Source: a virus
IMG/VR virus record: IMGVR_UViG_3300043436_000717
Coordinates: 1-25,333 of that record
Strand: one strand, 5' to 3'
DNA length: 25,333 bases
Both the position numbers and the translations under genes were made by a program. Shown here one piece after another: positions 1 to 25,333 of this stretch. Position 1 is the first letter of the stretch; every line of letters begins with the position of its first letter. The notes beneath the pieces are model-generated. The model saw only the letters and a list, made by a program, of their open reading frames with translations, was not told where the DNA came from and made no database searches.

Positions 1-7
1 ATCAAAT

Positions 8-37
8 TTTTTTATTAAAAAATGTTTTATACATTTG
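8..37 (+). promoter_or_regulatory. Bacteroidetes-type promoter for a small RNA
   Basis: TACATTTG at 30-37 matches the Bacteroidetes -7 element TAnnTTTG. A T-rich run at 8-11 sits 18 bases upstream, where the -33 TTTG is expected, but it is TTTT and so only a partial match. Transcription would start near 41-44, exactly at the foot of a hairpin, and a terminator follows about 85 bases later. No coding frame follows directly, so the site most likely drives a non-coding RNA. Confidence 0.55.
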
Positions 38-40
38 TCC

Positions 41-131
41 TGTCGAACTCGTACTTCGATATCTAGTTAAGCATTATATCATGGTAGATATATAGAACCC
101 TAGCTGAGTACGAGACGGCTGGGGTTTTTTT
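41..131 (+). ncRNA. Predicted small RNA with matching hairpin loops
   Basis: Three hairpins can be drawn between the promoter-like site and the T-run. Hairpin 1 pairs 41-47 with 55-61 (one G-U) around the 7-base loop CTCGTAC at 48-54. Hairpin 2 pairs TATATC at 75-80 with GATATA at 87-92. Hairpin 3 is the terminator at 96-126. The terminator loop contains GTACGAG (108-114), the exact complement of the hairpin 1 loop, so the RNA could form an intramolecular kissing complex or dimerise. No open frame of useful length exists on this strand. The role is unknown; copy control, an antisense decoy or a regulator of the host or phage programme are only guesses. The RNA itself is a prediction from sequence. 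Confidence 0.5.
96..131 (+). terminator. Rho-independent terminator
   Basis: AACCCTAGC (96-104) pairs with GCTGGGGTT (118-126) as nine base pairs including one G-U, followed by an unbroken T run ending at 131. This is a textbook intrinsic terminator shape with a 13-base loop. It ends the predicted small RNA and would insulate the downstream genes. Confidence 0.7.
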
Positions 132-413
132 ATGCCCTATTACATACGGGTGTTGTATACCATTGAACATCTTTAACAAAAACAATGTCTCACAATGAAC
201 GCTTGTTCGATAAATAAAATCTCGCTCTGTCTGAACGCTTGACAACGAGTACTGCATACCGAAAGGTAAAAGAACAAGTGAACCAAGAAGCCTATAATAA
301 ATAGATAAGGTCGCAGAGGGAAGTGTCATTGGTGGGAGTATCTCTATTCAAGTAAGAGATTTAAGTGCTGTGTGGTATATGCAGTATAAAAGCGAAGCTA
401 TAAACAAGAGAGT
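132..413 (+). other. Gene-free leader with a foldable domain
   Basis: No convincing gene lies here; the longest frame I see after an A-rich leader (ATG at 185) is ten codons. A long-range helix pairs 250-260 with 374-386 (eleven pairs, two-base bulge at 379-380). Inside it are TACC-GAAA-GGTA at 257-268, a GNRA-loop alternative to the outer helix, and ATCTCT/AGAGAT at 340-345 and 355-360. TGAACGCTTG occurs twice (196-205 and 232-241). The domain ends 27 bases before the start of the methyltransferase-like gene, so it could be a structured 5' leader or a second small RNA. I see no promoter of the TAnnTTTG type within it. Confidence 0.35.
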
Positions 414-1070
414 ATGAAACTTAGAATCTTAGTAGCCTGCGAAGAAAGTCAGGCAGTAACAAAACAATTCAGAGCATTAGGTCACGAAGCATATAGTTGT
501 GATATACTTCCTGAATCAGGTGGTCACCCTGAATGGCATCTGCAACAAGATGTAACAAAGTTATTGGAACAACAGTGGGATTTAATCATAGCATTCCCAC
601 CTTGTACCTATCTAACCGTAACTGGAAATAGATGGTTCAATGTCGAGAAGTATGGCGATAAAGCACTAAAAAGAATTGAGGATAGAAAAGATGCTATCAA
701 CTTCTTTATGTTATTTGCTAATGCCAATGCTGATCATGTTGCTATAGAAAACCCTGTTGGTATAATGAGTACTGAATGGCGTAAACCTAATCAGATAATT
801 AACCCATTTCAATTCGGAGATCCATTCGAAAAGAAAACGTGTCTATGGTTAAAGGGATTACCCGAACTAACAGCAACAAATATTGTTGAGCCTGCACCTC
901 GTAAGTTCTTCGAGAGTGGTAAGTCAATGCCTGCTTGGTATGCTGAATGTTGGCATCTACCATCTGACGAAAGATCAAAGATGCGATCTAAGACATTTCC
1001 AGGTATCGCTGAAGCAATGGCAAAGCAATGGTCAGAACACATCATTAAAACTAAAACAAATGGACATTAA
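414..1070 (+). CDS. C5-cytosine methyltransferase-like protein
   Basis: This 218-residue protein resembles a widespread phage family usually annotated as DNA cytosine methyltransferase-like. An N-terminal Rossmann-type start (ACEESQ, residues 8-13, then DIL at 30-32) is followed by DLIIAFPPC at 56-64, corresponding to the Pro-Cys motif IV of C5 methyltransferases, and ENPVG at 112-116, corresponding to motif VI. The family is shorter than true C5 enzymes and no target-recognition domain is obvious. Methylation activity is therefore inferred from fold rather than shown; a base-modifying or inactive role is possible. It is the first gene after the structured leader, and its end overlaps the next gene by 11 bases, so they are probably co-transcribed. 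Self-modification against host restriction would be the simplest use. Confidence 0.72.
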   Translation: MKLRILVACEESQAVTKQFRALGHEAYSCDILPESGGHPEWHLQQDVTKLLEQQWDLIIAFPPCTYLTVTGNRWFNVEKYGDKALKRIEDRKDAINFFMLFANANADHVAIENPVGIMSTEWRKPNQIINPFQFGDPFEKKTCLWLKGLPELTATNIVEPAPRKFFESGKSMPAWYAECWHLPSDERSKMRSKTFPGIAEAMAKQWSEHIIKTKTNGH

Positions 1071-1299
1071 ACTAGAAAGATTAAGCCCTGAAGACATAGC
1101 ATTCAACTTATCCTTTATGTTCTACAAGGATGAAGATGTTACAGGAGTTAAAGCGTATGAGTTCGCTACCAAAAGCCTACACGCAATAATAGAAGCATTC
1201 CATAGACAAGGACTTGAGCCACCTGAAGAGTATAGAGAAGCAGGAATCATATTGTTTATGAGATTGTCAGAAGAACTAGAAAAGAATGAAGCTAATTAA
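1060..1299 (+). CDS. Small hypothetical protein
   Basis: A 79-residue protein starting at the ATG at 1060, which overlaps the end of the methyltransferase-like gene by 11 bases. A longer in-frame version beginning within the upstream gene would overlap it by nearly 190 bases and is not favoured. The protein is acidic and probably helical (an ALHAIIEAFHRQ-type helix in the middle and a Glu-rich tail). I do not recognise its family. The tight overlap on both sides places it in the same early operon. Confidence 0.6.
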   Translation: MDIKLERLSPEDIAFNLSFMFYKDEDVTGVKAYEFATKSLHAIIEAFHRQGLEPPEEYREAGIILFMRLSEELEKNEAN

Positions 1300-1477
1300 G
1301 TATACCATATCTTGGATCAGTCAGAATCTAGCTATTCCATTTTGGTCTATTGGACATATACACCTTATGACTACAGTCTACGAAGACATACACGAGGTAA
1401 TTATGTCTATGGGTATGAACATCATAGTAGCAGTAGGATTTATTATTGACTATAAAAATCAAAAAGATGAAAGATAA
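1286..1477 (+). CDS. Small membrane-associated hypothetical protein
   Basis: A 63-residue protein overlapping both neighbours by 11-14 bases. It is rich in Ile, Met and aromatic residues, with hydrophobic stretches around residues 3-32 and a clearer membrane segment near the C-terminus (MNIIVAVGFII) followed by a charged tail. One or two membrane passes are plausible. The family is not recognised. The overlapping start and stop positions support a real gene in an operon, although its short length keeps confidence moderate. Confidence 0.5.
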   Translation: MKLIKYTISWISQNLAIPFWSIGHIHLMTTVYEDIHEVIMSMGMNIIVAVGFIIDYKNQKDER

Positions 1478-1736
1478 TCAAACATCTACACACAACATTA
1501 GCCCTGTGTACATTAACGCACCTGAAAAGCCAATCAAGATAGAGACAATCAAAGATCCTATCATTGAAATGCTGAAAGAAAAGTTCGATGAACGAAGCCA
1601 AGTAGGTATCAATAAGTACGGCACTACACTAGCTGAAAACAATGATGATGACTTCCTCATGCATCTATTAGAGGAGCTTATGGATGCTTCAGCTTACATA
1701 ATGAAAATCATCTCAGAAAGGAATAATTCTAAATAA
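1467..1736 (+). CDS. MazG/dATP-dGTP pyrophosphohydrolase-like protein
   Basis: An 89-residue protein starting at the ATG at 1467, 11 bases inside the upstream gene. The C-terminal half carries the pattern R..VGINKYGTTL (about 44-55) followed by EELMDASAY (69-77), typical of small phage proteins related to the all-alpha NTP pyrophosphohydrolases (MazG or DUF5664-like), in which the Glu/Asp residues bind magnesium. Only part of the usual four-helix fold fits in this length, so activity is uncertain. Such proteins are thought to hydrolyse unwanted nucleoside triphosphates. A second MazG-like gene lies at 9130-9771. Confidence 0.6.
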   Translation: MKDNQTSTHNISPVYINAPEKPIKIETIKDPIIEMLKEKFDERSQVGINKYGTTLAENNDDDFLMHLLEELMDASAYIMKIISERNNSK

Positions 1737-1740
1737 ATTA

Positions 1741-1771
1741 TTTGTAATTAAAACTTTAATTGTTATATTTG
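1741..1771 (+). promoter_or_regulatory. Bacteroidetes-type promoter
   Basis: TTTG at 1741-1744 and TATATTTG at 1764-1771, separated by 19 bases, match the Bacteroidetes -33 TTTG / -7 TAnnTTTG consensus fully. The site lies in the short gap after the gene ending at 1736 and about 19 bases before the ATG at 1790. It probably starts the transcript for the HTH-like protein, the annealing protein and perhaps the small-gene array. This is the best promoter match seen on the + strand. Confidence 0.75.
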
Positions 1772-1789
1772 TATCAAATCAAAACACTT

Positions 1790-2074
1790 ATGAACAAGAA
1801 GACAGGTATTCGAGACCTAATGAAATCGAAACGATATGGCGCAATCCATCTCAAAGAAGCTCTAATTGAACGTAATGTTCCTGGCAATTGGGAAGCCTAT
1901 CAAAATGTTTACAACCTAATGTCCGGTAGAACTCCTCGTGATTCTTATGCCTTCATTGTAATTGCAGATATGCTTGGTGAAGACTTAAGAGATATACTTA
2001 TGAGATATTCTACTGTGCAGGATGATGTAATGAATTATACAAACAAAGAATTAGAACAAGATTTTAATTGGTAA
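1790..2074 (+). CDS. Probable HTH DNA-binding protein
   Basis: A 94-residue protein. I chose the ATG at 1790 because the only earlier in-frame start (TTG at 1760) overlaps the -7 promoter element. Residues 18-72 look like a Cro/CI-type helix-turn-helix arrangement: a first helix (AIHLKEALIERNV), then YQNVYNLMSGRTPRD, then FIVIADMLGEDLRDILMRYS. The resemblance is to the general XRE pattern, with no exact family identified. The gene sits directly behind the strongest promoter in the window, which suits a regulator controlling its own expression. The acidic tail (about 75-94) may mediate protein contacts. Repressor or activator function is inference. Confidence 0.6.
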   Translation: MNKKTGIRDLMKSKRYGAIHLKEALIERNVPGNWEAYQNVYNLMSGRTPRDSYAFIVIADMLGEDLRDILMRYSTVQDDVMNYTNKELEQDFNW

Positions 2075-2076
2075 CT

Positions 2077-2292
2077 ATGAGCAAAGAACAATTAGTACAT
2101 CTATTAGTACAAACCGATGGCGATAGCTTTAAATTTGAACTACAAGGTAAAAGAAGTGATGTAATGGCAGCATTTCTATACGCAATGAATAATAAGCCCG
2201 CATTCGCTGATTTATTAAGAGCCTGTATATCTTTCTATGATTCTCAGGATTATAAAGAAGCTTTCCCAAGTAAAACAAAAGGCGATGCTTAA
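2077..2292 (+). CDS. Small hypothetical protein
   Basis: A 71-residue protein starting at the ATG at 2077, two bases after the upstream stop; an in-frame TTG at 2068 would overlap that gene and is less likely. The sequence looks globular and helical (MAAFLYAMNNKPAFADLLRA). I do not recognise a family. It shares an operon with the HTH-like protein upstream and the Rad52-like gene downstream. Confidence 0.55.
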   Translation: MSKEQLVHLLVQTDGDSFKFELQGKRSDVMAAFLYAMNNKPAFADLLRACISFYDSQDYKEAFPSKTKGDA

Positions 2293-2359
2293 AGATAGAT
2301 TCTACGAGATACTCGGTTACGCAATAGGAATATTAATATTAATACTTTTACACAAATGA
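2285..2359 (+). CDS. 24-residue single-pass membrane peptide
   Basis: A very short frame that starts 8 bases before the end of the preceding gene and ends in an ATGA overlap with the Rad52-like gene. It encodes a charged head (MLKDRFYE) followed by an uninterrupted hydrophobic stretch (ILGYAIGILILILL) and a HK tail, the shape of a single-span membrane microprotein. Its overlaps fill what would otherwise be a 63-base gap, matching the junction style of all neighbouring genes. Without it the spacing here would be unusual for this operon. Function unknown; it may also serve only to couple translation. Confidence 0.5.
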   Translation: MLKDRFYEILGYAIGILILILLHK

Positions 2360-3348
2360 ATTTACAAGAACTAACAAGACCACTAGATATTAGTGACATC
2401 GACTTCAGGGTACAGTCAATTAATAATGGTGGCTATGCTACGATTCTAGCATACAAAGATGCACGTGTAGATATGGCACGATTAGATGCTGCTGTTGGTC
2501 CATTAGGTTGGCAACGTAAGCATGAGTTTATTAACGGTAAGTTATTCTGCCACGTAGGTTTGTATTCTTATGATGCAAATGCTTGGGTATGGAAATCTGA
2601 CGTAGGTACTGAGTCAATGACTGAAGCCACCAAGGGTGAATCTTCTGACTCATTCAAGCGTGCTTGCTTCAATTGGGGTATTGGCCGTGAGTTGTATGAC
2701 TATCCTTTAATCTCTGTCAAGCTTAATGACAATGAATGGTCAAAGGATGGTGGCAGACCTAAGCAAACATACAGCCTTAAGATCCGTGATTGGACATGGT
2801 ACTCTGAGTTCACTGATGGTCGTGTATCATTCCTTGCTGCTAAAGATGAGAATGGTAAGCTAAGATTCAAGTGGGGCGAGATGAAACCTAAGCAAGCAGA
2901 ACCTGAGTTCAAGCCGGCATCTGCACCTGCTGAAGTACAAGAAGAAGTACAGCCTGATGTACAACCTGCTCCAGTGCAAGTACCTGATGAAGCTAACGTG
3001 AAAGGTATACTTAAGCCACAAGCTGATGAATCTGATCCCGAGCGTGATGCATTAGTTGCTGAGTACAATCAGCTGTATGGTAAGAATCCTGATAAGCGCA
3101 TGAAGAATGAGACAATCAAGAAAGCTATCCAAGATAAGGTAGATGAGATTCTTGATGAGGGATTGACTGAAGAAGAAGTTGAAGAGGAAACTATCTCTGA
3201 CTACTTTGATAAGGTGAAATCAATTACTGATCCTAAGCAGTTCATTCAATGGGCCAAGGATACGGTAGCTAAGTTCCCTGATGCGCCACAAGACCATGTG
3301 GATATGTTCAAAGAACTATGTAATGCTCACTACAAATCTATTATGTAA
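2356..3348 (+). CDS. Rad52/Rad22-family single-strand annealing protein
   Basis: A 330-residue protein. Residues 1-140 match the Rad52/Rad22 DNA-annealing family found in phages, with the signature KGESSDSFKRACFNWGIG at 93-110 followed by RELYDYP. A Pro/Glu/Val-rich linker (about 176-212) separates this core from an acidic helical C-terminal region (about 220-330) that probably contacts partner proteins such as SSB. Such proteins anneal complementary single strands during phage recombination and replication. The gene begins in an ATGA overlap and ends in a TAATG overlap with the next gene, suggesting translational coupling. The recombination role fits the SSB and DUF1064 nuclease-like genes further downstream. 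Confidence 0.85.
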   Translation: MNLQELTRPLDISDIDFRVQSINNGGYATILAYKDARVDMARLDAAVGPLGWQRKHEFINGKLFCHVGLYSYDANAWVWKSDVGTESMTEATKGESSDSFKRACFNWGIGRELYDYPLISVKLNDNEWSKDGGRPKQTYSLKIRDWTWYSEFTDGRVSFLAAKDENGKLRFKWGEMKPKQAEPEFKPASAPAEVQEEVQPDVQPAPVQVPDEANVKGILKPQADESDPERDALVAEYNQLYGKNPDKRMKNETIKKAIQDKVDEILDEGLTEEEVEEETISDYFDKVKSITDPKQFIQWAKDTVAKFPDAPQDHVDMFKELCNAHYKSIM

Positions 3349-3830
3349 TGATTGATATCTTTAAAGAAGATAGCAATGGAATGGTTATAGCCTTGGATAA
3401 TTTATCTAAGGCTAACCTTTCTAATATAGCTAACGAAATTGTAAAAACCTCTGTTGACGGAGGATATGAAGACCCAATTGAAGCTTACGTTAAAGCTAAG
3501 GGTATTGCAGAAATTGCTGATCAAATCATGAGCGGACTTAAGCATTATGCTATCAAGGATGCGTATAAGTTTGATAAAGATCAGAAAGTATTAGGTTGCT
3601 CAGTTGTTGTTAAGAACACACCTACTACCTATGACTACTCCCATAACGATGAATGGTCTGAGATAAATAACCAAATCGCACAGCTTAAGGAACGTCAGAA
3701 AGAAATCGAGAAGCAGATGATTCAGGCTATGTCAGTTGCCCAGTTGATCGATAACGATGGCGTAGTAGTTGAGCCTGCTATTGTGAAGAAAGAAGGATCA
3801 GAGACAATACAAATCACAATACCTAAATAA
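3348..3830 (+). CDS. Hypothetical partner of the annealing protein
   Basis: A 160-residue protein joined to the Rad52-like gene by a TAATG overlap. The N-terminal half is helical. The middle carries a TYDYSHNDEWSEINNQIAQL segment leading into a Lys/Glu-rich coiled coil (about 105-128), and the end is a short beta-type tail (IQITIPK). The YDYS..W-plus-coiled-coil arrangement is common in proteins next to phage single-strand annealing genes, and I recall similar proteins of unknown function there. A role in recombination is inferred from position only. Confidence 0.65.
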   Translation: MIDIFKEDSNGMVIALDNLSKANLSNIANEIVKTSVDGGYEDPIEAYVKAKGIAEIADQIMSGLKHYAIKDAYKFDKDQKVLGCSVVVKNTPTTYDYSHNDEWSEINNQIAQLKERQKEIEKQMIQAMSVAQLIDNDGVVVEPAIVKKEGSETIQITIPK

Positions 3831-3849
3831 CCTTTAAACAACAAGAACA

Positions 3850-4026
3850 ATGATTAAATTTTATATGGTAATAACATTAGCAATAGTACAATTTATTGTG
3901 TGTAGTTCATTAATTCTTATTTATAGAAAGAGTAAAGAACCAAAACACGAAGGAATAGTATTTGGTTCTGTATTTGGAGTTGGGCTATCTTTTGCCTATG
4001 TAATTGAAGCATTTGGAAACCTTTAA
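3850..4026 (+). CDS. 58-residue two-span membrane protein
   Basis: The first gene of the repeat-led array, preceded by a perfect repeat copy. It has two hydrophobic segments, residues 5-25 (YMVITLAIVQFIVCSSLILIY, trimmed ends) and about 36-55 (GIVFGSVFGVGLSFAYVIEA), joined by a basic RKSKEPKH loop. A small inner-membrane protein is likely. Its stop codon TAA lies inside the next repeat copy. I do not recognise the family. Early phage membrane proteins of this size often act in superinfection exclusion, but nothing here proves that. Confidence 0.65.
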   Translation: MIKFYMVITLAIVQFIVCSSLILIYRKSKEPKHEGIVFGSVFGVGLSFAYVIEAFGNL

Positions 4027-4038
4027 ACAACAAGAACA

Positions 4039-4233
4039 ATGAAGAAACAAACTTGGATTGACACTTATCTCGGTAGATTTAAGTGGTATAGAAAATTAAG
4101 AAAAGGAACTTGGTATAAACGTTCATTTAATGATAATGCTTACCAATTAAGGTTGAAATCTTACTCTAATTATTGGACAAGATATGGTGGGAGAAGTAGT
4201 TATTGTGAAGTAATAGAAATAGAAAACATTTAA
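4039..4233 (+). CDS. Small Trp/Tyr-rich protein, paralogue of 4908-5126
   Basis: A 64-residue basic protein beginning MKKQTWIDTYLG. It lines up with the protein at 4908-5126 through TWID..LG..WYR..R.G.WY and a W-R-Y pattern near the middle, so the two are paralogues. It is rich in Trp, Tyr and Arg and probably forms a small beta-sheet fold. The preceding leader is a perfect repeat copy and the gene stops at the TAA within the next (variant) copy. Function unknown. Confidence 0.65.
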   Translation: MKKQTWIDTYLGRFKWYRKLRKGTWYKRSFNDNAYQLRLKSYSNYWTRYGGRSSYCEVIEIENI

Positions 4234-4245
4234 ACAACAATACCA

Positions 4246-4425
4246 ATGAAAGAAGGTTTTATAGCAGGTGCTAAATGTCAACAAAAGAAAATGTTTACTG
4301 AAGAACAATTAGCAATAGCTATGTTAGATTTCGGTTTATATATTGCTGAAAATAGAGGTAAACCAATTGACACTGATAATAAAATAGAAGAAATTATTGA
4401 ACAACTTAAACAACAAGAACAATGA
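4246..4425 (+). CDS. 59-residue hypothetical protein with KQQEQ tail
   Basis: Preceded by the variant leader copy (CAACAATACCAATG). The protein starts MKEGFIAGAKCQQKK, has an amphipathic helix (EEQLAIAMLDFGLYIAENRG) and ends in EEIIEQLKQQEQ. The last five residues are encoded by the next repeat copy, and the stop is the TGA of an ATGA overlap with the following start. The family is not recognised; it may be a small helical protein of the kind common in Bacteroidetes phages. Confidence 0.6.
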   Translation: MKEGFIAGAKCQQKKMFTEEQLAIAMLDFGLYIAENRGKPIDTDNKIEEIIEQLKQQEQ

Positions 4426-4640
4426 AAACAGCAGTAGAATGGTTTTATGATGAAATCAAACACATTTTACCCAATGACTATGTAAAGAAGTATGAACAAG
4501 CAAAAGATATTGAAATGAAACATCTTGCACAAGCATTTGAAGATGGTGAGCACAACTACTTCTACTCCAAAAAGACGGGAGAAGATTTTGAGAGTGGTGT
4601 TGAATATTACAATGAGAAATTTAAACAACAAGAACAATGA
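4422..4640 (+). CDS. Small phage protein of the 'TAVEW' type
   Basis: 72 residues: MKTAVEWFYDEIKHIL, then YEQAKDIEMKH and a C-terminal EYYNEKF before the repeat-encoded KQQEQ. This TAVEW...QAKxxE...YYNE arrangement is a recurring small-protein family in Bacteroidetes phages and mobile elements, of unknown function. Two relatives are in this window (4637-4933 and 11292-11486). The ATGA overlaps at both ends imply translational coupling along the array. Confidence 0.7.
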   Translation: MKTAVEWFYDEIKHILPNDYVKKYEQAKDIEMKHLAQAFEDGEHNYFYSKKTGEDFESGVEYYNEKFKQQEQ

Positions 4641-4933
4641 AAAACAATAAACAACAGACGGCAGTGGACATTATTTATCAAGGGATTAGTGATAAAATAG
4701 TTATGCAAGATTTGAACAAAGCATTAATTTGTATTCATATTTCACACGACGATTTCCTTAAACTACATAAACAAGCCAAAGAAATGGAGAAGGAGCAGAT
4801 GAAAGAAATGGAATTCTTGAAATTTCAACGTGACGTATACATTAAAGACATTGAAATACTAAAAGCACGGCTAAGAGAGGCTGAGCAAAACCTAAACAAC
4901 AAGAACAATGAAACAAAAACACACTTGGATTGA
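4637..4933 (+). CDS. Coiled-coil relative of the 'TAVEW' family
   Basis: 98 residues. An N-terminal TAVDIIYQGI and a central LHKQAKEMEKEQMKEMEFLK relate it to the protein at 4422-4640. The region from about residue 48 to 90 is Lys/Glu/Leu-rich and should form a coiled coil. Uniquely in the array, it reads through the next repeat copy in the third frame (NNKNN) and ends 26 bases inside the following gene. This shows that the repeat is not kept for its coding content. Confidence 0.65.
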   Translation: MKNNKQQTAVDIIYQGISDKIVMQDLNKALICIHISHDDFLKLHKQAKEMEKEQMKEMEFLKFQRDVYIKDIEILKARLREAEQNLNNKNNETKTHLD

Positions 4934-5126
4934 TTCGTGTTTAGGTAATTATGATTGGTATAGACAAATAAGAGGTGGAGTTTGGTATCAGCACGTTTAT
5001 ACTGATGATTCTATTGAATTAAAATTAAATACCCACCAATTTTTTTGGGCAAGATATTTTCAAGATGATAAAAATCTTACAATCGTCTCATTTATAGAAA
5101 CATATACTAAACAACAAGAACAATGA
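4908..5126 (+). CDS. Small Trp/Tyr-rich protein, paralogue of 4039-4233
   Basis: 72 residues beginning MKQKHTWIDSCLGNYDWYRQ. It shares TWID..LG..WYR..R.G.WY and the later W-A/T-R-Y motif with the protein at 4039-4233, indicating a duplicated cassette that has since diverged. It has the KQQEQ tail from the repeat, where its paralogue instead stops at the repeat's TAA, so the two copies meet the repeat in different frames. Function unknown. Confidence 0.65.
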   Translation: MKQKHTWIDSCLGNYDWYRQIRGGVWYQHVYTDDSIELKLNTHQFFWARYFQDDKNLTIVSFIETYTKQQEQ

Positions 5127-5344
5127 AAGAAGAAATTGTAAGAGAATCAGGAGTTGACTCATATGTAGTTGACTTTGGAAAGAATGGTCAAGGAATCACT
5201 AATGAGTTAGTCCTTATTGGCAAACGCATAGAAGATTTGAGTGAATATTATAATGTGTATATGAGCAGCGATAGCTTCATTGATGCAGCAGATGATGTTT
5301 ACACTTTGAAATTTATCTTATCACCTAAACAACAAGAACAATGA
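5123..5344 (+). CDS. 73-residue acidic hypothetical protein
   Basis: MKEEIVRESGVDSYVV is followed by ELVLIGKRIEDLSEYYNVYM and an acidic region (SDSFIDAADDVYTLKF) before the repeat-encoded KQQEQ. The acidity could suit a DNA mimic or a small protein-binding protein, but that is speculation. It begins and ends in ATGA overlaps carried by the leader repeat. No family recognised. Confidence 0.6.
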   Translation: MKEEIVRESGVDSYVVDFGKNGQGITNELVLIGKRIEDLSEYYNVYMSSDSFIDAADDVYTLKFILSPKQQEQ

Positions 5345-5598
5345 GTTTAAGTAAAAAGAAATTAGCAGAATTAGAAACTAAAATAGGGGAGGTATTTAAG
5401 ATTAGTACAGACCCAAGTCCTGAAAATTTTGTTATTCTTGATAAAATCATTCCATCTATCAAGTCAGGTGCTTGGAACTCTAGTGAATCAGTTTCATTAT
5501 TGTTTTGTGAAAAAGACGGAACAAGAATAGGTACAGGAAGCACAAGTATGACAACAACTCTATTTTATAAAAAATACTTTAACCAACAAGAACAATGA
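5341..5598 (+). CDS. 85-residue hypothetical protein
   Basis: MSLSKKKLAELETKIGEVF forms a probable N-terminal helix, followed by a mixed region with SESVSLLFCEKDGTRIG, which looks like a beta hairpin. The end is NQQEQ, encoded by the last, slightly altered repeat copy. The gene overlaps its neighbours by ATGA at both ends. No family recognised. Confidence 0.6.
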   Translation: MSLSKKKLAELETKIGEVFKISTDPSPENFVILDKIIPSIKSGAWNSSESVSLLFCEKDGTRIGTGSTSMTTTLFYKKYFNQQEQ

Positions 5599-5801
5599 AA
5601 CAAATAACAAAATCAGTAATTAAGCTATCGGAGATTCCCGAGCATTTACAAAAAGACGAAATCCTACAAGGACACAAAGTGCATACATACGCAGAGTTCC
5701 ACATTGATGACTCCGAACAAGATGAGTTGACCTTGTGGCTATTGAGTCAGTACCCTACATTAAAACGAAAGACAAGTTTTTTAATACATATAGACCTATG
5801 A
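5595..5801 (+). CDS. 68-residue hypothetical protein, last of the array
   Basis: The ninth and last gene led by the repeat. The protein starts MKQITKSVIKLSEIPEHLQ and has an acidic middle (HIDDSEQDELTLWLL). It ends without the QQEQ tail because no repeat copy follows; the stop is in an ATGA overlap with the next gene at 5798. Family not recognised. Confidence 0.55.
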   Translation: MKQITKSVIKLSEIPEHLQKDEILQGHKVHTYAEFHIDDSEQDELTLWLLSQYPTLKRKTSFLIHIDL

Positions 5802-5917
5802 AACTAAACAAAGATGACCGCAGAGAAGAAATGGCAGCTTGGGGAACTATGTTTCTAATTAGCGTAATCGTTATTGCGATAATTATAGCAACTATAACAA
5901 CGATATTTGGATTCTAA
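5798..5917 (+). CDS. 39-residue single-pass membrane protein
   Basis: I chose the ATG at 5798, which makes the ATGA overlap with the gene before; a longer in-frame version would overlap that gene by 67 bases. The charged head MKLNKDDRREEMAAW is followed by one strong membrane helix (about residues 17-37, rich in Ile and Val) to the C-terminus. Probably a small inner-membrane protein of unknown role. Confidence 0.55.
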   Translation: MKLNKDDRREEMAAWGTMFLISVIVIAIIIATITTIFGF

Positions 5918-5918
5918 T

Positions 5919-6092
5919 ATGGAAACAGGAGTCAAAGAAAATGTCTTGCTTCAGATTAAAGAATTGAATGATGATATCAATCAAATCAATAAAGACATCA
6001 AGAGCCTTCAGGCAAAACGAGAGACAAGAAAAGAAAAGATAAAGGCTCTCATCTTAATATTAAGTAACCAACTAGAACTAGACATTGAATAA
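5919..6092 (+). CDS. 57-residue coiled-coil protein
   Basis: Starts at the ATG at 5919, two bases after the preceding stop. Almost the whole chain (about residues 8-50) shows heptad-like spacing of Leu and Ile with Asn/Lys/Glu between, indicating a coiled coil. Such small coiled-coil proteins are frequent in phage early regions; a structural or binding role is likely but unproven. Confidence 0.55.
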   Translation: METGVKENVLLQIKELNDDINQINKDIKSLQAKRETRKEKIKALILILSNQLELDIE

Positions 6093-6093
6093 C

Positions 6094-6621
6094 ATGGAAG
6101 AAAGCAAACAAGAAGAAGTTGTTAATCCTGACACAGTAAAACTACTTCGTGCTGTAATGAAAGTATCTTCATCGCTTAATGACCTTGATGATTTGATATA
6201 CCAAGGCGATTACTTTAAGTATCAATTTAAGCGTGAGGCATCAAAGTGGATGGTCCTAATGGAATACCATACCAAGACGCTGATGAGCTCTCTCGTGGAA
6301 GAAGATCACACTCTACTGCAAGAGATTTACAATTCACTAGAAGAATCATCTCAGGGGGTTTCAGCTGGAAAGAAGACATCACTAATCTTATTCTACGCTA
6401 AACTTAAAAGTTGTCTGAATGACCTAGACAAGATGGAAGAGAATAGAGATGCTTTCTACCCTAGATTCATCCGAGTACATACTGAAAAGGTAGTTAAGGA
6501 GATGGAGAAGCAGCACTACTCAATCATTCATACTATTGATGCTGATGGTAAAGATGTCAACCACATCATTAAATTCTTCGATGAATTTACTGAAACAATT
6601 ATGACTTATTCAGAAAAGTAA
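6094..6621 (+). CDS. 175-residue helical hypothetical protein
   Basis: Starts at the ATG at 6094, one base after the preceding stop; an in-frame TTG at 6085 is less likely. The chain is nearly all helical, with charged heptad-like stretches (KLLRAVMKVSSSLNDLDDL; LKSCLNDLDKMEENRD). It contains no catalytic motif I can recognise. The last gene before the replication module, it could be a replication accessory protein, an inference from position only. Confidence 0.55.
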   Translation: MEESKQEEVVNPDTVKLLRAVMKVSSSLNDLDDLIYQGDYFKYQFKREASKWMVLMEYHTKTLMSSLVEEDHTLLQEIYNSLEESSQGVSAGKKTSLILFYAKLKSCLNDLDKMEENRDAFYPRFIRVHTEKVVKEMEKQHYSIIHTIDADGKDVNHIIKFFDEFTETIMTYSEK

Positions 6622-6655
6622 TTACATTTACCGCCCCGGTATTAAAAACAAACAT

Positions 6656-6970
6656 ATGAGTTGGGAAGATTGGTTATTGAATAATGGCCATGTCAAGGGA
6701 GTTACTGCTTATGATAAACTAATGGAACTCGCAGTCAGTTCCTACGATATGACATCAAAGAGCAGAAAACAAAATAGAATGGATATGAAGCACTACTTGG
6801 TGTTGTGGTGGTTCGAGAACAAAGAACAGTTCTCAACTTACAACTCAACCATTGCTGTAGGTAAGTTGCTTGGTACTGATCACTCAACAGTTATCCATTT
6901 TATGTACCATAGAAAGAAAACAATTAACTATGAAAAGAATGTAGAGTGTATTAAGGACTTTTTAAATTAA
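6656..6970 (+). CDS. Orphan DnaA domain IV-like DNA-binding protein
   Basis: A 104-residue protein whose residues 30-90 resemble the C-terminal DNA-binding domain of the bacterial initiator DnaA. SKSRKQNRMDMKHYLVLW (34-51) corresponds to the Ser-Arg basic helix, and LLGTDHSTVIHFMYHRKK (71-88) to the signature helix 'G-R-D-H-S/T-T-V' that reads DnaA boxes. The AAA+ ATPase and DnaB-contact domains are absent. It lies directly before a probable helicase loader and a DnaB-type helicase, so it may mark the phage origin or redirect host initiation. Origin recognition is inferred. Confidence 0.75.
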   Translation: MSWEDWLLNNGHVKGVTAYDKLMELAVSSYDMTSKSRKQNRMDMKHYLVLWWFENKEQFSTYNSTIAVGKLLGTDHSTVIHFMYHRKKTINYEKNVECIKDFLN

Positions 6971-6975
6971 CTACC

Positions 6976-7392
6976 ATGATTTACAAAAATTTAGAGAATG
7001 TACTGGATAGAATATTCGGTCCGTTCTCAGAGGAGAGAACATTGATCCTCAACGCAGTCAAGAAAGATGTAGAGTCCGCATCTCCAACAGCCTCAGGCAA
7101 TGACGTGGAGAAAATACTTAACATCTTTAACGAGGTGTTCCAGAAGAAGTCTAGAGTAATTACCAAAAAGGTAATGAATAGATATAAGGAAGTACTCAAG
7201 CACTTTTCCTTGCAGGACATCAAGTCAGCAATGGAGAATGCTAAAGCAGATGAATTCCATTCAGAGAACAACTACAAGTACTGTACTATAGAATACTTCT
7301 CTAGGATGGAGCAAATTGATAAATGGACCAATGTATCTACCGAAGAAAAGAAAAGCGACTTTGTGATGCCAAAATTTAATGTAAGGGGGTAA
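6976..7392 (+). CDS. Probable helicase loader (DnaD/DnaT-like C-terminal domain)
   Basis: 138 residues. The pattern ILNIFNEVFQKKSRVITKKV (about 47-66), then LQDIKSAMENAKADEF and YCTIEYFSRMEQIDKW, follows the phage replication-protein C-terminal domain related to DnaD/DnaT: a helical bundle with a terminal aromatic hook that contacts DNA or helicase. An N-terminal winged-helix domain is missing or reduced; the upstream DnaA-like protein may supply DNA binding. It lies two bases before the DnaB-type gene, a classic loader position. Confidence 0.6.
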   Translation: MIYKNLENVLDRIFGPFSEERTLILNAVKKDVESASPTASGNDVEKILNIFNEVFQKKSRVITKKVMNRYKEVLKHFSLQDIKSAMENAKADEFHSENNYKYCTIEYFSRMEQIDKWTNVSTEEKKSDFVMPKFNVRG

Positions 7393-7393
7393 T

Positions 7394-8776
7394 ATGAATC
7401 AGATGCAGCTACGCTCAGAGCAAATAGTCTTGCACTCTATGCTTATGCACCCCTCTACCATTCACGACATCATGGGTAAGGTATCTTCTGATATGTTTGC
7501 CACACCCATAAACAAAGTAATCTTTGAAGCTGCATACGAACTTTATTTATCTCAAGAACCGATTAATGTCATAGCACTCAGTCAGGTGCTGATGAAGAAG
7601 AACACGATGTATAAGCGTGATTCTATCTCAGAGGTTTCCAACATTGTATCTATGGGTGCTGTTGGATCTAATGAATTAAGCAGTTCAATATACTTTTTGG
7701 TATCAGAAAGTGTACGTCACGAGCACATTGATTTAGCTAAAAAGATAGAGAAGATGTCCGCTGATGATTCATATGACCCTCAGAACGTGATAAACACGCT
7801 ACAGGCACACATCACGGATAATAAGTTCAAGTCTATCATCAGGAAGAAAGATTTCGATAACGAATCACTACTCCAAGAGTTAGACAAGAAAATGCTTGAT
7901 GCTTCAACGAAAGAGGGTGTAAGCGGTATAGAGACTGGATACAAAAGGTTCGATGTCCTGACATCAGGTATGCAACCTACTAACCTTATCATCATTGCTG
8001 CACGACCTGCTATGGGTAAGACACAGTACGCCTTAGGGCTAATGAAACACGCATCCATTCGTAATAACTACAAAGGCCTATTCATATCGTGTGAAATGGA
8101 TGAGGTTCAGGTTATGAAGAGAGTTATCTCTGTTGATAGTGGCATCCCCGGATATCACATCAAACGTGGTAGACTTGAGACACGTGAGATTATGCGTTAC
8201 GAGAAATCAAAGAAGCGAATCATCAATTCGAACATGAAGATCGTTGCAGGTTCTTTCACGATTACTGATGTGCTTTCAATGGTATACAAGATGAAATACT
8301 CTGAAGGACTTGACTACGTTGTCATAGATTACATTCAGAAGATACAAAGTCCAGGTGCTCAAAACAGGACCAATGAAGTAGGCGATGTATCTAGGAAGCT
8401 TAAGGATATGGCTAACGAACTTAAGATACCTGTCATAGCATTGGCTCAGTTATCTCGTGCGGTAGAACACAGGACTGATAAGAAACCTATGTTGTCTGAC
8501 CTTAGGGAATCAGGCGATATCGAACAGGATGCTGACATTGTTATGTTCTTGTATCGTAATGGCTACTATATGTCTCCTGAGGAAAAGGATAACAATCCTA
8601 TGGCAGACGATGGGTATGCAATCATTGCAAAGCATAGGGATGGAGAACTTGAGGACATACACCTTAGGTTTGATGCAAACATTCCTGCTTGGAAGAATCC
8701 ATATGATTCTGATGAACCTGACGAAGATTACGTTCAGACAGCACTAAGACCTAATAACGACTTTGATATATTCTGA
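7394..8776 (+). CDS. dnaB: DnaB-type replicative helicase
   Basis: A 460-residue protein with the two-domain layout of DnaB. An N-terminal helical domain (about 1-105) is followed by a linker and a RecA-fold ATPase domain (about 175-440). Walker A is ARPAMGKTQ (203-211), Walker B is YVVIDYIQ (308-315), and the DnaB motif LAQLSRAVEHR (350-360) and DLRESGDIEQDADIVMFLYR (369-388) follow. Length and motifs fit an active 5'-3' replicative helicase that unwinds the phage fork as a hexamer. It is preceded by the DnaA-like and loader-like genes, forming a compact initiation set. No primase is visible in the window; host DnaG may be used. Confidence 0.95.
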   Translation: MNQMQLRSEQIVLHSMLMHPSTIHDIMGKVSSDMFATPINKVIFEAAYELYLSQEPINVIALSQVLMKKNTMYKRDSISEVSNIVSMGAVGSNELSSSIYFLVSESVRHEHIDLAKKIEKMSADDSYDPQNVINTLQAHITDNKFKSIIRKKDFDNESLLQELDKKMLDASTKEGVSGIETGYKRFDVLTSGMQPTNLIIIAARPAMGKTQYALGLMKHASIRNNYKGLFISCEMDEVQVMKRVISVDSGIPGYHIKRGRLETREIMRYEKSKKRIINSNMKIVAGSFTITDVLSMVYKMKYSEGLDYVVIDYIQKIQSPGAQNRTNEVGDVSRKLKDMANELKIPVIALAQLSRAVEHRTDKKPMLSDLRESGDIEQDADIVMFLYRNGYYMSPEEKDNNPMADDGYAIIAKHRDGELEDIHLRFDANIPAWKNPYDSDEPDEDYVQTALRPNNDFDIF

Positions 8777-8777
8777 T

Positions 8778-9089
8778 ATGTTTGACATTTTTGAAGAGAA
8801 ACCTCAGCCAAAGATATATTGTGCTGACGTTACGATAAGCGTAAAGATTCCACAACGTGGTAAGCAAAAGAAGTATGATTCTAAAACAATCAAGCTTCAT
8901 AAGATTTCATTGGTCATGAATGATGGCGATATTGCTACTGATCATCAGAAGAAAGTGCTATTCAAAAAGGTTCATGAGAATGAGATTGGCAAGGGTATAT
9001 TTGAAGATATGATCTTCTCGATAGTATCAATTGATAATATCAAATATATGTCAAATTTATCTTATAAGTTTGATTATTTAATTCATTAG
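8778..9089 (+). CDS. Hypothetical protein after the helicase
   Basis: 103 residues from the ATG at 8778, one base after the helicase stop. The sequence is a mix of beta-type stretches (CADVTISVKIP; TIKLHKISLVMN) and a basic KRGKQKK-like patch (QRGKQKKYDSK), possibly binding nucleic acid. It shows no recognisable family. It ends the transcript before the promoter-like site at about 9106. Confidence 0.55.
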   Translation: MFDIFEEKPQPKIYCADVTISVKIPQRGKQKKYDSKTIKLHKISLVMNDGDIATDHQKKVLFKKVHENEIGKGIFEDMIFSIVSIDNIKYMSNLSYKFDYLIH

Positions 9090-9113
9090 TGTAAACAATT
9101 TTGTTTACATTTG
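9086..9113 (+). promoter_or_regulatory. Promoter with overlapping perfect inverted repeat
   Basis: TACATTTG at 9106-9113 fits the Bacteroidetes -7 element; the upstream -33 match is poor (TTAG at 9086). Directly on it lies the inverted repeat GTAAACAA-TT-TTGTTTAC (9091-9108), with perfect 8-bp arms, whose right arm covers the first three bases of the -7 element. A dimeric repressor bound there would block the promoter for the MazG-like, DUF1064 and SSB genes. The regulator is unknown; the HTH-like proteins at 1790 and 11938 are candidates. Confidence 0.55.
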
Positions 9114-9129
9114 TTAAAAATATAATAGT

Positions 9130-9771
9130 ATGGAGCGTCAAATTTTACAAGTATTGGAATTCCAGAAGGCATTCAATGTCAAGATGCCATCTGAGCCAAA
9201 GATGTTACCTAGAAAAAGAGCAAAACTACGTCAGTCATTGCTCCAGGAAGAGGTAACTGAATTAGCAGAATCAAAGAATTTACTCGATGTTGCAGATGCA
9301 ATCTGTGATATCCTGTACATCACCTATGGTACAGCACATGAATATGGTCTTGCTGATCGTCTAGTAATGTTGTTTGACGAGGTTCACCGATCAAATATGT
9401 CCAAGATGGGACCTGACGGTAAGCCTTTATTCCGTGAAGATGGTAAGGTAATGAAGCCTGAGACATACTCAGAGCCTAAGCTACGACCTATCATCGAAAG
9501 AAACTTCTCCGTATATAAAGAAAGCAAAGCAATGAAAGATGCTGCTGAAATTATGGAGGCGATTGCTAACGAGGAAAAGAACCTCTTAAATGATCGAATA
9601 GAGAACAAGTTAAGGAAACACCTTACTTTATGGGATAAGTTCCTTTATTGGCTCCTAAATAAGACTGAGAACAATCTTAAGACTAAGATTGAGGTCAAGT
9701 ATCCACAGTCTATCTATGGCGAAGTAGTAGTCAATATTTATGGCAAAGATTACCCAATCCAAAACGTCTAA
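9130..9771 (+). CDS. MazG/phosphoribosyl-ATP-pyrophosphohydrolase-like protein
   Basis: 213 residues. The first 125 show the all-alpha NTP pyrophosphohydrolase pattern: RAKLRQSLLQEEVTELAES (30-48) with the EExxE metal-binding helix, and LLDVADAICDILYITYG (51-67) with the second acidic set, then EVHRSNMSKMGPDGKP (84-99) typical of phage members. The enzyme probably hydrolyses nucleoside triphosphates to monophosphates, adjusting nucleotide pools. Residues 130-213 form an extra C-terminal region with a possible membrane-seeking LWDKFLYWLL segment and a beta-type tail that I do not recognise. The gene follows a promoter-operator-like site and overlaps the next gene by 32 bases. Confidence 0.8.
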   Translation: MERQILQVLEFQKAFNVKMPSEPKMLPRKRAKLRQSLLQEEVTELAESKNLLDVADAICDILYITYGTAHEYGLADRLVMLFDEVHRSNMSKMGPDGKPLFREDGKVMKPETYSEPKLRPIIERNFSVYKESKAMKDAAEIMEAIANEEKNLLNDRIENKLRKHLTLWDKFLYWLLNKTENNLKTKIEVKYPQSIYGEVVVNIYGKDYPIQNV

Positions 9772-10132
9772 GTACGGCAATAAGAAAATTGAGTTAGATG
9801 GTGTCAAGTTTGATTCCAAGCTGGAATTATTCTGTTACCAACAATTTAAGAGTTTGGGGCTAGAATTCGACTTTCAAAGAACAATACTCTTGCAGGAAGG
9901 ATTTAGATTCAAAGGTAAGTGGATACGACCTATTACTATGATTGTAGACTTTGTACTTCATCACGATGGACAAAATATCTACATAGACACAAAAGGGTTC
10001 GCTACCGAGACATCTAAGCTGAAATACAAGATGCTAAAGTTTTATGTAAGAGAAGATTCTACTGCTGATGTGGTTTGGCTACACTCCCAAAAAGAAGTCA
10101 AAGAGTTTTTATTTAATTTATTAAAGTTATGA
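9740..10132 (+). CDS. DUF1064 family nuclease-like protein
   Basis: 130 residues matching the DUF1064 phage family: SKYGNKKIELDGVKFDSKLEL at the N-terminus, IVDFVLHHD (68-76), and YIDTKGFATETSKLKYKML. The arrangement E29 - D70 - D83-x-K85 is that of a PD-(D/E)XK-type nuclease core, and members are often suggested to process recombination or replication intermediates. The reaction has not been shown from sequence. It sits between the MazG-like gene and ssb, overlapping both, and thus belongs with the recombination set that includes the Rad52-like protein. Confidence 0.8.
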   Translation: MAKITQSKTSKYGNKKIELDGVKFDSKLELFCYQQFKSLGLEFDFQRTILLQEGFRFKGKWIRPITMIVDFVLHHDGQNIYIDTKGFATETSKLKYKMLKFYVREDSTADVVWLHSQKEVKEFLFNLLKL

Positions 10133-10545
10133 GTAGTGTAAACAAAGTAGTCCTACTGGGAAATGTAGGTGGAGTCGAAGTTAAAAGCTTCGAGAATGGT
10201 AAGAAGTTAGTTCAGTTGTCATTGGCAACGTCTGACGGTTACAAAAAGGGTGATAAGTGGGAAGAGAAAACAGAGTGGCATCGCTGCATCTTTGCTATCC
10301 CTGCCCTTGCTGAAAGAGCAGCTGGAATTCAAAAAGGTGATAAGATCTATGTTGAAGGAAGCATTAACACAAATTCTTGGACAACCAAAGATGGTGAGAA
10401 GAAAGAGATCAAAGAGATTTCTTGTACAATGTTTAAGACTTTTGTAAAAGCTAAGACAGAGCAAAAAGAATTCAATCAACCTAAGACAACCGTTACTGAA
10501 AGTAAGAGCGATTGGACTCAGGAGTCGGATGATATTCCTTTCTGA
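10129..10545 (+). CDS. ssb: Single-stranded DNA-binding protein
   Basis: 138 residues. The N-terminal about 105 residues are an OB-fold SSB: VNKVVLLGNVGGVEVK, LSLATSD, EKTEWHRCIFAIPALAERAA, GDKIYVEGSI and a C-terminal strand. A short Ser/Thr/Asp-rich linker ends in DDIPF, the acidic tip that recruits replication and repair partners. It should coat phage single strands and cooperate with the Rad52-like annealing protein. It starts in an ATGA overlap with the DUF1064 gene and is followed by the structured intergenic stretch. Confidence 0.95.
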   Translation: MSSVNKVVLLGNVGGVEVKSFENGKKLVQLSLATSDGYKKGDKWEEKTEWHRCIFAIPALAERAAGIQKGDKIYVEGSINTNSWTTKDGEKKEIKEISCTMFKTFVKAKTEQKEFNQPKTTVTESKSDWTQESDDIPF

Positions 10546-10555
10546 TGTAAAAAAA

Positions 10556-10780
10556 ATATGCCACTGACGAGTGGAACGTAGCCTGCCTAGCAATGGCCTG
10601 AGGTTCTCATCGTAGGGAGATAGGTTAGCCTTCCGAGGAAAAAGGCAAATGGTGAGGAAAACTGTTGGTTCAGTTAAACAGGAAGGCAGCTTACGGCATA
10701 AGACCATCCGAATAAGGTACTTCAAACGGAGTTCGCGATAATCCTACCGAGTGAGTTCGAATCTCACCCTCACTGCAAAT
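10556..10780 (+). ncRNA. Candidate structured RNA, G+C-rich
   Basis: The stretch 10561-10780 is 107 of 220 G+C by hand count, against 24 of the next 100 bases, and holds no convincing gene. Many helices can be drawn: CCACT/AGTGG (10561-10574); a long-range helix of 10606-10617 with 10742-10755 (about twelve pairs with two bulges); GCCTTCC/GGAAGGC (10628-10634 with 10681-10687); AACTG/CAGTT (10660-10664 with 10671-10675); CTTA/TAAG (10690-10693 with 10699-10702). The 3' end resembles a tRNA T-arm, GTGAG-TTCGAAT-CTCAC (10751-10767), followed by CCTCACT that can pair with GGTGAGG at 10651-10657. No full cloverleaf forms. A 30-residue basic frame (10649-10741) also exists. Class unknown; some helices exclude each other. 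Confidence 0.6.
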
Positions 10781-10793
10781 TGATTCAATATAA

Positions 10794-10810
10794 GTGGTAA
10801 AAATTGCCAC
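10794..10810 (+). other. Short hairpin after the structured RNA
   Basis: GTGGTAA-AAA-TTGCCAC forms a seven-pair stem (one G-U) with a three-base loop. It lies 19 bases beyond the tRNA-like end of the structured stretch. There is no T-run after it, so it is not a standard terminator; it may cap the 3' end of the RNA or be a protein site. Confidence 0.4.
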
Positions 10811-10826
10811 ATATGTAAGAACAAAA

Positions 10827-10879
10827 TGTAAACTTATAAGCTTACAAAACAAATAGAAATTTAAACCTATAAGCTTAAG
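10827..10879 (+). promoter_or_regulatory. Two operator-like imperfect palindromes
   Basis: TGTAAACTTATAAGCTTACA (10827-10846) is a palindrome with only one mismatched pair of positions. A related site, TTTAAACCTATAAGCTTAAG, lies at 10860-10879. They share TAAAC-T/C-TATAAGCTTA, with starts 33 bases apart, about three helical turns, immediately before the ATG at 10883. This is the arrangement expected for cooperative binding of a dimeric regulator. No TAnnTTTG promoter is visible nearby, and the sites could instead act in the RNA leader. Confidence 0.45.
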
Positions 10880-10882
10880 TAG

Positions 10883-11131
10883 ATGAACGAAGTAGTAAAG
10901 TTTAGAGATAGACTCGAAAAGATTGGCATAGAGATAGAATTAGAGGGTAACGTACCTTGGATATATCTTAAGTCAGTCAATGGTAACAAAGTTGATCGAG
11001 AAGATTGGGTTAATGCTAATCACGGTTACTGCGTAGCTTGGTATCCGGTTTGGCACAGAGATGAAGTTCAGATGAATTGGCAGGACATTAAGTTAACTTT
11101 TAAGTTAATCAGGAAGTATAGGAATGTCTAA
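10883..11131 (+). CDS. Conserved small phage protein
   Basis: 82 residues: LEKIGIEIELEGNVPWIYL, VNGNKV, then HGYCVAWYPV and a C-terminal DIKLTFKLIRKY. I recognise the W-IYL..VNG.KV...HG...F/W-P...LI-RKY pattern as a recurrent small protein of Bacteroidetes phages and mobile elements, function unknown. It follows two operator-like palindromes and its stop codon lies inside a long hairpin (11130-11178). Confidence 0.7.
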   Translation: MNEVVKFRDRLEKIGIEIELEGNVPWIYLKSVNGNKVDREDWVNANHGYCVAWYPVWHRDEVQMNWQDIKLTFKLIRKYRNV

Positions 11132-11178
11132 TATATTATGCATAATCGGTAAAAATCCGACTAAATATGCAATATATT
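11130..11178 (+). repeat. Long hairpin across the gene end
   Basis: AATATATT (11130-11137) pairs with AATATATT (11171-11178), GCATA (11140-11144) with TATGC (11166-11170), and TCGG (11146-11149) with CCGA (11157-11160). This gives a 49-base hairpin with a two-base bulge and an internal loop. The A+T-rich base and lack of a T-run argue against a classical terminator. It overlaps the stop codon of the preceding gene. Between it and the next gene lie the 10-bp palindrome ATTCGCGAAT (11184-11193) and two copies of ACACTTAATT (11202, 11222). Confidence 0.6.
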
Positions 11179-11227
11179 ACACAATTCGCGAATCGAGAAT
11201 TACACTTAATTGTGGTGAAAAACACTT

Positions 11228-11293
11228 AATTATACGTAAAAAGATATAAATATCCGTATATAGACGGAATTATACGCAAGAACATATAAATAT
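11228..11293 (+). repeat. Duplicated 26-bp leader before a start codon
   Basis: The 26 bases at 11228-11253 recur at 11268-11293 with three changes (AATTATACG...ATATAAATAT in both). The second copy runs straight into the ATG at 11292, while the first ends in AATATCC. Between them is a CCGT/ACGG hairpin (11254-11257 with 11264-11267). The pattern suggests a gene leader that was duplicated, leaving a leader without its gene, or a tandem protein-binding site. Confidence 0.7.
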
Positions 11294-11486
11294 GACAGCA
11301 GTAGAACAACTAGCTACGCAACTTAAGAAAAACCACGGAATAGATTTAACGCTATACGATGAGTTCAATGAAGCCAAAGAAATGGAGAAAGAGAGATTGC
11401 TAGAATTTGGAACTAAAGTAGCAATGAAAGCACATACAGGACAAAGCGGTTGGTCTATCATAGAAGTATATAATGAAAACAAATGA
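11292..11486 (+). CDS. Small phage protein of the 'TAVEW' type
   Basis: 64 residues: MTAVEQLATQLKKNHGIDL, then FNEAKEMEKERL and a C-terminal IEVYNENK. It belongs to the same recurrent Bacteroidetes phage family as the proteins at 4422-4640 and 4637-4933 (TAVE...QAKEMEKE...YNE), but uses a different leader from the repeat array. Function unknown. Its end overlaps the next gene by 14 bases. Confidence 0.75.
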   Translation: MTAVEQLATQLKKNHGIDLTLYDEFNEAKEMEKERLLEFGTKVAMKAHTGQSGWSIIEVYNENK

Positions 11487-11736
11487 CAAAGTACAATGTT
11501 GGTCTTGTTACCAGTTTAAAACGCTCGATAAGTATGACCAAAATAGACGAGAATACAATAGACCAAGCAGAAAAGGAGCTCTATTTAGCTGTAAGAGATG
11601 CACACGAGCAAGAGTGCTGCGTGAACTACGAGCAGTGCGATACGACTTCGGAGAACGAAAATTCGTAGTACACCACTTTAAGAATAAAAACCAAGCACTT
11701 AAATTTATAAAGAATGAAAGCAACACTAGAGTTTGA
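11473..11736 (+). CDS. Zinc-ribbon-like small protein
   Basis: 87 residues with two CxxC pairs, C9-W-S-C12 and C40-K-R-C43, in a small basic N-terminal domain that probably binds one zinc ion. The C-terminal part is basic (ARVLRELRAVRYDFGERKF). Small phage zinc-ribbon proteins of this type may bind DNA or RNA polymerase, but no exact family is evident. A competing frame at 11483-11668, which would make an ATGA overlap, lacks the paired cysteines and is less convincing. It overlaps the next gene by 23 bases. Confidence 0.65.
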   Translation: MKTNDKVQCWSCYQFKTLDKYDQNRREYNRPSRKGALFSCKRCTRARVLRELRAVRYDFGERKFVVHHFKNKNQALKFIKNESNTRV

Positions 11737-11941
11737 TGATGAGCAGGAGCTCAGAGATGCCATTGACGGATGGAAATGGAAACACGCAATTTTTATGTTT
11801 GATCAGAAGATGAGAGAAACAACAAAGCGTGGATTAATAGAGGGCGTAGAAGCCAATGATGATCAGGTAAAGAATGCTGAGTACTGGAGAAACCAACTCA
11901 GATACATTCTAAGTGATAACGGATTAGATATCGAATCATGA
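11714..11941 (+). CDS. Conserved small phage protein
   Basis: 75 residues: MKATLEFDDEQELRDAIDGWKW, then FDQKMRETTKRG and a C-terminal EYWRNQLRYIL. The start MKATLEF...E...A..G.K....FDQ.LR is a recurrent small protein in Bacteroidetes phages and integrated elements; function unknown. An ATGA overlap joins it to the HTH-like gene that follows. Confidence 0.7.
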   Translation: MKATLEFDDEQELRDAIDGWKWKHAIFMFDQKMRETTKRGLIEGVEANDDQVKNAEYWRNQLRYILSDNGLDIES

Positions 11942-12171
11942 CAGAATACGAATTAGAATTGAATTCTCAGGATCTAGGAGAGATCATTGAGATACTTAGG
12001 GTGCAACACTTCAGGATGCACGCTGAACCATTCGCTCAGAAGATCGGAATGAAAGAAAATGTTCTGCTATCTGTAGAAGAAGGTCGAGGACCACACGGAT
12101 TACTCGCCTTAAAGAAAATTAATGATACCTTCCACAATGTGAAGGTTACATTTAAGGTCCAAATTAATTAG
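11938..12171 (+). CDS. Probable XRE-type HTH protein
   Basis: 77 residues. Residues 31-65 (PFAQKIGMKENVLLSVEEGR, then LLALKKINDTF) follow the Cro/CI helix-turn-helix pattern, with the two helices and the 'E-x-G' turn in the usual places. An N-terminal EYELELNSQDLGEIIEILR segment precedes it. A DNA-binding regulator is likely, and the palindromes at 9091 and 10827-10879 are possible targets. It is the last + strand gene; its stop (12169-12171) overlaps the stop of the convergent minus strand gene by two bases. Confidence 0.65.
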   Translation: MTEYELELNSQDLGEIIEILRVQHFRMHAEPFAQKIGMKENVLLSVEEGRGPHGLLALKKINDTFHNVKVTFKVQIN

Positions 12172-12305
12172 CGACCTTGCCCTATGTTTCGCTTAACGTA
12201 GTTCTTAGAACCCTTAATTTTAGAAGACTTGGATTTCGCATGAGTTCCAGGTCTTTTCTTTTTAGGGGTTTCTAATTTAGTGCCAGTGTTAATCTGCTTT
12301 GCCAT
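12168..12305 (-). CDS. 45-residue basic phage protein
   Basis: MAKQINTGTKLETPKKKRPG is followed by THAKSKSSKIKGSKNYVKRN and IGQGR. The very basic KRPG-HAK-KSSK-KGSKNY-K-GQGR composition is a small conserved protein I associate with Bacteroidetes phages, probably binding nucleic acid. Function unknown. Its ATG overlaps the stop of the upstream gene by one base (TAATG), and its stop overlaps the convergent + strand gene. Confidence 0.65.
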   Translation of the reverse strand: MAKQINTGTKLETPKKKRPGTHAKSKSSKIKGSKNYVKRNIGQGR

Positions 12306-12586
12306 TACTTAAAGAATTTGCGTTTTTTGTCAGCACGATTCTTAGATTGTGACTGACTAATGGTTTTAGTTTTAGACGTGTGTGCGACATCTTTGCCATC
12401 TCCGTTACCATGAGTTCCATTTTCACGATTAATCGCCTGTAAAACGGCTCTATATCGTTTTCTAGAGGGTGTATCTTGATACTTAGTATCGTAAGCCACC
12501 TTTTTCTTACGAGCTTCAGGGTTCTCCTGATAGTATTTAGCACTTTTTGACTTACCTGTCTTTGTGCCTGCTAACTTATTTCTCAT
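12305..12586 (-). CDS. Small basic HNH-like/DUF phage protein
   Basis: 93 residues, strongly basic. The N-terminus GTKTGKSKSAKYYQENPEAR is followed by RYRAVLQAINRENGTHGNGDGKD, then VAH and later SQSKNRADKK. The GNGDGKDVxH...SxSxNR pattern recurs in small virion-associated or HNH-like phage proteins (where D and H would bind metal), but the HNH core is incomplete. Phage assembly or DNA-handling roles are guesses. TAATG junctions at both ends place it in the lysis operon. Confidence 0.65.
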   Translation of the reverse strand: MRNKLAGTKTGKSKSAKYYQENPEARKKKVAYDTKYQDTPSRKRYRAVLQAINRENGTHGNGDGKDVAHTSKTKTISQSQSKNRADKKRKFFK

Positions 12587-13164
12587 TAGAATTCATTTAT
12601 TAGACAGTAGCTAACTGACTTCTCAGTCTTTAGCAGTTTGATAATCGTTTTGTACTTGTCTACGTTGTTCACTACTTGGCAACCAGCTGACCACCAGCCG
12701 ATGTTAGTTCCTGATGGTTTACTCAGATCGTAAGTGTTTGGGTGGAAATTGATCCCGAAATAACCTTCCTGAAGCTTTCCTTGCTCTTCTGATTTATCAT
12801 CCTTGTCGGTGTCTCTGTATACCTTAACCTTTGCCCCCAATTGTAATAAGGCTTCGACCTTTCCTTGGTGCTTACCAAACTTCCATACATTATAGTACCA
12901 CTCCTCTGATTTGAGGACACCAGCTCCGTCTTTGTTAACTTTTTCAAACTGCTTTAGTGTAGGTGTTCCAGGATTCGTAGTTCCTGAGGTTACTATAATG
13001 AATTCTTCCCCCTTGAATAAATAAAATTTGTCATCAAATGAGTTGGGTTTATCTTCATTTGATCGAACACCTAAAAGCCAATAACCTTTAGGTATTTCTT
13101 TGAATGATTTGAGTTCCTTAACTCTAGCAAGTAACTCCTTATCAGTAAATGTTCTTACCGCCAT
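12586..13164 (-). CDS. L,D-transpeptidase-fold lysis enzyme
   Basis: 192 residues. The C-terminal half has H141 in GINFHPNTYD and then SAGCQVV with Ser159, Gly161 and Cys162. The spacing H-x17-S-x-G-C fits the L,D-transpeptidase (YkuD) signature, in which the cysteine is the nucleophile acting on peptidoglycan cross-links. The remainder is a beta-rich domain. In a lysis cassette directly after a holin, the protein most likely cleaves host peptidoglycan (endolysin), and similar genes are found at this position in Bacteroidetes phages. There is no signal peptide, so it needs the holin for release. Cleavage activity is inferred; it could instead remodel peptide bonds. Confidence 0.75.
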   Translation of the reverse strand: MAVRTFTDKELLARVKELKSFKEIPKGYWLLGVRSNEDKPNSFDDKFYLFKGEEFIIVTSGTTNPGTPTLKQFEKVNKDGAGVLKSEEWYYNVWKFGKHQGKVEALLQLGAKVKVYRDTDKDDKSEEQGKLQEGYFGINFHPNTYDLSKPSGTNIGWWSAGCQVVNNVDKYKTIIKLLKTEKSVSYCLINEF

Positions 13165-13598
13165 TTGTCACTTTCTGTTTTGAGACCTGTAACAAACTTC
13201 TTAAATGAAGCAAAAATATCTTTACCAGTTACATCTTTGTAGTTCTCATTAATGCTTTTCACTTCTGTAAAAACTAAAAATAGAGCTATCGCTTTTGTCA
13301 GCAACAACTCTATAGCAATAAAATGAGCAATAATATCTCCTGCAATGTACTTTTCTACTAAGAAGAAAAATGAAATAGCTCCTGCATATATACAAGCCTT
13401 AACAGCCGTTCTGTAGAATCCTTGACTTTGGATTACATCCCAAAATTTAGCATCTGTATTTTCTCTTCTTTTATAGGATCTCCATACGCCAAAACAAACG
13501 TCTAAAAGAATAGCAATAAGGGCGATAGTCATTAGGGGCTTCACCGGAGCGAAGATAGTAAGGATTCCAGACAAAGCAAGTAGTGTGTTAGTTTTCAT
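13155..13598 (-). CDS. Holin
   Basis: 147 residues with three or four membrane helices: about 5-17, 20-38 (MTIALIAILLDVCFGVW), 65-82 (TAVKACIYAGAISFFFLV) and 88-112 (IIAHFIAIELLLTKAIALFLVF), followed by a charged cytoplasmic tail. The arrangement (LLDVCFGVWRSYKRRE after the second helix) resembles phage holins of the holin_4 type. It would open the inner membrane at the set time, allowing the enzyme encoded next to reach peptidoglycan. It overlaps the lysis enzyme gene by ten bases and the spanin-like gene by four. Confidence 0.75.
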   Translation of the reverse strand: MKTNTLLALSGILTIFAPVKPLMTIALIAILLDVCFGVWRSYKRRENTDAKFWDVIQSQGFYRTAVKACIYAGAISFFFLVEKYIAGDIIAHFIAIELLLTKAIALFLVFTEVKSINENYKDVTGKDIFASFKKFVTGLKTESDKWR

Positions 13599-14023
13599 AT
13601 CAGCTTTCTATATAACTTATAGGCAAAGTATACAATAGCAAAAATAATCAAAAATGCTAATGTATTGTTTAGGAGCTTCTTCCACCAAGGGTACTTCTCA
13701 TAGTACTTAATCGGCACTTTGCGCTCTACCACTTTAGTTATATAGATTGGATCGCATTTGCCTTGCACGTAAACTTTTTTCTCTCTAGGTACGTACCAGG
13801 TCTTAACTGTCACTCTGTCTTTGGTGATAGTGATGGTATCAGTCAATTCTTTTAGCGTAACCACAGTGTCAACCTCAACTTTTGGTATGTAGATTGATAT
13901 TGTGTCACGAACAGTGACTGTGTCTGTTGTTAAAAGGTAAGGGTATTTAGTAACAAGGCGTGTAAACCTTTTTTGAGGAGAACACGCCATGAGTACTAAT
14001 AGTATAGGTAATAATTTATACAT
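13595..14023 (-). CDS. Unimolecular spanin-like lipoprotein
   Basis: 142 residues. The N-terminus MYKLLPILLVLMACSPQ is a lipoprotein signal with Cys14 in an L-M-A-C lipobox. The middle is a periplasmic Thr/Val-rich beta-type region, and residues 118-136 (about LLNNTLAFLIIFAIVYFAY) form a C-terminal membrane helix with a basic end (YRKLI). A lipid anchor in the outer membrane joined to an inner-membrane helix is the topology of u-spanins such as T1 gp11, which destroy the outer membrane after peptidoglycan loss. The gene follows the holin in the cassette in reverse order of position, sharing a four-base overlap. Sorting of the lipoprotein is predicted, not shown. Confidence 0.75.
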   Translation of the reverse strand: MYKLLPILLVLMACSPQKRFTRLVTKYPYLLTTDTVTVRDTISIYIPKVEVDTVVTLKELTDTITITKDRVTVKTWYVPREKKVYVQGKCDPIYITKVVERKVPIKYYEKYPWWKKLLNNTLAFLIIFAIVYFAYKLYRKLI

Positions 14024-14360
14024 TCGGAGTTGGAGGTGTATTCCAGGCTGGTGGAAGTGTTACAACAACCGGGTTGATTTGTAAGTCAATATTCTCCTGA
14101 AGACTTGCAGTCATCGCAGGAACATCTAACTCTGCTTCCAACCATCCAACAACTTGCTCCTCTGTAAGTTGATCGTATGGAGTAAAGTTTTCCGGATCAG
14201 GCATACCTACTGATGTAGCACCATAAGTTTCCGCAAAATAATCTTTTTCATCGTGAATCTCATTCCCCTGGAATCTCCAGTGAACAATGATTACAACATC
14301 GTCCATGTTCTCTTCATGAACTCTACACTCCATAGCGGAGATCACCCAATTAGTTACCAT
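14016..14360 (-). CDS. DUF7936-like small phage protein
   Basis: 114 residues: WVISAMECRVHEENMDDVV, IIVHWRFQGNEIHDEKDYFA, FTPYDQLTEEQVVGWLEAEL and a C-terminal NPVVVTLPPAWNTP. This layout of a short beta domain with TPYxxLTExQVxGWL and a Pro/Trp tail recurs in phages (including cyanophages) as a DUF of unknown function, often near tail genes. Its start overlaps the upstream gene by 11 bases. Confidence 0.75.
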   Translation of the reverse strand: MVTNWVISAMECRVHEENMDDVVIIVHWRFQGNEIHDEKDYFAETYGATSVGMPDPENFTPYDQLTEEQVVGWLEAELDVPAMTASLQENIDLQINPVVVTLPPAWNTPPTPNV

Positions 14361-14511
14361 CTTCTTCTCTTAAAACAGTCATTTCTTCTTCAGGCTTTAG
14401 CACTTGAAGCGCAGCCAATACAGTTGAAACATCCTGTAGGTTAAACGATCCTTTTGTAGTTGCTAAGTTGATTGCATCTACTAATACTTGATAAGCTTGT
14501 TCTTTTTTCAT
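14350..14511 (-). CDS. 53-residue phage protein, start of lysis operon
   Basis: MKKEQAYQVLVDAINLATTK is followed by GSFNLQDVSTVLAALQVLK and an acidic end (EEEMTVLREEDGN). I recognise the KEQA...LV.A...A..KG..SL.DA..V..A...L pattern from small proteins near phage tail or lysis genes, of unknown function. It starts 16 bases downstream of a TATATTTG element, so it would be the first gene of the lysis transcript. Confidence 0.6.
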   Translation of the reverse strand: MKKEQAYQVLVDAINLATTKGSFNLQDVSTVLAALQVLKPEEEMTVLREEDGN

Positions 14512-14526
14512 AATTAGATTTTTTTA

Positions 14527-14561
14527 CAAATATAATAAATTTAGTGTAATGGTACCCAAGT
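14527..14561 (-). promoter_or_regulatory. Minus-strand promoter for the lysis operon
   Basis: On the minus strand TATATTTG (14534-14527) matches the Bacteroidetes -7 element exactly. A TTG about 22 bases upstream inside the tail-fibre gene's last codons is a possible -33 element. Transcription would begin a few bases before the ATG at 14511. It would allow lysis genes to be transcribed apart from the tail genes. Confidence 0.6.
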
Positions 14562-17150
14562 ACTTCCGTTATAGACTGTTAATTTATTATTAGTTGTGTC
14601 ATAAACAACCAAACCAGCTGCTGGGGTTGATATAGCATTCATTTCAGTGTTTGTCATTCTTGGAGGAAGGAACCCTTTACTTCTAGATGTAACATCTAAT
14701 ATAGCTGATCTTTCAGGACTCATAGTTCCAACACCCATAGCAGGGCTTTGTAGATTTCCTTGTATTGTAACAAAGTCAATTCTTTGGAAAGAGCTATCTA
14801 CTACGTTAAATATGTGCGACTCTAATGCATAATGTCTATTAGAGTTACCACTATTTATATAAATAGCTTGATTAATGTTCAATAAGTTATTAAGCTGTAT
14901 CAAACCATCATCAAAGACGTTAACTAGTTTTGTTCCAACTGCATTTCTTACAGTTAGGGCAGCTGTGCTACCTGTAGATCCACTTCCATATATCTCAAGT
15001 TTAGCTCCAGGGGAAGTAGTGCCGATGCCTACGTTGCCCCCATCTGAAATACGCATCCTTTCATAACCTGTTGTTGCAAAAACTAATCCATAGTATCCAG
15101 AAAGCTGAACAAGATTAAAGTTTGAACTCAAGCCATAGTGAGCTGTATCAATACCATTTAAACTAAATGAATCTGTAACACCCCATCCAATCTTTGTACC
15201 ATTAATTGAAATATTGCCTGCAACATTTAATTTTGCACCAAATGGATATACTCCAGTATTTGTTGTACCTACTCCAACACTACCACCACCATAAGCTAAG
15301 AACACATTATTATATCTTCCTATGTAAGTGTTACTACCTCCGTCATTAGCAAGATAAAGATTAGCGCTGTCTAAATATCCAACAGCAGATGTTCTATTAT
15401 AAGTTGAATCAGTAATGGTTAGAAAAGTATTTGTGCCTCCTATATGTAATTTTGAGTCTGGAGAATTAACACCAATACCCACATTACCTGAAGGGAATAT
15501 AGTATTACCACCAATAACATTGCCTGCGTATACAGCACTATCAGCACTAAAGTCTGATATATATGTCATTGCTGGTGCATTATTGAACCATATTCCACCC
15601 ATTCCTGGTGGGTTATCTGTAGTTAAGTTTCTATTAGTTTTAACTACTGCTATGCATCTATTGTAATATCTTAACTCTACATAAATAGGTAAATATCTTA
15701 AGTCTCCAGAAATAACAACTGGCGTTCCTATAGATACTTGGAAATTATTAGCACCTGTACCTGACATTTCTACCAAATACTTATTGGCACCTGCTGACCA
15801 ACCGTAAGTGACAAGATATCTTTTCTTTAAACCATCTGAGTAATATTTTTCATAAAGTTCTATCTCAATAATACCTGTCTCATTCCAGTCATTGTAATCA
15901 ATTGTAGCTCTTGCAATTTCATATCTTGTAGCACTTGTACCATCAGCATATAAGATATTTGTAACCATTGTGCTTACACCTCTCTGACGATAAGTACCTA
16001 AAGATCCTTGATTATCAAGAGATGCAATTGGACTTGTTGTACTAATTCCAACAGCACCTGCTGCCGTAATATTTAGTATTTTACTAGCAAAAGAACCACC
16101 TGTATCATTACCAATATGGAGCGTACTACTGTTATCACTAGTTATACCAATCTTCCATGTGTTTATTCCTGGATGATCAATACTATAAGAACCTGATGTA
16201 CTATTTAGTGTTCCTGTTGTTATTACTGTACCATTTATATCTAATTTAGTATATGGACTGGTTGTGCCAATACCTATATTGCCTCCATCTGTAATAGATA
16301 ATCTATTAACCCAACTACCAGACCACGTATAAAAATTGTGACCATTTTGGTCAGCATAATAAGTAATGCCACCACCATTACTATTATCAAGTCTTAGTTC
16401 ACCACCAAAAGAACCATTATAATATAACCCGTTTCCAGATATATTTCCATTTACATCAAGTTTAGTTCCAGGAATAGTTGTACCAATACCAACATTACCA
16501 TTGGCTATCATCCTCATTACCTCAGGACCACCAAGCCCGTTCCATCCTGGACTATTAGATGATCCATTGACATTAAATGCCAATATACCTGTAGTAGCAA
16601 GTCTACTTACACCACCATCTGATGAAAGTGTTGTTGATAGATTTTCTCCATATTCATAAAGTCTTATGGTTGGCGCATCATCTTGTTGGATTAATAAAGT
16701 ATCATAAACAACATGAGCTTTTTGACTATTACTTGAATTTAATATTGCTACCTGAGTAGCATTTACATCAAAGCTTCCTTGAGAAACACTTAATTTATTT
16801 AAAGGATTAGTGCCTCCAATACCTAGATTACCACCAGATGTAAGGTACATTCTAGTATTTCCGTTAGTACCAAAAATAATAGGAGCATTGGCTCTGTTCC
16901 ATACATATCCTTGATTACTACTATCCTGACCATACAACATACTAGTAGAACCTAATGTATTCCCATTACCTGATACTTCTATGTAAGCATTTGTTCCAGC
17001 CCCTCTATAAACAGATATGGCACTAACAGGTGTTGGTGTACCTACTCCTAAATTACCATCAATACCTAAGTCTCCTAATGCAGGATCAGGGTTAGTGGAT
17101 GCACCAACATATATTGAACGGGATTGTATGTTATCAAATCTACTTGACAT
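14541..17150 (-). CDS. Tail-fibre-like repeat protein
   Basis: 869 residues with about eight copies of the 'GNVGIGTTSPGAKLDV' repeat (for example near residues 33, 107, 215, 289 and in the C-terminal third). Such repeats form beta-structured, probably trimeric shafts of Bacteroidetes phage tail fibres. Residues about 385-550 interrupt the series with a non-repetitive globular stretch (RYEIARATIDYNDW, IIEIELYEKYYSDG, PIYVELRYYNRCIAVVKTNR). The end is SRSKGFLPPRMTNTEMNAI and a VVYDTTNNKLTVYNGSTW tip, common at the C-terminus of such proteins. It lacks a peptidase S74 domain. Role in host binding inferred; it follows one base after the larger fibre gene. Confidence 0.8.
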   Translation of the reverse strand: MSSRFDNIQSRSIYVGASTNPDPALGDLGIDGNLGVGTPTPVSAISVYRGAGTNAYIEVSGNGNTLGSTSMLYGQDSSNQGYVWNRANAPIIFGTNGNTRMYLTSGGNLGIGGTNPLNKLSVSQGSFDVNATQVAILNSSNSQKAHVVYDTLLIQQDDAPTIRLYEYGENLSTTLSSDGGVSRLATTGILAFNVNGSSNSPGWNGLGGPEVMRMIANGNVGIGTTIPGTKLDVNGNISGNGLYYNGSFGGELRLDNSNGGGITYYADQNGHNFYTWSGSWVNRLSITDGGNIGIGTTSPYTKLDINGTVITTGTLNSTSGSYSIDHPGINTWKIGITSDNSSTLHIGNDTGGSFASKILNITAAGAVGISTTSPIASLDNQGSLGTYRQRGVSTMVTNILYADGTSATRYEIARATIDYNDWNETGIIEIELYEKYYSDGLKKRYLVTYGWSAGANKYLVEMSGTGANNFQVSIGTPVVISGDLRYLPIYVELRYYNRCIAVVKTNRNLTTDNPPGMGGIWFNNAPAMTYISDFSADSAVYAGNVIGGNTIFPSGNVGIGVNSPDSKLHIGGTNTFLTITDSTYNRTSAVGYLDSANLYLANDGGSNTYIGRYNNVFLAYGGGSVGVGTTNTGVYPFGAKLNVAGNISINGTKIGWGVTDSFSLNGIDTAHYGLSSNFNLVQLSGYYGLVFATTGYERMRISDGGNVGIGTTSPGAKLEIYGSGSTGSTAALTVRNAVGTKLVNVFDDGLIQLNNLLNINQAIYINSGNSNRHYALESHIFNVVDSSFQRIDFVTIQGNLQSPAMGVGTMSPERSAILDVTSRSKGFLPPRMTNTEMNAISTPAAGLVVYDTTNNKLTVYNGSTWVPLH

Positions 17151-17151
17151 C

Positions 17152-20100
17152 TTATATGATTTTCACAAATTTAAAGTTAATAGTGGTGTTAGCAAAGTGA
17201 GAGTAGTTTGCTGATATTTGGAATTTACCGTTACCTCCATCAGCAGCTGTTTCCTCTTTAGTTCTTAAATAAAGAACAGTGCTATTAGCAGCATGCCCCA
17301 TGCGGTGTAGTGCTATCTCTGATGCAGCAGGTGTGCCTGATTGATTAGTTCCACCTTGAAACCAAGTAAATGTTCCTGAATATGTATACTGATAATGCTC
17401 TCCACCTGTAGCATAGTCACTTATATACATATTTACCATCCAAGTACCTGATGTCAATACATTATTTGCTCTTGTAAATATATCTACCCAAGTACCATTT
17501 ACAACTTGACCTACCCAATTAAAATCTACTCTAGCATTAGGAAGTAAATCGTATACAGATGTAGCAGTAGGAACGTCAGAGCTATATGCTATTTTTTTCC
17601 AAGGCATCCAAGTGCTGCCATTGATCTTTGTTCTGCTATATATTTCATTCTCAGTATTACCTGCCCCGTAAGATGTAGCAAGTTGGTGTACCCATCCTGC
17701 ATCTGAATGCCTTTCTACTGTAACATAGAACCAACCAGCATTAGGAGCATTTCCTAAACTGGATCCTGCGTAGAATCCAGCAGTAGTAACATCATTTAAG
17801 TCTCCACCACTAATTTGAATACCTTGGGTATATTGGAACTTATCTACAAATGCTTGACCAGCTACCTCAAATTTAACTCCTGGATTAGTAGTATTAATAC
17901 CTACATTACCATTAGATTTTTTTATATATAATGCTTGAGTACCCGAACCATAAGAATAGAATCCTAAATCTCCTGTTCCAGTATTATTGACTATTTGCCA
18001 ATCTAGAGAATTATCTCTAGTTAGTAGTATTCCACCGTCTGCAGATGAGCTTTTATTTAACCAGAAATAATAACTAGAACTAGAATTTCCATAATTAAAT
18101 CTAAAATCTCCACCATCAACAGCAAGTATACCTTGAGGACTAGTAGTTCCTATTCCAACGTTACCGCTAGTAGTAATATATAATCTATCCCAAGTACCGT
18201 TGGCACCCAATGAGAGAGCATTTCCAGATTGCCCCATGACAATAGCTTTACTACCATCCCATGTTAATGCACCTTGATTTGCGGATGCTCCCCATGCTAA
18301 AACACCGTCACCATTAGCTATAATTTTGCTAGTACCTCCTAAGTTAACTCTAAAGCCGTCTGATGTAGAAGATGCAGTTATATCTAATTTATATGCAGGG
18401 CTAGAAATACCAATACCAAAGTTACCTGAGCCAGTAAGTCTCATTCTTTCAGTACCAGCAGATACGTCATACCAGAATAAGTCTCCATTTGATATTGAAG
18501 ACATATTGTATAAGTGACCTGTTGTAGAGTATAAGTATAAAGAAGCTACATTGCTATTAACAATGCTCATAAGCGTCTCAGTACTGCTCATGTATTTTGT
18601 AGGAGTTGTAGTTCCAATACCTACATCACCTACCCCATTTATTACAACTTTAGATGTATTGTTATAATCATTAAACTTGGCAATAAAAGATCCTGTACCT
18701 AAGTCACCTCCGTTAACCTCAAGACCTATACCACCATCTAATCTATATCCAATAAATCCACCGTTTGCATATACATTACCTATTACAGATAGTTTTTGAG
18801 AAGGAGTATTTGTACCAATTCCTAAATTACCTGTAGATCCTTTAATGATCATTGCATCAAACATAGATCCACCTGTATTCATTAATTGAATACCTAAGTC
18901 TGAATCATAGCCGTTTGATGGATTATAATTTAAAAATCTAATAGTAACAGCAGACTGATCATTATAATTTGACTCTAAGAATGTAAATGGGTTTCCAGCT
19001 GATGGGAATCCTGTTACTTCTATTTTATCATTCCAAACATGGAGTTTAGATGTTGGATTGGTTGTACCAATGCCTACATTACCGTTAGAGGCTAACCTCA
19101 TTGTAAAAGATGCTCCAGTATAGATATCTAAAGGATTAGGACTTTCACAATAAATAAAAGGTCTTCCACCATCAGCCCCTATCCTCATATGATTGACGGT
19201 ATTCTGTCTATACTCAGTAAATGTGCCACTAGGAGCATCCATTGAAAATGTCCTGTATCCACTTATTACTGTCATGGCTGAAGTACCTAATCCTAAGTTA
19301 GCATTAGGATCTAATCTCATTAATTCAGAGTATGATAATGAAGAATATGCTGCAGCAGATCCTGCATAACTAAATATCAAATCTGGTGTTTGATCTCTAT
19401 CATGCTGTATTCTATAGGCAGAAGAAGTATTCACACCTGTATGCGCTACAAACTCTATTTTAGCTCCACCATTAGATGTAGCAGAACTTAAGTAAGAACC
19501 ATCAAAATTATATGTTCCTCTTACACGTAATGATTTTTGAGCACCTGATATGCCTATGTCAACTAATTGTGTAGGATTAGTATTACCTATACCAAGTTGC
19601 CCGATAGAATTCCATAGCCCTTTGTAGAATCCAGCACCTTCAAAGTAATGACTTCCTACAGTTCTATAGTAAGAGTCACTATTATAATATCCTAAATAAT
19701 CTCCTGCTCCAGATCCAAAATATATTGTAGCACCAAGAGAAGAATTTTGAAGTCTTAAGTTACCTACTACATCTAGTTTTTCAGCTGGAGAAGCAGTACC
19801 AATACCTACATTAGTCCCATTGTCATAAAGAACACCTGTGCTAATATTAGAAGATGATGTCCATCTTGCAACATAGTTAGCAGAACCTGTACCTGTGACA
19901 GGATTTGTTATAACATCTTGATACTGAGGTATGTTTAATGTACTACCAATCAAAGTGGCAGGTCCACTTGTACCTGTAGTAGTAAGTGTTATTGCATTCT
20001 GCTTATTGTTGAAAGTGTTCCAATCAAAATAACTAAGGTAACCATCTGTAAATGGTGTTGCCTGAGTAATGCCAATAGTACCACTACCTGTTATAGTACC

Positions 20101-22056
20101 ACCTGTAAGTGGTCCACTAGTAGCAATACTTGTAACTGTACCAACTGACCAAGATCGATCAGCTGATAGGTCGTAAGATATACCGTTGATCTCAAGTCGT
20201 CTACTACTCGGAACACCGCCCAAACCACTCAAAGTATAGTTAGGTATGTTTAATGCACCTGTACTATTGTTGTATGTAGACGCACCGCTTGATCCGCTAG
20301 TCGTTAAAGTAATAGACTGACGTGCTCTAAGCTGTGTGAAGTATAAGTTTGTTGCTCCCTCAGGAATGTTGTCAGTCGTTAAACTAACAGCACCTGTTTG
20401 ACCGTTTACAGATGTAACCGAGTCAGTGTTGTCGACCTGCTGCCATGCTGTGCCGTCAAAGATAGCCCAGTCACCTACGTTCCAGTCGGTGATGCCGTCA
20501 AGGTTAGTACTACCTGCAACATTGACAATGTAGTAGTAACCACGAGTACCCACACCACTAGCTAAAGCAGGTGTATTTGTTGAAGCGTTCCACGTCCCCT
20601 GATAGACAGAACTACCAATCAAACCGTTGATCTGATTCTGAAGCTTACCAAAGGCCGTTAGGATGCTGTCAGACGCACTAATCGATCCGCCTGTTATGTT
20701 GACACCTGTGAGCACTTTTGCGGTCACAGAGGCGTTATTTAGCGTCACTGCGGCTGTCCCTGGACCTGATCCGGTAGCCTCACCTGATAATGAAGTGATA
20801 TAGTTACCTGCTGGCTGCTTGCTATTGAATGTAGTCCAATCAGCAGAACTTAAGTAACCGTTTGTACTACCGGTTGCTTGACTGATCGTTATGTTAGGAG
20901 TTGTTCCACCTGAAGAGCTCAATGGAGACGATGCAGTAACCGATGTGACTGTACCAACACTCCAAGTTCTATCCGCAGTTAGATCATATGCAGTGCCATT
21001 AATTGTAAGCCTTCTGCTGTCAGGAACGGGGGTGTAACCAAGCGCAGAGTCAATGCTCTTGTTCTTCCACAACTGATCAGATGCGTTGTAGAATAATCCT
21101 TGGTTATTTAAAGGATTGTTTATGTAGACGTTGTGAAGCTCATCAAGCTCCCAACCATTCATGATCTTCACATATATCTTACCGTGATTAGCGTGAGCAT
21201 ACTCAACGTATCCCATCACGACAATATGGCCGGTAGATCCATTTGGCTTAACATTTGTCAGGCCACCCGGAATGGTAGGACTTAAATATAATACGTCACC
21301 ATCAGCCCATGTCTCACCTTGCAATGATCCAGTTGTATTAATCTCCTCAAGCTGACCAACAGTAATAATGAACCCTTCTTGGTTTGTAGCAATAGTCTCT
21401 GTAACCAAACCAATGGTGTCAGCACTATTGTTGTCATTGTTTGCCTGAGCATATGCTACAGCAAGACGTTGTCCTTGTGCACCGCTTACCCTTACAGCAG
21501 CATACCCTGCTTTTGTAAGTGTGGTGTTTGGAGTAACCTTGTTAACTACTCTAGCAACCAAGTCAACACCATTCTTTAGGATGACGTTACCACCCTTTAG
21601 TGTTGTCTCACTACTACCAATCGTATTGTTCCATCTAGTTGTACCAACAGCAGCTGTACCTGTAGGAGACACATCAAGTGTGAACTGACCTGCAGTTATA
21701 CCGAACTCACCTAGGTTAACATCTTGTGTGGCACCAACGTAAGGAACATATCCTGTTAAAGCTAATGAGTAATCAGGTATATTTAATTTAGAGCCAACAA
21801 GAGTAGATGGACCAGAAAATCCATCTGTAGTTAGTTTAATGTTATTCTGCTTTGATGACTGTAGTGATGAAACATCACCCTTTAATATTCTTACATCATT
21901 GTTTAATCCTGAAATATCAGAAGTATGCTTATTCGTTAGTTTCGATAAAGCAATAATGTCATCAATATTTTTATTAGCCGTTAGGTCATTTAGGCTTTTT
22001 CGATTAGCAGCAGTTCCTTTTGGATCAGTTCTTTTCGATTTCGGATTGTACTTCAT
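17152..22056 (-). CDS. Large tail-fibre protein with pyocin-knob domain
   Basis: 1634 residues. The N-terminus (1-70) is charged and coiled-coil-like. Residues 75-712 hold tandem units: LTTxGxSGPxTLxGSxLNIP (near 75, 584, 691) and a duplicated module at about 347-414 and 617-686 (SSRRL-INGxxYDLxADRxWSVGTVTS...). About nine 'NVGIGTxSP' repeats follow from residue 748 to 1400. Residues about 1417-1490 (GGDLNDVTTAGFY ... YSRTKINGSTWMPWKKIA) match the pyocin-knob domain, known in tail fibres and often near receptor-binding tips. The last about 130 residues are a beta-rich tip. Host recognition is inferred. It overlaps the 22025 gene by 32 bases. Confidence 0.85.
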   Translation of the reverse strand: MKYNPKSKRTDPKGTAANRKSLNDLTANKNIDDIIALSKLTNKHTSDISGLNNDVRILKGDVSSLQSSKQNNIKLTTDGFSGPSTLVGSKLNIPDYSLALTGYVPYVGATQDVNLGEFGITAGQFTLDVSPTGTAAVGTTRWNNTIGSSETTLKGGNVILKNGVDLVARVVNKVTPNTTLTKAGYAAVRVSGAQGQRLAVAYAQANNDNNSADTIGLVTETIATNQEGFIITVGQLEEINTTGSLQGETWADGDVLYLSPTIPGGLTNVKPNGSTGHIVVMGYVEYAHANHGKIYVKIMNGWELDELHNVYINNPLNNQGLFYNASDQLWKNKSIDSALGYTPVPDSRRLTINGTAYDLTADRTWSVGTVTSVTASSPLSSSGGTTPNITISQATGSTNGYLSSADWTTFNSKQPAGNYITSLSGEATGSGPGTAAVTLNNASVTAKVLTGVNITGGSISASDSILTAFGKLQNQINGLIGSSVYQGTWNASTNTPALASGVGTRGYYYIVNVAGSTNLDGITDWNVGDWAIFDGTAWQQVDNTDSVTSVNGQTGAVSLTTDNIPEGATNLYFTQLRARQSITLTTSGSSGASTYNNSTGALNIPNYTLSGLGGVPSSRRLEINGISYDLSADRSWSVGTVTSIATSGPLTGGTITGSGTIGITQATPFTDGYLSYFDWNTFNNKQNAITLTTTGTSGPATLIGSTLNIPQYQDVITNPVTGTGSANYVARWTSSSNISTGVLYDNGTNVGIGTASPAEKLDVVGNLRLQNSSLGATIYFGSGAGDYLGYYNSDSYYRTVGSHYFEGAGFYKGLWNSIGQLGIGNTNPTQLVDIGISGAQKSLRVRGTYNFDGSYLSSATSNGGAKIEFVAHTGVNTSSAYRIQHDRDQTPDLIFSYAGSAAAYSSLSYSELMRLDPNANLGLGTSAMTVISGYRTFSMDAPSGTFTEYRQNTVNHMRIGADGGRPFIYCESPNPLDIYTGASFTMRLASNGNVGIGTTNPTSKLHVWNDKIEVTGFPSAGNPFTFLESNYNDQSAVTIRFLNYNPSNGYDSDLGIQLMNTGGSMFDAMIIKGSTGNLGIGTNTPSQKLSVIGNVYANGGFIGYRLDGGIGLEVNGGDLGTGSFIAKFNDYNNTSKVVINGVGDVGIGTTTPTKYMSSTETLMSIVNSNVASLYLYSTTGHLYNMSSISNGDLFWYDVSAGTERMRLTGSGNFGIGISSPAYKLDITASSTSDGFRVNLGGTSKIIANGDGVLAWGASANQGALTWDGSKAIVMGQSGNALSLGANGTWDRLYITTSGNVGIGTTSPQGILAVDGGDFRFNYGNSSSSYYFWLNKSSSADGGILLTRDNSLDWQIVNNTGTGDLGFYSYGSGTQALYIKKSNGNVGINTTNPGVKFEVAGQAFVDKFQYTQGIQISGGDLNDVTTAGFYAGSSLGNAPNAGWFYVTVERHSDAGWVHQLATSYGAGNTENEIYSRTKINGSTWMPWKKIAYSSDVPTATSVYDLLPNARVDFNWVGQVVNGTWVDIFTRANNVLTSGTWMVNMYISDYATGGEHYQYTYSGTFTWFQGGTNQSGTPAASEIALHRMGHAANSTVLYLRTKEETAADGGNGKFQISANYSHFANTTINFKFVKII

Positions 22057-22396
22057 TTGCTATATTTGGCTCATAAGGAAATTCTTCTTTTATTGAATGC
22101 CCAGCAAAAGCGTGCTTAGGATTCTTAGGATCTACTAAGTTAGCACCAAAATCGTAAACTTCAGTACTCATAACATCGTAATGATATCCGTCAGCGTAGA
22201 TAGGTTCAGTAACTACTTCCATTTCTTCCATTACGGGAGGGGTTAACATAATCAGTCCTATCTCTACAACTGCTTGAACTCCGCTTCCGTATGCTTCGTG
22301 TTTTTCTCCGTTGAACTCCACTTCAACAAGAATGCCTTTAGCTTTCAAGTCTGCGAGTGCTTGTTCCTTGTCTGTGTATGTTAGCTTGTAAATCAT
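22025..22396 (-). CDS. Small conserved phage protein
   Basis: 123 residues: MIYKLTYTDKEQALADLKAK, then GEKHEAYGSGVQAVVEIGLIML, EPIYADGYHYDVMSTEVYDF and PKHAFAGH. The LTY.DK..A..DL...G, Y..G..AVV.IG and ...G.H.DV.S....DF pattern is familiar from small proteins lying between Bacteroidetes phage tail genes. Function unknown, possibly a fibre chaperone or linker by its position between two tail genes. It overlaps both neighbours. Confidence 0.7.
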   Translation of the reverse strand: MIYKLTYTDKEQALADLKAKGILVEVEFNGEKHEAYGSGVQAVVEIGLIMLTPPVMEEMEVVTEPIYADGYHYDVMSTEVYDFGANLVDPKNPKHAFAGHSIKEEFPYEPNIANEVQSEIEKN

Positions 22397-24240
22397 ATGC
22401 TTGTAAGTTGTGCGAGTTGTGTGTTAGTTAAGCGAGTAGTCCAAAGGGCAGCTGCGTTTACTTCATCCCCTAAAAAGTAGGTATCGCCATTGTATCTGCT
22501 TCCAATTAATGCTTGGCTTAATGTAGGTACGCTTCCGCTTGTATCCGAACCTATCAAAACACCATTAACATAAAGAACAAAGTCGTTCGCCTTGTATGCA
22601 AAAGCAATTTTATGTCTGCCAGTGGTTATGTTTGAGCTATTTAATATTGCTTGGTCTGTACCTCCATTAATTACAAAACAATAGATTTGATTACTTGTGC
22701 CACTTGCTGGCCTATCAATACCAATGACAATACAATTATTTAGATTTGAGGCATTGTTATTAAGAACAAACAAACCAACTACTGGGTTTAAGTCTTCGTT
22801 TTGAATGTCGATATAAGCATCAACGAACATAGTACCCTCTGTTTGTCCTATAAGCGAACTAATACCAGTCTTTGAAATAACATCTGCGTTTCGTGTTACA
22901 CTTGCTGAGGTTGTCGGTATGTAACTTGTACTATAATTTCCGACTTCGAGTTGTGCGCCCCAAATTTCGAAGTCTGTGGCGTTACCAGCATTGAATGTAG
23001 ACAAAAAGAAAACTACACCACTATTGTTTGTTGATAGTTCTAATCTTTGCCAAGTTCCGTCTAAAGTAAATAAAGTGCCATTTGCCACCGTATTGTCGCG
23101 ACCAAATTTTATCGTTTGACCTGCAATACCTTTAATATAAATAGTGCTTGCTTCTTGACCAGCAGATGCAATAATTTGATATAAAAATTGTTGATTGCTT
23201 GACCATTGAATGCGTGTTGATTGCATAAGTCCATTCGGGGCAATTCCGTAATTACTTGTCAAGGTAGTTCCTGAACTTGAAGTCCACGCCACATTGCTAA
23301 AAGACGAACTCTGAAGAACAAGGTTAGTCCTCTGTGGTTCTACAAGTAAACTTGGACAAGTTCCGTTTGAGTAGTCTAAGCGTGGTATGTTAAGTCTTGT
23401 TTCCGTTTTTTGGTAGTCTTTAGCGGTTGAGCCCTCTACCATTTGTGCGCCCCAAATGTAGATGCCACTTCCCGTTGTACCCGTATAACTTGTGGTTGTA
23501 GAATTTAAGGCAGTTCCTACATTGGCTTGTCCTGTTCCGCTTGTTGGAGTAAAAGTAATTGAACATCGATACCAACCATTTTGAGCGTCTACAATAGCAG
23601 CAGTTACAGAACCGCTACCACTAACCGCAGAACCTAAAGTACCATTGCTTAAATTGAATGTATATCCGAACAAATTAGTTCCGTCAAAAACATTGATAAC
23701 CGCAAAAGTACGCTCATTAGCTTTTGCATAAACTGACCAAGTGTAAGCACCACCTGTATAGATTATCGTTTGTCTTGTCTTGTGGTCGGTGTTTGAATTG
23801 TCTTCAGCAATTTTATCTGCAGTTGTCGTGCCATTTGGAGCAGCTACCGCATTTGAAGTGATTGTTGCGTTGTTTGTTATCCACGCTCCGTTGCTAAAAT
23901 CCTCACTATACTGAACAAGGTTATAAGGCACTAACTCCAACAAGCCAGCAGGGTTTACTCGTGTTGCGGTGGTCGCTCTTGTTACTGACAAGTCGCCAGA
24001 ACCATCCGACGGAATAACGGAATATAATTTGCCCTCCTTATATCCGTTTGGTGAAATTAATAATGAAGCTGTATCAAATAAGCTATTGTTAATTGTATTA
24101 TACATACAATTATCTGCCTCAAATGTACCACCATCAGCAACAACTCTTCCACCAAATGAATAAACTTTAAACCTTGGTTTATTTAGTTCTATACTAGGAT
24201 TAGACCCTAGATTAGGTAAAAGATTGATAGACCTTTTCAT
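22393..24240 (-). CDS. Virion surface protein with CBM-like and LamG domains
   Basis: 615 residues from the ATG at 24240, which follows the upstream stop by one base; an earlier ATG at 24261 would overlap that gene by 20 bases. Two tandem jelly-roll (carbohydrate-binding-like) domains are visible: NLVQYSEDFSNGAWI...IYIWGAQMVEGS (about 110-285) and NLVLQSSSFSNVAWT...IWGAQLEVGNYSTSYIPTTS (about 310-455). A C-terminal LamG/concanavalin-like domain follows (HKIAFAYKANDFVLYVNGV, ALWTTRLTNTQLAQL). Such proteins are tail or head decorations that touch cell-surface glycans. The ATG has no Shine-Dalgarno, as expected in this group. Host binding is inferred. Confidence 0.8.
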   Translation of the reverse strand: MKRSINLLPNLGSNPSIELNKPRFKVYSFGGRVVADGGTFEADNCMYNTINNSLFDTASLLISPNGYKEGKLYSVIPSDGSGDLSVTRATTATRVNPAGLLELVPYNLVQYSEDFSNGAWITNNATITSNAVAAPNGTTTADKIAEDNSNTDHKTRQTIIYTGGAYTWSVYAKANERTFAVINVFDGTNLFGYTFNLSNGTLGSAVSGSGSVTAAIVDAQNGWYRCSITFTPTSGTGQANVGTALNSTTTSYTGTTGSGIYIWGAQMVEGSTAKDYQKTETRLNIPRLDYSNGTCPSLLVEPQRTNLVLQSSSFSNVAWTSSSGTTLTSNYGIAPNGLMQSTRIQWSSNQQFLYQIIASAGQEASTIYIKGIAGQTIKFGRDNTVANGTLFTLDGTWQRLELSTNNSGVVFFLSTFNAGNATDFEIWGAQLEVGNYSTSYIPTTSASVTRNADVISKTGISSLIGQTEGTMFVDAYIDIQNEDLNPVVGLFVLNNNASNLNNCIVIGIDRPASGTSNQIYCFVINGGTDQAILNSSNITTGRHKIAFAYKANDFVLYVNGVLIGSDTSGSVPTLSQALIGSRYNGDTYFLGDEVNAAALWTTRLTNTQLAQLTSI

Positions 24241-24241
24241 A

Positions 24242-24769
24242 TTAATCAATCCAAAGTACAATTAATTCAGCTCCAGGAGTGGTTGTATTGTAAGAAAAAT
24301 TATTTGCAGGGAAATAGTTAGTTGGATCCCCAGCATCAAAATTAATAGTTTCTCCTGGTTTTAACACAACTCCATTAACTAAAGCATTAGCAGTACCAAC
24401 ACTAGAAAATGATATTCTGTTAACAGAAGGGCCTATCACTGATGTTGTTCCAGATAATCTATTAAAATTAGGGCTTCTTTGCTCTCCGACAGGATTAACT
24501 GTTCCTGTAGATGCCATCCATCCAGAAATATCATTTACAGCTTGAGAAACACCTGTAACAGTATCTGTCCAAGATACTTGATTGTCAATGTCAGACATAT
24601 ACAAACGAAGAGAGTTGTTCTTATCGTTAGCAATAAAGTTGATTACAACATAGTATCCTTTAGAATCAAGTGCCCAAGAAATACCCTTGAATGTATCATA
24701 TTGATAGTACTCAATAAGAGTAGATGTGGTAATCTTAAGTTGTGAGTTTGTGTTAGTAACTTGTATCAT
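24242..24769 (-). CDS. Virion-associated hypothetical protein
   Basis: 175 residues: MIQVTNTNSQLKITTSTLIE with short strands throughout (GYYVVINFIANDKNNSLRLY), Ser/Thr/Gly-rich loops and an end (GAELIVLWID). It resembles small beta-rich structural proteins found next to fibre genes of Bacteroidetes phages, but I cannot name a family. It lies ten bases beyond the upstream Cys-rich protein and one base before the next gene, so it is part of the structural operon. Confidence 0.6.
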   Translation of the reverse strand: MIQVTNTNSQLKITTSTLIEYYQYDTFKGISWALDSKGYYVVINFIANDKNNSLRLYMSDIDNQVSWTDTVTGVSQAVNDISGWMASTGTVNPVGEQRSPNFNRLSGTTSVIGPSVNRISFSSVGTANALVNGVVLKPGETINFDAGDPTNYFPANNFSYNTTTPGAELIVLWID

Positions 24770-24779
24770 TTCTTATGTA

Positions 24780-25333
24780 TTAAGTAGTAATTCGTAAATA
24801 ATAGCAGTCGTTTGCTTTTCTTCCATTGGCATCCGTAATTCTAACCTTAACCAAGGCATCGCTAGTAGCTACTGTAGGAGTTAAAGTAACCGAAGATGAT
24901 GTCGATGATCCAGAGATATTAATTTGAGCTCTAGAATCTTGAATAAACCACTGATAAGTATATGGAGCAACACCACCTGTTGGGGTAGCTAATAATGTAT
25001 TTGAACCAGTCTTAGTTACATCAACATATACCTGAGAACTATTAAGTGTAGTTAATGTAGTAAGAATAGCATTGATTACCTGCTGAATAGAATACGTACC
25101 AGCAGAAAGACCAATTGGATTAGGCGTAGTGATTACAACACTAATCATAGAATCCAACTCGTTTACCATATTGGTAGTATAAGCCTCAAGCAAGGCTAGA
25201 ATATCATTTAAGGAAGCTCCACAAGGAACCTCCAATACGTTTAGTTGTCCATCAAATACCGTGATGTCTGATGTCTTATTAGGACAGTTATCAGAACAAG
25301 AACAGCTTTTGCTTCCGCAGTTAGTACAGCTCA
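24780..25333 (-). CDS. Cys-rich structural protein, 5' end outside the window
   Basis: The frame stays open to the right edge, so the N-terminus is missing. The visible 184 residues begin with a cysteine cluster SCTNCGSKSCSCSDNC followed by PNKTSDITVFDGQLNVLEVPCGASL, then a helical stretch and a C-terminal immunoglobulin-like domain (VYVDVTKTGSNTLLATPTGG, VAPYTYQWF ... VKVRITDANGRKANDCYYLRI). A shorter version beginning at a TTG (25235) is possible but would drop the cluster. Cys-rich N-termini of this kind occur in Bacteroidetes phage structural proteins. Metal binding or disulphide cross-linking is inferred. Confidence 0.65.
   Translation of the reverse strand, partial: SCTNCGSKSCSCSDNCPNKTSDITVFDGQLNVLEVPCGASLNDILALLEAYTTNMVNELDSMISVVITTPNPIGLSAGTYSIQQVINAILTTLTTLNSSQVYVDVTKTGSNTLLATPTGGVAPYTYQWFIQDSRAQINISGSSTSSSVTLTPTVATSDALVKVRITDANGRKANDCYYLRITT

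Follow-up and report, generated by a model that had tools for sequence, protein, structure and literature searches.

Covarying loops of a 5′ hairpin and an intrinsic terminator in a putative leader RNA of uncultured phages

The window examined here is the whole of a 25,333-base contig from an uncultured virus, a tailed phage judging by its gene content (a DNA methyltransferase-like protein, an Erf/Rad52-like annealing protein, a DnaB-like helicase and a Holliday-junction resolvase). Near its start, two hairpin loops on the same strand are exact complements of each other, and one of them is the loop of a terminator. This raises the question of whether the two loops are selected to pair and, if so, what their pairing would do for the phage.

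Architecture of the element and its promoter

The first-pass annotation had described, at 30-131 on the + strand, a promoter-like sequence, a hairpin with loop CTCGTAC, a second hairpin and a terminator carrying GTACGAG, and both the sequence and the coordinates are as it gave them. The 5′ hairpin (HP1, 41-61) begins a few bases from the expected start site and pairs TGTCGAA with TTCGATA, seven pairs in all, around the loop CTCGTAC (48-54); in relatives its stem is swapped for other complementary stems (GTGTCTA/TAGACAC, ACTAA/TTAGT, ATCTAA/TTAGAT and ATCATT/AATGAT). The middle hairpin (HP2, 75-92) has the stem TATATC/GATATA and the loop ATGGTA, and is invariant within the close family, with other hairpins standing in for it in distant members. 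The third hairpin (HP3, 94-128) has the arms AGAACCCTAGCTG and CGGCTGGGGTTTT around the loop AGTACGAGA, which counts 13 bases, or 9 if two extra pairs are included (105-106 with 116-117). HP3 is G+C-rich and followed by a T-run (125-131), so that 94-131 has the form of an intrinsic (Rho-independent) terminator; most homologues retain the T-run, the exceptions being the marine members L139 and L142. The segment GTACGAG lies in the HP3 loop at 108-114, and the seven perfect pairs claimed between it and 48-54 are all present. On the window's + strand, each of the two heptamers is present a single time. A longer anti-terminator helix suggested by folding 38-140 fits the close family, and by inspection is not kept consistently in distant members.

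The promoter region (6-37, + strand) consists of a conserved AT-rich upstream stretch and a -7 element, TACATTTG, at 30-37, with a weak -33 element. TAnnTTTG is the published -7 consensus of the Bacteroidota housekeeping sigma factor, sigma-ABfr (PMC7366714), and it is found in 32/32 compiled homologues, the distant copies among them having been chosen partly by this same motif. These promoter elements suggest a Bacteroidota host for the window phage. Window bases 6-39 (ATTTTTTTATTAAAAAATGTTTTATACATTTG) nearly match the DNA 5′ of an ORF in the Tenacibaculum phages PTm1 and PTm5, and are nearly identical in one further viral contig as well (matches at L083:1501-1535, L084:1501-1534 and, on the - strand, L082:3467-3490); the kissing element was not seen at any of these sites. 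In the phage collection this promoter stretch was the only credible match of the window element, and two other copies of the cassette had no match there.

Homologues and covariation of the two loops

Starting from the methyltransferase-like neighbour protein, the non-coding region was recovered in three close relatives, and in L003, one of the three, the two loops have changed together, from CTCGTAC/GTACGAG to TCCACAC/GTGTGGA. Many further homologues came from a pattern search with the HP2 sequence and from alignment of the Erf/Rad52-like protein; the viral contigs behind the loci are labelled G001-G023. Distant copies from one scan were picked by promoter and terminator alone, with complementarity not a criterion, and four matches of that scan (L151, L153, L154 and L161) are not of the element type. 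The marine copies L139, L142 and L144 came from a scan for complementarity and are therefore biased toward it. A scan with the terminator pattern CCCTAG..CTAGGG yielded L271 as its one new copy, most of the hits being unrelated terminators.

When 14 relatives are aligned, every one of the seven loop-loop pairs shows changes in both partners, and 91.3% of the cells in these pairs are paired, a figure that includes one copy misplaced by the aligner (L271) and one that is genuinely mismatched (L104); for the HP3 stem the value is 99.4%. The structure as a whole has a covariation score of 0.308, compared with 0.177 for shuffles, of which 0/500 reach 0.308, and with the partner slid the score over the 14 relatives is at most 0.083. 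For 17 alleles, the 5′ segment was matched against terminator loops: the longest complementary run measures 7-12 nt in cognate combinations (mean 8.5) and averages 4.7 nt in non-cognate ones, and the sum of the cognate matches was reached by 0/20,000 permutations.

An out-of-sample set was obtained by searching viral contigs for the core TACTGCATACCGAAAGGT of the type-1 RNA, a structured RNA found downstream of the element (see below), and then reading the sequence upstream of it. The promoter, HP1 and a terminator with a complementary loop were present in 14/14 new loci with enough sequence, eight of which were also checked by script and the others by reading the upstream sequence. All five new alleles among them are complementary (GTCAGAA/TTCTGAC, GTCGCA/TGCGAC, GTCAAG/CTTGAC, GTTCAGG/CCTGAAC and TGCAGGT/GCCTGCA, the last with one G-U pair), and the close relatives L304 and L305 differ by three compensated changes. 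The first-pass annotation had staked its case on homologues in which the two loops co-vary behind a kept promoter element, and this is what the homologues look like.

Could complementarity of this length simply arise by chance in an ordinary terminator? As a control, a complement of the loop was sought within 100 nt upstream of 123 terminators with loops of at least 6 nt in the relatives' contigs. A complement of at least 7 nt was found for 14 element copies and also for 7 of about 109 other, unrelated terminators, which speaks for chance, but at a length of at least 8 nt there were 10 element copies and none of the roughly 109 others. Together with the pair count in the 14 sequences, the cognate/non-cognate test and the independent loci, this control excludes chance complementarity, and we consider that explanation refuted. 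Complementarity kept by compensating changes, the mark of a kissing-loop RNA, is found in 7/7 pairs and 14/14 independent loci, and on this covariation we conclude that the contact between HP1 and the terminator loop is under selection.

Leader context, proposed mechanism and rival readings

The small RNA had also been said to lie alone in a gene-free stretch. A promoter-driven RNA with a selected loop contact agrees with our results, but it is not alone, as a conserved structured RNA follows at about 150-400. Judged from the aligned loci, a longer, conserved leader cassette has the element as its 5′ end. In relatives a same-strand upstream gene ends 13-63 nt before the element; the window contig begins at the element itself, which hides this gene. 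Most members have their next ORF 270-410 nt after the element. In the window, the first gene 3′ of the leader is the DNA-methyltransferase-like gene (PHROG 757) at 414-1070 on the + strand. A scan for TAnnTTTG between the terminator and the first ORF found none in any member with a readable gap, the window included. With no recognisable promoter between the element and the first gene, the terminator is placed in an operon leader, between promoter and operon, as far as this motif can tell; other promoter types are possible there. Farther along the contig, at 3825-5603, a gene-junction motif, about TTTAAACAACAAGAACAATGA, recurs as a translation-start module at the starts of some eight small ORFs in a row, several of them with KQQEQ as their last residues.

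The RNA directly 3′ of the element and in the same orientation, which we call type 1 (about 150-405 in the window, + strand), has a predicted long-range closing helix with internal hairpins, and 13/57 of its predicted pairs have two-sided changes (alignment of 8 and consensus fold). Its invariant cores are ACTGCATACCGAAAGGT, GCAGAGGGAAGT and TATGCAGTATAA, and it includes a GAAA tetraloop hairpin. Carriers are the window (150-405), L002, L003, L085, L094, L132, L133, L136, L138 and L290-L307. It accompanies the element in a second phage group too, to which most of the out-of-sample loci belong and in which the cassette lies 5′ of terminase genes; from this position, the cassette appears to behave as a portable operon leader. 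In other relatives (L092, L104, L131, L143, L146, L137 and L271) the place of type 1 is taken, as by an interchangeable module, by a type-2 conserved structured RNA, ..ACTCAACGGAAGTAAGT..GGTGAT..GGGGGAGGGGG..ATCACC..TCTAACAAAAGTAAGT, about 30-290 nt after the terminator. Pairing of the HP2 loop ATGGTA with a TACCAT of the type-1 RNA was considered and dropped by inspection, because members with the type-2 RNA keep ATGGTA and L133, L138 and others have no match. In L145, 2 nt separate the terminator from the start of an ORF, and in the marine copies L139, L142 and L144 an ORF begins 11-17 nt past the hairpin. An exact second copy of the HP1 segment stands directly before the ATG in L139 and L144 (AACACGACA and CATCTCAC, each followed by ATG), with an approximate one in L142, which would give the HP3 loop two possible partners. 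A third loop copy at the start codon for every allele was rejected as a general rule, being true just for L139 and L144 and approximate for L142.

At gathering score, Rfam 15 gave no family at the element or elsewhere in the window, only tRNAs in eight relative loci, and no match for the type-1 or type-2 RNA; relaxed thresholds gave nothing credible, the best weak matches being PyrR (22.1 bits, cut-off 54) and NsiR1 (18.9, cut-off 39), which reflect the terminator alone. In genomes of 84,980 bacterial and archaeal species, one genome each, the Rad52-like neighbour had no match and the exact core of the type-1 RNA was absent. E-values and counts given here cover the named collections. Our literature search found nothing specific on terminator-loop kissing in phages. 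From the comparisons above, the element would be a real RNA switch heading phage operons and apparently an undescribed one, an RNA class without an Rfam entry whose carriers here are all uncultured phages, probably of Bacteroidota. Its loop contact with its own terminator shows unusually clear covariation, and the cassette brings with it a second, larger and likewise undescribed structured RNA.

Several readings of what the contact does come into question. We favour, tentatively and with a little under half of our confidence, an attenuator in which the kissing loops make read-through into phage operons conditional. The order of parts is that of an operon leader: the promoter, three hairpins ending in the intrinsic terminator, a second structured RNA and then the genes. 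HP1 would fold first, and as the polymerase makes HP3 the two loops would pair. The contact would then set the share of RNA polymerase stopping at the T-run versus reading on into the structured RNA and the operon, which is what would make the element an attenuator, its set point being given by whether or not the loops meet in time. RNAs that end at the terminator would be about 90 nt long, would carry both loops and could act back on new transcripts. In the marine relatives the HP3 loop can also pair with the HP1 copy directly before the start codon, which would provide translational control. We infer transcription, termination, the effect of the contact on read-through and action in trans from the sequence. 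Since other promoter types are possible between terminator and genes, the T-run could be an ordinary unconditional stop; L139 and L142 keep complementarity without a good T-run, so termination control would not be the whole story; and both the unpaired loops of L104 and the inconsistent retention of the longer anti-terminator helix in distant members count against the attenuator.

The main rival, rather unlikely in our view, is a stand-alone phage sRNA of about 90 nt acting in trans, in which the cis kiss compacts the fold (5′ end in a hairpin, 3′ end in the terminator) and protects the RNA or hides the seed until a target competes for the loop. A promoter and a strong terminator do flank the element, and the start of HP1 is a few bases from where transcription is expected to begin, as such an RNA would have it. 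The window clade has no third loop copy beside a start codon, so that there is no obvious target; the element always precedes a structured leader RNA or an ORF, and a seed with fixed targets would not usually change as quickly as these loop alleles do. Another reading has the loops pairing between molecules, HP1 of one RNA to HP3 of the next, to form dimers, chains or rings, since an RNA with two complementary loops can pair in trans. Low sequence conservation with kept complementarity recalls phi29-type packaging RNA, and the cassette precedes terminase genes in one phage group, but most members do not adjoin packaging genes, neither an Rfam pRNA match nor a pRNA-like 5′/3′ end helix was found, and the linker of about 24-46 nt in most members also permits pairing in cis; we rank this third and hold it to be improbable. 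Read as DNA, the loop segments form an inverted repeat with arms of 6-12 bp spaced about 60 bp from each other, and they vary between phages as operators do; they might be the half-sites of a phage-specific repressor or the ends of an invertible segment. The arms always lie within RNA hairpin loops, the order with promoter and T-run is fixed, and the HP1 stems are swapped for other complementary stems, which a DNA site does not need; this stem covariation leaves very little to be said for a DNA-level reading.

Whichever reading holds, the loop alleles do not track relatedness. In the Rad52-like gene, identity is 96.8% between G002 and G003 and 98.8% between G004 and G005, yet the two members of each couple carry different loop pairs; the window and G003, at 90.9% identity in this gene, have a common loop pair. 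L104 (938-1041) is 99.66% identical to L092 over 7.3 kb, and yet five of the seven loop-1 bases differ, which is how its loops come to be mismatched; it may be a half-swap or an assembly chimera. By these comparisons, the turnover of loop alleles outpaces that of the remaining genome, a situation like that of plasmid incompatibility groups, and such compensated turnover at 97-99% neighbour-gene identity needs diversifying selection or allele exchange as its explanation. It also makes recognition in trans possible. In plasmid antisense RNAs, loop mutations create new specificities, that is, new incompatibility groups (PMC4485353). From this analogy and the allele turnover, the loops might be a specificity code, an idea we consider unlikely: terminated RNAs from one phage genome would kiss the nascent leaders of other copies within the same cell, provided that the alleles match, and the switch would thereby sense copy number or co-infection. 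Phages would be selected to differ from their competitors in the loop pair, amounting to an RNA incompatibility or superinfection system that two self-matching loops of a single transcript would encode.

Comparison with known systems

Two hairpin loops of one RNA also kiss in cis in the purine riboswitch (L2-L3). There the loops are conserved, as the ligand core depends on them, whereas those of the element vary freely and one belongs to a terminator. In phi29-type pRNA, one phage RNA carries two mutually complementary loops and its structure is kept as the sequence diverges. The element differs in having no match to the Rfam covariance models and no end-closing helix, in ending with an intrinsic terminator, and in not generally being adjacent to packaging genes.

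Some plasmid antisense RNAs act by attenuation, and in ColE1 RNAI/RNAII, R1 CopA/CopT and pIP501 RNAIII complementary hairpin loops start RNA-RNA pairing, as the loops of the element may do. In the plasmid systems the loops are on the sense and antisense transcripts of one locus, whereas here the loop sites are about 60 nt apart on the same strand and within one predicted transcript, so the element needs no antisense gene. The put RNA of HK022 is a short hairpin RNA that follows a phage promoter in an early-operon leader and needs no phage protein (PMC9378689), and the element is likewise a short hairpin RNA behind a phage promoter in a leader. The put RNA has two stem-loops, lacks an internal terminator, and works by binding RNA polymerase and suppressing termination at distant terminators; the element, in contrast, carries its terminator within it, and the partner of its first loop is the loop of that very terminator.

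Follow-up and report, generated by a model that had tools for sequence, protein, structure and literature searches.

It is still an open question how phages acquire and reorder their many tiny genes of unknown function, whose points of joining are seldom visible. They are visible in an array within a 25,333-nt stretch of viral DNA (IMG/VR record IMGVR_UViG_3300043436_000717; hereafter, the window), where nine copies, seven of them exact, of TAAACAACAAGAACAATG (the leader) open nine consecutive small genes, c1-c9, between positions 3835 and 5801 (Table 1). An earlier note on this DNA had arrived at the same count, seven exact and two near-exact copies; its spacing of about 190-270 bases agrees at the upper end with the measured 176-271 nt but is too high at the lower end. 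All nine copies lie on the + strand, shuffled versions of the window hold a mean of 0.10 copies and one at most, and ahead of the starts of the window's other genes only 2-8 of 15 positions agree with the leader.

Table 1. Coordinates of the leader copies, the cassette genes (c1-c9) and the flanking genes in the window.
Feature	Position	Strand	Remarks
Erf/Rad52-like single-strand annealing protein	2356..3348	+	candidate for the recombination step
Conserved 160-aa gene	3348..3830	+	5' edge of the variable slot
Leader 1, exact	3835..3852	+	inside a 30-nt seam (3824-3853) common to L133
c1, 58 aa	3850..4026	+	stop is the TAA of leader 2
Leader 2, exact	4024..4041	+	
c2, 64 aa	4039..4233	+	stop is the TAA of leader 3; paralogue of c6
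Leader 3, 2 mismatches	4231..4248	+	
c3, 59 aa	4246..4425	+	tail KQQEQ
Leader 4, exact	4407..4424	+	
c4, 72 aa	4422..4640	+	commonest family, F1 (MKTAVEW..); tail KQQEQ
Leader 5, exact	4622..4639	+	
c5, 98 aa	4637..4933	+	leader 6 translated through as NNKNN
Leader 6, exact	4893..4910	+	
c6, 72 aa	4908..5126	+	tail KQQEQ; fused straight to c9 in L323
Leader 7, exact	5108..5125	+	
c7, 73 aa	5123..5344	+	tail KQQEQ; fused straight to c9 in L322
Leader 8, exact	5326..5343	+	
c8, 85 aa	5341..5598	+	tail NQQEQ; absent between c7 and c9 in L322
Leader 9, 1 mismatch	5580..5597	+	
c9, 68 aa	5595..5801	+	homologues in 33 viral loci
Small membrane-like protein	5798..5917	+	ends the array here; also adjoins arrays in other phage types
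Conserved gene g6094	6094..6621	+	lies 3' of the variable slot

That the cassette genes are real follows from dN/dS values of 0.03-0.11 between c9 and its homologues, where computable, and from a pN/pS of 0.25 for pooled cassette pairs. No convincing family was found for the nine window genes in PHROGs, Pfam or PADLOC; one cassette outside the window is a thioredoxin. The leader had been described as ending the upstream protein in KQQEQ, as giving its TAA stop or as being read through as NNKNN, which holds for c3, c4, c6 and c7, for c1 and c2, and for c5 (which stops 26 nt within c6), respectively; the tail of c8 departs from it. Tails of the KQQEQ type do occur in five proteins, as proposed. 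The nine proteins cannot all be called unrelated, since c2 and c6 are paralogues (42% identity over 48 aa).

The same arrangement recurs well beyond the window. At least 120 viral contig stretches contain the leader, many of them as a multi-copy array on one strand, against 28 stretches, each single-copy, for a permuted 17-mer control, and bacterial and archaeal genomes totalling 257 Gb yielded four single matches to a 20-letter form of it. Of the 223 occurrences of the leader 13-mer within array loci, 214 stand ahead of an ATG; antisense copies are absent from these loci, and none of 89 array loci carries exact leader copies on both strands. An origin in chance or base composition, an objection that the earlier note had itself raised, is ruled out by the shuffles, the permuted control, reversed-pattern controls and this restriction to starts. 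Across array loci the upstream ORF reads the leader in the KQQEQ frame in 106 cases, in the TAA frame in 46 and in the read-through frame once; hence the use of all three frames describes the window and not the wider system. Of 130 upstream genes, 111 stop inside the leader, 72 of them by way of the ATGA and 39 by way of the TAA, and the protein tail follows the junction (..YKVKTFKQQEQ versus ..YKVKTN).

The ORFs led by the leader number 283 and fall into 121 families; an F1-like protein is encoded by Elemo Flavobacterium phages. A second leader dialect, TTAAATCAGAATAAG-ATG, fills the same genomic slot in L136, a relative of the window, and cassette families also occur behind other leaders, leader A standing ahead of 22 of 53 members in family F3. 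Such other leaders came to light in the F3 and c9 samples, which were not chosen by leader, as the sample of the first upstream-profile test had been. The cassette system is wider than the earlier note stated, with at least one further dialect. A weak match, the isolate Tenacibaculum phage Gundel_1, was rejected, its gene starts being A-rich only, non-identical and without the repeat. A literature search of open-access papers found no description of the leader. The hosts of the array phages are probably Bacteroidota bacteria.

Comparison of contigs, which are metagenome assemblies throughout, demonstrates at the sequence level that the leader is where cassettes enter, leave and change partners, whether in a single backbone or among phages whose backbones have no detectable DNA similarity. 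In L133, whose flanking and replication proteins are 96-99% identical to those of the window, two unrelated cassettes replace the window's nine; L134 and L135, which share 98.3% identity immediately upstream, are set apart by one cassette and part of the preceding F1 gene; L323, from sample 3300042519, omits the genes between c6 and c9, and L322, from sample 3300044637, omits c8; and c1 recurs in L066 at 97.7% nucleotide identity with different neighbours. Complete leader-flanked cassettes that are at least 85% identical and lie in different contigs form 113 pairs, in which both neighbours differ in 96 cases, one is alike in 12 and both are alike in 5, and the identity of cassette pairs drops at the leader edges (-15/-16 and +3/+4). 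Pairs at least 95% identical number 54, and 23 of these lie in contigs without any other DNA alignment. Additionally, a 174-kb phage carries an exact duplication with a 651-nt period that begins at leader position -15. These results support the gain, loss and reordering by recombination at the repeat that the earlier note had envisaged, neighbours changing exactly at the leader; near relatives keep the backbone and the leader with other cassettes, not the same gene order behind diverged leaders that it had named as counter-evidence. That the re-pairing was produced by misassembly at short repeats, a concern for seams of 17-30 nt repeated in contigs that are all metagenome assemblies, is barely credible: the leader core is shorter than the k-mers that assemblers normally use, the genes on either side hold frame and stop inside the seam, some junctions are found in several contigs (the 5 and 12 pairs just given), and backbone insertions, among them another run of small genes in L133, begin and end outside any leader.

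The array is probably a variable slot of promoterless single-gene cassettes in which a Kozak-like start, together with a stop, forms the recombination seam, most plausibly through homology-driven annealing. The leader would have three roles, namely as an A-rich translation start context without a Shine-Dalgarno sequence, in the Bacteroidota style, as the stop (TAA at -15, or ATGA) for a gene that enters it in either of two frames out of three, and as the seam for cassette exchange. Since the same sequence opens and closes every cassette, two DNAs could recombine between any two leader copies, and the junction would always be translatable. The cassettes may be cotranscribed accessory genes whose turnover would help against changing hosts. 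No Bacteroidota-type promoter was matched within the window's array, sigma-70-like sites there are below shuffle level (promoter absence being judged by consensus scans only), and positions 3300-6100 contain no terminator-like site; six leader regions are no more stable in folding than shuffles (z -1.1 to +1.0). Some moves are unexplained by leader-leader homology, because cassette families also sit behind other leaders.

In Flavobacterium, A at -3, -6, -12 and -13 helps initiation (Baez 2019, PMC6847099), and the leader has A at these positions. In 292 near copies, the A positions from -13 to -3 are altered 3-9 times each and the C/G positions 28-32 times, a pattern consistent with selection for initiation keeping the former. 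The leader resembles the Bacteroidota Kozak-like starts in lacking a Shine-Dalgarno sequence and in favoring these A residues; however, those starts are base preferences, whereas the leader is one fixed sequence across unrelated genes and phages (PMC6847099). The leader could also be a strong translation start and nothing else, with cassettes moved by illegitimate recombination close to gene borders and products retained by selection when the start context and the tight stop-start overlap are intact. Such an account agrees with the conserved A positions, with cassette families that span leader dialects, and with a leader core of 18 nt, which lies below the minimum homology of ~30 bp quoted for Red-beta (PMC3945230) and reaches 30 only in its extended form. 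We nevertheless consider it unlikely, because the junctions on both sides fall within the leader and leave hardly any intergenic remnant (111/130 upstream genes stop in it), the KQQEQ tail is common to unrelated proteins, 191 of the 292 near copies are wholly exact despite C/G positions that tolerate change, the duplication starts precisely at the leader edge, and the starts of Gundel_1 are A-rich yet non-identical.

Exchange at the leader is revealed by the comparisons themselves, and the enzyme is a matter of inference: annealing at homology or microhomology during replication may be carried out by a phage single-strand annealing protein or by host functions. Rad52-like phage recombinases make mosaics via short homology (De Paepe 2014, PMC3945230), a homology-driven exchange through short common sequences like the one proposed here, although there the flanking similarity is incidental, whereas leader arrays place one standard seam before scores of genes. 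An annealing protein is recognizable in 19 of 36 array records (12 ERF, 6 Rad52-like and 1 RecT) and was not recognized in the other 17, many of which are possibly fragments. In 46 of 47 loci the start of its gene is 1.36-2.7 kb away from the closest leader; random positions in such short loci are just as near, and this distance was therefore not counted as evidence.

Precise seams, single-gene units, strict orientation and cassettes common to phages without backbone DNA similarity would also fit a dedicated enzyme or factor of a new type that recognizes the leader and moves cassettes, as the integrase does in integrons. This is very unlikely, since neither a tyrosine recombinase (PF00589, 0/36; controls 14/14) nor a serine recombinase was found in the 36 array records, the leader is unstructured, and no recombinase-like gene is prominent among the annotated part of the arrays' shared neighbors. 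Integron cassettes are promoterless single genes that follow one another on the same strand and share a short bounding sequence. The 89 array loci resemble them in their single ORFs of one orientation, and the window's array also in being promoterless, by consensus scan only. However, integrons have an integrase and a foldable attC, neither of which was found in the array phages (36 records; six leader regions), and are located in chromosomes, whereas leader arrays are located in viral contigs and have their seam at the start codon. The absence of PF00589 and of a hairpin fold rules out integron membership.

Promoter early stem-loop motifs (PeSLs) of T4-type phages are said to mediate modular shuffling (Arbiol 2010; Comeau 2014, via PMC4503421). 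As far as that secondary account goes, they are likewise repeated regulatory sequences between small genes in hypervariable phage regions, thought to be recombination seams, and the leader too is a repeat bordering shuffled small genes. A PeSL, however, is a promoter-terminator motif with an early promoter and a stem-loop terminator, whereas the leader, in which neither was found, joins a translation start to a stop, extends into the coding sequence on each side and is common to phages without backbone DNA similarity. Another example is the Start Associated Sequences (SAS) of cluster K mycobacteriophages, a start-codon repeat of essentially one cluster, which in passages of PMC3203893 are described as short asymmetric repeats at the starts of many different non-structural genes, nearly always in one orientation and sometimes with the upstream stop inside the repeat. 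The leader shares the position at starts of unrelated non-structural genes and the single orientation. In contrast, SAS have a Shine-Dalgarno core (consensus GGGATAGGAGCCC), lie mostly behind intergenic gaps >50 bp and in about half of cases carry a 17-bp inverted repeat, whereas the leader (TAAACAACAAGAACA) has no AGGAG, contains the stop of most upstream genes and is unstructured. Exchange at SAS is not mentioned in those passages of PMC3203893, whereas exchange at the leader is seen here by comparison.

A broader reading is possible, and we offer it tentatively: Bacteroidota phages that lack backbone DNA similarity, with records of about 25 kb to >170 kb, may take single accessory genes from one common pool via a standard start/stop seam with at least two dialects, a cassette economy not described before. 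Beyond its use in translation, the seam may be maintained by selection for the exchange it allows, or by a factor that recognizes it. With the junctions marked by a single fixed sequence, metagenome surveys can tally gains, losses and new pairings and measure how large the pool is. The leader 17-mer is also a search tag for accessory cassettes missed by annotation, possibly including counter-defence or host-takeover genes, and the recombination step is open to a simple two-copy assay, since the seam sequence is fixed. If a start signal does double as a recombination seam, selection for expression can create standard exchange joints.

The window spans one entire IMG/VR record (25,333 nt). The cassette genes c1-c9 are each opened by a leader copy (leader A), of which shuffles of the window predict 0.1, compared with nine observed; the ATG of every copy starts a gene of 58-98 aa. 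Before the other gene starts of the window no leader-like sequence was found, only 2-8 of 15 positions agreeing. Judged from sequence, the cassettes are real genes; homologues of c9 are present in 33 viral loci, dN/dS for c9 is 0.03-0.11 where computable, and pN/pS pooled over cassette pairs is 0.25. For most of them no known family was found, and the only cassette with a clear known fold among those tested is a leader-led thioredoxin (PF00085, E 3e-16) encoded in two different contigs, L011 and L021. Flavobacterium phages have a distant homologue (33% identity, E 0.03) of F1, the commonest cassette family (MKTAVEW..; window member c4), which, together with the start type, suggests a Bacteroidota host. 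Since no terminator-like sites were found at 3300-6100 and sigma-70-like sites are rarer there than in shuffles, the array genes are probably cotranscribed.

Features of the window and of compared viral contigs
Feature	Record	Position	Strand	Remarks
Candidate operon promoter	window	1741-1771	+	exact match to Bacteroidota-type TTTG-N19-TATATTTG, ~1 match expected by chance; just 5' of gene at 1790
Erf/Rad52-like annealing protein	window	2356-3348	+	5' of 160-aa gene
160-aa gene	window	3348-3830	+	directly after annealing protein; 5' neighbour of array
Leader copies, TAAACAACAAGAACAATG	window	3835-5597	+	nine: seven exact, one with 1 mismatch, one with 2
Membrane-like protein, 39 aa	window	5798-5917	+	closes array; sequence MKLNKDDRREEMAA..; recurs with arrays in contigs from other kinds of phage (L116, L322, L480, L488, L491, L493, L502)
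Conserved gene g6094	window	6094-6621	+	
DnaB-type helicase	window	7394-8776		profile match; conserved replication gene 3' of array
SSB	window	10129-10545		profile match; conserved replication gene 3' of array
Two very large probable tail-fibre genes	window	14541-22056	-	many degenerate GNVGIGTTSP-type repeats (families D1, D2, D5)
Duplication	L009 (IMGVR_UViG_3300028025_000091, 174 kb)	11318-12466		651-nt period
Leader B-led cassettes	L136 (window relative)	3819-4567		in window's slot
Other leader B loci	L027, L253, L254, L264			
Split DnaB helicase gene	L138	14137-16539		
Split DnaB helicase gene	L140	14717-15346		
Split DnaB helicase gene	L147	11308-13698		
Split annealing-protein gene	G014	54216-55769		

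In the contigs compared, all metagenome assemblies, the leader 17-mer occurs in at least 120 IMG/VR stretches, many holding 2-5 copies, as against 28 stretches, every one single-copy, for a permuted control; the 20-letter form was matched four times in bacterial and archaeal genomes (257 Gb), all single. Two leaders spaced for one short gene were found in 49 stretches. In array loci ATG comes directly after 214 of the 223 leader 13-mers, at least 20 codons are open behind 203 of 213 starts, and no antisense copies were found. Copies are clustered within whole records of 17-174 kb, one 174-kb record having 22 exact or one-mismatch matches on a single strand at several sites. Exact copies on both strands of one locus were not seen among the fetched loci; in G030, a 73-kb record, the copies at some sites lie on one strand and those at other sites on the opposite strand.

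Cassettes recur beside other partners. In L323, c6 (97.5% nucleotide identity) is joined to c9 (93.6%) via one leader, c7 and c8 being missing; in L322 a variant leader links c7 (88.9%) with c9 (95.2%), c8 being missing; and L066 holds a c1 homologue 97.7% identical with other neighbours. A total of 232 cassettes in 100 loci are flanked by leaders at both ends, giving 113 pairs at least 85% identical between different contigs, in which both neighbours differ in 96, one in 12 and none in five. Across the 96 re-paired pairs, identity is 0.90-1.0 from -15 (counted back from the ATG; the leader's 5' edge), falls to 0.61 at -16 and is mostly 0.25-0.5 further out, and on the far side is ~0.8-1.0 up to +3, then 0.64, 0.57 and 0.45 from +4, values that are inflated within the leader by the leader-based choice of cassettes, so that the informative part is the drop on either side. 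On these alignments, the leader is the seam of cassette exchange. Pairs with 95% identity or more number 54; in half of these (27) the rest of the two contigs' DNA aligns over <5% of the smaller contig, and for 23 of the 54 there is no other DNA alignment. Additionally, the L009 duplication has its 5' edge exactly at leader -15 and is 100% identical over the 498 nt seen before the contig end, the product expected of unequal exchange between two leaders.

Backbone relatives of the window, identified via the annealing protein, keep the order 160-aa gene, slot, g6094, replication genes. The backbone proteins of L133 are 96-99% identical to those of the window, and its slot holds two unrelated leader-led cassettes as compared with nine; the window and L133 share a 30-nt seam with differing sequence to either side. 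Two genes that are adjacent in the window are separated in L133 by a second run of ~7 small genes, several of them opened by a leader. Slots in L135, L138 and L140 contain one to five other leader-led genes, and in L143-L147 g6094 directly follows the 160-aa gene. The difference between L134 and L135 is a single 78-aa cassette together with the 3' part of the preceding F1 gene, between flanks ~98% or more identical. In 49 trios across the loci, the pair A-B of one contig appears as A-X-B in a second. In two of the relatives ~0.9-1.0 kb splits the DnaB helicase gene, a split partly visible in one more; in G014 it is the gene for the annealing protein that is interrupted, by ~1.1 kb. These look like introns or inteins.

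The same sequence serves as start and stop. For 130 genes lying directly before a leader, the stop is within ATGA in 72 cases and is the leader's TAA in 39; upstream ORFs entering it (n=153) do so in the KQQEQ frame (106), the TAA frame (46) or the third frame (one), the kind found in c5. One protein body ends ..YKVKTFKQQEQ or ..YKVKTN depending on the junction, and a second ..DVEQLKQQEQ, ..DVE or ..DEGQEN. Among 292 near copies, changes number 3-9 at each A from -13 to -3, 20 at T-15, 16 at A-14 and 10 at A-1, and 28-32 at each C/G position (-11, -8, -5, -2). Initiation in Flavobacterium, whose phylum is without Shine-Dalgarno starts, is promoted by A at -3, -6, -12 and -13 (PMC6847099), so that translation would explain the A positions. 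Fully exact leaders number 191 of the 292, an exactness at change-tolerant positions that fits recent common descent via exchange.

When another family, F3, was sampled irrespective of leader, leader A preceded 22 of 53 cassettes, the remainder including recurrent other leaders, chiefly CTTTAAATCAGAATAAG (leader B). Viral stretches with leader B (TTAAATCAGAATAAG-ATG) number at least 120. Like leader A it starts small genes, 167 of 187 copies being followed by 30 codons or more or by a reading frame that continues past the contig end, and it gives the upstream protein the tail FKSE. Both leaders are found after the end of F1 (YYNETFK-), and AACCTTT precedes 74 of 276 exact leader copies; it is possible that A and B derive from the 3' end of the F1 gene.

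No tyrosine or serine recombinase was found among 36 array records, 19 of which encode annealing proteins of three families, and phage Rad52-like recombinases drive mosaicism via short homology (PMC3945230); this makes annealing at the leader a likely, though unproven, route of cassette exchange. Searches for folding of the leader were negative. For Red-beta a minimum of about 30 bp is quoted (PMC3945230), and the 18-nt leader core falls below this. Moves between dialects would need another route, e.g., microhomology at ATGAAA or whole-block exchange.

Integron membership was rejected on both enzyme (integrase) and site (foldable). The promoter early stem-loops (PeSLs) of T4-type phages work like the leader but are promoter-terminator motifs, and the Start Associated Sequences (SAS) of cluster K mycobacteriophages are outwardly similar but differ in their own sequence, Shine-Dalgarno core and large upstream gaps; the passages of the SAS description consulted (PMC3203893) contain no report of exchange at them. 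We rate the leader system as PeSL-like, but with a distinct seam and an unusual reach.

What the first reader, a model, noticed from the sequence alone, without database searches (positions are those of the whole stretch)
10556..10780. G+C-rich structured RNA candidate with a tRNA-like 3' end after ssb
A 220-base stretch of about 49% G+C in a neighbourhood near 24% holds no convincing gene but many long helices, including a long-range one closing 10606-10755 and a perfect T-arm-like hairpin (TTCGAAT loop) followed by an acceptor-like strand that matches GGTGAGG at 10651. A full cloverleaf fails, U8 is missing and no known class (tmRNA, RNase P RNA, group I intron) fits by eye. This could be a new phage RNA class or a tRNA-derived decoy.
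Basis: partly seen in the sequence, partly recalled or inferred. Interest (0 to 1): 0.75.

Follow-up and report, generated by a model that had tools for sequence, protein, structure and literature searches.

The report
Phage tRNA mimic without an anticodon
This stretch of an unnamed phage genome encodes a structured RNA whose ends look like a transfer RNA but which has no anticodon, and related phages carry many different versions of it in the same place, which suggests a job other than reading codons, perhaps fooling host defences that attack tRNAs.

Summary
(1) 10559-10646: an 88-nt structured leader found in 46 viral records (45 plus the window), with strong compensatory changes (22 distinct sequences). 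In 29 of 46 its last hairpin is followed by a T-run and a start codon; in 17 of 46 it runs straight into a tRNA or tRNA-like. (2) 10651-10774: a 124-nt tRNA-like: 7-bp acceptor, D-arm with GG, T-arm with TTCGAAT; the anticodon arm is replaced by a 66-nt hairpin. Four other phages carry it unchanged apart from its first base, although leaders are 73-96% identical and flanks unrelated. Relatives carry other tRNA-likes here with unrelated interiors; 17 of 18 tested have no canonical anticodon arm (the 18th match is judged spurious), both tRNA-Trp controls do. One relative swapped 6 of 7 acceptor pairs compensatorily. T4 species 1 RNA (rnaC, function unknown) shares the T-arm and an acceptor-like stem, so the kind is known, but this family and leader were not found in Rfam or in my paper searches. 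Function is inferred: an anti-defence tRNA decoy is my best guess, a stable RNA scaffold the main rival.

The parts
10559..10646 (+). Structured leader RNA (88 nt), directly after ssb
   Evidence: 46 viral records hold it; alignment A2 of 22 distinct sequences, 99.3% of pair cells standard, 6 pairs with changes on both sides, 0/500 shuffles as high on cells paired or covariation
10561..10574 (+). Leader hairpin P0: CCACT-GACG-AGTGG
   Evidence: 4 of 5 pairs covary, loop GACG invariant in 22 of 22
10579..10627 (+). Leader P1: TAGCCT (10579-10584) with AGGTTA (10622-10627), closing a three-way junction
   Evidence: 97.7% of cells paired, no change on both sides
10586..10603 (+). Leader P2: CCT (10586-10588) with AGG (10601-10603), loop of variable length
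   Evidence: third pair G-C in 17, U-A in 5 of 22
10605..10620 (+). Leader P3: TCTC/GAGA with conserved loop ATCGTAGG
   Evidence: one compensatory change, L083 UCUA/UAGA
10628..10646 (+). Leader P4 hairpin GCCTT...AAGGC
   Evidence: followed by a T-run in 29 of 46 records (terminator-like), by a tRNA or tRNA-like in 17 of 46
10647..10650 (+). AAAT linker (ACAT or AT in relatives) before the tRNA-like 5' end
   Evidence: direct reading
10651..10774 (+). tRNA-like RNA without anticodon arm (class A, 124 nt)
   Evidence: 100% identical in L063, L071, L074, L083 and 1 difference (G1/A1) in the window, flanks about 50% identical
10651..10657 (+). Acceptor 5' strand GGTGAGG
   Evidence: pairs with 10768-10774; G1-U72 here, A1-U72 in the four relatives
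10660..10675 (+). D-arm-like hairpin AACTG-TTGGTT-CAGTT, 2 nt after the acceptor strand
   Evidence: in MFE and centroid folds; GG in the loop; no covariation available
10680..10745 (+). Long imperfect hairpin in place of the anticodon arm, loop ATCCGAATAA
   Evidence: MFE and centroid only; no covariation because the class is invariant
10751..10767 (+). T-arm GTGAG-TTCGAAT-CTCAC
   Evidence: direct reading; matches the 3' half of phage tRNA-Ser genes
10768..10774 (+). Acceptor 3' strand CCTCACT
   Evidence: direct reading
10775..10775 (+). Discriminator position G (A in some relatives); CCA not encoded
   Evidence: direct reading
10129..10545 (+). ssb gene upstream; the RNAs begin 13 bases after its stop
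   Evidence: Pfam SSB 5.7e-20

Best explanation
The region encodes two linked non-coding RNAs, probably transcribed with ssb. Shown from sequence: a covarying leader RNA ends in a terminator-like hairpin, and a tRNA-like starts 4 nt later; it keeps the acceptor stem, D-arm and T-arm of a tRNA but has a long hairpin instead of an anticodon arm, so it should not decode. Inferred: host RNase P cuts at 10651 and the CCA enzyme finishes the 3' end, giving a stable RNA that host proteins recognise as a tRNA through its top half and elbow. Most likely use (inference): a counter-defence decoy or inhibitor of a host enzyme that attacks or reads tRNAs, with the swapped central arm setting which one; this fits its exchange with true tRNA-Trp genes and with other tRNA-likes in the same slot. 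My confidence is about 0.9 for the anatomy (two RNAs, tRNA-like without anticodon) and about 0.35 for the decoy role; the number given is for the whole statement.
For: Leader covariation 0/500 shuffles. tRNA-like conserved exactly from acceptor to acceptor in 5 phages with unrelated flanks. In L145 the class B interior sits on a different acceptor: 6 of 7 pairs compensatory. 17 of 18 tRNA-likes tested lack a 5-bp/7-nt anticodon arm with U33, both tRNA-Trp controls have it; the one positive overlaps the D-loop insert and is judged spurious. Rfam's tRNA model passes its cut-off on several of these (for example L024 46 bits, L104 44 bits, class D 38-39 bits), so they are tRNA-derived. The same slot holds a true tRNA-Trp in L003/L065, with a 96% identical leader and the same downstream sequence. 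L002, whose SSB and DnaB are 99% identical to the window's, carries two other tRNA-likes there: fast turnover, as in an arms race. Phage tRNAs do counter tRNA-cutting defences (PMC11555353, abstract and passages).
Against: No expression, processing or defence data. The window's own element is not seen by the Rfam tRNA model (0 matches at E <= 1 in G000) or ARAGORN, and lacks U8. The acceptor and T-arm were what my scanner selected for, so their presence in all members is partly by construction; the unselected evidence is the exact conserved boundaries, the acceptor swap, the D-arms and the slot. Near-identity of class A may be recent transfer rather than selection. The long central arm has no covariation. 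A decoy need not conserve 124 nt exactly; a conserved interior hints at a specific partner. The host is unknown.
Confidence: 0.4

Rival explanations
1. A stable tRNA-scaffold RNA: the tRNA-like ends protect and process a variable insert that acts as a regulatory or protein-binding RNA, not as a decoy.
For: Unrelated inserts on near-constant acceptor/T-arm scaffolds: acceptor AGTCAGG occurs with at least six interiors (L002, L024, L041, L072, L104, L145). Class A and B interiors are strongly conserved; class B has a palindromic hairpin loop that changes as a pair, CGGCCG to CAGCTG.
Against: No target was sought or found; no chaperone or partner gene is known to be linked.
Confidence: 0.25
2. 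Decaying tRNA genes: expansions of real phage tRNAs on the way to loss.
For: Some members look worn (62 and 68 nt forms in L056 and L041); a true tRNA-Trp sits in the same slot in relatives.
Against: Perfect acceptor and T-stems, compensatory acceptor swap, 124 nt conserved in five phages, repeated loss of only the anticodon arm.
Confidence: 0.15
3. Intron-bearing tRNAs whose insert is removed to give a normal anticodon arm.
For: Inserts lie mostly where anticodon-loop introns lie; extended anticodon-type stems in L024, L104, L009.
Against: No Rfam group I or II intron (window only); inserts of roughly 20-100 nt are too short for known self-splicing introns (recalled); the D-loop also carries inserts (L071, L002, L024); no intron-free copy of the same gene was seen.
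Confidence: 0.08
4. A minimal tmRNA-like RNA that tags stalled proteins.
For: tRNA-like ends around a long insert; a short frame starting with GCA can be read by eye.
Against: ARAGORN finds no tmRNA, Rfam none; the class B insert has indels and one copy carries a stop at the matching place (L069 GTAGGT against L062 GTATGT).
Confidence: 0.03
5. The leader, not the tRNA-like, is the main function: an attenuator or small RNA whose terminator tail was replaced by tRNA cassettes.
For: 29 of 46 records have leader, T-run and start codon 23-49 nt downstream with no tRNA; L083 has class A exactly where L086 has the T-run, before the same gene.
Against: Does not explain conservation of the tRNA-like; downstream genes differ between records, which argues against one regulated function.
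Confidence: 0.09

Closest known systems
Phage T4 species 1 RNA (rnaC, 139 nt), conserved in T4-like phages
   Same: Non-coding phage RNA in a tRNA cluster, with a T-arm (CCGGG-TTCGAAT-CCCGG), an acceptor-like closing stem and no anticodon arm recognised by ARAGORN; T-arm and stem keep pairing through changes in the diverged homologues I aligned. Function unknown (PMC3014915, PMC9697503, PMC12685909, passages).
   Different: No sequence similarity; the T4 acceptor-like stem pairs only 5 of 7 by eye; T4 has one conserved species (710 phage records match), here many unrelated inserts turn over in one slot behind a structured leader.
Phage tRNAs that counter tRNA-cutting defence (retron-Eco7, PrrC; PMC11555353)
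   Same: Phage-encoded, tRNA-type gene, variable between close relatives; a true tRNA-Trp shares the slot.
   Different: Those stand in for an attacked tRNA, and changing the anticodon abolished protection (passages); these have none.
Theta (HDV-like) ribozymes next to phage tRNAs (PMC10879173, first part of the text read)
   Same: Structured RNA directly adjoining phage tRNAs.
   Different: Theta ribozymes have their cleavage site at the tRNA 3' end and a nested double pseudoknot; the leader lies 5' and begins with a local covarying hairpin.
tmRNA
   Same: tRNA-like ends around an insert.
   Different: Not detected by ARAGORN or Rfam; no conserved tag frame.

Membership tests
tRNA (RF00005) | 7-bp acceptor and 5-bp T-arm with TTCRANY-type loop | tested here: met
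tRNA (RF00005) | D-arm with GG in the loop, 2-nt linker | tested here: met
   10660-10675 in MFE and centroid; U8 is A
tRNA (RF00005) | 5-bp/7-nt anticodon arm with U33 | tested here: not met
   none in the window element
tRNA (RF00005) | Score over the family cut-off | tested here: not met
   no match at E <= 1 in the window record; ARAGORN 0 genes
T4 species 1 RNA (rnaC) | tRNA-like 3' end with T-arm and closing stem, no anticodon arm | tested here: met
T4 species 1 RNA (rnaC) | Sequence homology to rnaC | tested here: not met
   no rnaC among the listed blastn hits of the region or of the element (one search listed 20 of 56 records)
T4 species 1 RNA (rnaC) | Accumulates as a stable small RNA | not testable with these tools
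   needs RNA from infected cells
tmRNA | Recognised by ARAGORN or Rfam tmRNA models | tested here: not met
HDV-like theta ribozyme | 5' strand pairs downstream in a nested double pseudoknot, site at a tRNA 3' end | tested here: not met
   the leader's 5' strand pairs locally (P0, 4 of 5 pairs covary) and lies 5' of the tRNA-like; no dedicated motif search was run
Group I or II intron | Match to intron models | tested here: not met
   (window only)

The most novel reading that the evidence does not exclude
A diversified family of anticodon-less tRNA mimics, made behind a conserved structured leader, that phages exchange as cassettes to disarm host enzymes recognising the tRNA acceptor or elbow, with T4 species 1 RNA as an unrecognised functional relative.
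Probability: 0.3. Interest if true: 0.85.

Novelty: new variant of a known kind. Interest (0 to 1): 0.62.

Why it matters
T4 species 1 RNA is still listed as of unknown function (PMC3014915, PMC9697503, PMC12685909). Finding the same design, tRNA ends without an anticodon, diversified and swapped among unrelated phages gives a comparative handle on what such RNAs do and makes the anti-defence idea directly testable. The leader is a well-supported structured RNA that no Rfam 15 model reports in this window.

Tried and rejected
One fold for the whole region: rejected, the whole folds no better than shuffles (z 0.39) and the two halves evolve separately. Long-range helix 10606-10755: rejected, see observation check. 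Rfam hits at E 1-10 (DLEU2_2, plastid UTR and two others): chance, far under gathering scores. Coding: rejected, lengths not in steps of three; the 168-aa antisense frame 10219-10725 lies mostly over ssb. Hammerhead-like CUGACGA start of the leader: considered by eye only. Promoter or operator role of the leader: not tested.

Led nowhere: host. The leader's 18-mer gave 1 hit in genome contigs, a Syntrophobacterales MAG, judged a chance match because nothing around it resembles the leader. DnaB and SSB searches gave only distant phages; two Bacteroidota phages among the listed SSB hits and four Nonlabens phage records for a tail-region protein suggest a Bacteroidota host, weakly. More distant class A copies: a second 21-mer found the same 4 records. 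Papers: searches listed nothing describing this leader or a family of anticodon-less phage tRNA-likes; I read listings, not every paper, and subscription journals are mostly not held.

Rows dropped: L090 and L105 (2 of 46 hits) as chance matches; L104's leader is cut by the contig end and was left out of A2 (22 of 23 rows aligned); L001 is the window itself. Some contigs appear under several locus ids; A2 uses distinct sequences only. In one search the L023 tRNA-Arg-like entry was taken one base late. Searches also list low-complexity or coding hits of the scanner (for example in L046, L047, L049, L053-L055, L089) and nested starts, not counted as tRNA-likes. One tRNA-model hit, G014:56936-57007 (46.4 bits), was not examined.

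Full report
What is there. The finding covers two adjacent RNA elements on the + strand, starting 13 bases after the ssb stop (SSB: Pfam 5.7e-20). The first, 10559-10646, is a leader; the second, 10651-10774, is a tRNA-like. No Rfam family reaches its gathering score in the window; ARAGORN finds no tRNA or tmRNA.

The leader. An exact 25-mer of it occurs in 22 IMG/VR contigs, an 18-mer in 46, of which 44 are the leader and 2 chance; L083 adds a variant. With the window that is 46 records. The 22 complete distinct sequences (A2) support a hairpin P0 with an invariant GACG loop, a three-way junction (P1, P2, P3) with an invariant ATCGTAGG loop, and a last hairpin P4. Pair counts: 99.3% of cells standard, 6 of 19 pairs with changes on both sides, none of 500 shuffles as good on cells paired or on covariation, and slid registers fall to 19-44% paired. 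P1 rests on no double change. RNAalifold finds P0-P3 unaided. After P4, 29 of 46 records have a T-run and an ATG 23-49 nt after the hairpin; 17 of 46 continue into a tRNA or tRNA-like (16 with a T-loop in reach, plus L076 cut by its contig end). So the leader looks like a self-terminating RNA or attenuator whose terminator tail is replaced by a tRNA-type gene in some phages.

The tRNA-like in the window. Acceptor GGTGAGG/CCTCACT (7 pairs), AA linker, D-arm AACTG-TTGGTT-CAGTT, T-arm GTGAG-TTCGAAT-CTCAC, discriminator G. The unconstrained MFE and centroid folds agree on this and on a 66-nt imperfect hairpin (10680-10745) in place of the anticodon arm, although the energy is only modestly below shuffles (z -1.28). 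The T-arm and acceptor 3' half match phage tRNA-Ser genes (23 of 23 bases in one). Four other phages carry the same 124 nt with no difference among them and one from the window (base 1), while their leaders are 73-96% identical and 200 bases upstream and 150 downstream align at 45-57%. In L083 it lies exactly where L086 has the T-run, before the same gene. The unit that is kept or moved is thus the tRNA-like from first to last acceptor base, in these five always behind the leader.

The family. The stretch between ssb and a small conserved gene (window 11938-12171, no Pfam family) is a hot spot. A scanner for T-arm plus acceptor found about 18 kinds of tRNA-like, 62-154 nt long, mostly there, with few hits elsewhere in 2.37 Mb counted over both strands and overlapping loci. 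Many have a leucine-type D-arm (TGGCGGAATTGGTAGACGC; the type is recalled). Of 18 tested, 17 have no 5-bp stem with 7-nt loop and U33 at the right distance; the one positive overlaps a D-loop insert; both tRNA-Trp genes tested are positive. Rfam's tRNA model passes its cut-off in 14 of 33 records, on true tRNA-Trp and on several tRNA-likes up to 46 bits, but gives nothing for the window record. Class B (7 sequences) is the strongest structural case: L145 has the same interior on a different acceptor, so that 6 of 7 acceptor pairs change on both sides; this is one sequence of seven. Class D shows two paired changes in its central hairpin between two variants (CGGT...GCCG to TGGT...ACCA, read by eye). 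Several classes follow a small hairpin with a GAAAGA loop (L009, L024, L041, L074), much as class A follows P4.

Turnover. L002 has SSB and DnaB 99% identical to the window's and nearly the same sequence after the slot, but carries classes C and B there. L003/L065 has a 96% identical leader and the same downstream sequence but a true tRNA-Trp. Close relatives thus exchange tRNA-likes and real tRNAs in one slot.

How it may work. Shown: the anatomy, the conserved boundaries, the missing anticodon arm, the exchange. Inferred: RNase P and the CCA enzyme make a stable RNA; it is seen by tRNA-binding proteins through its acceptor and elbow; it does not decode. Quick exchange with real phage tRNAs, which can protect against tRNA-cutting defences (PMC11555353, abstract and passages; PMC10264068, start of abstract only), makes a counter-defence decoy my first choice at about 0.35 for that role; a scaffold for a variable regulatory or binding domain comes next. 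Serine and leucine synthetases do not need the anticodon for charging in E. coli (recalled), so charging is possible in principle.

What is known. T4 species 1 RNA (rnaC) ends in CCGGG-TTCGAAT-CCCGG-CGTTTCG; in the four diverged homologues I aligned, out of 710 phage records with a match, the T-stem is CCTGG/CCAGG and the closing stem CGG/CCG instead of CGA/TCG, so both keep pairing (read by eye). T4 rnaD shows no such end. The papers seen call both RNAs of unknown function (PMC3014915, PMC9697503, PMC12685909, passages). So the kind exists; the present family differs by lack of homology, its leader, its many inserts and its turnover. I found no description of it.

Verdict. A real, unannotated pair of phage RNAs; a well-supported new structured leader; a tRNA-like of a known but unexplained kind in a new, diversified form. 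Function untested.

Noticed in passing
L009 4243-4258, L024 4976-4993, L041 11067-11082, L074 5702-5717; also L078: Small hairpins with a GAAAGA loop lie just before four tRNA-likes of different kinds; the same hairpin followed by a T-run stands in L078, paralleling P4 of the leader.
   Followed up: partly
L062 782-912 and the other class B members: Hairpin loop with a self-complementary hexamer, CGGCCG or CAGCTG, changing as a pair; could mean a kissing dimer.
   Followed up: no
L008, L009, L010, L011 just after ssb: A different conserved, structured-looking element ending in ACCACCAAGCTAAAGTCGGGTGGT occupies the same slot, in L009 directly before tRNA-Trp.
   Followed up: no
window 10796-10813: GGTAAAAATTGCCACATA, once in the window, recurs near genes and leaders in many relatives; may be a phage promoter or operator.
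   Followed up: no
window 11938-12171: 77-aa protein, no Pfam family, conserved at the far side of the hot spot; 39 loci found with it.
   Followed up: partly
L145 690-818: Class B tRNA-like without the leader, between two genes of a different phage, with a different acceptor stem.
   Followed up: yes
L071, L002, L024 D-loops: D-loops of some tRNA-likes carry their own inserted hairpins.
   Followed up: no
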